This document shows, one piece after another, positions 1 to 64,000 of a stretch of 64,000 nt of DNA. The translations under genes and the position numbers were made by a program. The DNA is from Bolinopsis microptera (lineage: Eukaryota > Ctenophora > Tentaculata > Lobata > Bolinopsidae), in assembly GCF_026151205.1 (NCBI RefSeq), contig NC_087082.1:9370901-9434900 (forward strand). The letters are read 5' to 3'. Each line of letters opens with the position of its first letter. Within the stretch, counting starts at the first letter, position 1. Below the pieces are notes generated by a model, which did no database searches, was not told where the DNA came from, and saw only the letters and a program-made list of their open reading frames with translations.

Positions 1-3000
1 TTAGACAGCTTCACATGATAAATTTCAGTAACACTATTAGGTTTAACCCCTTTAATCGCGACCACCTATCAAATCAAATAGGTGATCATGATGATACTGA
101 TGCTGATTTGAATCCATGGGAAACAACGTCTAGTCTTCTAAATAACTGCAAATATTATACCGCGAACGCAATCAAAAATACGAAGGAGTATGAATTAAAA
201 GTTTTCTCGCTAAACGTTAGGTCACTTAATGGGAAAATTGAAGAATTTCGGGAGAATATAGATCAATACACAAAATACGACGTTCTCTGCTTCAATGAAA
301 CAAATTGTAACACGGAATGTTTGCCTTTTCAGGGAGAGGAGCTCGAACTAGACGGTTTCTATCCACCGTATGTTCAGACTCCCGCTAGAGCGTCAAATCG
401 TGGTGGAGGATTAGTCATATATGTTAACAAAAAACTATGTGAATTATCTGACATAAACGTTAAGAGCGCTCTATGTTGCCACGATAATCCTAAGATAGGA
501 GAATTCTTGGTTGCAGAACTTACCTTGAAAGGGCACAAAAACGCGTTAATCTGTAATATATATCGCTCTCCAAGTGGGGACTTGAATGGTTTCCTTGAAC
601 AATTGAAAATTTTCCTCCGTAACTTAGCAAGACATCGAAACAAAAATATCATACTGGCCGGTGATACTAACATAGACCTACTAGATTACGGGAAAATAGA
701 CTCTGTTACTAAGTATGTGGACACTTTAGCAGAGCACGGATTCGCTCCTGTGATATCAAGACCAACTAGAGTCACAGATCACAGTGCGACTATCATTGAC
801 CATATTTTCGTCAATAATTGCCACGCTGTTACAAAATCGGGAGTAATTTCTGAATCAATCTCTGACCACTTGGCAACTTTTGTCACAATTATGGTTGATC
901 AGAATAGGCTCAGTTGTAAACTTCAAGAAGATACAACAGAAACATCTTCTCGAGTAATAAACGATGACAGTATCAAAAAGTTCGAGAACGACATTTCTGC
1001 GGTAGACTGGAACTTGGTTAATAACTATGATTCTGTAGATGAAAAATTTGAGGCTTTCGATAAAAAATATAGTGAACTATACGACCGAAATTTCCCAATT
1101 AAGGCAAAAAAGAGTAAACCAGGCCGCCGTAAAAACACAAAGCCGTGGATCCAAGAATGGTTACGGTGCGCATGTGATCGCAAAAATAAATTTTATGAAG
1201 ATTTTGTCACAAACCCGACCACTGAAAATGATATTAGGTACAAGAAAATGAAGAAATTTGTGAATAAACACGTGGATAAGGCCAAAAACAAATATTACAA
1301 CGCGTACTTTACAAAATATTCTAGCGACAGCAGAAAACAATGGCAAATGGTTAATAACTTGTTAAACAGAAAGAAAAAAGGCAAAATTAAGATAAACAAA
1401 ATTAACTATAATGGGAGCGAGATAACAGATTCTCAGCAAATTGCGAATAGCTTCAATGACTATTTCTGCAATATAGCTGAGACTCTTAAGAGAGAAAATG
1501 GTCTCGTATGCTCCGAGGGCCGGACTATCGTAACAGAAACTCAAGATAGCAGATGCCAGCGGAGCATGAATCTAGAAGATTCGTCCGCATCAGAAATAAT
1601 TGAAATAGTTAAGGGTTTGAAGATTAAGTCGACTTCTGATATGAGTATACTTCCCCTGAAAAAAGTGAGCAATATACTTGCACCAGTGCTTAGCTGCCTA
1701 GTCTCTGCGTCTCTACATCAGGGGAAGTTTCCACATAAATTGAAAATCGCGAAAGTAATTCCACTTCACAAAGGTGGGTCACGTGCTGAAGTTTCAAACT
1801 ATCGACCTATCTCACTACTCTCATGTTTCTCAAAAATCTTTGAAAAAATTATGCAAGCGCGACTATTAGATCACTTAAAGACAGAGAAAATCCTATTTGA
1901 CTCTCAATACGGATTTCGGGCTGGGCATAGCTGCGAACATGCTTTACTAGAAGCCCAAAACCATATTCACAGGGCACTAGAAAAAAAGCAGGTCACAGCA
2001 CTGCTTCTATTGGACTACAGCAAGGCCTTTGACATGGTTGACAGCAGTATTCTTCTGAGAAAACTTGAGCACTATGGAGTTCGGGGGTTGGCTTTATCTT
2101 GGTTTGACTCATATCTAACCGATAGAGAGCAATACGTGAGCGTCAACAACTGCAAGTCCTCTCACCTCAAACTTAACTACGGAGTTCCACAGGGCTCCAT
2201 TCTCGGACCAATTCTGTTCATAATTTACATCAACGACCTTCCTCAGATTAGTAATTTAGCTAAACATATTTATTTCGCTGACGACGCAAACCTAATAATA
2301 AGTACAGATACTTTTGAACAACTTAATGCAATGGTGAATGAGATTCTGACTTTGATAATTGATTGGGCTACTAATAACGGGCTTAAATTAAATGCTAGCA
2401 AAACTAAATATATGATCTTTACAAATAAGAAAACTGAGGATATAGAAATCTACATGGGAGGTGAACGACTAAAGCAAAGTTATCACGAAAAGTTTCTTGG
2501 CGTGATCATTGATACCAAGCTAAATTGGGCCCACCACATTAGACATTTAGCCACTAAAGTATCTAGAAATGCGGGCATTCTCTACAAACTCAAAGGCTCA
2601 GTACCTAACAAAGCACTCAAGTTGATATACAACAGCTTTGTTCAGTCTCACTTGTACTATTGCTGCACAGTTTGGGGAACAAGATCGCTAAACTCCGTTA
2701 AAAGAGTCTTCTCGGCCCAGAAAAAGGGCATTCGCGCTGCAGATAACCAATACCACCGCTATTTTTATGACAAAGATCTGAATAGCACACCTTCACACAC
2801 AAAGGAAATTTTCAATAAACTAGAAGTATTAGCTTTACCGAACGTGATAGCTAAATGTATATTATGCTTAATGCACAAAGTTTATTCTAACACTGCACCA
2901 CCAAATATTATAAGAATGTTCACTGTTTCAAACTTAAACGCACCTAGAAGAGAACCTGAGTTCTTTGCAGTACCATTTAACCGTTTATGTAATTCAGACA

Positions 3001-3595
3001 AGAGCATTTCTTACATTGGGCCTAAGTTATATAACAAAACAGTCAACATCATTAACAAGGACATAAAATACGTCACCACTTGCCTACAAGACAAATTCCT
3101 AAATTCATTCAAGTCTACAGTCAGCAAGCATGTGCTTACTGCACAAGCACTTAACCCGGATGACAAGGACTGGAACAACTCAAATTTCGTACTTTTAGAA
3201 ATTTAAATAATTTGGTACAACATACGTTGATCATAATAACGAGCAACAAAACTTTAACCTCATAACGAAATATGACTATCTTCGAGCATTTTTTACAATG
3301 CTATCGCTACAGCGCAATTTCACTGTCATTTACAACTTTTAAAAGATAAAAATATCACCGCGCATTCTTCAGACCCTGTGTCGCTGTTCTAAATTTATGT
3401 CAAGAGATAAGAGTTATTTCAAATTCTTAATAGTACTATTTAAATTTGCTAATTGCGTAATCATATTTTATACATTATTAATATTTTATACATTGTGTGC
3501 ATATATTTATATTTGATTGTAATTAAAGATTTTAAGGCGTTAGTGCCGAGTAATGCCTTCGGGTAGTGCTCCTCAATCAATCAATCAATCAATCA
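1..3595 (+). mobile_element. LINE (CR1/jockey-type non-LTR retrotransposon), 5' end outside window
   Basis: A non-LTR retrotransposon whose endonuclease-reverse transcriptase reading frame is open from the left window edge to 3206. A roughly 390-bp AT-rich 3' UTR follows. It ends with a short hairpin (AGGCGTTA pairing imperfectly with TAATGCCT near 3533-3556) and a tail of tandem TCAA units ending about 3595, typical of CR1/L2-group LINE tails, where such hairpins are recognised by the reverse transcriptase. The element lies just downstream of the 3' end of the prolyl endopeptidase gene and points toward it. Clade assignment (CR1 group, possibly Daphne/Rex1-like) is inference from domain order and lack of RNase H. 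Confidence 0.9.
15..3206 (+). CDS. LINE ORF2: AP endonuclease and reverse transcriptase, apparently intact
   Basis: 1063 codons without a stop. The frame is still open upstream of the ATG at 15, so the true start may lie outside the window. Residues about 65-290 form an APE-type endonuclease (SLNVRSLNG, FNET, AGDTNID, SDHLAT). Residues about 530-820 form a reverse transcriptase with YRPISLLS, the DYSKAFD motif, GVPQGSILGPILF and the catalytic YFADDAN near residue 753. The C-terminal region carries the LINE thumb and tail (YYCCTVWG). The protein would nick target DNA and reverse transcribe its own RNA. No frame breaks are visible, so it looks recently inserted and possibly active; no ORF1 is in the window. 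Confidence 0.92.
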   Translation: MINFSNTIRFNPFNRDHLSNQIGDHDDTDADLNPWETTSSLLNNCKYYTANAIKNTKEYELKVFSLNVRSLNGKIEEFRENIDQYTKYDVLCFNETNCNTECLPFQGEELELDGFYPPYVQTPARASNRGGGLVIYVNKKLCELSDINVKSALCCHDNPKIGEFLVAELTLKGHKNALICNIYRSPSGDLNGFLEQLKIFLRNLARHRNKNIILAGDTNIDLLDYGKIDSVTKYVDTLAEHGFAPVISRPTRVTDHSATIIDHIFVNNCHAVTKSGVISESISDHLATFVTIMVDQNRLSCKLQEDTTETSSRVINDDSIKKFENDISAVDWNLVNNYDSVDEKFEAFDKKYSELYDRNFPIKAKKSKPGRRKNTKPWIQEWLRCACDRKNKFYEDFVTNPTTENDIRYKKMKKFVNKHVDKAKNKYYNAYFTKYSSDSRKQWQMVNNLLNRKKKGKIKINKINYNGSEITDSQQIANSFNDYFCNIAETLKRENGLVCSEGRTIVTETQDSRCQRSMNLEDSSASEIIEIVKGLKIKSTSDMSILPLKKVSNILAPVLSCLVSASLHQGKFPHKLKIAKVIPLHKGGSRAEVSNYRPISLLSCFSKIFEKIMQARLLDHLKTEKILFDSQYGFRAGHSCEHALLEAQNHIHRALEKKQVTALLLLDYSKAFDMVDSSILLRKLEHYGVRGLALSWFDSYLTDREQYVSVNNCKSSHLKLNYGVPQGSILGPILFIIYINDLPQISNLAKHIYFADDANLIISTDTFEQLNAMVNEILTLIIDWATNNGLKLNASKTKYMIFTNKKTEDIEIYMGGERLKQSYHEKFLGVIIDTKLNWAHHIRHLATKVSRNAGILYKLKGSVPNKALKLIYNSFVQSHLYYCCTVWGTRSLNSVKRVFSAQKKGIRAADNQYHRYFYDKDLNSTPSHTKEIFNKLEVLALPNVIAKCILCLMHKVYSNTAPPNIIRMFTVSNLNAPRREPEFFAVPFNRLCNSDKSISYIGPKLYNKTVNIINKDIKYVTTCLQDKFLNSFKSTVSKHVLTAQALNPDDKDWNNSNFVLLEI

Positions 3596-3696
3596 CTAAG
3601 AACCCAAAAGTTTAAAAAGTAAATTTAAATTATTAGGGCATAAGAGAAGCTAGAAAAGGAATCGTGAAGGACCCGCCTTGTTTAATAAGGACTAAA

Positions 3697-3702
3697 TTTA
3701 AT
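3697..3702 (-). terminator. candidate poly(A) signal of prolyl endopeptidase gene
   Basis: ATTAAA on the minus strand, 53-58 bases past the prolyl endopeptidase stop codon. This is the common variant polyadenylation hexamer; no experimental support. Confidence 0.4.
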
Positions 3703-3754
3703 CTACCCGACTTTAGAAGTTGAAATTAGAAATTTTCAAGATCAAATATCCCAC

Positions 3755-6700
3755 TTATTGGTGCCATTCTGCACCCAATTGAGCGGCAATGAAAGCATAA
3801 CAATCAGCAGTCTCAATTAACCGCTTGGCAGTTGGTTTGCCAGCGCCGTGTCCCGACTTTGTATCGACTCTGATGAGGAGCGGGTTAGGATTGCTAGCTC
3901 CCAGCTTGTGCTGGAGGGTAGCTATGAACTTGAGGGAGTGAAGAGGTACGACCCTGTCATCGTGGTCCCCCGTCAGGAGCAGAGTAGCGGGGTAAGTGCC
4001 GGTGTCTGGGATGTTGTGGAGAGGACTGTAACTTTTTACCCACTTCCACTCATCTTCCTTCTCGGGATTCCCGAACTCTGTCATCCAGGCGTGCCCTGAG
4101 AGGATATGACTATTAGAGCTAAGCTTTTAATGTAAATCTTACTGGGATTATGCTCAAGTGAAATGGTGAAACTGTAAAAAATTTTAAAACAATTTATATC
4201 TTTATTTGATTATGCCAAATATTAATAACTAATTATCATTACCTATGGTGAACTTCTGGAAGCGGTACATATCCAGGACTCCCACGTGACAAATCACGGC
4301 TCCGAACAGGTCAGGGCGCTGGTTGGCGCACGCTGCCACTAGCAGGCCGCCGTTACTGCCGCCCTCAATCGCCAACCTGGTGTGAGAAAAGAGCTTACAA
4401 TATAAAGTGTCATAAAGCTACGACCATGACGTACAGGATAATCGGGACTACAGAACAGTGACAGCACAAGTGCGCCGTATGATGCACTCAGTCTACAACA
4501 ACACTCTATCTGCCACTACAAGCACCATGATGCCGCCCACAGCCCACATTTCCCTAACGTTTTACTGTGTGGACGAGCGGTCAGGTGGCGCCAGTCTGCG
4601 CTGACCTCCACACCGCACTCATCCGAACTACTTGAACAAGCTATTGATTCTATTGATTATTCAGCAAAATAAAATCTCTGCTAGTTTAGTTAAAAGACAA
4701 ATTGACGCTCAAAATGTGCAGTGATCATTGATTAAACCCGCAGTCAACGTAGTTCACTGTCTAAGGAATAGTACAACACGCATAAAAACAACGGATACTT
4801 CCCACAAAAAGGATTTAAAATATACGTCAGACAAAAGATTCAAAAATAAAATTACAAATTTGATACAATTTTTGAAGTCACAAATTTTCTCGAACTTACT
4901 TTGAGGGAGATGTGTATTTTAGTTTAATGAGCTCCTCTCCGGCGGAGATGAAGTCATCGAACACGTTCTGTTTGTTGGCCAGACTCCCGGCATGGTGCCA
5001 GTCGTTGCCGTACTCTCTGTAACGTGACAGATTAGTGATGTTTTAAAAATCATAACTGGAAGATCAATAGGTTGGTTGCCAGAAAAACGTGTTCCGGTAT
5101 CAATGAATATTATCATTCATTAACATTTAAAAAAATTCTAAGCACTAATAGTAAAATCGAATAAATTATAATAAATTATAAAACTGACCCTCCACCCCGC
5201 ATGTTAACCTCGCAGAACACGCCACCGAGGAACTTGATGAAGATCATCCTGGAGCTGGAGTAAGAGGGGCTAAGAGAGATGTTGAACCCTCCGTAACCGT
5301 ACATCAGGGTAGGATTAGTACCATCTAGCACGAGGTCCTGTGATGGTGGGGATGGTTTTACTATAGCTATTATTATTATTATATCTTCTGGTTCTATTTT
5401 CATGTTTAAAATGAACAATACGAAACACAACGGATTCCAAATCCAATCTAGCCACACTAGACCACATGGAAGAGCACCTCTATAATTGGTACCCAAATTG
5501 TCCCTCAGCCATTATGATTGATATTACATAAACCACCAAACGTACAATCAATTAAAAGATTCAACCCCACAGCCGCACTTTACCTTCTGGTGTGTAACGA
5601 ACATGGGAACTTTGGTCCCGTCTTTGCTGGTGAAGAAGATCTGCTTTGTAACATAGTCTGAACTGACCAGCCCTTTTATGGGAGTCTCTTTGAATACCTG
5701 AAACATGAATCGGTTAGCTAGGATGGGCATTCCAGCAAGTTTTCAAGTTTAAACTTTAAACATCACCTGCAGCCGGTCAATGTGAACCGGATTGTTAATT
5801 TTCAAGTCGTTCACAAGATGTCATTCACAATCAGACGATTCGCAGAATCATCACATTTCCTTTTCCTCAAGTTAAGTATTTAGCTTGGTGCAATTAATTA
5901 AATGAGACTAATTGCGAGAAGAAACGAGGGTGGAACCAGACAATCTGTCGTCTAAACGGTGCAGGATACTCTTTCACGTGACTCAGGATACGCTGCCAGT
6001 TTGAATGAGTGAATCGAAAAATACCTCCAGGATTCAGGAACTGTGCAGATACACTATGACTAAAATGTCGCAGAATTAGTGGGTGGTGGCACGTGGAACG
6101 CAGCACGCGCCAAGACCCGCGTAAATTCCGGTAAAGTGAACAATCGAGCCGGATCTTGTGATTGATGCACAGTTGAGTTAATAAGCATATACTGTATGTG
6201 ATTATGAGGAGAACCTGGCTTTTCTCCTCGTTTACCAATCACGCCTTCTAGTGATTTGTTCTGCAGTTCTAACTTCGGAATGCCGACAAAATCATTTCCA
6301 TCATGGTCGAGCTTGACATGGTTTGGGTGGCTCTATGTAGGCGGTAGAGTTAGACACCTAATATCACAATAATTTCCACAATTAGCAATTTTGTGGAGCG
6401 GAAATATAGAGCCAATTGAGCAATTTGTCGACCATCGAGCATAGTACATATAGAAGCAGGCATGGAGCACCCACTTTCATTCCAGCAACCAACAGATTTA
6501 TTTAGTCCATTAACCAGGATTATTGACTACTGGTCATGGTCTTCATCGGATTAATGTTTTCTTGCCATTTCTTCTATTCAGTTCCATGTTTCAACATTTT
6601 TCATAGGCTAAAATGTGGTCGGGTGCATCGTGGGCACAAACGGCTGTCGTTCTCATACTTTTAGCTGCTTACTTGTTTTAGTCGCTTGTTTTTTAGCCGA

Positions 6701-9700
6701 TCAACAATTTCACAGCAATCAGATAGAGTCAGTCATTACTTTACAGCCGACTAAATGATAGACGATAAAGTTGGTATCGGCATAACCCACAGTACGCAAA
6801 AATAATGAATCAAAACATGAGAATCATACCTTTAAAGGCTAAAACTGGGCTATTTTAGCCGCGAAAGATGTGCTTTTTACTAACACCATTATTTACACGC
6901 ATAAGTTTTTATTTGCTCTTGTTGCAATCGGATCAATACCTCCAGATTGAGTCAAAATTTATGGCTGAATTAATATTATCAAGAATTGGTAAAAAATCAC
7001 TGAAATAATTATTTGTCGCCCATACATTAAGTTTTTAAAAATTTTAGCCAGTGATTACTTTGTAGCCGACTAAATTTTAGCAAATAAAATATGTATCGCC
7101 ACTTCCAAAATTCTATTAAAAGTATACCCGTTACTTAGACAAAATTATTATTTTTCTAGCCAAACAACCGGAAAAGCTCCAGCGATGTAATATCTTAATA
7201 TCTTTCATTCAGGTTTATTTTAAAAACCGTATTGATTTGGAAGTTTAGTTACCCACCATCGTGATCAACTAATATCTTGAAGCTAATATCTAAAGACAGT
7301 GCTGTCATGATTGCTGTTGGGTTAATTTTTGGAGTTTTAGCTGTTCAGATCGCTCTGGTACTGGGTGTTTTACTGTGGCCTAAAAAAGTTGTAAGTATGA
7401 AAATTAATGCAAAACCTGACGCAGAGTTATACATACATAGTTGTTTGAACTTTGAATCAAAGATTTTATATTTATATTTATCATGATGAAATGATTGAGA
7501 ATAATGGAAAATGTCAATCGCTTCTAATTCAGGGTGAAGATGAAGACTCTTACAGAATTACCGGTGGTCACCTTCTTAACAAGACGCTCTAAAAGGAAAT
7601 ACCACAAAGTTGGAACCTATAGCTGGTTATGAAGGTCTCCCAGTAGTGATAGAATCACTAATCACTTTGCACAATAAACAACTCTCTGTTTCTTTTTTGT
7701 TTTTGGGAGCATGCTTGGTTTTAGGGTTTTGTTGATAGCCGTATTTCTTTTGCTAAATCAAAATAGCCATATTTTTTGTTATATAATAAAGAAGTTGTAA
7801 ATTTATAAAAGTAAAATTGAATGAGCTACCTGAGCTGTTAAGTTGTCGTCTCCCTTCGATAAGTCCATACTGTAGATAACACCAGGATTGATAAAGGACA
7901 TGAACTTGAAATATATCTGAAATAAAATGATTGTAAGTACGAAAACTATTCGTGTATTTCCTCCCGTTAAGAAGTTTCAGTTTAATACTCACCAAGAAAA
8001 TAATAATTGGGGTCGGCTCAGAGCACAAGGAAGAGCAGAACGAATCTCTCAATGTTATAAATTGAAAAATAATGGAATCAGCCGGCCGAACTGGATTGAC
8101 AGCTGCCAGCAAATATCAGCAGATCTGCCATGCAGACTCACGAAAGAATCATGGACACTGCCACTGAATCCTTCAGGATCATAAAGTAAACTCACAAAGG
8201 AATCCTGGACTCTGCCACTGTACCCCACGATGGAGCCCGGAGGTAAGTCCACAGCCTGGACTAGAGCTCCTGATTCTAGCTGGTGGATGTAGAGCTTGTT
8301 GACACAGTCCTCAGTGTAACAGGCCACTAACAGGTTACTTCTCACACATGCTATCCAGTCTAACACGCTCTCCTTCTCTGGGATTATGTCTTTCCAGTTC
8401 TCCTGAGAATATTGTCATTTTGTTACATTGTTACAGTTGAAGCTTATCTTTTCTAGAGAATTCTATATCAGAATTCTGATTTATTGGTTAGAAAATGCCA
8501 TGCACAACTCCAGATATTAATCATTAAGTCTTCTATTTTAATAATCTCTCTTTGACAGTGGTAAATGAATGGTTAAACGGCTGCCATAGCTGAAATATAT
8601 GGACTCCTTTCTGTTAAAATGCTGCGGTGAAATTGTATTTTTAGTAGTTTAGAATTGTGTGAAGGTTGCCGGAAATTAAGAAAGGCAGTGAGATACTTTT
8701 TATCTGTCTGTATTTTACAATTAGGTTAATTAAGTTTTAAGGAGCGGTACGACTTTCGAGTAATAGTGGATGAATTGCCCGACTGAACCAATTTCATTCC
8801 ACGTTGTGAACTTCAACCAACCATGGTCAGCTAAGGGCCCAACATTAGGTCATCACTTCTTTGGAACCGGAATATTACTGAATTCTTTACTTGAGTAGCT
8901 ACAATGACTTCAGGTTGTAAAAAATAAAAATGACGTCACCCAAATTTTAGTATGAAATATTTATAAATTCTGACCACCGTTTTTATACCTGTGAGGGGTT
9001 GTCCAAATCGATAGAAATGAGCTTGTAACGATCAGCTTTAAGGTTTGTCTTGAGATAGAAAACTCTTCCATTATTTGCAATATACTGAAAAGTATGACTT
9101 CATCAATAAGATAATCACAACAAAATACTGATCGCTAAACGAACCATTCCTTTTGTCGAAATCTCAAAAAGCTTTACTTTATAATTATCACAGAAAAATA
9201 ACCTACAACCATGATCAATAAAAAACTCACATCATATTCAGCCTCGAAGTTGTCGGCTATTTTAGTGAAGTTGAACTGGTGAGGTAAACCCTGGTCGGGG
9301 AGGTCGTGGACCCAGTACTTGTTAACCGGTTCACAACCGTTGCTGATGGACAGTAGGAGCACCTTACCACAGTCTGATACTTCACATCCTCTGATAAAAT
9401 ATAAGGTTCTAAAAAGGGACTTAAATGGACGAATAAAATGCCAATTTTGTTGTTTTTATATTGACGGGATCACGATTCGCGGAGGAATTTGACAAAAGGA
9501 AAAACAACTGCAGACTTACGGCATCCACTGGGGTTCGTCAGGTAGCTCCAAAACTAACACATCATCTGACTGAGAGGTGCCTAGACGGTGGTAGTACAGC
9601 TGAAATAGAATCTGGCGTCAGATTGGATATAGAAAAGAAATGAGTTTTATTTCTAAACAATTGTAAAAATGATGCATTGCTCGACAGGAGCGAGCGCGGA

Positions 9701-12700
9701 ACTATTACTCCTTACGTTGGTTACAGACGTTTACCAACCTTTGGACACCATGTACAGATGTTTTATCTCCGTTGTCCCATAGGCCCAAAGTTACAAGCTA
9801 GCTGGCTAAATGTTGGAAAAAAAGTAACTATGGTCTAAAAAGATCAACAACACTTAAGAAGATATATGCAAAACTGTCTTTGCCCAGCACATTTCTACAA
9901 AGATGGAGTTACTTAACAACTACCACTAAAATAATGAGCGTTCAATCGAAGGCCGCAGTGACTAATTCGACTTTTTCAGAGATGAATGAACATTCAAAAT
10001 TAGACACCTTCTGATGAATGTTGGAGTTAGTTTCAGTTCCCAAGTCTGAAGTTGCTGCTTTGGGGTACTTGTTGTAGAAGAGTCCTGTTACAATAACTTG
10101 TTAACAAGGCTGGGTTAACAAAATCATTCTAGCAATAACCGAAATTTATGTTGTTTAAATGCTGTGTAGATTTGAGTGGAAATCATAATTGTAATAATAT
10201 GATAATATGATCCAAACCTTTGTTATCGTGAGTCCAAGAGAGACAGGAGAATTTAACATGCTCCAAAACATCTTTTAACTGCTCTTTAGTATCGGTCTTC
10301 ATAAACTGAAATATTATATCAGAGGACCAGTACTTGAGCGGGTAAAAACAAGAAAAACATCACCACTCATCCCCGGTCCCTCATTTGTTTCAAAATAACA
10401 ACCCAACTATATGTCATAACTACTACAGTACCCAGTACCCACTCACCTTAACAGTTTTCCAGTCACTGCCAGACACGCTGATGGTGTAAGCCATGATCTT
10501 GCCGTCCTCGGAGAAGCTCTTGCATCCAACTGAAACTGTTCCATCTTCTGACAAGGTATTCGGGTCTAGAAATACCTCTCCTGGACTTTCTGGGCTATCT
10601 TGCTGGTAGAGGACACTGGGGACAAAGGAAGGTTTACGTAAGAGGGATATAGTTATCCATCTGAATTTATTTGTCCTAGAATATACTTAGAGAAATTAAC
10701 CAATTAATTATTGTCATATTAATTTTTCCTTAGATTTTGTGAACGTCAAAAATGATTTATTTTAAAAACGAATTGATATGATAATTTAGATTCAATAAAG
10801 GAAACACGAATGGAGTTGTATCAAACGATCAAAAAAAGTTTATCGATAGCCAACAAAATCTTAAAAAACCTAGTATAGTAACTTAATAAAAAAAATCTTT
10901 ACATAAACTGAAATTCGTTTAGGATCAGTGTTCTTCACCGTGGAAGTTCAAGTCTGGGGCGGCATATGGCCAAAACCGATCCGGCGTTTAACTTCATTTA
11001 TTCAGTTCATATTCGTAAGGAGAATTGATAGTGAACTCATCAAATTTAAACATTGAACTTAAATAAGGTGAACTTAAGTCCTGGGAAATTTGAAAAGTTG
11101 ACATCGATAGTTCATCATTAACAGTTCAACTCCACCGTTCTGAACTGAGAGGGTAAGAATTTCGGGAAAGAATCTGCATTCCTGCTTTCTCGCCTTAGAT
11201 CACGTAGTTTCACGCCGCGGCGCAACAGCTCGCACGGTCCCAGAGTATTTTGGCACGCCCACTTTCCTGTGAAATTTTGGGCAAAGTTCCTTCTGCACGT
11301 TTCACAGCTATTTGTTTGTTCTTCATTTTCAGTGGTTTGAAAAGTTTCATCAATTGTTTGTGAAGCTCCATCAGTGGTTTGAACAGTTTGAGAAGCGTTA
11401 TCAGTGGTTTGAACAGCTCCCTTGGTTTGAACAGCTCCCTTGATTCGAACAGGCACCTTGGTTTGAACAGCTCCCTTGGTTTGATCAGCTACCTTGGTTT
11501 GAACAGCTCCCTTGGTTTGAACAACTGCCTTGTTTCGAACAGGCACCTTGGTTTGAACGGCTCCCTTGGTTTGAACAGCTCCCTTGGTTTGAACTGCTTC
11601 AGTAATTTGAACAGCTCCCTTGGTTTGAACAGCTTCCTTGGTTTGAACAGCTCCATTGGTTTGAACAGCTCTCTTGGATTGAACAGCTCCCTTGATCTGA
11701 TCAGCTCCCTTTGTTTGAACAGCTTCCTTGGTTTGAACAACTCCATTGGTTTGAACAGCTCCCTTGGTTTGAACAGCTCCCTTGGATTGAACAGCCCCCT
11801 TGGTCTGATCAGCTCCCTTGGTTTGAACAGCTTCCTTGGTTCGATCAGCTCCCTTGGTTTGAACAGCTCCCTTGATCTGATCAGCTCCCTTGGTCTGATC
11901 AGCTCCCTTGGTTCGAACAACCTCTATGGTCTGAACAGCTCCATCGGTATGAATTCCTTCAGTGGTCTGAACAGCTCCTTCGGTACGAACTCCTTCAGTG
12001 GTCTGAACAGCTCCATTGCTTTGAACAACTTCTATGGCTTGAACAGCTCCCTTAGTCTGGACTGTTCCCTTGGTTTGAACTGCTAGTGCTCCATTGCTTT
12101 GAACAACTCCATTGGTATGAACTGCTTCAGTTGTTTCAACAGCTCCCTTGGTTGGAACAGCTCCATTGGTTTCAACAGCTCCCTTGGTTTGGACATCTCC
12201 ATTGATTTGAACAACTCCATTGGTATGAACTGCTTCATACCAATGGGGGGTTTGCGGTTTTGTAAGTTGTTCAATCAAAGACCTATCGAGCGATTTCCTT
12301 TCTTCTAAATAGTGGAACACAGCTTTGGATCGTGCTAAAAACTCTTCCCTTTCCGTCCAAGTGAGAGACTTTTTAGCTGGGTTGTGCTGTAGTTCATCCC
12401 TTACCTTCCCAATATTCTTGCTGATGATATCCTGTACTGACTTGTGCAGACTAGATGATTTCAGCAGTTTGTATAGAGAGTTTTTCCCGGTTTTCTCGCG
12501 AAGGAAATCCTTTTTAATGGCGTCTGCTATAAGCTGGGTCACCTTGACGGTCAGGGCTAAATCATCTTCAATTTTATCGAGGCTCTCCAAGTCTATCATT
12601 ACACAAGTAAAATCTCGACCACTTGACAACTACGCAACATGTACAACACTAACGGGGAAAGAATGTTTGTGACTCTGTTTGAGGAGATCCAGTCCTATTT

Positions 12701-13731
12701 TACTTTTAGGGTATCGGCACTCCTTACATGCACATCGCACAATTACATGCAATATGTGTGACCTCTCTGACGTGTAAACTGTCTAACTCTAACAAGTAAA
12801 CGGTAAAAAATAATATATAAAAAGTTACGCAGATGCAAATTAAATATGTATATATTTCTCTCACAAGGAAGTTTAACATTAATAAGGTATGAGAACGCGA
12901 GCTAGCTCCATGTATCGTGTTAAAACGTCACACGATACCTTATAAAAACATAGAGAATGTGTCCACCCCCATCTAACTGTACCTAATTACTCGCCATTCT
13001 AGAGCTTTCATACACAAATAAGGTCATCAGTACTAGTAAGCTATCATAATATGCTTATATTTACACCTCCGGAGGTGTGGATTACTGGTATTGGCTAGAA
13101 ACACTGCTATCCATAGTAACGACTTAGTAACGGCTTGTAATCAACTGATGTTTCCGAATAGTAATCTGGAGCCATGGCTATTATCATTGGAAAAGCCGTT
13201 GAAATATTACAAATGACGCAATTTTATGACTAATTTATCACGTTTTAATCACTGAGGGGTTATGATTAGTAAACTCACGACAAGTAAACGACAAGTAAAC
13301 TCACTATTGGTTCTGAAGGCCCGAGTTGTAGTTGTAGTAGAACTTTTCCCCTCTCTTAAAAGGGCAGCCTTGTTTGGGAAAGTCGAACAGGTCCACCAGT
13401 TTCTCGTGGAACTTCTTCTTGACACAACAATTCTCCAGATACGGCATCGTTATCTTGTTTTGTAAGTCTACATATTCTTTAGTTTCTGCTGCATCTGGGT
13501 CCTCCATCCACCGGTATGGGTCATCTACCTGGTGATATTTACATGGTGATAGTTACCAGGTGATAGATACCAGGTTACAGTTGCATGGAGATATTTACCA
13601 GGTCATAGTTACCAGGTGACAGTTACATCATACATAGTGATAGTAACCTAGCAACAAAAAACATTTACCTGGTCACCATGGAGAGTCTCGACGCAATCAC
13701 ATCGTTGTGGGGTTGGGTACTCAATCTTCAT
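3755..13731 (-). CDS. PREP: prolyl endopeptidase (prolyl oligopeptidase, S9A), 15 exons, complete
   Basis: Cytosolic serine peptidase that cleaves short peptides after proline. Exons on the minus strand: 13731-13669, 13528-13305, 10615-10447, 10305-10218, 10084-10008, 9599-9520, 9390-9231, 9084-8989, 8402-8196, 7916-7830, 5697-5584, 5337-5189, 5016-4900, 4376-4243, 4095-3755. All junctions are GT-AG, all phases agree, and the total is 701 aa (vertebrate enzyme 710). The ATG at 13731 gives [10 protein letters not shown], aligned with the known N-terminus. The N-terminal segment and seven-blade propeller (about residues 70-430) precede the alpha/beta hydrolase domain. The catalytic Ser lies in GGSNGG (about residue 551), Asp in DHDDRV (634) and His in SGHGAG (671), so the triad is intact. 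Intron 2 holds a hexapeptide-repeat gene and intron 10 an antisense microprotein gene. Exon 9 has two tandem donors. Confidence 0.97.
5698..7306. other. intron 10 of PREP, left part: no gene recognised
   Basis: AT-rich sequence between PREP exon 11 and the small antisense gene. Words such as TAGCCGACTAAA recur in degenerate form between about 6680 and 7080, suggesting an eroded repeat, but I found no terminal repeats or coding signal. Short open frames here (for example 5894-6238) lack splice context or family resemblance. Confidence 0.5.
7307..7592 (+). CDS. putative spliced single-pass membrane microprotein, 47 aa (or last exons of a larger gene)
   Basis: Not a family I recognise. The exon from the ATG at 7307 to 7390 encodes a hydrophobic stretch ([20 protein letters not shown]) followed by LLWPKKV. 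It ends at a canonical GTAAGT donor. A 142-bp intron ends in CTAATTCAG, and the second exon 7533-7592 continues in phase with [19 protein letters not shown] and TAA. An AATAAA lies 81 bp further on. The layout suggests one transmembrane helix, a basic stop-transfer patch (PKK) and a short acidic tail. It is nested antisense in PREP intron 10. The frame is open upstream to a stop at about 7262, so this could instead be the C-terminal membrane anchor of a longer spliced protein whose 5' exons I could not find. Confidence 0.5.
7673..7678 (+). terminator. AATAAA downstream of the microprotein gene
   Basis: Canonical polyadenylation hexamer 81 bp after the TAA at 7590-7592 on the same strand. It supports the reading that the two short exons end a real transcript. 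Confidence 0.5.
8134..8219 (-). repeat. tandem duplication of the PREP exon 9 donor region
   Basis: Two 32-bp copies (8188-8219 and 8134-8165, 27 of 32 positions identical, period 54 bp). Each contains AGTGGCAG.GTCCA.GATTC.TT followed by GTGAGT. The first copy is the exon 9 end used in the reconstructed protein. The second provides another GTGAGT donor exactly 54 bp downstream with an open frame between them. Confidence 0.8.
8403..8988. other. PREP intron 8: nothing recognised
   Basis: 586 bp of AT-rich intron between exons 8 and 9; I see no coding, repeat or RNA-gene signal. Confidence 0.5.
10997..11002 (-). terminator. AATAAA downstream of the hexapeptide-repeat gene
   Basis: AATAAA on the minus strand, about 115 bp past the stop codon at 11118-11120, in the orientation needed to end that transcript. 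Confidence 0.45.
11118..12599 (-). CDS. hexapeptide-repeat protein nested in PREP intron 2, 493 aa, intronless
   Basis: Function unknown; no family recognised. I chose the ATG at 12599; the frame opens slightly further upstream only with non-ATG codons. Residues 1-about 110 are charged and look helical ([40 protein letters not shown]). Residues about 115-395 hold roughly 46 degenerate hexapeptides around A-V-Q-T-K-G, encoded by an 18-bp tandem repeat, with one two-residue slip (AL). The C-terminus has a possible zinc-binding pattern C-x2-C-x13-C-x6-C starting at CETCRRNF, then a basic segment. Bulky hydrophobics are nearly absent from the repeats, so they are probably extended or a stalk. The gene lies on the same strand as PREP, inside intron 2. 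An 18-bp period always keeps frame, so the long open frame alone is weak evidence; unique coding ends and an AATAAA at 11002 support it. Confidence 0.62.
   Translation of the reverse strand: MIDLESLDKIEDDLALTVKVTQLIADAIKKDFLREKTGKNSLYKLLKSSSLHKSVQDIISKNIGKVRDELQHNPAKKSLTWTEREEFLARSKAVFHYLEERKSLDRSLIEQLTKPQTPHWYEAVHTNGVVQINGDVQTKGAVETNGAVPTKGAVETTEAVHTNGVVQSNGALAVQTKGTVQTKGAVQAIEVVQSNGAVQTTEGVRTEGAVQTTEGIHTDGAVQTIEVVRTKGADQTKGADQIKGAVQTKGADRTKEAVQTKGADQTKGAVQSKGAVQTKGAVQTNGVVQTKEAVQTKGADQIKGAVQSKRAVQTNGAVQTKEAVQTKGAVQITEAVQTKGAVQTKGAVQTKVPVRNKAVVQTKGAVQTKVADQTKGAVQTKVPVRIKGAVQTKGAVQTTDNASQTVQTTDGASQTIDETFQTTENEEQTNSCETCRRNFAQNFTGKWACQNTLGPCELLRRGVKLRDLRRESRNADSFPKFLPSQFRTVELNC
11400..12240 (-). 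repeat. 18-bp coding minisatellite (hexapeptide repeat)
   Basis: About 46 copies of an 18-bp unit that on the plus strand reads roughly GAACAGCTCCCTTGGTTT with point variants. Open frames on the opposite strand and in a second minus frame across this block are by-products of the repeat and are not annotated. Confidence 0.9.
12600..13304. other. PREP intron 2, upstream of the repeat gene
   Basis: No coding sequence seen. A hairpin-like pair GTATCGTGT/ACACGATAC lies at about 12917-12941. This stretch would hold any promoter of the nested hexapeptide-repeat gene, but I cannot assign specific sites. Confidence 0.4.
13529..13668 (-). repeat. PREP intron 1 made of degenerate splice-site-like repeats
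   Basis: Much of this 140-bp intron consists of degenerate units of about 14-15 bp reading (minus strand) ATCACCTGGTAACT or similar. The real donor (ACCAG|GTAAAT) and acceptor (CACCAG|GTAGAT) are themselves variants of the same word. Confidence 0.7.
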
Positions 13732-14502
13732 GTTCCCGGGCGGGTTAGAAACAACTCCTACAAAGTATTAACGTTTAATGATACACAGTAAGTTACCAAC
13801 AGCTTTGTTTATAATCATGAAATTGTGTTACATATGTGCACCTCATCAGATAATACTGGTGCAATATTTTCATAATTCATCTCCGAATAAAATATAGTGT
13901 ACAGCCGAACCTATTTTAGCCATGGATAATGGGGATGAAAAGATGGACATTATAACCGAGAGACCATGTAAAACTAAATGGAAGTATGACGAAAATAGGT
14001 TTGACTGTATGTTAATAGTACTAGTAGACGTAATGAAAATCAATTTGTTATGATGGGTGAACAGTAAACGTATTCGAAAAATATCACTCACAGAAATCTA
14101 CAATATGTCCAATCAAACATGATCCTAAAACTGGGATTGTTCAAGGACTTCAATTTCCACAAAAATCCCTCGACATTGAAAACATCACCAAATTATATTC
14201 TGCTGCGATAAATTCTGATAGAAAATAAATAATGTGCTAAATATTGATTTGTTCGGTGAAAATGCAAGCAGTGATAATTGTATTTTATTAATGTACATGC
14301 AGTTTAAACGTCAGAGTAGTAACAATAACAACGCCTTCTGCTCAGAGACAGTCGTGTTCGAATACACACAAACGAACAAAAATCATTCCATCACAAAATC
14401 CCTCCCTTGATTCACAAACCATTCCTGAACTATCTGCCCTTCCCTTCAAATTGAAACACTGAAATGCCCATACAGAGACACACACAGTTATCTCATATTA
14501 TC
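13732..14502. other. intergenic region upstream of PREP and downstream of JIP
   Basis: About 770 bp holding the expected PREP 5' end and promoter and the likely JIP 3' end. A TTTGTAG just upstream of the PREP ATG could be an acceptor for a 5' untranslated exon or leader. No CpG-rich block or convincing TATA element stands out. The 73-residue minus open frame at 13870-14091 has no support. Confidence 0.45.
14284..14289 (-). terminator. candidate JIP poly(A) signal beyond the minisatellite
   Basis: AATAAA on the minus strand about 215 bp past the far end of the 23-bp array and about 2.1 kb past the JIP stop codon. The repeat unit itself contains no AATAAA, so this is the first good canonical candidate I see for the JIP transcript. 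Confidence 0.4.
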
Positions 14503-16368
14503 TACTGGTCACACTGCAGGGTCACTACTGGTCACACTGCAGGGTCACTACTGGTCACACTGCAGGGTCACTACTGGACACACTGCAGTGTCACTACTGG
14601 TCACACTGCAGGGTCACTAGTGGTCACACTGCAGGGTCACTACTGGTCACACTGCAGGGTCACTAGTGGTCACACTGCAGGGTCACTACTGGTCACACTG
14701 CAGGGTCACTACTGGTCACACTGCAGGGTCACTACTGGTCACACTGCAGGGTCACTACTGGTCACACTGCAGGGTCACTACTGGTCACACTGCAGGGTCA
14801 CTACTGGTCACACTGCAGGGTCACTACTGGTCACACTGCAGGGTCACTACTGGTCACACTGCAGGGTCACTACTGGTCACACTGCAGGGTCACTACTGGT
14901 CACACTGCAGGGCCACTACTAGTCACACTGCAGGGTCACTACTAGTCACACTACAGGGTCACTACTGGTCACACTGCAGGGTCACTACTGGTCACACTGC
15001 AGGGTCACTAGTGGTCACACTGCAGGGTCACTACTGGTCACACTGCAGGGTCACTACTGGTCACACTGCAGGGTCACTACTGGTCACACTGCAGGGTCAC
15101 TACTAGTCACACTGCAGGGTCACTAGTGGTCACACTGCAGGGTCACTACTAGTCACACTGCAGGGTCACTACTAGTCACACTGCAGGGTCACTACTGGTC
15201 ACACTGCAGGGTCACTACTGGTCACACTGCAGGGTCACTACTAGTCACACTGCAGGGTCACTACTGGTCACACTGCAGGGTCACTACTGGTCACACTGCA
15301 GGGTCACTACTGGTCACACTGCAGGGTCACTACTGGTCACACTGCAGGGTCACTACTGGTCACACTGCAGGGTCACTAGTGGTCACACTGCAGGGTCACT
15401 AGTGGTCACACTGCAGGGTCACTACTGGTCACACTGCAGGGTCACTAGTGGTCACACTGCAGGGTCACTACTGGTCACACTGCAGGGTCACTACTGGTCA
15501 CACTGCAGGGTCACTACTGGTCACACTGCAGGGTCACTACTGGTCACACTGCAGGGTCACTAGTGGTCACACTGCAGGGTCACTACTGGTCACACTGCAG
15601 GGTCACTACTGGTCACACTGCAGGGTCACTACTGGTCACACTGCAGGGTCACTACTGGTCACACTGCAGGGTCACTACTGGTCACACTGCAGGGTCACTA
15701 CTGGTCACACTGCAGGGCCACTACTAGTCACACTGCAGGGTCACTACTAGTCACACTACAGGGTCACTACTGGTCACACTGCAGGGTCACTACTGGTCAC
15801 ACTGCAGGGTCACTAGTGGTCACACTGCAGGGTCACTAGTGGTCACACTGCAGGGTCACTACTGGTCACACTGCAGGGTCACTACTGGTCACACTGCAGG
15901 GTCACTACTGGTCACACTGCAGGGTCACTACTAGTCACACTGCAGGGTCACTAGTGGTCACATGACACTGCAGGGTCACTACTAGTCACACTGCAGGGTC
16001 ACTACTGGTCACACTGCAGGGTCACTACTGGTCACACTGCAGGGTCACTACTGGTCACACTGCAGGGTCACTACTGGTCACACTGCAGGGTCACTACTGG
16101 TCACACTGCAGGGTCACTACTGGTCACACTGCAGGGTCACTACTGGTCACACTGCAGGGTCACTACTGGTCACACTGCAGGGTCACTAGTGGTCACACTG
16201 CAGGGTCACTAGTGGTCACACTGCAGGGTCACTACTGGTCACACTGCAGGGTCACTACTGGTCACACTGCAGGGTCACTACTGGTCACACTGCAGGGTCA
16301 CTACTGGTCACACTGCAGGGTCACTACTGGTCACACTGCAGGGTCACTACTGGTCACACTGCAGGGTC
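14503..16368. repeat. 23-bp minisatellite, about 81 copies
   Basis: Nearly perfect head-to-tail array. Each 23-bp unit has two GGTCAC words (spaced 13 and 10 bp) and a central CTGCAG. Variant classes are ACTACTGGT, ACTAGTGGT and ACTACTAGT, plus rare units with GGGCCAC or ACTACAGGG. One unit near 15957 carries a short insertion. The long plus-strand open frames across it only reflect a unit lacking stops. The array starts 14 bp beyond the JIP stop codon. Confidence 0.97.
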
Positions 16369-16382
16369 CCTCCACGCCAACA

Positions 16383-19300
16383 CTACGACACGATGGTCCT
16401 AGGCCCACTGACATCCCAAGCTATCATGTGACAGTGATCAGTGAACCCTCTGATGATCCTGCCCCTTCTGATGGTGCTGAGAGTCCCCGCGTCCATGTCC
16501 CTGTAGGAGATGTAACCCTCACCCCCGCTCAACACTATACGAGTACAGGCTGATCTCCGTCTTAACAACACCTCGCTGTTAGTGCTGCTGTTGGACATCT
16601 TGCGAGGCAGTGAGGTGAGGTTGTCTTCCATGCAGTACCGAGCTACTATTATGTACCGGACAGCTCCCTGGTGACCGTGGAGGGAGATCCTGGCCTCGTC
16701 CCGTACTGCAAACATCGGGGTCTGGTCAGCTGGGGGTTCCAGTACGTAGGAAGCTGGAGAGAGGGACTTCAGAGGTATTGTTACCATGGCACCCTGAGGG
16801 AGGTTATCTTTATTACTTACCAACTATTTCAAAAGTGCAGATTGATAAATTCCTAAGATTTGAGTACTACAAAAATATCCGGATTCCATTTTTCGCATCT
16901 CTTTCTCCCTGTACGTATCTGCCAAACTTAACACCTTATAAATAAGAGCCCAATAATTGAGATTACTCAAACCTGACTGGTCCCGATCCACAAGAGGTTG
17001 TTGTAACACAGCACTGCAGATACTCTTATCAGAGTAGTGAACCCGTACGATACTGACACTGGCTTCAGAACTTCTTCCATGTTAACCTGCAGGGTGAGGG
17101 ATTTATAATTATTATTTAATATTTATATTTTATCATAATATAGAACTCATCATATAACGTGGTCAATAACGACACTACAGTTGTATTGTAAAGTATCAAA
17201 ACTAATAGATGCATGTATTTATAGGCTAAGCTTTTAAGGCGAATTTTAACTTCATTTAAAAGCACACTTAGGCAAATACATTATTTCAAATATGTTAAAA
17301 TGTAAATAGAAACCTGTTGAAGAGGCTGCATAGTGTTGGAGTCGAGGAGTGTAAGTACACTACTGAATCTACAGGCTATCCAGACTCCGGTACCCAGAGG
17401 TACCATGTGGGTAACCAGTGCACGTTCACCCTCAGCGAACACGTGATTCTCCTGCAAGAAGAAGGAGTTTTAGAGAAATTATGTTTTGTATAGTTTTCCA
17501 ATAGCTTGGATGATTCTTGGAAATAATCCAACCTAATACCTAATACTTTGAAATTAAGATTTTTAATTTTGAAATTTCCTGAATATCTTATTTTTGACTT
17601 TCATAATTCAAATCTGATGAATATTTCCCTTTAGACAGTAATCGACTACTTATCTTTTACAGCTTTATAATATTGTTCCTATTCTCTTGTTTATTTACAC
17701 CACAAAAACTCGGGAGCCAGAGTAGCAATTCTATCTGCACAATTAATTCTAAAATCACAAAATTAATTCTAAAATCGCCGCATATTTTACCAGAAATGTT
17801 TTACGCCCTACACAGGGTTTAAGAACTTCCCGGGTCACTTTAATGATGGTAAATGTTGACCCCTTAAAGTATCGAACTTTAATTCTATAAGTTATTTAGA
17901 GACTTAAGAATTTATGAAATTAAATATTAACTTAATATTCTCCGAATATTTCGTAGAGCCGATAATAGATTTAGGGTTACTATATTTCTCAGAGTGGTAT
18001 TTACTATTTTTGGCTTCAAGATGGACTGAAATGAACCAGTTTTCCTTTGCTCACAAACTCAATCTAATTCTAATTCCGGGTAGCGGATATACCCTCATAA
18101 TATATACAGCATTTTTTTTTTTTTTTTTTTTTTTAGAGAGGCTGGGCCTGGTTGGCCCACGAGAGGATAGCATATGAATGCTTTGCCTACCTCTGGGGTA
18201 TGGCAGTCCTGTGGGAGGATGCCAGTGGAATCAAGATGTGTAATCAAGGATGATGGTAAGTGTTGTGGGGTGTGTCATAGATAGTGTGGAAGAGAGAGGC
18301 GAAATAAGACGGCGTTAAAGTAGTCGCTATGTTACACCTGTCTGGTCCAACTCCTCTGGCACTGGCACCACTAAGCGTTTAGTGTGGTTTGTAAAGTTGA
18401 CAATGGTGGAGATGTGTTGGTTGTCGAATATGTCATTGACAGAGAGGTAGTAGTCCCGGAAATATTGACCTCTTATTTGGGCAATAGCCGGGCACTGTCC
18501 GAGAAAGTGTGAGACAGTCTCCTCTTCGTCGCCGCATTTAGGACAAGCACTTGTGTCTGATATGCGAATGGTGTGTAGGTGTTTGTTGAGGCCACAATGT
18601 CCCGTGATGAGGTGCACTGCAGTTCTATAATTTTGTCTGTTGTTACTGAGTGTAGTGTTGAGATTTTTGATGATGTTGATGTTTTTATGTCCAAGTGTCA
18701 GTTTAGTGTGTCTGGGACCATCAGTAATCCATGATTCTTGATTAAGTTTTGTGACTTTGTCGTTGATCAGGCGTTTGATGTAAGATTGTGGAATTGGGCA
18801 ATTCAAAGTGGATTCACTGGTTGTACCATTTTTGGCCAGCTCGTCTGCTTTTTCATTACCCCACAAACCAATGTGTGCAGCTATCCATCTGATCTCTAAG
18901 GTGTTAGTGGATCCGAGTGTATTGAGGGTGTCGTAACAGTCTCTAGTAGTCCTACTCCTCGTTGAAGGTGAGGATATGGCTTGAATAGAGGAGAGACTGT
19001 CTGACCATATGATGATGTGTGTGTTTGTATAAGTTGATAGATATTTACAAGCTTCGATGATGGCAGTGAGTTCTGTTTGATAAACGGTGCAATAATCGGG
19101 AAGCTTGAATGATCTTTCATCTAGTGTAGTGTTGTTGTTGTCTGTGGTGATAATATAACCAGCCCCGCTACCTGAGTCTGTGCGTGACCCGTCTGTGTAG
19201 CAGGTGATGGTTTCACTGGGGATGTTGTCGATGGTGTTTTGGAGTGAGCCTCTATATCCAATGTTGTCAGCTCCAGGAGTGGTGACCGTGAAGCGTCGTT

Positions 19301-22300
19301 CAAGCATCATGGTTGGTATAGATAGGTCTCTCTCTGCTTTGGGTGGTATGTTGAGATCTACCATGAATTGTTTGTTGATAGTGGTGAGTTGTGATGGTAC
19401 CTTTTCTGGGGGCGATAGTTTCGAGGGTTAGGCTTCCATAAGCTTGAAGCCTGGCTGTGCCCTTTGCTGCTTCACCTCTCAGGAAAAGTATGATATCTGG
19501 AGTGTTAGTGAGGTGGTTCAGTGCGATGAAGGGAGTACTAGGCATGGCACCAGACATCATTCTCAATGCCAATGCCTGAACTCGTTTGAACTTCCTCGCG
19601 TTGGTGTCTGTTTGGGTTGCTCTAATCCATATACTACAGCAGTATGATAGAATAGGTCTGATGACAGCGGTGTACATCCATTTGCATGTTTTAGGGCTCA
19701 TACCCCAAGTGGGGCCGACAGCTCTTCTACATTGCATAAGGGATGCCGTAGCTTTTTTGGTGGTATTGGTGATATGTTCATTGAAATTGAGCTTGCTGTC
19801 GAGGGTCACTCCTAGGAATTTGGCAGATTTGGATAGACCTATATTGTTATATAGTAGTGTTGAAAGTATTAAAATACTTTCAACACTACTATATAACAAA
19901 TAATTTGAGCCTGAAGATGGCGTTGACGCCGAAAATTTGCCCTTACTCCTAACTTCCTTGTTTCACTTGTCCTTGTCTCTTCCAACCGGATAATATCCAG
20001 ATATCAGTATTTCAATCATGAGACTAATAAACAGCGAACTACTCCGTTATTTGAAAAGTTCAAGGAGGTCAACTTCCTTATATGGTTATGTCACGTGATC
20101 GAAACATTTATTCGCCGATAACTCGCCAGGGGAGCATATTAACCTTGTGTCATGTGGGGTAATTCGGAATCAGCCTCCAAAAAATACATCGATTGAGATT
20201 GGTTTCAACGGTCGCGGTCGGGACCCTTCTAGAAAAATCTAGAAGTTCGAGTGTAGGGTGATTTAGCACGCTTGCATATTTTAATTAACTCAACAAGATC
20301 ACATTAGGCACTAGGTTACCTAACTAGGCTACTAGGCTACTGAACGAGCACATGACGTGTTGCCGGGGAGATAATTTTGATGATGGTATGTGCTTATTTA
20401 GTGGTTGTACAGCAATACTAAGGTAATGGCCGATGGGACTACTGCGGACCCTCTACCGGCCAAACCTTGTTAACAAAGCCGCAGTCAAGGTTCAGTAGAA
20501 TTGATAATGCTGCACTGTACTTAATTATGAAATTCCAATATTGTGTGGTTTACGTTTTTCAGTTTCCAATCGTTCCATTTAGTAATTCCTGGTTACTAAA
20601 ATCGGCTGAGATTTACTGAACTTCAATTATAAATATTTGCGATTTTAGTATTCCCGACACGAGCAATTTTCAAAGTGTTTTCTGAAATGTTTTTCTAAAA
20701 AATACTTTTCTCCGTGTTTCAAGCGAATTCAATCATTTTGAGCCAATAAAAATTGTATGATTTTTGGTAATTAGCTAATTAATCGATTTTTTCAGACGGA
20801 TCCGTCTACTATACTACTATACTAAGCAGTATCCTTAGACATAATACCGGTGTCATTACAGTTTATAATTGTAAATGCATGCTATATTATGCTCCTAATT
20901 TTAATGATAAAAGATCTATACTCCCGTGTCATGAGTCCGGCTCAGAGCCCGCATTATTACAGTTTTAATATATTTCCTATAACATTCCTAACTTTTTTTG
21001 CGTAATCAAAACGTTATCACCGTTGCTATTTTCGCTATTTTCGCCATCAACAACTGAGAATTTGTAAGCTTTAAAGAATTGGGGGGAATGTCTAACATTT
21101 GTAGGGCCATTTTAGACAACAGAGTTAAGCCATGAATCAGATTCTTTCATCTATAATATTTGTCATACTCGTTAAACACCCAGACATTATTTCAGGTTTT
21201 GGTATTGGATACCGTGCTAATTATTTATCAATTCATTCTTAGAAGCATACTACAGGCAGGCCATACATACAGATCCTGGCATTATGGCCGTTATAGGGCC
21301 ACCATAATGCCCGAGTGCCGCAATGGTGCTATCGGGATCCGGATGTATGACCACAAGCACAATGGACATTATACACTATACAGTTATACCATGTTCTAGC
21401 TTTGGGGCTCATTATTATCTGCTGCGTACATAAAGACATAATGCACATATTATAGATATTATATGCTCATAGAATTATGTCTTAAAAGTGCTAAATTACG
21501 TTTTACAATTCAGAACTTATAAATATATTATATATTGCTCACTGATATTGTACATTTATTTTGCCAATATTATTGGTTCCTTTGCTCGTGGTTTCATTAT
21601 TTGACCCAGCTGGGTACTAGAAATCATTAAATATATTAATTAATATCGTTAAAAAAAGAAGACCGATCTCCTAAATATTCACACCTTTCAGTATCATAAC
21701 GCACCTGGCCAGTGGCCAGGTGCTCCTTCATAATTTTTTTAATAGACATTTAAAACCGTTTCAATGTATCGAGAACACCCTGTATAAATTGTTTTCAAGT
21801 TGAGATAAGGTTGCATCATTTAGTATTTTTATAAGCTTTTTACTTACAATGACAAACTAAAACAGCTCGGTCACTATTTAACGCCTAATACAGACATATC
21901 TAAAGTTTAGCAAGATATCAGAGGATGACAATCTTCAGCGAGGGCGAAGGAACAGGAATCGGCGATATCCTGATATCAGCCTGGCTCCTCATTTTCTGTC
22001 TGATATCAACATGCCTGAACCCACTGGTATTCCTCTACAACTACAGACGTCCCAACACTGTACAGAGAATAGTATACAGAACCCTCTCCTCCCTGGACTT
22101 CTACATGTGTTTGATAGTGCCGGTGGTGGTGATTCACAACGCTCTGACACCTGTTGACTGTCATGGTTCGTCTCCACAAGAGAGGGGTAATTCGACTATT
22201 TTGTGGTGTTCTAGAAACGCAACCACACTCGACAAAGTCATCTCCTCAACAACATGGCCTTGTGTGTATCTGCCGCCCATCCTCACTGCAGTGTTGACCT

Positions 22301-25300
22301 CAGCTCGACTATACCACATCAAGTTCCCTCTGAAGGACCCACGACACAAGGAAATATTAACCACCCTTTTTGTTCTATCCGCAATACAGATATGTTTCAG
22401 TAACATTCCATTACTGGATAGGACAACTCTTCTAGATTGCAGAACGGTCAAGTCATCAAACGAGTGAGATTATGGGCACCTCTCCAAGCCGCTCATAATA
22501 CCGACGTGTTCCATCTAGACGGAGAAAACCCACAATTGCTTTCAGCTTACTCAGTTTTCCTCCTGCCCTCTCTAGCTCAACTAGTAGGTCTGGTAGCTAC
22601 ACAACTGACAATATACCAGGTCAGGGGTGGTACATCTGGGGACGTTGCTGCAGTGCAGGCAGCAGCCCAGGCTCAGAGGAACAGTACCAGGATTACTAAA
22701 AAGATCCTGATGACTAACACTGGGAGCATGGTGAGGACGGTGACGTATCTCGTCTACATGGGATTCATGTTTAGAATGATCAACAGAGAAATTGATGCTT
22801 ACTTGAATGAAATGAGCAGCGTGGCGTGGATAAATATGTTTACCAGCACCCTGACTCCTTGTTTGATATCTGCTGTAAATCCCCTCATCTTCATCAGCAT
22901 GACACCCAACTACTTACTGACTTTGAGGAGAGGCAGGATATACCCAACGGGTGAGACAAGAAGAAACTGAGACTAGGACTGTGGTTATAGACTACTTTAA
23001 ACTCGCAAAAAGGAATGACCACGAATAACACAGGGGATAAACAAAGTTAGCTCTGCTGTTCTCGTAATTGCTACGGAACTATCGTGGATGATAATATATA
23101 AGTCGGATTACTTGAGCTAATTATACATATTCATTAAATTCCTCATATTATATGACTGTACGAATCGCTTGCCAAATTACAATTATCTCATTATCACAGC
23201 AATGCCAACAGTAACAAGACACCTCGCTCTACATAAAGCGCAAAGTGCTGGTAGACTGGTAGACAACCAGCATCTGCAGAATTAGAATTTGCTGAGCTAG
23301 CCGCGCTAGACAGTAGGCACTTTGGTAAAGCAAGATCCCCCAATTGTCTCAACTTATGAATTCCTACCAGGTCATCATGCTAATAGCAGTTCGGGGGGGG
23401 GGGGGGGATGCAACGACCATTAATGACCATTAATGACCATTAATGACCATTAATGACCATTAATGACCATTAATGACAATGTCAGTTTTGTCAAAATTTC
23501 ATTACTGACATTAATGGTCATGTTTTTTCCGGCACTTCTTAGAGCGAAAAGGACGGACGCCTGCATCACTTAGACCCTACCTTAAGTTAACTAACTACAA
23601 GTATATGTTATTATTTTACATTTACAATTAGAGATTCGAAAGAGAAAACTTAGAATAGAATCTTCCGTGGTTAGGCAGACCTTTCAGAATATCACTTGAG
23701 TGGATTCCAGAGTGAGTTAGGGATTACATTTATTAAGTTCGAATGTAATGAAGAACAAATTTTGCGGCAACGGGATTTAAACCAGATAACAGTTGGTGAC
23801 TTATAGTTATCAATAATAATAATTCAAAGGGCAATTTAGGAGTATCAGATCGTATCAATAGTAAAATAACAATCAATAATAAAATAATAATAACACGGGT
23901 ATTAAAATTAAATACTTCGTTCCCGTTCTTATATCATATCAAGATTTATATTTTAGCCAAATCATTATGCTAGTCGATTATATAGTAATTACACAGTAGA
24001 TGAACTTATTCAACTTTAGCACTTCATGAAATACATCGTCATCAGTCTGAATCGGACAACAAAAAAGCTGATTTTTTCCTAGGATCGAACAATTCGTTTA
24101 CAGTTCAATATAATACTCTGCCTTCGGCAGTTTTGACCCAAAATCGAGCACTGTCATCATAATTGTAAATTTCTAAATGGACATGTTTGCTTCCAAGATA
24201 GTTCCGAATTTCAATTATTTAATGACCATTAATGACCATTAATGACCATTAATGACCATTAATGACCATTAATGACCATTAATGACCATTAATGACAATG
24301 TCAGTTTTGACAAAATTCCGTCTACTGACATTAATGGTCGTTGCATCCCCCCAGCAGTTCACATCGAGAGACAAAAAAACTAACGTATAAAATAATTCAA
24401 TAATTCAAAGTCCATCTGCACTACCATTCAGGGCTAGTCCTGGCGTGCGCGATTAAGAAAACGTAACAAAAGAATGCCTAAAGATGGGTGTGATATTATT
24501 GCGGAGGTGGCGATGTTAAATCCATCATCCAATGAGAAGGGAGTGTGGATCCCTCACTAGTCAATAGGATTGAAGCATTTTGCAGAGCTGAGCTTATTTG
24601 ATTAAAACAGGAATGAAAAGCATATCAGATTACCACAAGGACGCAAAGGTCACCGCTTACCTGTGTTTCTAAACTCTATAAACTAACAATCCGTGGACTG
24701 CTATCAATTCTTTTATAAACTACATTTGACAGTTGATATTTCATAATTACCTAATCCAAAAAATAATTGTACGTATCAAAAACTTACAGTGACAGTTGCT
24801 AGAAAGCAAGCACGTTTGAACTATAACATTCCAGCCGCATCACCATTCCCATCACAGTTCACGAGACATGAAGCCTCAATTTATCAAGAACAAACGAATA
24901 TCATAATTCAAAGTGAATCTGCATAATGGGGCAGAATAAACGAGTAAAACTAAAGCCGGAAAATACTAATCATTGCAGTTCTACGTACTGAGCTAAATGG
25001 TACCCTGGCAACCAACCCCGTACTAGAGCTGCCCTACAGTATGAGGGACATGTTGCACAACAGCATTACCAGCGACGAGAGTTTTTAACTGCTGCAGTGA
25101 AAATTAGATCAGTGTGACTGTGACGATGTTAGCCCCGCTATCCAATTAGGAGAGAGTATGTAGCGCTAATTAGCCAATAAGATCGCTGCACTCTGCAGAA
25201 CTGCAGACACCAAATTTAATAAAGAAATGAGGAGCCTATCACATTACAGCAGGGACCTGGGACGCAAAGGTCACCGCTTACCCGTGTTTCAATGAGAGAC

Positions 25301-28300
25301 ACGTTGCATAACAACATTAACAGCAGGTGAGCAGGATGAATGTTCTCGACTACTGCTGCAGATCAGTGTACATGTGAGGATGTAAACTCCGTTATCCAAT
25401 GAGGAAAGAGTGCGAACCTTTCACTAGCCAATAGGATCACAGCATTCTGAAAGGCAAATTACTCTGCAACGTCCTGCTTATTAGATTACCGTGAGAATTC
25501 AAAGCTCCTCAGGTTACCACTGGGACGCAAAGGTCACCGCTTACATGTGTTTATTCTACAAAAATTATAATATAAAACACAGTGTGTTTCTGTTCCCAAA
25601 AATTGCCGAGAAGGTCTGGGGTGATACTGGTATGTTTGACTAATGAACTTTAATTTTATCTGCTGCAGCGAAAATTAGATCAGTATGACTGTGACGATGT
25701 TAGTCTCGCTATTGAATGAGGAGAGAGTATGGAGCGCTAATTAGCCAATAAGATCGCAGAACTCTGCAGAACTGCACACACCGACGTCTCAGAAGTCATT
25801 GAATTACCATGAGAACACAAAGCTCATCAGATTATCAGTGGTAATACCACAGGAACGCAAAGGTCACCAGTTAACAAGACAATATACTGCGTACACACAC
25901 ATAGCACTATCTCTGGTATTTATAAGTACGATTAACATTGTACTGAGTTATTACATACTGTAGGGCTACTATATTAGTTCTTGTATTACAATCAGCATCC
26001 TACACTTAAAAGGAGTAGATTTGTACGATGATGTGATAGTGAAAATACAGTTGCGCAATGGAGGTGTGGATAATATGAAAATGAGTAGCTGACGCAGGGA
26101 ACATGATCCCCGATCGCCCCATCGCGTGACTTGTAGTTGTAGTAGATCATAGTTGGGAGGTGGTACATTGTTAGCCAGCATCGTGTGACCATTGGTTTCA
26201 ATTTACAATTTACATGTTCGTTCTTTAGTTAGGTGAATTGTCAACTATGTCTTTGGCAATGGCTCCCTCCCTCCCTCTGTACTTTGATTGAAACATTTTA
26301 TATCTTCTCATCAGGTAAATTTGTCTTCTTTGAAATTAAACTTAACTGAAAGTGGATAACACATTATACTGTTAAAATAACATTTTTCTTATAACCAGGT
26401 ATGTTTAAAATGGGAATAATATGTTATCAAAGATGATGCGGAGCAGAGGCACATATTAGGTGCGATGGGTGCGGGATCGCACAATTTACCGTTTCCCGCA
26501 CATTTCCGCATAATTCATTGTTTTCCGCACATTTTGTAATTTTCTGCATATTTCCGCATAATCTAGCATTTTCCGCGTAATTTCGCATAATTTTGAAATT
26601 TTCGCGTTAAGATTTTCGAGTGTAAAAACCAAAATATGTTAAAAGTCGGGCCCTTTTAGGACCGTGACTCAGGCCCTTTCGGGACCCTGACCCAGGCCCT
26701 TTCGGGACCGTGACCCAGGCCCTTTTGGAACTCATACCTAGGCCACGTGACCCAGTTACCACGTGACCCAGGCCCTTTCGGGACCCTGACCCAGGCCCTT
26801 TCGGGACCGTGACCCAGGCCCTTTTGGAACTCATGCCTAGACCGTACGTGACCCGGTTACCACGTGACCCAGGCCCTTTCGGGACCGTGACCCAGGCCCT
26901 TTCGGGACCGTGACCCAGGCCCTTTCGGGACTGTGACCCAGGCCGTTATGGAACCCTCGTCGTTACCGTACTTCGATTATAGTGTCAAGTGTATCAGTTA
27001 TCATTCGTAACTTCCATGATCCAAAGTAGGTGATAATAGAAGAAGTAGGTGTAAAGGGTAATGAGCTCTATTCGTTGTAGCGTTGGCTTTATAGTGGGCT
27101 TAATGGATCAAATGGTTCACAAGTACTGACGATCAATGCCAACAAGCGTGTCACATATTTGCGATCACGCATGGGATCTGATCGACTCTATCAAGAGGTG
27201 TCTTCAAATAACTGTCTCCTGATCTCTACCAGATCAAGTCACTGTTCTCAGATAACTGAATCTCAATATAGGTTCAATCATGGTCTTAGTAAAGAACTAC
27301 ACCCTCAGTAACACATAAACAGACCTATTTTTGATAAGATCGGCGGTTATACGTTTAGAATTTCCAAAGTCCTTGAGAAAATGCAAAAGAAAACCGCACA
27401 ATTTTTCGAAAAAATCGCCGCACATTTGCCGCATAATTGGTAAAAATTCACCGCACCTTACCGCACATTTTACCTTTATAGTCGGGTGCGGTACCGCATA
27501 ATTTCGATTTTTTTACCGCACCTAATATGTGCCTCTTAATTGCGGAGAGGTCAATTCTGTCATCGTGGAACCCAATAGTTTTCTTTCGTCGCTCATAGGG
27601 GACAGCATCATTGTGATATTAACAGTGATGCAGCACATGGCTGTTTGTGACTTGATGCAAGCTATATTCAGACTATTCCCTGTCACTTTGGCATTAATCA
27701 CAGATCGCTGGGTGATGGGAGAGCTGCTCTGTCATGTTCAGTATAAGAAACACTGAGATGGGAGGGTGTTATCACAATATTTCCTTAAAGTGAAGATATC
27801 TGAACTCCTTTCCTAAATAAGGCTGTCTACGCAAGGAGGCCGACATTCGACAACCGCATCAAAGACATCAACCCCATCAATCATCATAGACCAGTGGCCC
27901 TTCAAAGACCATATCCAAGACAAAGACCCATTCCAAGGCAAGATCCTCCAGAATTAGTACAAAGTGATGATATCCTAACTCCCTAATTTTAAATTTCTTT
28001 ATTTTAGATTCGTTTTCTAACCTTACCGAATTGAAAGCTTCAATAAGTTTTTACAAGATTATATCTTGTAATATCTTGTATATTATACCAAACACAAAAA
28101 TCGATATAATTGCCGATGTAAATATTTCTGTTATATTAGCGACAAGAGAAACGCCATTGTTGGACGTGAGGAGAGTGAGGACTCCTCAAACTACATTAAT
28201 TAAATGAACGCCTTCTGTAACGTCCTCAATAAATGTAATATATTTGTAGTGTTGTAATTATTTTAAAATATATGCTTGAAAGATGTCGTGTATTAATTCT

Positions 28301-31300
28301 TTTCACTAACTATTTATCAGTGGGTGACCGTAAATGTCGTAAAATTTAGGTTTGATTTTCACCCCACACAGATAAGATAAGTCCACCTAATTGGGTCTTC
28401 CAGCACCTAGATTACCTTTATGTTGATGTTGGGGAGGGACAGGACTGCAATGTTTCCCCCGTATCCGATCCAGATATTCTCCCCGACAGGTGCTATAACA
28501 GAGACTGGTAATGGTTGCATCGTCTTACCTGCAAATAGAATACAGAGTTTATTCAAGAGAACTCAGGAGAACCTGTAAAACAGGGGGTCAATTGTCGGGG
28601 GGTCAATTGTCGGGGGGTCAATTGTCAGGGGTCAATTGTCGGGGGCTCAATTGTCGGGGGGTTAATTGTCGCCCACCCCTGTAAAACTTGTACAGGTTCT
28701 CTTGAATTCTTTACTAAAACCACAACTTTAATCAAAAATTTAATGAACCGTATTAAAAAAGCGTGCAATAAGTAAATTGTGAAGAATGTTTCAGAGGACG
28801 CAGTAGGAAACAAACAAGTGTGACAAATTCGTTCACAGCCAATCATCTTTCCAAGTTTTCTGCGTATAGAGTTTTAGAAGTACAGAAATAGTTGCAGATT
28901 TGAGAATAAAAACTGCCATAAGATTTTCATGAAGAGAATTAAACAGTTTTCGAATTAGTGCTAATTCTCAATTTAGAGGATTATAACACATGATCCCGCA
29001 ATCTGAAACACGCAGGCAGTGATCGTTTGTCTTACCGTAACATACGTTGTTCAAAAGGTAGTGCCATTTATCTAAAAAACAAGATATTGTAACCAATATT
29101 TAGTTAAAAACAGACCTGTTGAACTTTTGAAAATGAAATTAATTTCGCATAAAAAATTAGGTTTACACATACAAAAACCACGAACAACACAAACATACGT
29201 GCACCGTCCACCCACGAGCAGCAACATAAAACTCACCTAACATGACGAGCTTGTAGTTGTTCATGTTCCAGCCGTGACCGTCATCCTTGTATTTGTTGAA
29301 GATGGCCACACTGCTGTCCGCGCATCCGACCATTACCACGTTGTGACGCGCAATATGTCTGTGAGGTGTAGTCCGGTCAGGGAGTTGGAATTATAGAACG
29401 GCCGCGAAAAGTGGGCCGCAAAAATCTCGAAATTGCAAAATAATTATAATACAAGCTCAAAATTAAGGCCCAGCTTTTTTTCGACAGAGGTGTAGTTTAC
29501 GTCGCTTTAGTAATTTTAAATTTCTTCATATTTATATTCTCTACTCCGTAATCCGTAGTCCGTACCTTATTTCGAGGATGGAGTCCTTCAACCGGACACG
29601 ACTGAGAAGTGTTTCAGATTGTTCCATAGATGAGTGTATTGCCACGCTGAAAATAAGTTTAATGTTAAACTTAAAGAAGTTTGGAAAAATCTGAAATAAA
29701 CTGAACAATTTGTATGTATGATGTTCCAGTAAAAATTGCTATTGGCATTGCTCGTCCAGCGAATAATAGCTAAAATGTCACCCAGACAACACAACAAGTG
29801 CTGAATATTTGTAACTCACAATCCGCTTTGAGTGCCAAGCCAGAAGGTTGGTTTGTGAAGGAGGAGGTGATCCGACTGATTAGTGGAGCAATACTCGAAG
29901 TTATCGTTAGCACTCCCCATGTCGCTACTCTCATTATCACTATCGCTCATCTCTGCCGTTTCCTTTAGGTTCACCATCTCTGCAGGTTCAAGCAGTCAGG
30001 TAATTGAAAATCCGGCAAATCAGGGATTAAGGAAATATGAAACTTTCATGACACAATAAGGGAGTTTAAGGGAATGAAAATGATAAAACAACTTGAACAG
30101 TTTTATCTACGCGCCGGTTCGGAGCCACCATAGCTGATTTTTATTTCAAATAACGCATAAAAATGCAGGAAATATACGGCAGATAGTGCGATTCCACATC
30201 GCACGCATCTAAATTGTGCATACGATCCAGAATATTTTAAACTCTGAAAATAAGCAACTTTTGTCACCTAGCTCCAGGAGCGGTTCCGCGGCAGGGACGT
30301 AAGCTATGCAGATTATAGAAGACTTGGTGGCGACAAATGTCTGCTTAATCTCAGTAGGATTAGCCGGGTCAACTATGTAGACCTCTCCCTGCCCCTCTCT
30401 TTCACAGCAAACCTGAGGAGTTTGGACGTTGTCAAGTAACTTGTACGTGTATACTACTGTATAAACTACCCTGGTGACTACCATAGTAACAACCATGGTA
30501 ACCTAGCTAAGTACTCTGCTTACATTGTAAAACCATATGTCCACGATAAGGTGCTTCCCTGAAAACAACTAAAAGCACCCTCGTGCAGACAACCTTTTGC
30601 CCATATCCTGCCACCGGGCTGGAAGAGTTTGAGTAATTTCTTATCACATTTGATTAAAGCACAAGTTTAAAAACGACGGGGCATGCCGTTAATGACAGTA
30701 GATTTACAAAATACACAAATTAATGGAATGGGAGAGCTAACTATACAGTCAAAAATACTACAAGTTGTAACTGACTGGTGTATCTTGTTTCAACTATCAG
30801 CACCTAAATACGACATGTAAGTACATAATATGCATTCTGATTATTACTAAAGTATAAGAATCCTTAGGAATTGCTATCAGATGCTACTTTTTGTACTTTT
30901 GACTCAATCCTTTTAATCTTTACACCTCCAATTAAAAGTACAACTCTCTAAATAATCGCACTGAAAAGGTAAAATTGGTTGCACATCTTCTCTCTAATTA
31001 TGGCCAGCTCGTGGTACTCAGTCCGCGGAGCTAATGCCACCTGACACTGTACACCGCATTAACGCTGGCGCTGTAACCCGAGACGCTGCACAGCGCGGTG
31101 TTCAGTTACCGTCTCTCGTTCGTTCCTTTGCTTTACATGAGTAGCACAGTGCAGCCCACCGTGGCCCAGCCCGACTTGGAGCGGGTTTCCTCCCGACTCA
31201 AGGTCGAGCATACAGCCGCTGAAAAGGGAGAGGCGGGGGAAACAACCCCGGCAGAAAGAGACACCAGGAGAGTAAAGGAAGAGGGGAGTGGGGAGCAGGG

Positions 31301-34300
31301 GGAGTTCTACAGCGAGGAAAAAGTGGTGGAAACTTCGATATCTCCCAAAGAAGCAGCAGAGGTACAGTCCCCCGGGAGACGAGGTGCAGGATACCAGACA
31401 ACACAAGATAACTACGCAGGATACAATTATGAAGAGAGACGGAAGATGATCAGCAGTCCCACGGAGGAAGAAGCAGCAGCAGCACCAGAGTACGACCAGC
31501 AGGGTCACCAATACTACGCTTACAGCCCTCACCTTATGTACCAGGGACCCGGCCAGACGTTCGGGTTTCCTAACCCTCAGATGTACTATAGAGCAGGAGC
31601 GGGAGATTACTACTTTGCAGCTTCACAAGGAGGAGTTCCCAGTAGTCCTGCTGCTAACTATCAGCCTTATACTGAGATTTGTCCTAAAAACAGTTACATT
31701 CAGCCTCAGAAATATCAACCTCAGAGTCCACCCTTGTCTCCTAACCCTCGTGGGAGGAGTATCACTAAACAGGGGGTTTATAATGTCAACAGCATGATTT
31801 CTATCAGATCAGAGAAAAATAATGTTACAGCAGCTTCAGCTATCAAGAAAGTTTTCATCTGGGATTTGGATGAGACTATAATAATATTCCACTCTCTGCT
31901 GACGGGAGCTTATGCTGAAACCTATCAGAAAGATGCACAGTCTACAGTAAACCTGGGGCTGAGGATGGAGGATATGATCTTTAACCTAGCAGATACTCAT
32001 CTCTTTTTCAATGACCTTGAAGAGTGTGACCAAGTTCATATAGAGGATGTAGCAAGCAAGGACACTGGACAGGAGCTTCACAACTACAACTTCAGTGCTG
32101 ATGGTTTCAGCGCTCCAGCACAACAGGGAGCACTAAACAAGGCAGCTGTAGGAGGGGCAGCCTGGTTCAGGAAACTAGCATTTAGGTACCGTAGAATACG
32201 GGAGATTTACACGGCGTGTGCGGATAATGTCAACAAACTCCTCGGACCACAGAAATACCAATCTTGGGTAGAGCTGAGGAATGAGGTGGATTCAATGACA
32301 GATAACTGGTTGGGACTGAGCATGCAGGCGTTACAGTTGATCCACCAGCGCCAGGACAGCGTTAACATCCTGGTAACTACAACTCAACTGGTACCAGCAC
32401 TGGCTAAATGTCTCCTACACGGCCTGGGAGAGATGTTCCCGGTACAGAATATCTACAGTGCTACAGCTATTGGTAAAGAGAGTTGCTTCGAGCGCATTGT
32501 GGCCAGGTTCAGCACTAAAGTCACGTATATTGCTATTGGAGATAACGATGATGAGGCTCAAGCAGCGAAACAGCTAGGCTTTCCATTCTGGAGAGTTAGT
32601 TGCCATCAGGACTTGACAAACTTGCACGTGGCATTACGGGAAGAATACTTGTAGTCTCTGCAGTGTGTAGCTTATCAAAGGACAATAACAGAGTTAATAG
32701 TTTAAGTTATTTGATATGAGAATGAATTTTTAACCTGCATGTACTATTAGAAATACATCTTGATTCGATTATTCACAATTGATTTTGAATTGATATAATT
32801 TTAATTGTAAGCAGAGCTTTAAATTAAGATATAATGTGCTATGTAGGGCAATAAAAACTGGTTGGAGCTTGCACTTTAATTTATTCTGGTAAGGTTTCAG
32901 TTTTATATTAAATATTAAACGAACAGGATTCAGATATTATTATTTGGTTACAGTTATACGTTGTGTTACAGTTATTAAACTCATTTAATTTGTTCCCCAA
33001 AATTGCCCACGATAATAGTTAATTTACACAACTTAAAGGCGAAATTTTGAACACTAGTAGTAGTAAATCTTTCAAAGTACGAAATATCTCTTTAAAAGAG
33101 CATCCTAGGCACCTTATAGATATCAAAACGCATAAAAAAGAAAACAAAAACATCAACCATCTTCTAACTTCTTCCACTCCTCCCTATCTAAAGCTAAAAA
33201 TCTAAGGTCTTCGAAATCAGTCAAATTCTTAAGTCTAATATCAAGATTTCTACTAGTCAAGTCTTTTCTAATAACATCTAATAAGTTTAAACATGGTCTA
33301 CCCCGTCTCCCTTCCATAAAAATATCAGAATTTATAGCAAATAACATAGAGGTGTATGCTGGTGAGTCTTCCTGTCCTCTTAAGATATGTCCTAACATTC
33401 TCCATCGAAACTTAGAGACTCTCACAGACAAGGGAGTGACATAACAACGAGCATAGAGTGCCTCATTAGAAATGAAACACTAATGTGATTAAATTAAGGA
33501 TGTCCAAAGCAGCAATGTTCTTCAACTATAAACAAATATATCTGATTCTACACTACTGAAAGTACGAAACACTGAACCTAAATCTACCTACCCATGTCAT
33601 ATATCTGGTGGTAAGAGGATCGTCGTCATTTGCAGTCGCACAACACCGCACCAGACTCTTTCTTTCATTGTCAAGAGACCCAAGAGGTCCGCAGTAAATA
33701 GGTGCGGGTATACTCTGTATAAAGTCCATGTCTTGGAGACTTTGGGACGCTACATCGTGCGGTAAACTCCACCCTTGTATGAAATGTCTGCTTTGCACTG
33801 AAATATGTGTTAATAGTGATTCAAATAACATCCTGGGTTCAATTTAAGTAATTTACAGACTAATTGTCCCAATTATAGTGCGCCGATTTAGATTTGGCGG
33901 TTTTTTTGAAATTCTCAGTGGGGTGAGCCAATCAAAATACACAGAAAAACCAATCCAGTTCCTAGTGTTTCTAGTAGAAATACTGAGTGGATCTTTATCA
34001 TTATTATCGAGTTCTCAAGTTCAACCGCCAATTTTAAATCGTTGCACTATCATAGTAACACAGTAATTAATTTCTAAAACTTACTTGCAGCTTTCTGTCT
34101 GGCTAACTTGTTCTTGTTATCTCTGAAAATAGGATTTTGTCGCATAATTTGTTGCTTTGAGACTCGGGTAGACTTTAGATGTGCCTTTTTCTGTAGGTCA
34201 GTACTCAGTAAGCAAATTCGCGATTGTGCAATGATTGTACGTGGATTTGTATGCTTTTGTCAACAATTGATAGACAAAAGCAAATCCAATGAATCTTAAT

Positions 34301-37300
34301 GAAAAGCTCACTCTTTTATCATGTCAGGAAGTTTCTTCATTTGCCCAACTGCAACCTTTCTATCATCGGTCATAGGTTCAGACGCGGTCCTTTTTCTGGC
34401 GAATAGTCCATTGAACAGTGCCCAGAACTTGCTCTTTTCATTGGTCGTTGATTCTTGTTGTACCTCCACATATCTGGTGCTGAAATAATCAGTCGTTAGT
34501 TTAAAGTAAGTAGAGTAAGTTTGTAATAGTATTTAAGTGAAAACAATGGAATAAATGACAATACCACTGCAAACCGCGAAGTAATTTGCAGCGGTTTTGT
34601 CATGTCACATGATTGCTCCATTCCTTGGATCGAGTTGATGCGCGCGACGAAAGCGCACATCTTCGCGCGAAGGACATTAGTTTTTAAATGTTCGCTCCTT
34701 CCGTTCCAGTACGATTTAAATCAATATTGTGACCGAGCTCAGGGCAAAGTCTGAAATAGGCTGGCAATTTACCTCAAATCCTCTTGTAACTCCAAGTACT
34801 TCTCCTTATAAAGGTTCTTCTCTCGTATTACCTTGTCCATCTCAGACCTCGTAAATCGCTTTTCAGAGTTATGGTCTTCCTTGGAAGAATAGCATGAAAC
34901 ACTCGTTATAACTGATAAATAGTTATCCATGCACATAGCACGCACTGTCGAAGTATTTTGACCTTTTATAAACTAAAAGGTCTGACATTAAAGGAACTGT
35001 CAAATATTTACTTCTGAGGGTTTGGAGATAAGAGCAGGATGTTGCAACGTACTCATTTGCTTCATCCTCATCTCCATTTCCATAAGTTTCTCGAATATGT
35101 TCTTGTTTTCTGATTCGAGGGCTGTGATCTTCTTATCGGAGCCCTCAGTTGTACTGAAATACGTATGGTTATCCAACGGATAAAAAAAGCTTGAGTAAGG
35201 AGTTTTGAGGAAAACTATCTGGCTTTTACCACAGCGATTTTCATGGAAATTGTTGGTAAATGGATATTGAGGCTGCTTAGTCCTTATTGGGTGATGTGAT
35301 AGGCCCGTCAAACCACGTGATACAACCACGTGACACAAGAGAATTTCAGCTAAATGATTTATTAACCATTTCAGTGTTTGTTCTTGCTTCGACATGATGA
35401 AATTTCACGAACTATGATCGAATTTCTAGATCATTCACCATAATTTACTGCAGACTTTCAATCTGTGGATCCATAAGCTACAGAATTTTGCAGTATAGCT
35501 GCCCTACGAGTTACGAAATCCTGCTAAGCAAGTCAGGTTACTGATAGTGTTATAGATCTGGATACTTGTGGGGAGGTGAAACATATTCCTTTCTAACACG
35601 TGACAGCTATTAACCAATCAGCTTCCAGCGTTGACAAATCAAATCCCAGAATCACCGTCAGGTTTCAAAACAAATTTATTTCACCCCAAACGTGAAAGTA
35701 AACATAAAACATGTAAAAGAATATATAAATCTATAAAACCTCTGTGTTCGACATTCTTTTATACGCTACAGTGAATCTATCAAAAAATACTCATCCAATT
35801 TTCGTACCTCTCGCTTTGCTGTAGTTTAGTAAGTAGTTCGTTGTTATCTTTCATCAACTTATTCCTGAGAAAAGTTTGTTCATTATCAATTCAATCATGC
35901 GAAATTAAAGTTTAGCATTATTGTCTGTCTGTTTCTAACGAGGTGTCAACATTTTCGATTCTATCCAATCTCATTAAACAGGTGGTTTGAGAGATACAAC
36001 TAGCCCATTTTGGAAGCAAGAAAAGTGCACTGCTCAGTAGTAGGCAGCTAGAAGTGCTCGTCACCAAGTGAGCGTAAATAAAATAGCCCGGAGCTAGAAA
36101 AGTCATGCGTTGCTGCAAAATCTACCCAAGTTAAAGATGTGGCTACTAAGACGATTATCACCCTGCGATGTTTGAAAGAAATGGAATGTGAAAATGACGT
36201 AAGGTGGCTTGCTGTGAATTGGTCGTAGTAAGAGAATGGCACGTAGTTGTGAAAGGATAATTTCTCTGTGGTACTTTCCTTGTGTATGCAAACCACGAGT
36301 CACGACTGTGTTCGAGATTTCGGGTGTAAGTGCGTACTGAAGCGGTGCCACAGACCACGAGTATTCATTTATATTTTCTCTATTTTCTCATATTACTCGG
36401 TATGCTCCACATGGGGCCTGTAGTGAGTGTAGAGTGATGTCTCCCGCATGGACGTATGGCGGGAAGTATCGCCACAACCACGTGCCATTTTCACTTACAA
36501 AACACGACACTGTCAAAGGTTGAATGAGTGCAAAGTGAAGTGGCAATGCCCCCGCAATGGTTTTGAGGAATGTGATGATGGAAGATGCACAGAAGAGAAC
36601 TGACAGTCAAGTGGTAAGCCATACTCAGTATCTTACAGGACATCTTGCTGTGTTTTGTAAAGTATCTCAACGGTCACATCGTACTCAGGATACAGCTGTT
36701 CGTATATCTCCTTTTCTGTGAGTGTGGTGTAGGAGGAGCAGGTAGAGGAGGAGGAGGGGGAGGAGGAGGAGCTTCGGGAGTTTGAAGGTGATCTTGGAGA
36801 AGGTGACACGATTCTCTGGTTGAAAGGGAAACGTTCTTCGTGGAGGCTCTCAAAATAGTCCAGAATATTAGTTTTAGTTACTGTTCTGCTCACGTTAGAC
36901 CTTGAACTGTCATCTAGAAATGAAAATACTTCGTTGACAAAGTTCTCGTCACTCGTTGGAGTTGGTATGTTAGGTTTTTCAGGCTCACGCCGGTTTTGTT
37001 TCGTTGTTTCTTCAAGTGCCGTCAAAGGTAGACTACTCGATTTTTCAAGACCTACAATGTCCGGTTTATTTGGTATCTCGTCCTGTCTTTCCAGTGCTAA
37101 TCTGAGGATTCCTTCTAGCTCATTCAGCGTCTCTAATAATTGTTCTTTTACTTGACCCTGGTTATTGTCTGTATTTTCAGAGCCAGATCCCGCAAACACA
37201 GAATGATTTAAACCTTGTTTAATGTCAGATATGGCTGTGAGTTGAGAGTTTGTCTTTGTTTGGACACAACAACACTGAACCCCAGCTTCAGCAACACGAG

Positions 37301-40300
37301 GCTGTGAAGTGACCCCACCTTCAGCAACACTAGGTTGAGAAGGGACGTTAAGGTCAGTCAGACCAGTCTGTGTCAGTTTGTCAGTTCGAACAGTCAGGTC
37401 CCTGAGGTATGTAGGTATTATAGATACACCGCACTATCGGATACAGGGAATTCTATAATCATATTGCTACTGCTAGGGTCGGATTACATTAAATGTTATG
37501 AAATAGATGGATGTATTTGTTCGCTATAATTACTGCACCGTGGGACTCAAGCCAGCTCTTATTTCTTTCTCAGCACTTCACAAAGCAAGGTAGTTAAATA
37601 GTTTCTCTAAATAGTTAAATAGTTTCCTATAATCGGGCTGAAGGAATTTAATAACTCACCTTAAAAACTCCAAGTCCTGCTTTTCTTTTAACAGTGATTG
37701 CATCTCATTATCACCTGCTGCAAGGGAAAGACACTTCAGATCGGAAAAAATTCTCACAATTCTAAAATAATATTATACTGTAGACAGCATTTCTCTCTGT
37801 AGACAGAGAGATTATACTGTAGACAGCATTTAATATATAAACTGTTCTCGCCGTTATAATTAAAAATAAACTACTAGTAGATAGAGATCTTTAGTAAATT
37901 AGAAGAACACAGGCAGTTTACAAACCACTAAAAACTGAGCTACGCCTCGAAGAAGGCTCGGAGAGAAAGTCTGTAGCTTCTTGGATGAGAGCTTGGTGCT
38001 TTGCAGGACTCGATACTCTGTCCAAAAAGAAAAGGTTTCATATTTCGAGTATTCCATGATCACGTGTGCAGTGTACATTGAGAAGCAAGTAATATGTATC
38101 GTAAGATCAAAGAATTATTGACTCAAAGTAAAAGAGATTTTGTGGCCAATGAAAATTGCACTCCCCAAATCTGAATCATTGTTTTATAATAGAAAACACA
38201 AATTGTTGTAGATTGCATTTGCACATATTGCAACATATTCTTTAAAATAACTAAATTGATTCGCACAGCGACTCAAGCTTCCAACAATCAACTTGAAAGT
38301 ATCAAGGTTATCAGACAATACACATCTCAGGGTTTAATCTCCCTCTTACCCGACAGGAATTCCATTAAGTTCATCAAACAAGTTCTGAGTATTAGCAGGC
38401 TGGGACAGGACGTTCTGTAAACCGTCCAGTTCATCATCCAGCTCCTCCTCACTCTCACACCTCATCATACTGTGGTTAGTGTTCAGTGCAAACAGAGAGA
38501 ATTAAACTGGTCACGTAAATTACTTGATTGTGAAATATAATATTCACTGATATGAAATTTACATAGATAGATTGAATCGCTTACCCAATGAAAAGTGGAT
38601 AATAAATGCTATAATATAAAATATATATATTATTTATTGCAACTCTGTTGTTAATTGTTGTAGTCAGCATTGTGTATGGGATGGAAGTGCTTTTGAACCA
38701 GGTGTAGCCAGTCCACACCCTGTCCCCATAATATGAAGGACTTGTTCTGTTCTAAATGAATAAGCTCGAATATCCTGGAATTGATTAGTGGCCAGGCGAG
38801 TTCATGAGGCAGCTACAACCACATTCCGATGTGGTGATATAACTACATTCCAGTGTGGTTAAGTACCCACCTGCGTGTAGGAGCTCGCTCCAAGCTGAAC
38901 TCCTCCTCAACCTCCGCTACTCCGCTGATATCCTCCTCCTCCTGAGTGGAGATCAAGGTATATAATCCGCTAGTGTTTTTAATATTGTCTATTGTTATTG
39001 TTTTTTCAAATACAATAAAATAGGCAGAAAGTGCACTGTCAAATTTACCCAGGAAATACTTTATCGACGTTTATTTAAACGGACCAAACTGAGAGCGACT
39101 GAAATTGTGGTGGCCTAATTATTGGCAATGAAGCACTGATAAGGTGCTGTGAAATATTTTCCCTGTACCTGGAACTTGTTGGATACGTCGAGAATCTCAT
39201 CTGAGGTGAAGTTCTGCATTTTAACAGGTGTACTTGTAAATACTCTATCTGTACATGTAGGGTAATCATTATGTTAGTGTGACCATATAAGGTAATATTG
39301 GCTGGTTAGTGTGACCATATAAGGCAATATTGGCTGGTTAGTGTGACCATATAAGGTAATACTATGATAAGTGGGATCAGTACACACTGTACAGTGTACA
39401 AGCTGTCACAAAGAGCAGGGTGGCATATCTCTCTCTTAATAATTAGCATGGCACGCAGCACATTGCAGACATGATATCAGTAGAATTTATCAAACTGTCA
39501 TAACTAGCTTCTCTGATACAAATCCCTCGTGTACAGATACCTTTAAAATTTGTAATACGATATACATTACTATTCCAATTTCATCTCTACTTTTATCAAA
39601 ATGCACAGGCATGGAAAAGGAATTTTAAAAGAACCTGAAGGGGGTTTGAGGATGGGAGTTCTCTCCTCTGCTTTGGAGTTGTTCTGTTCGATAACCAGGG
39701 ATTGTTCTCGAACTGTCTTCTTTGTTTTTACCAGCTGTTGAACTGTCTGCAGATTATATCGTGGTTTAGCATACTCAGCATATTTAGCATATTTAGCATA
39801 TTTAGCATATTTAGCATACCAGCTTAGATCATACTCTATAAAGTCTGGAACAAGGAAGTTTACAGCAAAGATGACTTTATTTGTAACCACAAAATCGCTG
39901 TAATTGTGCATAACATCTGGCTGTTTACATTTACTGAATAAGAGCGGAGTCAGTTATACATATCATTATGAAGGATCTACAAGTATATGTATTATTAAGT
40001 GTACAAGTACTAAAGAGTCCTGTTATGATGTGTAACTCACAGTGTGTATAACTTAATAGTAAGTAACATTGTATATATCATTAATCAGTTAAACTCAATT
40101 AAAATCAATGAGACTTTTTGGGAAAACCAGACATTTAAGCTGAATGGTTATTTGCCACGTGTAAATGAAGTAAGTAAAGTGTGATAAGATAGCATTGTTT
40201 GCAAGCACGCCACCAAAGATCTGATGTATTAGGTGAACCGGCAGTACAGACCTACCTATGTGACCTATGTTGAGTTTCGTCAAGACTTGACGGGGCCATC

Positions 40301-43300
40301 ACATCTTCTGACCACCCCATAGCGAAGTAGAGTCTCGCTCGTTGCGCCAGCACAGCAGAGAGTTGGTATTTGGAGGAGTATATCCCCTGATCGGCGGCTT
40401 ATCAGGGAGAGACAACATGAACTTTGTGAGCTTATCTTTGAAGTGCTCTAGATCTTGAATGACATTCAGATGGTAGGGGATTGCATTCCAACTCATTTGA
40501 CAACTCTGCAAATGAGTTGTCAAACAAGGTGAGGTTTGCTGTTGAACTGGTTCTACGTTTTGATGGAATTACTGCAAGGTTTCCAAGCCTTGGGCGTGAA
40601 ACAAATAGAACGTTCAGATCATTGCTGGTCTTTCCGTGGAGGATTTTCCACATATGGAGAATGATGAATCGCTCCCGCCTTCGTTGAAGAGACATCAGAG
40701 ATAGATAGACCAGGCGATCCCAGTAGTGGAGATCGCGCATTCCTGATATTCTGGCGGTGAATGCTTTCTGTACACTCTCCAGTTCTTGGATATCGCTGAT
40801 TTTTGAGGGATGCCATAATGGACAGCAATATTCAATCAGACTTCGAACCATTGATTTGTATAGCGTCAGCATGATGGAGTGAGATCGTGTGTGAAATACA
40901 CTGAGAACCCATGATGCTTTTTGGCGAGCTTTATCTGCAATGGCTCGTATGTGAGGGGACCAAGAGAGATCACTTGACACTATGACGCCTAAATCCCTGA
41001 GCTGATGTATTGGCTCAAGTATGGTGTCTTTGGAAACTGAGTATTGATAGTGTTCAACCACAAATGGAAGTTCAGATAGTACATATTGGTGGTTGAATTT
41101 ATGACACATGTACTCAAATTTGTCTTTGTGAAGGGCCATACTATTTCTTTCAGACCAGTCAATGACATTTTGCAGATCTTCTTGGAGGAGCTTGACGTCA
41201 TGCTCCGATTTGATAGCAATGGATATGCGAGTGTCATCAGCAAAACATCGAATTATAGAGTGCATGATACAATGTTCGATATCATTGATAAAAATCAAGA
41301 AAAGGATCGGCCCCAAAACCGTACCTTGTGGAACTCCGCTGATTATCAGTGCAAGGATGGACAGATGACCGTCAACAACAACTGCTTGTTTCCGGTCTGA
41401 GAGGAAAGATTCTATCCACTTTATGATTTTAGGATGGATTCCATAGAGTTGGAGCTTTCTCAGTAGGAGTTTGTGATCGACTTTATCGAAAGCCTTGGCA
41501 TAGTCGAGGTATATTGAATCAAAATCTGAATTGTTGCTCAGAGAATCCAAAACGTCATCAAAATGGTGGAGAAGTTGAGTAAGGCAACTCCGGCCAGATC
41601 TAAATCCGTGCTGCTTACTACATATGAGGTTATTGATCTCCAAATAGTTAACCAGCTTTTTTCTTATCACCCTCTCGTATACTTTAACCACATGAGAGGT
41701 GAGTGATATAGGTCGGTAGTTAGCTGGTTTGGCTCGACTATCCTTCTTGTGGAGAGGAAATACGTGTGAGAACTTATAGAAACTAGGGACCTCCCCAGTA
41801 ACTAAAGAGCGGGACCAGATGATGTGCATTGGTTCTGCTAGGGCTTTCTTACAGCTGTACAAGGTTCATGTGTATTTCACTGTATTATTCACATGTATTT
41901 GGTATTGTAGGGACAGTGCTCAATAACTGACAACAAAGGAAAAACTTTTCCTGTTTCGTCACGTGACACATATTTTGAAGTTTTCTCTGATTTATAACAG
42001 TATAACAGCTATGGTCAGCAATTAAACGGCTAGTACACTGCACATAAATGGTAAAGTTGTCCAACCTAAAAAGGCATATACGGTAATATTGCCATGGTAA
42101 CATTACCATATACAGTAATATTGTCATGGTAACAGTGCACTAGCCACATGTAGTGTTTACTGTGTATGAGATTAGACGATTGTCGCAGTGATTTAACAAG
42201 CAGTAAAATCGTGCTAAAATAGCCTGGTTTATTATTGTAACATCTAAGTAGTAAATATTTGTATTTATCGTGCCAGCAGATCAGCAATTAACTGTAAATA
42301 ACATCGTACTAACTACTAATAATTCTAAGTGTGATCATGCTTCATGCTAATGTTTGAGATGTATATGTTTGAGATGTGTGTGTGTGTGTGTGTGTGTGTA
42401 AGATGGATGTTTTCTAAATATGTAGATTTCTAATCGGTGTTATCCTTCAAGTTTAGCACGCTTTAAGTGTGGCAAAATAAGGTAGAAAGTAGTTCTCAGT
42501 AGGGAATACTAGAAATAACTATGAAGCATTAGAAAGTATAAGGAAGCACTAGAACGCATTAGGAAGTATCAGGAATTTCTAGTAGGTATGTAAGAAGTAG
42601 GACGGAAGTGTAGAATGACTACTCACGTCGATATGTCGCCGCTCCAGGTCTCTGTGATCCTTCTCCAACACCACCATTCTGCCTTCCAAACTCTGAACTG
42701 TAAATAATAAATCACGTACTAATTCTGAGTGACGTAATTCTTAAGCGGTTGGACCTTTGCCAGATTCTTGAGCTGGAGCTTGGTCAGATTTAAATATTTA
42801 AACATGGTGGTTTAAGAGCATAATTCCCCACATAATAATATTTAGAGTATAGGGATTAGGGACAAAAGGATTTCGCGATTATTTTGGCCAAAATTCGCGA
42901 TACCGCGATTTTTAACAGACTATACATTAAACTTTGCATAAAATTTGTCGCAAATAATGGGAAAAATCGCGATTCTGTACATGCCGCGATTTCCTTTTGT
43001 CCCTGATAGGGATGTTTTACTTCAACAATGTCTTCTCGTCACTGTGAACAATATTACGATAATAGATATCGGCAATAACTAAGGCCTTAGAAGAATTTTT
43101 AGAACGTTTACTAGAACGTATGCCCGTCCTCTCAACTCCTCAGAAAAAGGAAATTAGTTTTATGTTACACGCGGCATTCCGAACATATCATCCATCATGC
43201 GTATAATTCATAATATAATATACTTATATACACTAAACATACGTGACAATCTCTACTCGTCAAAGTTTATTACATTCTACAGTACGGTGTTTCCGTGTTT

Positions 43301-46300
43301 AGTGTACTTTCAGAAGTCGAAGAGACGAGAAAAATCCTACACATGAAATGAAATACCGACTTATCAAATGTACGCGGAATTTTCTAGATCAAATTACCTC
43401 TCAGTTAACATGTCAAATAGATTAATTTGATAAATAATAATGTAAATAAAAACGGAAATAAATGTAAATAAACGACATGGTCACGTACGAATTTTATGAC
43501 ATCGCATATTTTAGGATCCCGTGTAAGTTAAGGTAGAGTTGACTCAACAAGTAAATACAGTAAACCACGATTTACCGCGGAGTTTGGGGAAAGGAAACAA
43601 CCGCGGTAAATCGGGGTTTGCGGTAAATCAGAGTTTTGTTTGTTCACTTTATGCTATTAAACCCTACTTAGGGGAAGGAAATAGCCGCGGTAAATCGGGG
43701 TTTGAGGTAAATCGGAGCGCGGTAAATCGGGATTTTACTGTACATGTAGCATGCAATGAAAATGTATCACAGATTGAATATTAAACATACTGTATTCTTT
43801 TTTTGAGGAGAGATTCAGGGTCATAGACTTGTTTAGAGAATGCAGTTGCTCGTGTTGATCTGACAATCTTTTCTTTTGGGTTTCCAGGGTTTCTTCAGAA
43901 CAAGTTTTCTCCTGTGGAATGTTGTTGTTAACTGACAGCTTAACTCTATTAATACTACAATTATTGTTCAACAGAATTTAAATGAAACAAATCTTTTGGC
44001 AGGTTTCAAGAAAGAATTATGGTTTGTACCAGTTTTTCTTTAAGTTTTGATTTTTTTTAACTGGTAGGATTTACGTCTAAATAAATATTGAACCACAGTT
44101 CTATCATGAGCAGTAAGATAACTATATATTTAGATTCGACTATAAAGAGTATCTAATCTTTCAGTACGCATCCTCCAGTGCAGTAATAACTACATTATAT
44201 AATACATAGATTATTAAAAAATAATTCATGCATGTGTTGCAATTTGATATTTCATTCTTTTATTCATTCAGTTAAAGAAACTTTGATGGTATTGTTTGAA
44301 AAAGTACAAGCCTATGAAACAATATAAGATTGCTCTGCACTTGGTATTGTGCAAACTCCAACACATAGATTATAGAAAGAACAAGAAAGAAAATACAGTA
44401 TTTATTACCCTGCTTTTATGTAACAACTAGTAAAACAAATAATCACAGTACTTGGATTTTTAGGCATTGCCCCAATGAGTTATCCCTATAAATTGTACTT
44501 GGTACCTCTGCATTTGTAGGCTTTGGATAAATTATAATTCCTCTGATACAATAATTCAGCTAGAACAACAGTCATTTGCATAGCAACAGGAATCTAAACC
44601 TCTTCAATTAGTTCTCTTAGTTGTCTCTGTCGTTTCATCTCTTGTTTTGTCTGGGAGAGTTCATCACGGAGCTCTTCTATTGCTAGGACAGCCTCATCGC
44701 ACTCCAGGAAGGCAATATCAAGCTCCTCCAACACGCTGACTATTAGGGGCATCAATTCTGCTATCACCTGAACAGTGAGTATTTCAGATAATTGAAGTTT
44801 TAAAATTGCACGTTTTAATACTTTCAACACTACTATATAACAAATAATTTGAGGTATCGAATTATTACAAAGCAGTTGTTTAGTTTTTTTAAGAACTGAC
44901 AATTTGTCATTTTGTCTTTCGGTCCTTGATCTTTGTAGCAGGGTGTTTAACATGGAAAAGATGGAGTTGGACCTGAAAAAGATGGAGGAACAATTGGAAA
45001 AGATAAACTGCAATACACTGAAGTTTAAAGGTAAGAAAGATGATAAAGATAATAAGATTAAGATAACTATTGAAGCGGCTAGTGGGGACCTTTTAGGTTC
45101 ATTTTCCAAACCAGACATGCTTGTCGTTATCCAGGATATTTACACTTTCTCCAAAAATGCTCTTCAACTAACAAAAACTGTTCTAGGAACAAAACAAGCC
45201 ACAACTTCTACCAAACAGGAATCACCAGATTTCAAAGAAATTATAAAGACACAGCTCAAAGAGGTACTAGCAGAAGTACTCCCTACAATACTAACCGATT
45301 TATTGACTTCAGTGGTGGCAAAGAAGACTCAAGAAGAAACGAAGCTCGCAGAAAAACACATTCTCACAGTGGAGAAAAAGACTGGGAGTTCTGAAGAACC
45401 CATTACAAAGGAGGATGAAAAGGAAATGAAAGGTTCCCTTAAAGTCAACCCAGTGAAGAACTATACAGTGTCCGGAAATACTGCAACTTTCAAGTTTGTG
45501 ACCAGGGATCAACTTCAGAAAGCTGAGACAGTATTTAAATCTCAAGATAAATACAAAGTATCATCAAAATCCGAACCAGGAAAAAAGTTGGACCCCAAAT
45601 TGTCTATTCGGAATATTCCCTCTGACATCACAAACAAGGAGACATTGCTAGAGAAACTTTTGGAAAAGAATGAAATACTGAAGTCCTCTTCTGGAAAAGA
45701 CGATGCAGTAAAAGTGGTTTTCTTCGATGAGATTGAGAAATCGGCTGTCATCCGTGTCACTGCAGCAATGCGTGAGTTAATCAGACAAAACAGAGACTAT
45801 ATGGGCAATTCCACGATAACGGTAACCAGTAACAAAATAATAAAGTTTGGAGGTGGTTTGGGAGAGATAGAAAATCTTTAAGATATTTGACCATATTTTC
45901 AGGGGCAAAAAACCGTTTGTTGATATCTAGCCTAGTTTAAAAACTGTAGCGCGTCAAAGTTGGCTTAAATTTAGTGTATCTTTAGTGTGAATATCCAGTT
46001 ATTTTCCGAAAGATTTTAGGGAGCTTTATCAATCGTAGAATTCAATATTTTATCCTGTATATCAACCTAGTGGGCTTCAGATAGAAGGCCAGCCTAATTT
46101 TGAGGGCCAAATTTCTTTACTTTTTGAGTGTCTTATGATCAAATTTTTCCTCTTCGCGTGTGAATAACGCTACCAAATAGTGAAAAATGTTTTACTGTGG
46201 CTACACTATAAGTCTGTTTGATTCGTAACTCTCTCTCTAACGGCAACTTTAGTCATCTATAAAGGTCAGAAAATTTCATTCGTTTTGTCACACTGGAAGT

Positions 46301-49300
46301 GCAAAAAGTAGGGGTAGTGTGATTCACAGGTAGCGTAATTCACAGCTTGGTAGTGTAATTTACACAGCGGAAAATTAATAAAACAAGTGGTTTAAATGCT
46401 TTGTTGTGAAATAAATTGTACTTTCAATACTTCCAGGGCAATTCCAGGGACCTATTTTCAACAACTGCCTGAAAGTGTTGGTAATTTAATCGAAATTAGG
46501 GTTCCGCCAGGGCAAAATGTGCCACTTTTAGACCTTAAATCGCAAAAATAATGATTTTTAAATGGATAAGGACATCAAAATTGATTTGAAAGTGTTGTAT
46601 AGTCATTGTTAGGTCTGGGAACACTTATTTAAGTAATTTAAATGCTTATTTTCAGAAAATATCAGCAATTTGGGGCTAAAATTACCTTATTTTCTTGTCA
46701 CGTAACTAAATTTTGCTCAAAAGAGCAGTGTTTTTGCCCCAAAAAATTATAATTTTTATCAAAAACCATGTATAGAGGTATCAAATTAAAGCTCTTGATG
46801 ACCTCTTCACATTAAAAACACAAAGAAGTAGTTTAGAATTGATATAAGTGATAAAATGGTCTAAAAATGGATTCAAAAAGTTATAAATTTCTGTCTAATC
46901 ATGAACCTTTGAGAGCTCATAAAAAAATCTTGCCACAATATTACACTGTACATTTTTCTAGGATTACTCTAAATGTCCTATACTTACAGATAGATCAACT
47001 TATAGATGCTTACCAAAGTTAATTTGCAACTTATTTTTGTAGTTTGTCCTAAAAAATGGCAAAAAATTGCCAAAAAATGCAATTTTTGACAAAAAATGAG
47101 GTAAAATTAATAATTGAGGTCAAATATCCATTTAATCACTCTAAAAACCTTTTTAAACGTTATTTTGGGGCAAGATACCCCTAGAATACATGTTTTGTGG
47201 TATATCATACCCCTTAATCATGCCTACATCTTATGTCTACCTCGCATGGGCGCCCCGACCACTGTGGTATGGCAGTAGGGTGTAATCTACACCATTACCA
47301 GTATCTAATTGGACCGATTAGTAGTCAATTTAATTTAAAATCAGTAATAGTCAGTCTATTTCACCATTTTACAATAGCAGCAACCAAATCAAGAACAAGC
47401 AAACATCAATACAACGCACAAACAGAGCAACTGGGCAGAGTGTGAGTTACACTACGTCCAAATGTGAATAACGTTTACTTCCTATATTGTCCCTGTACTA
47501 CACACATTCCAGAAATTTATGTTAGGAAGGACATAGGAAGTTGAAAAAATGTGTACTTTATTGTGATCAAGCCTTATTGTAACTTCTGCTATTACACTGG
47601 GGCACGAATTGCAATTTTAAGGCAAGATTTCTAAAACACCAAATTCTGCCTGTGAATAACGTCTACTTTTTAAAATGCTGCTCACATAAAAAGTATAAGA
47701 GATAGACATTAAACTTTTGTTGCCACATCATCACAAACGTTTAAACTTCATTCTGACTTTATATTATCATGATGCTAATGTTAGCCTACAATTAGCATGC
47801 AATTAAAAGCTAAATTTTGTGCAAAGTGTGAATTACACTACGTGGAATTGCCCATATACACATTGACCTCAGGGAACACCATGTCACAGACCGAATTCAT
47901 GTCATTCAATGTTATCATTGCCAGGAATTTGGTCACATAGCCAATTCCATGTACTGTAAAGCCAAAGATAAAGACCCAACATGTTTCTTTTGTGCAGGAA
48001 GCCACAAGTCGAAAGATTGTAATAACAAGAGTGAAAATAATGTAAAAAAGATAAATTGCTCTAACTGCGCCAAAAGTAGTAAACACTCGGAGAAGAACTC
48101 AGCAAAGACCCATAAAGCCTCAGATAACCTATGTCCCTCGTATGTAAGAGAACGGACTGGAATAATGAATAGGACAGCAGGATGTGAGAATGCAAAAAAC
48201 TGGTACATACAGAAGACAAAGGAGACCAAACTACGCCTAGGAAGAGTTTAAGGATTGGAACGTTCAATGTTAGATCCCTAGTGAACAAAACAGTCGGAGT
48301 GTTAGAGCATCTTCAAGAAGTTGATTGTGACATCTGTTTTGTACAAGAAACCTTCTTTCGTGATGGAAACACAGCTAAGATAAAGGAGATCAAAGACCTT
48401 GGTTGGAATATACTCTCGGATCCAAGAAAACACAGAGGAGGAGGAGGTATAGCTATGCTATTTCGTGATGTGCTCCAGTTAAAGTGTAATAGTAAGGTCA
48501 TGAAGTACAAATCCTTCCAAGTGATGGAATCACTGCTACAATCCCAACAAGATATTGTGAGACTTGTGAACTTGTATCGGCCTCCTTATACCAAGAAGGC
48601 TCGGTAAACGGAGTGTGCCTTTTTAGAAGAATTCGAAGACTACCTTAAAGACCTCACAGTCAAACCTGGCTTCCCCATCATTGCTGGAGATTTCAACTTT
48701 CACATGGAAAAGCCTGAAGAACACTACCCAAAGAAGCTCTACCAACTCCTGGAGGAGTATGATCTATACCAACACGTTCCCCTTGAACCAACCCATGACC
48801 AAGGTGGAACCCTAGATCTTGTAGTGACTAACAGATCCTTCAAGGAAAAACTGACTTCATTCGAAATCTGTCCCTCTAGAACCAAATCTGACCACTTCCT
48901 TGTCCTCTTCGATGCAGACATCAAGACAAAGACCAAAGAAGACGCAAAATTCATGAACTACAGAAACTTTAATTTAATTGATACAGAACAGTTTAAAGAA
49001 GATATTTTAATTTCAAAACTGACAAACCTCCCTAAAGACATGTCTCCGAATGATGCTGTTGTCCTTTACAATACCGTGCTCACTCAGTTAATGGATAAAC
49101 ACTGTCCTTACATAAAAAAGAAGATTACTAAGAAGCCAATGCCTTGGTAAGACCTGGAACTTCGTATTCTCAGGCGAAAGAGAAGAACTGCTGAACGTGC
49201 GTGGAGAAAAGATAAAGTTGATGATATAGACAGTGCAAGATCTGAGTACCTGAGATCGGATTATGTTAAGCTAAGAGATGAGTTTTCCCGACTAGAGTTT

Positions 49301-51894
49301 GTCAAAAGATGCGCTCACCACAAAACCTCTCTTAGGTCCTCTTCAGGGGATACTAAAGCGTTGTACAAAAAAGTTAACAGGCTTTTAGGAAATGACACCC
49401 AAAACCTTCCAAACTACAAGGATCCTGTGAAACTGTCAGAAGATTTCAAAGATTTCTTCGCTGAAAAGGTTGCAACCATCAGACAAGCCATTGAGAAGGA
49501 AGGAAAAGACAAAGACAAAGACAAAGACAAAGACAAAGACAAAGACAAAGACAAAAGCAAAGATATAAACAAAGACAAAGACAAAGATGTAAACAAAGAC
49601 AAAGACAAAGACAAAGACAAAGACAAAGACAAAGACAAAGATAAAGACAAAGACAAAGATATAGACAAAGACAAAGACAAAGACAAAGACAAAGATCCTG
49701 TTCTTGATAAAGACTGCATCTTTGATAATTTCTCTGAGATAACAGCTGATGAACTCAAAGACCTGGTATCAAAGATGTCCAACAAGTTCTGCTGCTTGGA
49801 TCCGATCCCAGCATTTCTCTTAAAAAACTGTGTCGATGAACTAACACCTTTTTTACTTCATGTATTGAACTCATCCTTGAAGACTGGAGTCTTTCCCTCA
49901 GATACGAAGAAAGCAGTCATCAAACCGACTTTGAAGAAGGAAAATGCTGATGTTGATATTCTCAGTAACTATCGACCAGTGTCTAACCTTTCTGCCTTCT
50001 CTAAGATCCTAGAGAGAATTGTACTAAACCAGCTTAATGTCCATCTAACGAACCATAGCCTTTACTCAAAAGTCCAATCTGGATATCGCCCTAATCATAG
50101 CTGTGAAACATTACTTGTTAGAATGTGTGATGATCTAAACAAAGAAATTGAAGCTGGGAATGTTGTTATAGTTGTACTTCTCGACTTAAGTGCAGCATTT
50201 GATACCATTGACCACACAGTCTTATTGGAAAAGCTTATGAAGGACTATGGAATTACTGGAAGTGCACTGCAATGGATAAAGCCCTACCTTGAGAAAAGAC
50301 ACTTCTGTGTTAAGATTGATGATACTCTTTCATCTTTCTTGGAGCTGCTGTTTGGAGTTCCCCAGGGATCACTCTTGGGGCCTATTCTTTTCATCCTTTA
50401 TATCAAAGCTCTCCAGAAAATTGCGGCCAAATATGGTCTTGATATACAGCTCTATGCAGATGATTCTCAACTGTACATCTCCTTTAAACCAAACCGTGTG
50501 GTACAGTTCATTGATGTCCAAGACAGAACAAACAAATGTCTTGCAGAGATAAAAGCATGGATGGTCAACAACTACATGAAACTGAACGAAACAAAGACAG
50601 AACTACTGGTGTTAGGAAAGAGCCATGTTCTAAAAAAGTGTGAACTCAGTGTCAGACTGCAATTTGGAAGCACTGAAATTCTGCCTACGGAGTGTAAAGG
50701 AGACAGCTGGAAGAGTCTGGGTGTCAAATTTGATGAAACTCTAAATATGGAAAGACAGATCAATAATGTAAAAAGGAAATGCAGCTGGACAATGATGAAT
50801 CTAAGAACCATTGGTCGTTACCTTGATGAAGGCATTAAATTGATGCTGGTGAAACAACTGGTCATATCTAAATTAGACTACTGTAATTCTCTTTACATGA
50901 ATCTACCCAAGACCAGATTGAACAAACTTAGATCAACCCTAATGGGGCAGTTCGTTTCATCTATAACATAGAAGAGAGGACCACGGACTTGGTTCCCTTC
51001 TATAAGAAGGCCCACATACTCCCATAATTTAAACCAACGAATCTTCTTTAAAGTTTGTCTTTTAACCCACAAATCAGTTCACGGTACTGCACCTGATTAC
51101 CTCAAAGCACTACTGGATGTGGATGTAGTGGATAAAGAACTCTCAAACACTATGACCATGACCAGGTCGAAGAGACCTGATGACCATCTCATGCTCAAGG
51201 TACCAAAGAATAAAAGATCCAAAGTTGATGACAGACGTTTCTCAAGCCATGCACCGATTGCATGGAACTCTCTTCCCCTGATGTTGAGATGTATCACTGA
51301 TACCAACTGTTTCAAGCGAATGCTAAAGAATCATTTATATAATCAGTTCTGATGTTTTTATTTCCATTGTCTTCACTTTGCAAGACACATTGGCTTTTAT
51401 TTTTTACCGCACTCCATTTTATGCCTTGATCTCTTACTTACTTGGATCTGATTCTTTCTTGATTGATTATGTCACTGTACTAACCTTTATTATACCTACA
51501 TGTACTGTATGGTTTCTGCTTCTATTTAGTTTAGTGTGGTTTACAATAAAAGATGTTTTAATTTTGTCTTTGCCTTATGCTGAGTTATACTTTAGTTCAC
51601 TTTTTACACTTTTGCTCACATCACTCACAGTCAGCCGCTCTGACATGGTTAACCACCTTCCTTGTGTTGTTGGTTAATCATATGAGCGGGATATAAATAC
51701 CTCATTTCATTTCACGTTCGTTGTCATAAATTTAAACAGACATAACAGACATATTCTCAACAGTATATAAAACTTCTTACCTCATCCCCATGAACACGTA
51801 TCATAGTCTGCAGCTCAGCATAAATCTTGCCAGCAATGTTGAGGGTGCGCTCTGACATGATCCCATCATGCGATCCATCTTCAGACAACGCCAT
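16383..51894 (-). CDS. syd (MAPK8IP3/SPAG9): JNK-interacting protein 3/4-like (sunday driver) motor adaptor, 25 exons, complete
   Basis: Adaptor linking kinesin-1 and dynein/dynactin to vesicles and scaffolding JNK signalling. Exons (minus): 51894-51781, 44767-44600, 43911-43791, 42697-42627, 39746-39635, 39248-39169, 38941-38871, 38469-38350, 38017-37944, 37714-37660, 37401-36637, 35864-35808, 35153-35012, 34879-34773, 34479-34312, 34122-34085, 33797-33592, 30412-30268, 29979-29820, 29646-29566, 29358-29237, 28528-28416, 17451-17314, 17086-16973, 16793-16383. All phases agree; total 1250 aa (family about 1300). Residues 1-95 form the RH1 coiled coil ([37 protein letters not shown]). RH2 lies at about 655-720 ([30 protein letters not shown]). 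A WD40-like propeller runs from about 760 to the end ([53 protein letters not shown]). Exons 3-10 have weaker family resemblance. Confidence 0.94.
17452..18109. other. start of JIP intron 22: nothing recognised
   Basis: AT-rich intron sequence without recognisable coding, repeat or RNA-gene features. JIP intron 22 (17452-28415, about 11 kb) carries most of the receptor and transposon content described below. Confidence 0.5.
18110..19857 (-). mobile_element. 5'-truncated LINE with RNase H domain (I-group-like) and poly(A) tail
   Basis: A minus-strand LINE 3' part ending in a homopolymer (T run at about 18111-18134 on the plus strand, that is a poly(A) tail). The upstream reading frame (about 19850-19300) holds the end of the reverse transcriptase ([27 protein letters not shown]). 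The next frame (19364-18327) holds an RNase H domain with [29 protein letters not shown] and [17 protein letters not shown], then a zinc-like [18 protein letters not shown] tail. The two frames overlap at about 19300-19364, so at least one frameshift separates them. RNase H plus a poly(A) tail suggests the I group; the exact clade is not certain. It is inactive. Confidence 0.9.
19844..19899. repeat. perfect 27-bp inverted repeat with 2-bp spacer
   Basis: Arms 19844-19870 and 19873-19899 are exactly complementary, separated by AA; the arm core is GTAGTGTTGAAAGTATT. It sits at the truncated 5' end of the LINE. The right arm continues into a 37-bp sequence (19873-19909) found exactly again at 44817-44853. 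Confidence 0.95.
21262..21349. repeat. 88-bp nested imperfect palindrome
   Basis: Outer arms CATACATACAGATCC and GGATCCGGATGTATG (13 of 15 paired) enclose an inner perfect stem GGCATTATGG/CCATAATGCC (21278-21287 with 21302-21311). Possibly a small fold-back element. Confidence 0.7.
21701..21723. repeat. perfect hairpin, 10-bp arms
   Basis: GCACCTGGCC, AGT, GGCCAGGTGC: a GC-rich inverted repeat in AT-rich surroundings, about 200 bp upstream of the receptor gene start. Confidence 0.85.
21925..22970 (+). CDS. rhodopsin-like seven-transmembrane receptor, nested antisense in JIP intron 22, one frame shift
   Basis: A plasma-membrane G protein-coupled receptor of unknown ligand. From the ATG at 21925 the frame gives TM1 ([20 protein letters not shown]), TM2 ([18 protein letters not shown]), TM3 ([18 protein letters not shown]) and TM4 ([19 protein letters not shown]) up to 22467. 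A second frame, open from 22422 to 22970, gives TM5 ([20 protein letters not shown]), a loop with [13 protein letters not shown]6 ([14 protein letters not shown]) and TM7 ([16 protein letters not shown]). The NPLIF is the NPxxY-type motif; a DRY motif is absent. The two frames overlap in extracellular loop 2 at about 22422-22467, so an indel, a sequencing error or a very short intron separates them. Intronless otherwise. Either a recent pseudogene or a real gene with an error here. Confidence 0.75.
22971..23384. other. receptor 3' flank: nothing recognised
   Basis: AT-rich spacer between the receptor gene and the next transposon. An ATTAAA near 23131 could be a poly(A) signal for the receptor; weak. 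Confidence 0.35.
23393..24352. mobile_element. 960-bp non-autonomous DNA transposon with 8-bp target duplication and subterminal arrays
   Basis: The element runs from a G run plus GATGCAACGACCATTAATG to CATTAATGGTCGTTGCATCCCCCC, which are terminal inverted repeats. It is flanked on both sides by AGCAGTTC (23385-23392 and 24353-24360), an 8-bp target duplication as produced by hAT-like transposases. Each end carries a tandem array of a 10-bp unit (ACCATTAATG, about six copies), then ACAATGTCAG, a short spacer and CTGACATTAATGGTC. Both arrays run in the same direction. The 700-bp interior shows no coding sequence. Confidence 0.85.
24490..25880. repeat. four diverged tandem copies of a CCAAT-containing module
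   Basis: Four related blocks start near 24490, 25091, 25355 and 25662. Each has (with changes) a GTGACGATGTTA-like word, ATCCAATgAGgA, GAGAGAGTATG, then aGCCAATaaGATC about 40-50 bp on, TCTGCAGA, and about 80-100 bp later the best-conserved word GACGCAAAGGTCACCGCTTAC (cut to ACGCAAAGGTCACCG in the most divergent copy). No open frame. It may be a promoter-like or structural module; purpose unknown. Confidence 0.75.
25881..26443. other. JIP intron 22 spacer: nothing recognised
   Basis: AT-rich, no coding or repeat signal that I can support; two overlapping 70-residue minus frames at 25969-26201 look random. Confidence 0.4.
26444..27539. mobile_element. hAT-like non-autonomous element with internal minisatellite
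   Basis: Starts CAGAGGCACATATTAGGTGCG and ends with CGCACCTAATATGTGCCTCT plus a few bases, so the terminal inverted repeats are about 20 bp. Flanking 8-mers ATGCGGAG (26436-26443) and TTGCGGAG (27540-27547) match at 7 of 8 positions, fitting an old hAT insertion. Subterminal regions are rich in CCGCACATTT/CCGCATAATT words. No transposase coding is visible. Confidence 0.75.
26645..26950. repeat. minisatellite inside the hAT-like element
   Basis: About ten copies of a roughly 23-bp unit around GTGACCCAGGCCCTTTCGGG, interrupted by two longer GGAACTCAT.CCTAG blocks, giving a higher-order pattern. A 75-residue minus frame across it is a repeat by-product. Confidence 0.85.
27541..27985 (+). pseudogene. 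remnant of a second rhodopsin-like receptor gene
   Basis: 27541-27756 encodes [14 protein letters not shown] then the TM2-TM3 region of a rhodopsin-like receptor ([40 protein letters not shown]), including the LAVCD-like TM2 motif and the TM3 Trp/Cys region. After a stop, an AAG acceptor-like site at about 27836 precedes a frame reading [14 protein letters not shown] and a proline/arginine-rich tail to a TAA at 27985, which resembles a receptor C-tail. TM3-TM7 are missing. It begins exactly at the edge of the hAT-like element. Nested in JIP intron 22, antisense to JIP, and not functional as it stands. Confidence 0.6.
27986..28415. other. end of JIP intron 22: nothing recognised
   Basis: AT-rich intron sequence up to JIP exon 22, without recognisable features. 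Confidence 0.5.
28567..28707. repeat. 15-bp tandem repeat inside an inverted-repeat pair
   Basis: Six copies of a 15-bp unit (GGGGGGTCAATTGTC with variants, about 28582-28672) are enclosed by GAGAACCTGTA...ACAGGGG on the left and its complement on the right (CCCCTGTAAAAC...TACAGGTTCTC). The arrangement suggests a small fold-back element with an expanded interior. It lies in JIP intron 21. Confidence 0.75.
30413..31136. other. JIP intron 17, EYA upstream region
   Basis: Region that must hold the EYA promoter and 5' UTR. At about 30470-30506 it has two ACCATgGTAAC-like words (CCATAGTAACAACCATGG), which partly resemble RFX X-box half-sites. No TATA element is obvious. A GTG-initiated extension of the EYA frame to 31098 is not used here because a eukaryotic start needs ATG. 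Confidence 0.4.
31137..32654 (+). CDS. eya: Eyes absent (EYA) transcription cofactor/phosphatase, intronless, nested antisense in JIP intron 17
   Basis: Transcriptional co-activator of SIX proteins and HAD-family phosphatase of the retinal determination network. One uninterrupted frame of 505 aa from the first ATG at 31137. Residues 1-235 are low-complexity, rich in Pro, Ser, Tyr and Gln, as in EYA activation domains. The EYA domain runs from about residue 238 to the end. Its HAD nucleophile motif is WDLDET (Asp243, Asp245); [45 protein letters not shown] and [12 protein letters not shown] follow, and it ends in ALREEYL, the usual EYA C-terminus. All catalytic motifs are present. EYA genes in many animals have many introns, so a single exon is notable. 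AATAAA at 32850. JIP exons 18 and 17 flank it on the other strand. Confidence 0.97.
32850..32855 (+). terminator. EYA poly(A) signal
   Basis: AATAAA about 196 bp past the EYA stop codon, same strand. Confidence 0.6.
33153..33431 (-). mobile_element. LINE C-terminal fragment
   Basis: A 92-residue minus-strand frame resembling the C-terminal tail of RTE-type and similar LINE reverse transcriptases: [30 protein letters not shown] and [12 protein letters not shown] match the family pattern (RW.LGHV.R, GRPR..W...V..DL, A.DR..W). No reverse transcriptase core is present. The strand is the same as JIP, and it sits in JIP intron 17 between exon 17 and the EYA 3' end. It is a dead fragment. Confidence 0.75.
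33593..39634. other. JIP intron sequence between exons 17 and 5
   Basis: JIP exons 16 to 6 are closely spaced here and their introns hold few other features: a CACGTG pair near 35313-35335, a 21-bp direct duplication with GTAGACAGCATTT near 37780-37830, and the CArG repeat listed separately. No other gene was recognised. Confidence 0.45.
39273..39362. promoter_or_regulatory. three tandem CArG boxes (SRF-type sites), 32-bp period
   Basis: CCATATAAGG occurs at 39283-39292, 39315-39324 and 39347-39356 within a 32-bp tandem unit (GTTAGTGTGACCATATAAGG plus flank). It matches the CC(A/T)6GG consensus of serum response factor in all three copies. It lies in JIP intron 5, just upstream (JIP sense) of exon 6. 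Binding is inferred only. Confidence 0.5.
39766..39822. repeat. 9-bp tandem repeat (AGCATATTT)
   Basis: About five copies of AGCATATTT just upstream of JIP exon 5 on the transcribed strand. The KYAKYAKYA peptide read through it is a by-product. Confidence 0.8.
40288..41868 (-). mobile_element. 5'-truncated CR1/jockey-like LINE in JIP intron 4
   Basis: A minus-strand frame (41862-40432, 476 residues) with a reverse transcriptase lacking its N-terminal half and the endonuclease: [60 protein letters not shown], the catalytic CFADDTR and the tail EYCCPLWHP. One frame change near 40440 separates it from the last residues ([20 protein letters not shown], stop at about 40299). The copy is 5'-truncated and inactive. 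The plus-strand frames in this block are antisense shadows. Confidence 0.9.
42077..42136. promoter_or_regulatory. duplicated X-box-like motif
   Basis: Two tandem copies (about 32 bp apart) of TATACgGTAATATTGcCATGGTAAC. On the minus strand the first reads GTTACCATGGCAAT, 13 of 14 positions of the RFX X-box consensus GTTRCCATGGYAAC; the second reads GTTACCATGACAAT. It lies in JIP intron 4. RFX binding is inference from the motif only. Confidence 0.35.
42375..42399. repeat. (GT)n microsatellite
   Basis: About twelve GT dinucleotides in JIP intron 4. Confidence 0.95.
42857..43005. mobile_element. 149-bp hAT-type MITE with perfect 8-bp target duplication
   Basis: Terminal inverted repeats AGGGACAAAAGGAtTTCGCG / CGCGATTTCCTTTTGTCCCTG. 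Direct 8-bp flanks ATAGGGAT lie at 42849-42856 and 43006-43013. The interior is full of CGCGAT words and has no coding. It lies in JIP intron 3. Confidence 0.88.
43558..43740. mobile_element. 183-bp pogo/Tigger-like MITE
   Basis: Ends CAGTAAACCACGATTTACCG and CGGTAAATCGGGATTTTACTG, with TA on both sides (43556-43557, 43741-43742), as in the pogo branch of Tc1/mariner. The interior repeats the GGGGAAaGGAAAcAgCCGCGG / TAAATCGGGGTTTG block twice, so the unit looks internally duplicated. It lies immediately downstream (JIP sense) of exon 3. Confidence 0.85.
43912..44599. other. JIP intron 2: nothing recognised
   Basis: About 690 bp of AT-rich intron without coding or repeat signal. Confidence 0.5.
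44817..44853. repeat. second exact copy of a 37-bp dispersed sequence
   Basis: Identical over 37 bp to 19873-19909 (core CAACACTACTATATAACAAA). It lies at the 5' boundary of the L2 LINE in JIP intron 1. Confidence 0.95.
44952..45881 (+). CDS. L2 LINE ORF1, N-terminal part
   Basis: 309 residues from the ATG at 44952. It starts with a coiled-coil-like segment ([18 protein letters not shown]), a lysine-rich middle and an RRM-like nucleic-acid-binding region ([36 protein letters not shown]). The natural continuation ([18 protein letters not shown] plus three zinc knuckles) lies beyond a 1.97-kb insertion. ORF1 proteins coat LINE RNA. Confidence 0.75.
   Translation: MEKMELDLKKMEEQLEKINCNTLKFKGKKDDKDNKIKITIEAASGDLLGSFSKPDMLVVIQDIYTFSKNALQLTKTVLGTKQATTSTKQESPDFKEIIKTQLKEVLAEVLPTILTDLLTSVVAKKTQEETKLAEKHILTVEKKTGSSEEPITKEDEKEMKGSLKVNPVKNYTVSGNTATFKFVTRDQLQKAETVFKSQDKYKVSSKSEPGKKLDPKLSIRNIPSDITNKETLLEKLLEKNEILKSSSGKDDAVKVVFFDEIEKSAVIRVTAAMRELIRQNRDYMGNSTITVTSNKIIKFGGGLGEIENL
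45856..47845. mobile_element. unclassified insertion splitting L2 ORF1
   Basis: About 1.97 kb of AT-rich non-coding sequence between two halves of one LINE ORF1 (left KIIKFGG, right GIAHIHIDL). Its right half ends GTGTGAATTACACTACG. Related words (TGTGAATAACGCTACC, GTAGTGTGATTCACAG, GTAGCGTAATTCACAG, GTGTGAGTTACACTACG and others) recur in both orientations inside it, as transposase-binding subterminal repeats do. I could not define clear terminal repeats or a target duplication. Confidence 0.6.
47845..48251 (+). CDS. L2 LINE ORF1, C-terminal zinc-knuckle part
   Basis: Continues ORF1 after the insertion. It has [29 protein letters not shown] and [12 protein letters not shown], that is three CCHC-type knuckles (the last degenerate) as in jockey/L2-type ORF1 proteins, and ends at the TAA at 48249, where ORF2 begins. 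Confidence 0.75.
48252..51352 (+). pseudogene. L2 LINE ORF2: endonuclease and reverse transcriptase, broken
   Basis: The endonuclease begins [20 protein letters not shown], with [13 protein letters not shown] and SDHFLVLF following. The reverse transcriptase spans 49361-50971 with [56 protein letters not shown] and the catalytic YADDSQLY. The C-terminal segment is at 51119-51352. In-frame stops at 48605 and 49148 and two frame changes near 50955 and 51027 interrupt it. A lysine-aspartate stretch (about 49503-49696) has been expanded by a hexanucleotide repeat between endonuclease and reverse transcriptase. Confidence 0.88.
49503..49696 (+). repeat. (AAAGAC)n hexanucleotide repeat inside LINE ORF2
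   Basis: About 32 AAAGAC-type hexamers in frame encode Lys-Asp repeats. The antisense Ser-Leu open frame is a by-product. The position corresponds to the linker just before the reverse transcriptase. Confidence 0.95.
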
Positions 51895-52480
51895 TTTATC
51901 AGAGAGGTCTTAATTTCATTCTTCTTGCCACATGAAAACTTTAAAGATGGATACCATACCAGCCTAAGTCAGTAAACCATATCAATTGGTGATAATAATA
52001 GAGTTTTCTAGCACATTTTACTTCATTTTCCAATAAAATCTAAATTGGACAGATCAAGAGTGCAGCAAATTTATTGATTTCAGTCCCGATAGCATTCACG
52101 TTACACTTTGTAATGATTGCATCAAGTTTGGTTGAGCACTTAACTTGGGTAATATTATAAATAGGAATTATGATACTTATTATTTTGCTCAAGTTTGAAT
52201 CAAGCATTACATTTCATCCACGCAAAATAACAGGGACATTATTTTGTAATTAAACAATAATATATAGTAAATTTGCATACTGTGTGGCCGGATAAAAACA
52301 AACTAGACTAAAAAAATAAACTTGATTACATAATGATCTTTGGATGAATTTGGATGAATCAACACATTATAGGATCCACATTAACGTCATGTTGGGGCCA
52401 TACCAATTCAAGAATAAAAACAATAACAAACGATCAAACATCTATATTGTAATTTGAAAGTTTCTCTCTGTACGACCGCC
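51895..52480. other. JIP upstream region
   Basis: Contains the presumed JIP 5' UTR and promoter. AT-rich; no recognisable TATA, initiator or CpG-rich block. At 52469-52483 lies CTGTACGACCGCCCA, whose complement is at 57041-57055. Confidence 0.45.
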
Positions 52481-52694
52481 CAGTGGCGTACCGTTGCCTG
52501 TTGGCGCCCCCTATTGACGCCCCCTCCCCTTTTGGTGCCCTCCCTAAAATTGAACAAATTGGATGATTTTATAGGATACTAGAAAGCCCGTGGTAACAGG
52601 GACGAAGCTAGTAGTATTCTTTGAAAGAAAAAAACTTAAATAGTTTTAAAACTATTTTCACAACTACAATTAAATACATTTATTGAGTTCAGGG

Positions 52695-53558
52695 ATGGAA
52701 AACGATGACGGGCAAACGAGGCACACTGATAGTGCCCCAGCCAGTAGAGAACATGTAGAGACGAATGAACAAGCTGAAGAAGAAAGTACTAAACCTGAAG
52801 AAGATTGTTTCTGCAAGGAACACATTGAAGATTCTCTATGGATTAGATGTGATTGCTGCATCAAATGGTGTCATCTTGATTGTGTTGGACTGACAGGACT
52901 TGACGAGGTTCAGGTGCTTTTGATCAAACAATATAAGTGTCCACACTGCATTGTCAATGCGACAACAATGCTGATCAAGTTGAGTGAAACCATTAATGAA
53001 ACGATTACCAATGCTGTTAAAAACAGTCTGCAGAACGCGTTACCAACCGCAATGGCTGCTGTCAAAAAAGATATAGTCAATGAATCATCTTCAAAAGTGA
53101 AGAGCTACGTTGATGCAGCGAAGGTTGACCTCCAGGCAACTATTAGTGACAAGCCACCAACTCAATTAGTGAAGGCAACAGTCCAACAGATTGATGCTGA
53201 CAAGATCCAACGGATCAAAAGAGAATGTAATGTGATCATTAGACACGTTCCCGAAACGGCTATCAAAGAGAACAGATCTCAAAGCAATGATCTCAAGTTT
53301 TTAAATGAAATTTGTGGCATGGAAGAAGACGTGATTGTGTCCTGTTTTCGGGCAGGTAAATTAACTGAATCTGGTGAAAGCAGAGAACATCAACCTAGAC
53401 CGCTGATTGTAAAACTAAAATCAAAAGAGGCTGCATTGTATTGGAGTAACTATGGGAAAGGTTGGAAGATAGAAGTGGATTCTGAGAAAACGAAGAAAGA
53501 AGTTTATTGGATCAATCAGGATCTGAACAGAGCTGACAGAGACGTCCAATTTTTGTGA
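52695..53558 (+). CDS. CR1 LINE ORF1 with PHD-like zinc finger
   Basis: 287 residues from the ATG at 52695. After an acidic N-terminus comes a PHD-type C4HC3 finger (CFCKEHIEDSLWIRCDCC, WCHLDCVGL, YKCPHC), a known component of CR1 ORF1. A coiled-coil-like region and an RRM/CTD-like domain follow (NVIIRHVPETAIKENRS, SCFRAGKL, PLIVKLKSKEAALYW, WINQDLNRADRDVQFL). The typical basic end (RQERRKRLAEKAKL) is present directly downstream but in another frame, so the stop at 53558 probably reflects a one-base change. Confidence 0.85.
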   Translation: MENDDGQTRHTDSAPASREHVETNEQAEEESTKPEEDCFCKEHIEDSLWIRCDCCIKWCHLDCVGLTGLDEVQVLLIKQYKCPHCIVNATTMLIKLSETINETITNAVKNSLQNALPTAMAAVKKDIVNESSSKVKSYVDAAKVDLQATISDKPPTQLVKATVQQIDADKIQRIKRECNVIIRHVPETAIKENRSQSNDLKFLNEICGMEEDVIVSCFRAGKLTESGESREHQPRPLIVKLKSKEAALYWSNYGKGWKIEVDSEKTKKEVYWINQDLNRADRDVQFL

Positions 53559-53619
53559 GACAGGAACGGAGAAAGCGACTTGCAGAGAAAGCAAAGCTAT
53601 AGAATGCCTAAACCTTAAA

Positions 53620-56616
53620 TTGTTTTATAGTAACAGTAATAGTTTATATAATAAGTTTTGTGAATTGAGAAATGCTGTTTCGCTGTACCAGTCTGACATT
53701 GTTTGCATAAATGAAACTCATTTTAACAATGAAATTATTGATGCTGAAATTAGCATACCTGGTTTCAAAATATTTAGAAAAGATAGAGATTTTACAGTTA
53801 ATGAAGAAGTAGGAGAAAGTTCTGTTAGTAATGGTGGAGGCTGTATTATTTATATTAAAGACTCTTTGAACCCAGTTGTCATAGATTGGTTTAGGGTCAC
53901 TGATTCGATTGCTGTTGAATTCGATAGCAACATTGGTAGGGTAAATATTGCATGTATTTATAGATCAATGTCTCTTTCTAAAGCGCAGAACAATGCGATG
54001 ACCAAAATGATTGCAAAACTAGCTGTTTTTAATGTTGAATCAATCCTAGTTGGAGATTTAAATTTACCAAATGTATCTTGGCTTAGTGGAACTGTTAATG
54101 CTCCTTTAGGAACAAGTAACAAGGGTTTAATTATAGAAAAGAATTTTATGGAATGTGTACAAGACAATGGCTTGGTTTGGTATATCACAGATGAAGTTAC
54201 CAGACGTAGAGTTGTCAGCGGTAAACTTCAAGAGAGTACACTAGATCAGGTTCTCTCTACAAACGAAGCTATTGTCAATGAAGTAATGATTGTCTCCCCC
54301 TTGGGGAAGAGCGATCATGTTTGTTTTAATGTAGAATTAAATCTAAGTCTTAGTAACAGTAAGCAAGATGATGAGGCTGCAAAGGAGCCTAGAAAGTTAT
54401 GGGGAAAAGTCTCTGGCAAAGAATTGTTACACAGATCAGCTGAAATTGACTGGTCTTTTAGTGAGGGTACTTTAACTTCTGAAGATATGTGGAGTGAGTT
54501 ACACTCAAAGCTTAACTTAGTATCTGATATAGTTCCGACGGAAAAGAACTTTAAATGTGAGCCTTGGGCAAATTCATCCTTAAAAAGATGCAGGAAAAAG
54601 ACAGATAAATGTTGGTATATATTTGATAATAATCCTTCTTCTGAAAATCTTAATGTTGCACTGAACCAACAAGGACAGTTTGATAGTAAGTCATTTAAGT
54701 GTAAAGTTAATTATGAAAGAAAAATTACACAGTGTATGAAATATAATACAAAGCCATTTTATGCATATTTAAGAGGGAAAAGAGTGTTAAAAAGTTGTAT
54801 ATCATCCCTGGAAAAACCTGACGGATCTTTGACCAAAAGTAATTTTGAAACTGCCGAAGTATTGGCTGATGCTTTTGCTTCAGTTTTTGTCAAAGAACCA
54901 GATGGACCTTTGAACAGAGAATGTTATTTTATTGCAGATGAGTTACACATTGAAAATATTGAGATAACAATGGATGATGTTGGCAGAGAACTGAAAAGAA
55001 TTAATATTAGTAAAAGTAAAGGGCCAGATGGCATTCATCCTAAATTATTAAAAGAACTTGAACATAATTCAAGTTTTGTTTCTGCTGTGACTAAATTATT
55101 TCAAACATGTGCTTCAAGTGGGAAAATTCCAGAACAGTGGAAGACAGCAAATGTTACATCTCTTTATAAAAAGGGTAGTCGGAAAGATGCCCTAAATTAC
55201 AGGCCAGTGTCACTTACATGCATTTTATGTAAATTATATGAAAAATTAGTAAGGAGGCATATTATGAGTTTTGTTAGTAAGAAGATAAATCCAAACCAGC
55301 ATGGATTTGTAGAAGGTAAATCTTGTTTATCTAATCTATTAGAGAGTGTAGAATGTATCATCGAACTATTAGAAGATGGTGCACCCGTAGATGTGTTTTA
55401 CTTAGATTTTTGTAAAGCATTTGATAGTGTTCCACATCATAGACTACTTACAAAAATGAGAAATTTGGGTATAAGTGGTAACACTTTAGATATTGTGAAA
55501 GACTTTTTATCTGGAAGAAGATTTAAGACATTTGTTGGTGGAGCATATTCCTACCTTCGTGATGTTTTATCAGGCGTCCCACAAGGGTCTGTTTTAGGTC
55601 CTTTATTGTTTGTCATTTTTATCAATGACTTGCCTGATTGTATTAATGGTATATCAAAACTGTTTGCAGATGATCTTAAAGTTATTATGGATGCCAATGA
55701 CACTGAAAGCACTTTCAATATGTTAGAAAGCTTGCAATACTGGCAAAATGTGTGGCTGTTAAAGTTTAATCCTAGCAAATGCAAAATAATGCATGTTCCA
55801 TTTAATGAAAATCCCCTTCAAGAATATGTATTTAGTGGTGTTACACTTGAATGTATTGAAGCAGAGAAAGATCTTGGAGTTTTAACTTCTTCAGATTTGA
55901 AATGGTCGAAACATATTAAAAGTTGTATTAGTAAAGCAAACAGTATGATTGCATGGGTTACAAGGAATCTCATTATAAGAGAAATTAATGTTATGAGAAA
56001 TGTTTATAAAACTATAATAAGACCCCACTTGGAGTATTGTGCTCAGTTGTGGTCTCCACCTGCCTGCCATGGGAATTGGGCTTCTATCATTGAACTGGAA
56101 AATGTCCAGAGAAGGTTCACACGCCTTATTGATGATATTGGAACACTTCCTTACAGTGAAAGGTTGGATGCCTTACAGATTACAACACTCGCAGAGAGAC
56201 GGGTTAGAGGAGATTTGATTGAAGCCTACAAAATTGTAAATGGATTGGTTGAGTATGGAAAAGATATTTTCAATTTAAGTAGATCGGGAGATAAAATTGT
56301 TAGCACTAAATCTAACAATATTGATAGAAATATTAAAACCTTGTCTAATAATTTTTTATCAGAGCGTGTTATCAGCTTTTGGAATAAATTGCCATCTTTT
56401 GTTAGAAATTCAGTGTCTGTTATTGATTTTAAAATTAATCTAGAAGAATTTAAAAAGACTAATAATTTAGTAGACACAGGCAACTTTTGGGAAGTGTCAA
56501 ATATAGTTTTAGCAAAAATAGAGGGTGTAAATTATATCGAAAAGAAGAAGCAACAAGTCCAATATTTATATAAAAATCCGTGTGTTGCCAAGAGAAAGGG
56601 AATAAATATCTCATGA
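53620..56616 (+). CDS. CR1 LINE ORF2: endonuclease and reverse transcriptase, uninterrupted
   Basis: About 998 codons with no stop; the frame is open a little further upstream, so the exact start is uncertain (the first codon given is TTG, in the sequence LKLFYSNSNSLYNKF). APE endonuclease: INETHFNNEI, GDLNLPNVSWL and SDHVCFNV. Reverse transcriptase: YRPVSLTCILCKLYEKLV, QHGFVEGKSCLSNLL, YLDFCKAFDSVPH, GVPQGSVLGPLLFVIFINDL, the catalytic LFADDLK near residue 682 and EYCAQLWSPP. The C-terminus is KNPCVAKRKGINIS. All catalytic motifs are intact, so this copy is young. Confidence 0.93.
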   Translation: MFYSNSNSLYNKFCELRNAVSLYQSDIVCINETHFNNEIIDAEISIPGFKIFRKDRDFTVNEEVGESSVSNGGGCIIYIKDSLNPVVIDWFRVTDSIAVEFDSNIGRVNIACIYRSMSLSKAQNNAMTKMIAKLAVFNVESILVGDLNLPNVSWLSGTVNAPLGTSNKGLIIEKNFMECVQDNGLVWYITDEVTRRRVVSGKLQESTLDQVLSTNEAIVNEVMIVSPLGKSDHVCFNVELNLSLSNSKQDDEAAKEPRKLWGKVSGKELLHRSAEIDWSFSEGTLTSEDMWSELHSKLNLVSDIVPTEKNFKCEPWANSSLKRCRKKTDKCWYIFDNNPSSENLNVALNQQGQFDSKSFKCKVNYERKITQCMKYNTKPFYAYLRGKRVLKSCISSLEKPDGSLTKSNFETAEVLADAFASVFVKEPDGPLNRECYFIADELHIENIEITMDDVGRELKRINISKSKGPDGIHPKLLKELEHNSSFVSAVTKLFQTCASSGKIPEQWKTANVTSLYKKGSRKDALNYRPVSLTCILCKLYEKLVRRHIMSFVSKKINPNQHGFVEGKSCLSNLLESVECIIELLEDGAPVDVFYLDFCKAFDSVPHHRLLTKMRNLGISGNTLDIVKDFLSGRRFKTFVGGAYSYLRDVLSGVPQGSVLGPLLFVIFINDLPDCINGISKLFADDLKVIMDANDTESTFNMLESLQYWQNVWLLKFNPSKCKIMHVPFNENPLQEYVFSGVTLECIEAEKDLGVLTSSDLKWSKHIKSCISKANSMIAWVTRNLIIREINVMRNVYKTIIRPHLEYCAQLWSPPACHGNWASIIELENVQRRFTRLIDDIGTLPYSERLDALQITTLAERRVRGDLIEAYKIVNGLVEYGKDIFNLSRSGDKIVSTKSNNIDRNIKTLSNNFLSERVISFWNKLPSFVRNSVSVIDFKINLEEFKKTNNLVDTGNFWEVSNIVLAKIEGVNYIEKKKQQVQYLYKNPCVAKRKGINIS

Positions 56617-57127
56617 ATTTGTTTTTATTTATTTATTTTTTAAATTAACGGTTTTTAACTTTTAAAACTTTTTTATATGTAAATAAATTATGACAATTAT
56701 GTTAGTTATAGAATTTGTTTGTTTTTTAATGACGAAGGCTGTGAAATGTTCACAGTTCTGATAATGAGGAAATCAGAAAGAATGTTTAAAACTAGTGATG
56801 ATGTTTATGTCATTATTCTTAATCTAATCTAAAAAAAATCTACATCAAAAAATATCCATCCCAACCGAAGATACAGCCGATTTAAATATAAAACACTTTA
56901 AACACAACGTAATTACCACAAAACCGATCAAAATGACGTTAAAACAATCTTTGCACGTGCATGTGTGCATTAAAACACCGTTGCTATGGAACGTTTTGGT
57001 TGTTACCTAAATTCCTATTTTTCATTTAATTTGCACGTGGGCGGTCGTACAGACAGACAGACAAAAATAATTTTTTGAATTATAGTAGAGATGCCGGTAA
57101 AATCTCTAAAAAAGTGTGTTTCTAGAG

Positions 57128-57263
57128 TGTGTTTCCTATTTGGAAGATCAGACAGGATGCAAGAAATGCTTGCAATTTGTTCCACCATGCATACAACATG
57201 ACAACCGGGAACAAATGTCTAATATACGTTTAGGCGGAACTTCAGCATTCACAATTCAGACTT
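57128..57263. other. spacer between hAT fragment and fold-back element
   Basis: Short unassigned sequence with no feature recognised. Confidence 0.4.
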
Positions 57264-57515
57264 CACAGGGGGAGCTGAAACCAGGTTTTCGATCAAACGC
57301 TGCCATGTGTAGTCAAACGTCACCAAAAGTTGCTCTCGTCCAATGAAATCGCTGCATTATGTAAGCCAAGCTCCGCATATGAATATATGTAATTCAATTA
57401 TGCATACTGACTTGAAAAATGCATCGATTTCATTGGACGAGAGCAACTGTTGGCGACGTTTGAGTACAAGTGGCAGCATTTGATCGAAAACCTGGTTTCA
57501 GCCCCCCCCCCTGTG
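57264..57515. mobile_element. 252-bp fold-back MITE
   Basis: Arms of about 95 bp: CACAGGGGGAGCTGAAACC, GTTTTCGATCAAACGCTGCC and TTGCTCTCGTCCAATGAAAT on the left have complements on the right, ending GGTTTCAGC, a C run and CTGTG. Both flanks carry ACTT next to the ends, a possible short target duplication. No coding. Confidence 0.8.
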
Positions 57516-57739
57516 ACTTATAAAAGTTTCAAAAGCTTGTCAATCCCAACTTTGAGAATAAATACAGTTTATTTGGACGATTGACTAAATATTTATTAAA
57601 ATTTGTTTTTGTATTAAAAGGTTAATTATTTAAAATTAGCAAATTTGACGGTTTTGGTTAATAAATTAATTTAAAATTAAATTACGATGTCAACCATTCC
57701 CAGCTCGTAACAGCCCAACAATAATGCTTCAATCGCAGT

Positions 57740-58060
57740 AATGTTACAATTTCGGGGCGCGGCGCGTTGTATCACGTGGTGACCCCCACTGTCGCTTTAC
57801 TATAGTCGTAGAGTTTCTACGATACAGGGGAGCCGCGCACTCGTGCGCGGCGGGTCATACAACGTATGACAAGCGGCGCGCAGTGGCAATAACAAATAAG
57901 CATAGTAACTTGGTGCGCGCGCGTGGCACGGCACAATTAGGAGGACTTCGCCGCTTCGACGCGCCGCGCAAACTAGCATTCTTGCTTTGCACCGAATCGT
58001 CGATCGAATCGTCAATCAAATCGTCGATCGTTGCTCTGCTTCGCGCGCAGAGTAACGATC
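57740..58060. other. CpG-rich, hairpin-dense block
   Basis: About 320 bp much richer in GC and CpG than its surroundings. It contains perfect or near-perfect hairpins at 57806-57822 (TCGTAGA/TCTACGA), 57832-57851 (GCCGCGCAC/GTGCGCGGC), 57854-57870 (GTCATAC/GTATGAC) and about 58034-58052 (CTCTGC/GCAGAG). An AATCGTCGATC tandem repeat lies at about 57995-58030. Short open frames on both strands look like composition effects. It may be an island promoter or a dispersed repeat; unassigned. Confidence 0.6.
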
Positions 58061-58819
58061 TCAATGGGTTGACACCGTCAATCAAATCTTTTATGAGCGT
58101 GTGCAAGGTTAAAGCTTTTTAAGTATACAGTGTAAAATAGTTTTATAACTTGCTTTATTTTGCAAAAAATTGCAAACGTATTTCGACCAAAATTAAACAG
58201 AGAATCGTCTAGTCTAAGATAATTTTTGAAATACCTCGACAAAAGCTATCCACGCTACTGTGCTTTTACAAAGAAATAAGACAATAGCGTTTTTGAAGTT
58301 GCATGTTTCCCCATGACACCTCAAACGGCTATGAGGACAGTACGAAGAAGAGAGAAGCGAAATCATGTATTTCTAAAACCCATTTGCTCTAACCAGAGCC
58401 TTCTCGCCTGCAGTATGCAGTAGCGCGCGACGCGTAGACACATGGGTATGTGAAAAACCCATCACATAGCAAATTGCTTGCCTCTGTTGTCTGATATTTT
58501 GTCTGCTATCCGCTTTATGACTTTGGTGCAGCTTGGTACGAAGCCTTCTGTGGTCAAGAAGACAAGCGGTTCAAATGATCCTTTCTCAGTTTCCAAGACC
58601 CGATCTTAATAAAGTTTTTTGTCCAACTCGTTTCTTGCACACAGTGCAGGTGACAGGGAGACTGACAGTAACATTTGATGCGGCATGTATGGATGAGACA
58701 CCCTTACGTCAAAGAAAGTGTGCTAACTGCTATAGTCAGCAGTTAGCTCTAATAGGAGGAAATAATGATTTACGGTATCAAAAGCATCGGTCCAGAAGGA
58801 TAATGGACTGAATAATGGA
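58061..58819. other. no gene recognised
   Basis: Unassigned sequence between the CpG-rich block and a LINE fragment. The 92-residue plus frame at 58533-58811 has no recognisable domain. Confidence 0.4.
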
Positions 58820-59605
58820 CTGAATTATAACATAACATAACATAACATTATAAATGATTTTTCTCTGGGCATCTCAAAAAAAGAAATTCACAGAAAATGA
58901 ACAATTTACGTTTGAAACCATATAATTACAAACTTTAAAAATTAAAAAAAATTCAACTAAATACATACCTTTGATATTAACCTTCTTCCTCTTAGCTACC
59001 ATTGGATTCTCTTTCATATAAATTACATAACTATTCCTATTAGACACAGACACATCTATCCTATCAAAGATGTCATATGACAGTTCCCAGTAGTGGCCAA
59101 GCTTATTTGTCTGATATCCATGAAGCCGAAAGGCAGCTAATCCCCTTTTGAATCCAGTAACCGACTCACTAGCTTTCACAATTGGTGGTAGACTGTTCCA
59201 GTAGCGCAAGACCCTTTGGGCAAAGAAGTCAGTCTCATTTGTGGTAAATATGTGTGGCTTTGACCTAGCTGAGACAGTCCTACCAGCACGACCAAATAAA
59301 TCTGACCAATAATCCACAAAGCCTTCCTGGATCTTGAACATCTCAATGAGATCCCCACGGACCCTACGTTCAAGCAAGTTTGTGAGCTTCAAGTTATTCA
59401 GTCTCTCTCTGTAGGTCATGAGGCCCAGTCCATCGATCATACGGGTGAATGATCTTTGAACATCTTCCAATTCAAGGATCAGTGACCAGTTACCATCTTT
59501 AAAATTTCCAAAAGGAGGAGGGCAACCTTGCTTTCTTAAACAAGTAAGACCTGAGATCCCTAGGTAAGAAAGAATTACGTCCAAATACGATCTTGATGAC
59601 ATACA
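58820..59605 (-). mobile_element. 5'-truncated CR1 LINE fragment
   Basis: The minus frame 59602-58874 matches the C-terminal part of the intact CR1 ORF2 at 53620-56616: ELEDVQRSFTRMIDGLG, YRERLNNLKLTNLLERRVRG and ENPMVAKRKKVNIKG against ELENVQRRFTRLIDDIG, YSERLDALQITTLAERRVRG and KNPCVAKRKGINIS. They are clearly different subfamilies. The 3' end carries an ATGTT tandem tail (plus-strand ATAACATAAC near 58828-58850). 5'-truncated before the reverse transcriptase core; inactive. Confidence 0.88.
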
Positions 59606-59748
59606 TTAGGGACGCACAACCTTGCTTTTTTAAGTCACTGAGACAAAGGAGATTATTGTTCAGTTTCACAATTAAGCTATGGTTCGACCTACAATTACTT
59701 TAATAGTAAAACAAAGTATTTAAAACAAAGTATTTTATTTATTAGCAG

Positions 59749-60038
59749 CAGTGGCGCAACGTTGCCTGTTTGCGCCCTCCTGCCGAAAAAAGCGGCCCCC
59801 CTGTTGGCGCCCCCTCCTTTTTTGGTGCCCCTCCCTAAAATTGAACAAATTAGGTGATTTTAAAGAATACGCCGGTAAAATCTCTAAAAAAGTGTGTATC
59901 TAGAGCAAAACGCGCAGTTTTGCTAGTACTTTAGTTAAGTTTTCGAAATTGTCCCACATTCAAACGACGATTTGGCGCCCCCCTAAGACGGCGCCCCCCT
60001 GCACAGCGGGGTCAGCAGGGCCTTTCGTTACGCCACTG
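59749..60038. mobile_element. 290-bp hAT MITE copy B with perfect 8-bp target duplication
   Basis: Begins CAGTGGCGCAACG and ends CGTTACGCCACTG. Identical 8-bp flanks ATTAGCAG lie at 59741-59748 and 60039-60046. The interior is rich in GGCGCCCCC words. It serves as the reference for the split copy at 52481-57127. Confidence 0.93.
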
Positions 60039-60046
60039 ATTAGCAG

Positions 60047-60722
60047 TGCAATCAATTCATATGATATAATTATAAGAATATAATTGTAATGTTCAGCATG
60101 GAGATTGTTTCGTCATCTGTTTTTACTAATTGGTCTTAAGTTGTTGAGGCTATTGACATCTCCTTTGTCATCTGCAATAGCTGGCTTTATAAGAGTATTC
60201 TTTTGGACGGAAGGTAAATTTTCAGTTACAAGTGAGTCATTGATAATGAATGAACTTTTCCTGGCAAATTTCAGAATTTGGCTGCCAAATCTTTTTAAAG
60301 GCCTAACTCAAAATTCCAATACAAAACTTAAGGTCAAATTGCGATTCTACTTTGATTCTGAAAATTTCATGTAAAAATATTAAAACCCTATTGAGTTCTA
60401 TTGCTGTGAGCGAAATCAGTTTTTCAAATATCGCGAACTGAGATATGGGCGATTTTGTTTATTTTTTGCGATAATTTGGACACAGAATCCACAGTTAGGT
60501 AGATACAGAGCTGATAATCATAGAGAATGTGTAGTATAGGCTTACCTTCCATATAAAGTTGGTTTCATTCAAAAATATTGATATTTGACCAATTTATGGG
60601 CCAAAATCGATCAAATTTGGCGCGTATGCCGAAATATGGTCATATGGTTTTTGGCTCATAACTCAGTCATTTTTTGTCCAATCTTGATGAAAATTCATAT
60701 ACGAGTTTAGGGGACCACTAGC
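60047..60722. other. unassigned AT-rich repeat-like sequence
   Basis: No gene recognised. Phrases such as GGCTCATAACTCAGTCATTT and TTGATGAAAATTCATATACG look like an older dispersed repeat into which the following transposon inserted; I could not define its ends. The 89-residue plus frame at 60105-60374 has no support. Confidence 0.4.
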
Positions 60723-60724
60723 TA

Positions 60725-61968
60725 CAGGGTGGCCCATAAGTGACTACCCACACGCAACCTCTTAATAACTCACGTAATTCGTCTCCAAATTGCACCAAAA
60801 TTTCAGAGATTATAGATATGGGTCAAACTTAGATTTCCTGAAAGTTTCGTAAGCCACGCCCAACTACAGTGGGCGTGGCGTTACACTCCCTCTTTTTCAC
60901 TACTGTCTTCATAAAATGAGAACGCTTTAAGCTAAGAACTCAAAATTTTTTGCACACATTTGGCTTGATAATTGAAAACTTTTCCCAAAGTTTCAAGTTC
61001 ATTGGTTAAAATATGGCTAAGTTATGACCATTTCAAAACTCATCGGATACGTGATCCGAGCACTCAGTCAGTGATCTCGTCACTTGGTTAATGGCCTGTT
61101 TGGCTCACATACACCGCTTGATTGGTTGCAGCCTGCTTATGGGCCGGCCTATACAGCTGACAGCACCTAAAACGCTATCACACGAATTTATGGTTGTGTC
61201 ACCATTTCTGGGCTTGTTAGCCCTGCTAGTCACAGGTTCCTTACAATCAATAAAAAGGAATGAACCATCCATTGAATCATCGAAAATGGTTCACTATCCT
61301 CCCTTTACTGCAGAACAACGATTGTTCGTCTACCTGAAGAAAGAAAATGGGGTGTTCTACCCTCAGATTAAACGACAATTTCAGATGAAATTCAACCGAC
61401 CACCCCCTTGCCTGAAAAGCTGCTTTGACATTCATCACAAGATCAAGTTTACGTTTTCTGCACACGATCATTTATTGATTTATCCTAAAAATTTGTGTTT
61501 TCCTTTCTAGCAAAGTCATCATCGGTATCCAATCAAAGCCTAATGAACCTCATTAATACACGCTAACGCCTTACTCTTGATCAGATTGGGTGACGAGATC
61601 ACTAATTGAGTGCAAATATCACTGACTGAGTGCTCGGATCACATATCCGATGGATTTTAAAATGGTCATAACTCAGCCATATTTTAACCAATGAACTCGA
61701 AACTTTTGGAAAAGTATTCAATTATCAAGCCAAATGTGTGCAAAAAATTTTGAGTTCTTAACTTAAAGTGTTCTCATTTTATGAAGACAATAGTGAAAAA
61801 GAGGGAGTGTAACGCCACGCCCACTGTAGTTGGGCGTGGCTTACGAAACTTTCAGGAAATCTAAGTTTGACCCATATCTATAATCTCTGAAATTTTGGTG
61901 CAATTTGGAGACGAATTACGTGAGTTATTAAGAGGTTGCGTGTGGGTAGTCACTTATGGGCCACCCTG
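60725..61968. mobile_element. Tc1/mariner-like DNA transposon with about 360-bp terminal inverted repeats
   Basis: Ends CAGGGTGGCCCATAAGTGAC and its complement, flanked by TA on both sides (60723-60724, 61969-61970). Inverted arms span about 60725-61083 and 61590-61968, with a short indel (GTGCAAATATCACTGACTGA) in the right arm. The 500-bp interior encodes only a transposase-like N-terminal piece. It looks non-autonomous. Confidence 0.88.
61288..61510 (+). pseudogene. transposase N-terminal helix-turn-helix remnant
   Basis: MVHYPPFTAEQRLFVYLKKE, then YPQIKRQFQMKFNRPPP and CFDIHHKIKFTFSAHD: the F-T-x-E-Q-R-x-F ... V/Y-Y-L-x-x-x ... F-x-x-x-F-x-R-P-P order resembles the helix-turn-helix region (DUF4817-like) at the start of some mariner-type transposases. 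The catalytic domain is absent. Enclosed by the long inverted repeats. Confidence 0.6.
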
Positions 61969-61970
61969 TA

Positions 61971-62339
61971 CAAGTAGAGCACCTAAAATCATTTTGGGCA
62001 TGTTCAGGGCATTTGGCTAAATTGGGCCTAATTTGGACCAAATATGGGCGTGGCTGCCCCGCAGGCACCGTTCGGCGGTTGGGGTCCGGGACCCCCTCAA
62101 AAGTTTGGTCACCTGTCCTAGTTTGTTGGTCAACTGCTATCTCGAAACCAAGTTTCACAAAAAAATCAGGGTGAACCCCCCTTAAGTTTTTCAAAATTGT
62201 CCCACACTCAAACGACGATTTAGCCCGGCCAAAAAGTTGCTAAGTTGTAATAAGTGGTATAAAATTTCCCAACATTGTTAATGCTCTGTTTTTCATAAAA
62301 TCAACAAATTTGACTATTACCTTTTTAGGGTTTAGGGTC
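61971..62339. other. hnRNP-like gene upstream region with a repeat fragment
   Basis: 62184-62222 (TTTTCAAAATTGTCCCACAC, TCAAACGACGATTTAGC) closely matches the interior of the hAT MITE copy B (59939-59976), so this is a third fragment of that family. The rest should contain the 5' UTR and promoter of the next gene; no specific site is recognised. Confidence 0.45.
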
Positions 62340-63905
62340 ATGAATGGGGATATGGTCAAAAGCGAGGTATGTGCAATTCGAGATAACACATAAATTGTTT
62401 TGAATCTGTGTAAATTCAATTTCAGGTTAATGACAGCCTAATTACAATTTCAAATTGCTAATAAAAATTGTTCACACTAACTTACTTCCCTGACTAAACG
62501 TTTTTTCCCCAAAGCAACAAGTGGTTCAACATCAGGACGACAGTTTTATAGTGAAGGTTAGAGGGTTACCGTACTCGGCTACAGCGCACGATGTTGCTCT
62601 CTTCTTCTCTGGGTGCGATATAAAGGGGGGCAAGGCGGAGGGTGTCCACTTCCTCTTCAATCCCCAATCTGGTTAGATATTCCGTCATTACATATTATGG
62701 CAATCTGGTTAAACATTTCGCTATTGTATAATATGGCAATCTGGTTATACTTTCCTGCTTCCGTCATTGTATATGGCAATCTGGTTAGATAGTTCGTTCA
62801 AATCTATGCTATGCTTGGGCTTTTAGCCTACATAATCATTTATAAGTGATCGGCTTTGTCTCTCATTGACGTAAGTTTCTGCAATTTGTGAAGTTCTTGG
62901 TTAAAAGCTAGTTGATTTCATTAAAAACCTTCCCCAGGGAAGCCTACTGGTGAGTGCTTTGTTGAGTTTATCTCAGCGCCGGACATGCGCAAAGCGCTGC
63001 TGCAGCACCACCGTTACCTGGGACGAAGGTACTTGGAGGTAGAGAGGTGCAGTAGGGAGACTATGGAACAAACCCTGAAAACGCATGGTGAGAGTGTAAG
63101 ACAGAGTCATCCCATCGTCCGACTCAGAGGTTTGTTAATTTTATAATATAATTATACCTGATATTTTATGTGATATAAGAAATTTCGAGTTTATCGTTGA
63201 AACTTTAGACATCTGCACTATCATCAACTGAGTTTATAATAGTCCAAGTTGAGACAGATTGTTAGCAAAAGATGTAATCATCTTTTCGCTACATGCAGCT
63301 ACATGGTCACTTAATAATCACTGATTATATCATGGTTTATGTTGTATTGACTAGTTTTTTATTGAGTAAGCACAGTTTCAGAGTGAAATTGTGAAATCGT
63401 TGAAATCGAATTTTAGAACAATAAACCCCAAAAAAATCAGACGAAAAAAGTAGTTGAAAGTCTTCCAGACACCTTGATATCCCCGCAATTGCATCACGAG
63501 TGAACCTAAAAACGATAAAACAGTGTCAGTCAAAACTCCAAAACTATTTGTGGGAAATTTTGTATCAAAATGTTATGAAGTCACTAATGTAAAGAATGCT
63601 CAAGAACCTTAATTGGATTTTAGTTGCCTATTTATTATCTTTAGTGGCAGTCTATAATAATTATTTATTTGATTATTATGATTATGCCATGTTAGTGCAT
63701 CAAGACTGTTGAAGCTATCATAATTGGAGGGCTCGCTATGCAGGTTAAACTAACTCTGACTGCGTAACCTTTATAAATGTATTAGAGTTAGAGTTGTAAT
63801 ATAGTTTAATTTCAGGTTTACCATTCCGTACAACTGATAACGAGATTGAGAAGTTATTCAGCGGATTGAGTATCAGCAAGCTTGTTATTGTCAAGGACCC
63901 CAGAG
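62340..63905 (+). CDS. hnRNP H/F/GRSF1-type RNA-binding protein, first four coding exons (gene continues past the edge)
   Basis: RNA-binding regulator of splicing or RNA processing that recognises G-rich RNA through quasi-RRMs. Exons: 62340-62366 (MNGDMVKSE, ending at GTATGT), 62515-62671, 62938-63129, 63816-63905; phases agree at each junction. The first qRRM begins FIVKVRGLPYSATAHDVALF and includes GKPTGECFVEF and YLGRRYLEVE. The second begins IVRLRGLPFRTTDNEIEKLF and continues GLSISKLVIVKDPRG to the donor at 63906. The RGLP and G.RY.EV motifs are diagnostic of the hnRNP H/F/GRSF1/ESRP group; I favour H/F or GRSF1 over ESRP. The ATG choice rests on the in-phase short first exon. The gene is divergent from JIP with a 10.4-kb transposon-filled gap between. 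Confidence 0.87.
62665..62787 (+). repeat. four tandem copies of the exon 2 donor region
   Basis: CAATCTGGTTA occurs at 62665, 62701, 62737 and 62777 (periods 36, 36 and 40 bp). The first spans the exon 2 5' splice site (CAATCTG|GTTAGATA); the fourth repeats the donor exactly (CTGGTTAGATA). The other three lie in the intron. Confidence 0.85.
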
Positions 63906-64000
63906 GTAACTAATTAAAATTGTTCATGTTATTTGTCAAATTTCAGTAGAAATTGTACTTAATTTACATACAGAGTAAAGGTAAACAGTGTCTATTCATT
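63906..64000 (+). other. intron of the hnRNP-like gene at window edge
   Basis: Begins GTAACT; the rest of the gene is outside the window. Confidence 0.7.

Follow-up and report, generated by a model that had tools for sequence, protein, structure and literature searches.

HEPN ribonucleases and their expansion in eukaryotes

The HEPN superfamily of RNases includes HepT of the HEPN/MNT pairs, HepS, the HEPN domain of sacsin, Las1 and Csm6/Csx1. HepT is described as an RNase with an RX4HXY motif (PMC7641770), and the HEPN RNase motif is placed where the penultimate helix ends (PMC3710099). Lineage-specific expansions of HEPN proteins have been described in several eukaryotes, among them Swt1-like proteins in Daphnia, KEN in Oikopleura, paREP1/8 in Caenorhabditis and DZIP3 in Nematostella and the oyster; such expansions have been taken to point to defence, and for eukaryotic HEPN proteins bound to membranes an action on RNA at the ER is predicted (PMC3710099). 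According to the 2025 Mnemiopsis immune-gene paper, ctenophores lack both bona fide TLRs and canonical NLRs (PMC11797021); the term HEPN is absent from the main text of that paper. A search of the open-licence literature for HEPN together with ctenophore or Mnemiopsis found a single paper, on cnidarians.

The locus studied here lies in a 64-kb stretch of the genome of the lobate comb jelly Bolinopsis microptera, referred to as the window. The glutamate-receptor frame L036 of this genome is close, though not identical, to the Mnemiopsis receptor ML032222a in the PDB (E 1.9e-128). Our preferred interpretation, which we hold with somewhat better than even confidence, is that it belongs to a comb-jelly family of HEPN-type endoribonucleases in which some copies are membrane-anchored and the window copy is soluble and carries a flexible tail built from a minisatellite.

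An open reading frame nested in a PREP intron

The frame was read from the window and runs from an ATG to a stop over 493 codons with no sign of an intron, as the first-pass annotation had described (Table 1). Both exons beside it resemble prolyl endopeptidase (E 5.4e-26 and 1.5e-15, plus Pfam). The upstream exon ends at residue 97 of 1h2w and the downstream one begins at residue 99, so that the frame is nested in a single PREP intron on the PREP strand, which agrees with its earlier placement in a PREP intron. The AATAAA ascribed to the gene is also present, but five such motifs on both strands of the 3.4-kb locus, against 4.1 expected, do not exceed chance.

Table 1. Features of the locus; positions are those of the window
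Feature	Position	Strand	Remarks
Window gene, intronless open reading frame	11118..12599	(-)	493 aa from ATG to stop; interval takes in the stop codon
HEPN-like N-terminal domain, residues 1-108	12276..12599	(-)	paralogues, AlphaFold model, structural matches
R67-D-E-L-Q-H72, candidate HEPN Rx4H RNase motif	12384..12401	(-)	12-member alignment; end of helix 53-72; published motif place
18-bp tandem array, about 45 A-V-Q-T-K-G-like hexapeptides	11405..12234	(-)	Tandem Repeats Finder and in-frame parse
Cys-rich C-terminal end, 62 residues and stop	11118..11306	(-)	C-x2-C-x13-C-x6-C; own locus is the single genome match
AATAAA	10997..11002	(-)	115 bp past the stop of the frame; count at chance level
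PREP exon upstream of the host intron	13307..13537	(-)	exon end at 1h2w residue 97
PREP exon downstream of the host intron	10447..10614	(-)	starts at residue 99 of 1h2w

At the composition of the local intron, a stop-free run of 122 codons has a chance probability of p = 5e-5 and one of 98 codons of p = 4e-4. Three of the six frames through the 18-bp array have few stops or none (0, 1 and 4), so that its openness is weak proof of a gene; the weight is therefore carried by the non-repeat parts, with their 122 stop-free codons.

Elsewhere in the window, an 81-copy array of a 23-bp unit with 96% matches (14502-16368) lies about 1 kb upstream of the upstream PREP exon, and frames with RT or RNase H domains at 3-3203 (+), 18330-19427 (-), 40435-41865 (-) and 49151-50968 (+) are probable retroelements, the last of which bears a KD-rich array of period 6 (49505-49695).

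A dispersed gene family

The genome (264.65 Mb, 232 contigs) was searched for relatives. The N-terminal 123 residues gave four further BLAST matches, with E values from 1.1e-11 to 3.8e-8, and with the relatives as queries and the regions read we count 14 loci, a lower bound that leaves aside a weakly matching fragment (C8:4.213 Mb, E 0.045). The N-terminus, which had been called unique, thus has paralogues. Nine loci are open through domain and tail, namely the window gene and those at C2:9.272, C9:13.656, C2:4.873, C2:4.880, C6:1.987, C13:14.465, C6:20.098 and C6:20.433 Mb. Seven of the nine have an in-frame ATG before the domain; in the other two (C2:4.873 and C6:1.987 Mb) the start may lie in a further exon upstream, or the copies may be damaged. 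The remaining five, at C9:13.655, C11:13.088, C11:17.144, C2:4.882 and C6:1.985 Mb, are interrupted, although the interruptions at C2:4.882 and C6:1.985 Mb could instead be introns.

In a protein tree of 12 rows, which omits C6:20.433 Mb as the twin of C6:20.098 and also the interrupted C9 copy, the window gene groups with C2:9.27, C9 and two C11 copies (support 88/90). Profile comparison links the two main clades to each other (probability 96, E 3.9e-9). The near-identical copies at C6:20.098 and C6:20.433 Mb fit a segmental duplication, since their 94% alignment over 3.2 kb takes in a phospholipase-D-like neighbour. Such phospholipase-D-like frames (PLDc_2, E 3.8e-28 and 3.9e-15), putatively PLD6 and PGS1, stand directly upstream and on the same strand of the HEPN-like loci L065 (C6:20.098), L015 (C6:20.433) and L060 (C2:4.882 Mb); this neighbourhood is not taken as a sign of function. 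Members L059, L060, L061 and L062 of the second clade share a C-terminal module with the consensus FHCWNMIKLDPSLQ..ISEDVDGLFEGLLP, for which no Pfam family was found in the one tail scanned, that of the interrupted C2:4.882 Mb copy.

A transposon origin of the window locus was considered and rejected: the only inverted repeats at positions 10400-13400 are short and imperfect (8 pairs, 14-22 nt), and blastn of the host intron against nine family loci gave nothing at E 1e-3. Pattern scans, which see close relatives only, gave 48 matches in viral contigs with a family query and 12 with the window domain, and 41 and 147, respectively, in prokaryote genomes; no relative was among them and hence no donor was found.

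The N-terminal domain

AlphaFold models the domain as a helical bundle (pLDDT 90.6), with helices predicted at residues 4-9, 13-31, 42-48, 53-72 and 81-107. The model is all-helical, with two predicted hairpins and an insert between helices 2 and 3, as expected of a HEPN domain, and R67-x4-H72 is predicted to close the penultimate helix, where the literature puts the RNase motif of HEPN proteins. R67 and H72 are both kept in 10 of the 12 aligned family members. The Tyr of the HepT RX4HXY motif (PMC7641770) is absent from the window protein, which reads RDELQHNP at this place. The likeness to the HEPN superfamily consists of the predicted helical bundle and an Rx4H that ends its penultimate helix; the difference is that the window sequence lies too far away for the cut-off of a curated profile. 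What the first-pass annotation regarded as an unrecognised gene remains an intronless-looking gene with a repeat in a PREP intron, but its N-terminus has paralogues and a HEPN-like appearance that the annotation did not propose.

In Pfam scans no family member reached the cut-off of a HEPN family. For PF18735 (HEPN_RiboL-PSP) the best member scored 18.8 bits against a cut-off of 28.4, the window protein had no match, and the genome search with this profile found none despite the weak matches of single members. PF18738 (HEPN_DZIP3) matched neither in the protein scans nor in the genome, where the search was also silent in all 14 control genomes. The Pfam matches of the window protein, BCNT with the N-terminus (E 0.11) and HTH_55 with the whole protein (E 6.5), were below cut-off. 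Of five proteins of the family, PADLOC assigned nothing to four and gave PDC-S20 at E 0.035 for the fifth. Searched by sequence, the PDB yielded nothing for one family profile (A1) and one irrelevant match (E 1.7) for another (A4).

The domain might instead be another helical bundle, for example one that binds proteins, with the conserved R-[ND]-x-[LIV]-x-H serving structure. The structural matches agree with this in that their Z values are of a size that can arise by chance among helical bundles, the best Foldseek E is 0.17, and YggD and MtlR are among the best rows, as does the lack of a significant profile match of the window protein. However, HEPN proteins make up 13 of the best 19 rows, the motif is found at the published spacing and place, and three family members hint at a HEPN Pfam family. 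We therefore regard a non-HEPN bundle as unlikely; by analogy, an RNase head of the HEPN type is most likely.

The repeat tail and the C-terminal ends

Tandem Repeats Finder reports a period of 18 with 45.8 copies and 76% matches, and an in-frame parse resolves 45 hexapeptides from residue 123, with A-V-Q-T-K-G the commonest and a single 2-residue interruption; the earlier figure of about 46 repeats of this kind is borne out. Mean entropy within the repeat is 0.28, 0.83 and 0.71 at codon positions 1, 2 and 3, and by this measure no protein-level constraint on the repeat was found. Since amino-acid-changing substitutions are as frequent as silent ones, only the frame and the overall composition appear to have been preserved.

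In the broken C9 relative, a distinct and longer repeat stands between the domain and a hydrophobic end, and other open frames carry long, unrelated hexapeptide arrays of 18-bp type at C7:14871496-14872173 (L069), C6:10.228 (L074) and C1:16.626 Mb (L076). These are a zinc carboxypeptidase frame with an acidic QDEGDD-type tail, an array open on both strands, as an EEETAP-type or a SGAVSS-type, and a SAQPKS-type array. The tail of the window gene is therefore best read as a coding minisatellite, and hexapeptide tails may be a habit of the Bolinopsis genome. Matches to the hexapeptide query also occur as inverted pairs about 5-14 kb apart (C1:16.63, C3:20.39, C4:15.10, C6:7.64, C6:12.49, C9:0.22 and C10:12.81 Mb), which look as if they were near both ends of a large transposon.

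The C-terminus is Cys-rich, as had been noted, with four Cys whose spacing was counted by eye (Table 1). Judged from its sequence, the zinc motif proposed for the protein is only this spacing. The 62-residue end matches nothing but itself in the genome, and the C-termini of the paralogues differ from it. The largest 19-residue hydropathy of the window protein is 0.84, and no transmembrane-like segment and no evident signal peptide were seen. The corresponding maxima at the ends of relatives are 2.34 (C2:9.27), 2.75 (C9) and 2.76 (C6:1.99 Mb). C6orf70, also named ERMARD, belongs with DUF4209 (PF13910), a profile to which the window protein has no match. In the relatives at C2:9.27, C9:13.66 and C6:1.99 Mb, the combination of a HEPN-like domain with a hydrophobic segment resembles the membrane-anchored HEPN RNases C6orf70 and Ire1 (PMC3710099), from which the window copy differs in having no such segment; the Pfam scans gave no match to the families of these two proteins. 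To see whether an ancestral membrane end survives close by in a different frame, seven relatives were run by tblastn against positions 9001-14500; this returned only the N-terminal domain, with all else at E >= 0.19, and the idea was rejected.

As the composition of the repeat suggests, a flexible stalk is a plausible reading of this part. The further proposal of the first-pass annotation, a protein of structural or surface type that resembles a stalk and has a zinc end, would account for the long Thr/Lys/Gln/Val repeat and the spaced Cys, but the missing anchor and signal peptide speak against it and the conserved part is the N-terminal bundle rather than the repeat; we consider it very improbable. 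The HEPN-type ribonuclease remains the preferred reading.

Constraint on the domain

Pairwise identity at codon positions 1, 2 and 3 is 0.44, 0.57 and 0.32 over all pairs of the 12 rows, the last being close to the 0.26 of random sequence, in an alignment made from protein, which favours such an order. In a sharper test, codon positions were fitted separately with the tree of the five-member clade held constant. On the window branch, positions 1+2 changed at 0.48 and position 3 at 0.97 changes per site, with position 3 larger in 58 of 60 codon bootstraps. For the other end branches the respective values are 0.28 and 1.39 (C9), 0.15 and 1.14 (C11:13.088) and 0.26 and 0.66 (C11:17.144); the C2:9.27 branch is reversed, with 0.19 and 0.12. 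All these figures are rough, two of the five rows being broken copies and third positions being near saturation. The per-branch rates indicate that the domain of the window gene evolved as a protein-coding sequence and was less constrained than the C9 copy. Neutral decay of the N-terminal region, named earlier as grounds for doubting the gene, is disfavoured by third positions that evolved about twice as fast on its own branch.

These rates also bear on whether the locus is a dying copy, that is, a once-functional gene now loosening, its tail and odd C-terminus being minisatellite or read-through debris and nothing being made or needed. Such a fate would suit the interruption of 5 of the 14 counted loci, the window branch, which is the longest of its clade in the protein tree (1.49 versus 0.19-0.86), the repeat free of amino-acid constraint, the C-terminus without a relative in the genome and the loss from this copy of the hydrophobic end of its clade relatives. 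Yet the 493-codon frame is intact where relatives are broken, positions 1+2 evolved more slowly than position 3 in nearly all bootstraps, and R67 and H72 are kept. On balance, we think it improbable that the gene is dying.

A proposed model and its meaning

The frame, the family, its conserved motif, the predicted fold and the constraint on the domain are shown by the analysis. The window gene is one copy of a dispersed family of a lobate comb jelly, and according to the HEPN reading its N-terminal domain would be a divergent HEPN-like helical bundle with an Rx4H formed by R67 and H72. By analogy to known HEPN proteins, the domain would be an RNA-cutting enzyme, probably dimeric and metal-independent, perhaps serving a stress or defence response. 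For the window protein itself we infer cutting, pairing, a partner and a target. Several relatives would be anchored in the membrane by their hydrophobic C-termini, an anchor that the window copy lacks. The hexapeptide tail probably grew through slippage of the 18-bp minisatellite and may act as a disordered spacer to the Cys-rich end.

Like the described eukaryotic HEPN expansions, the family consists of diverged paralogues, some without the catalytic motif (PMC3710099); it differs in lying below the Pfam cut-offs and in its hydrophobic or hexapeptide tails, where TPR, NACHT, DEATH and other domains are listed for the known expansions (PMC3710099). HEPN expansions in animals are thus already known, and the ctenophore family with its hexapeptide tail would be a variant new to that pattern. 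If the reading is true, the family extends the pattern of expansion to a very early animal branch and supplies testable RNase candidates there.
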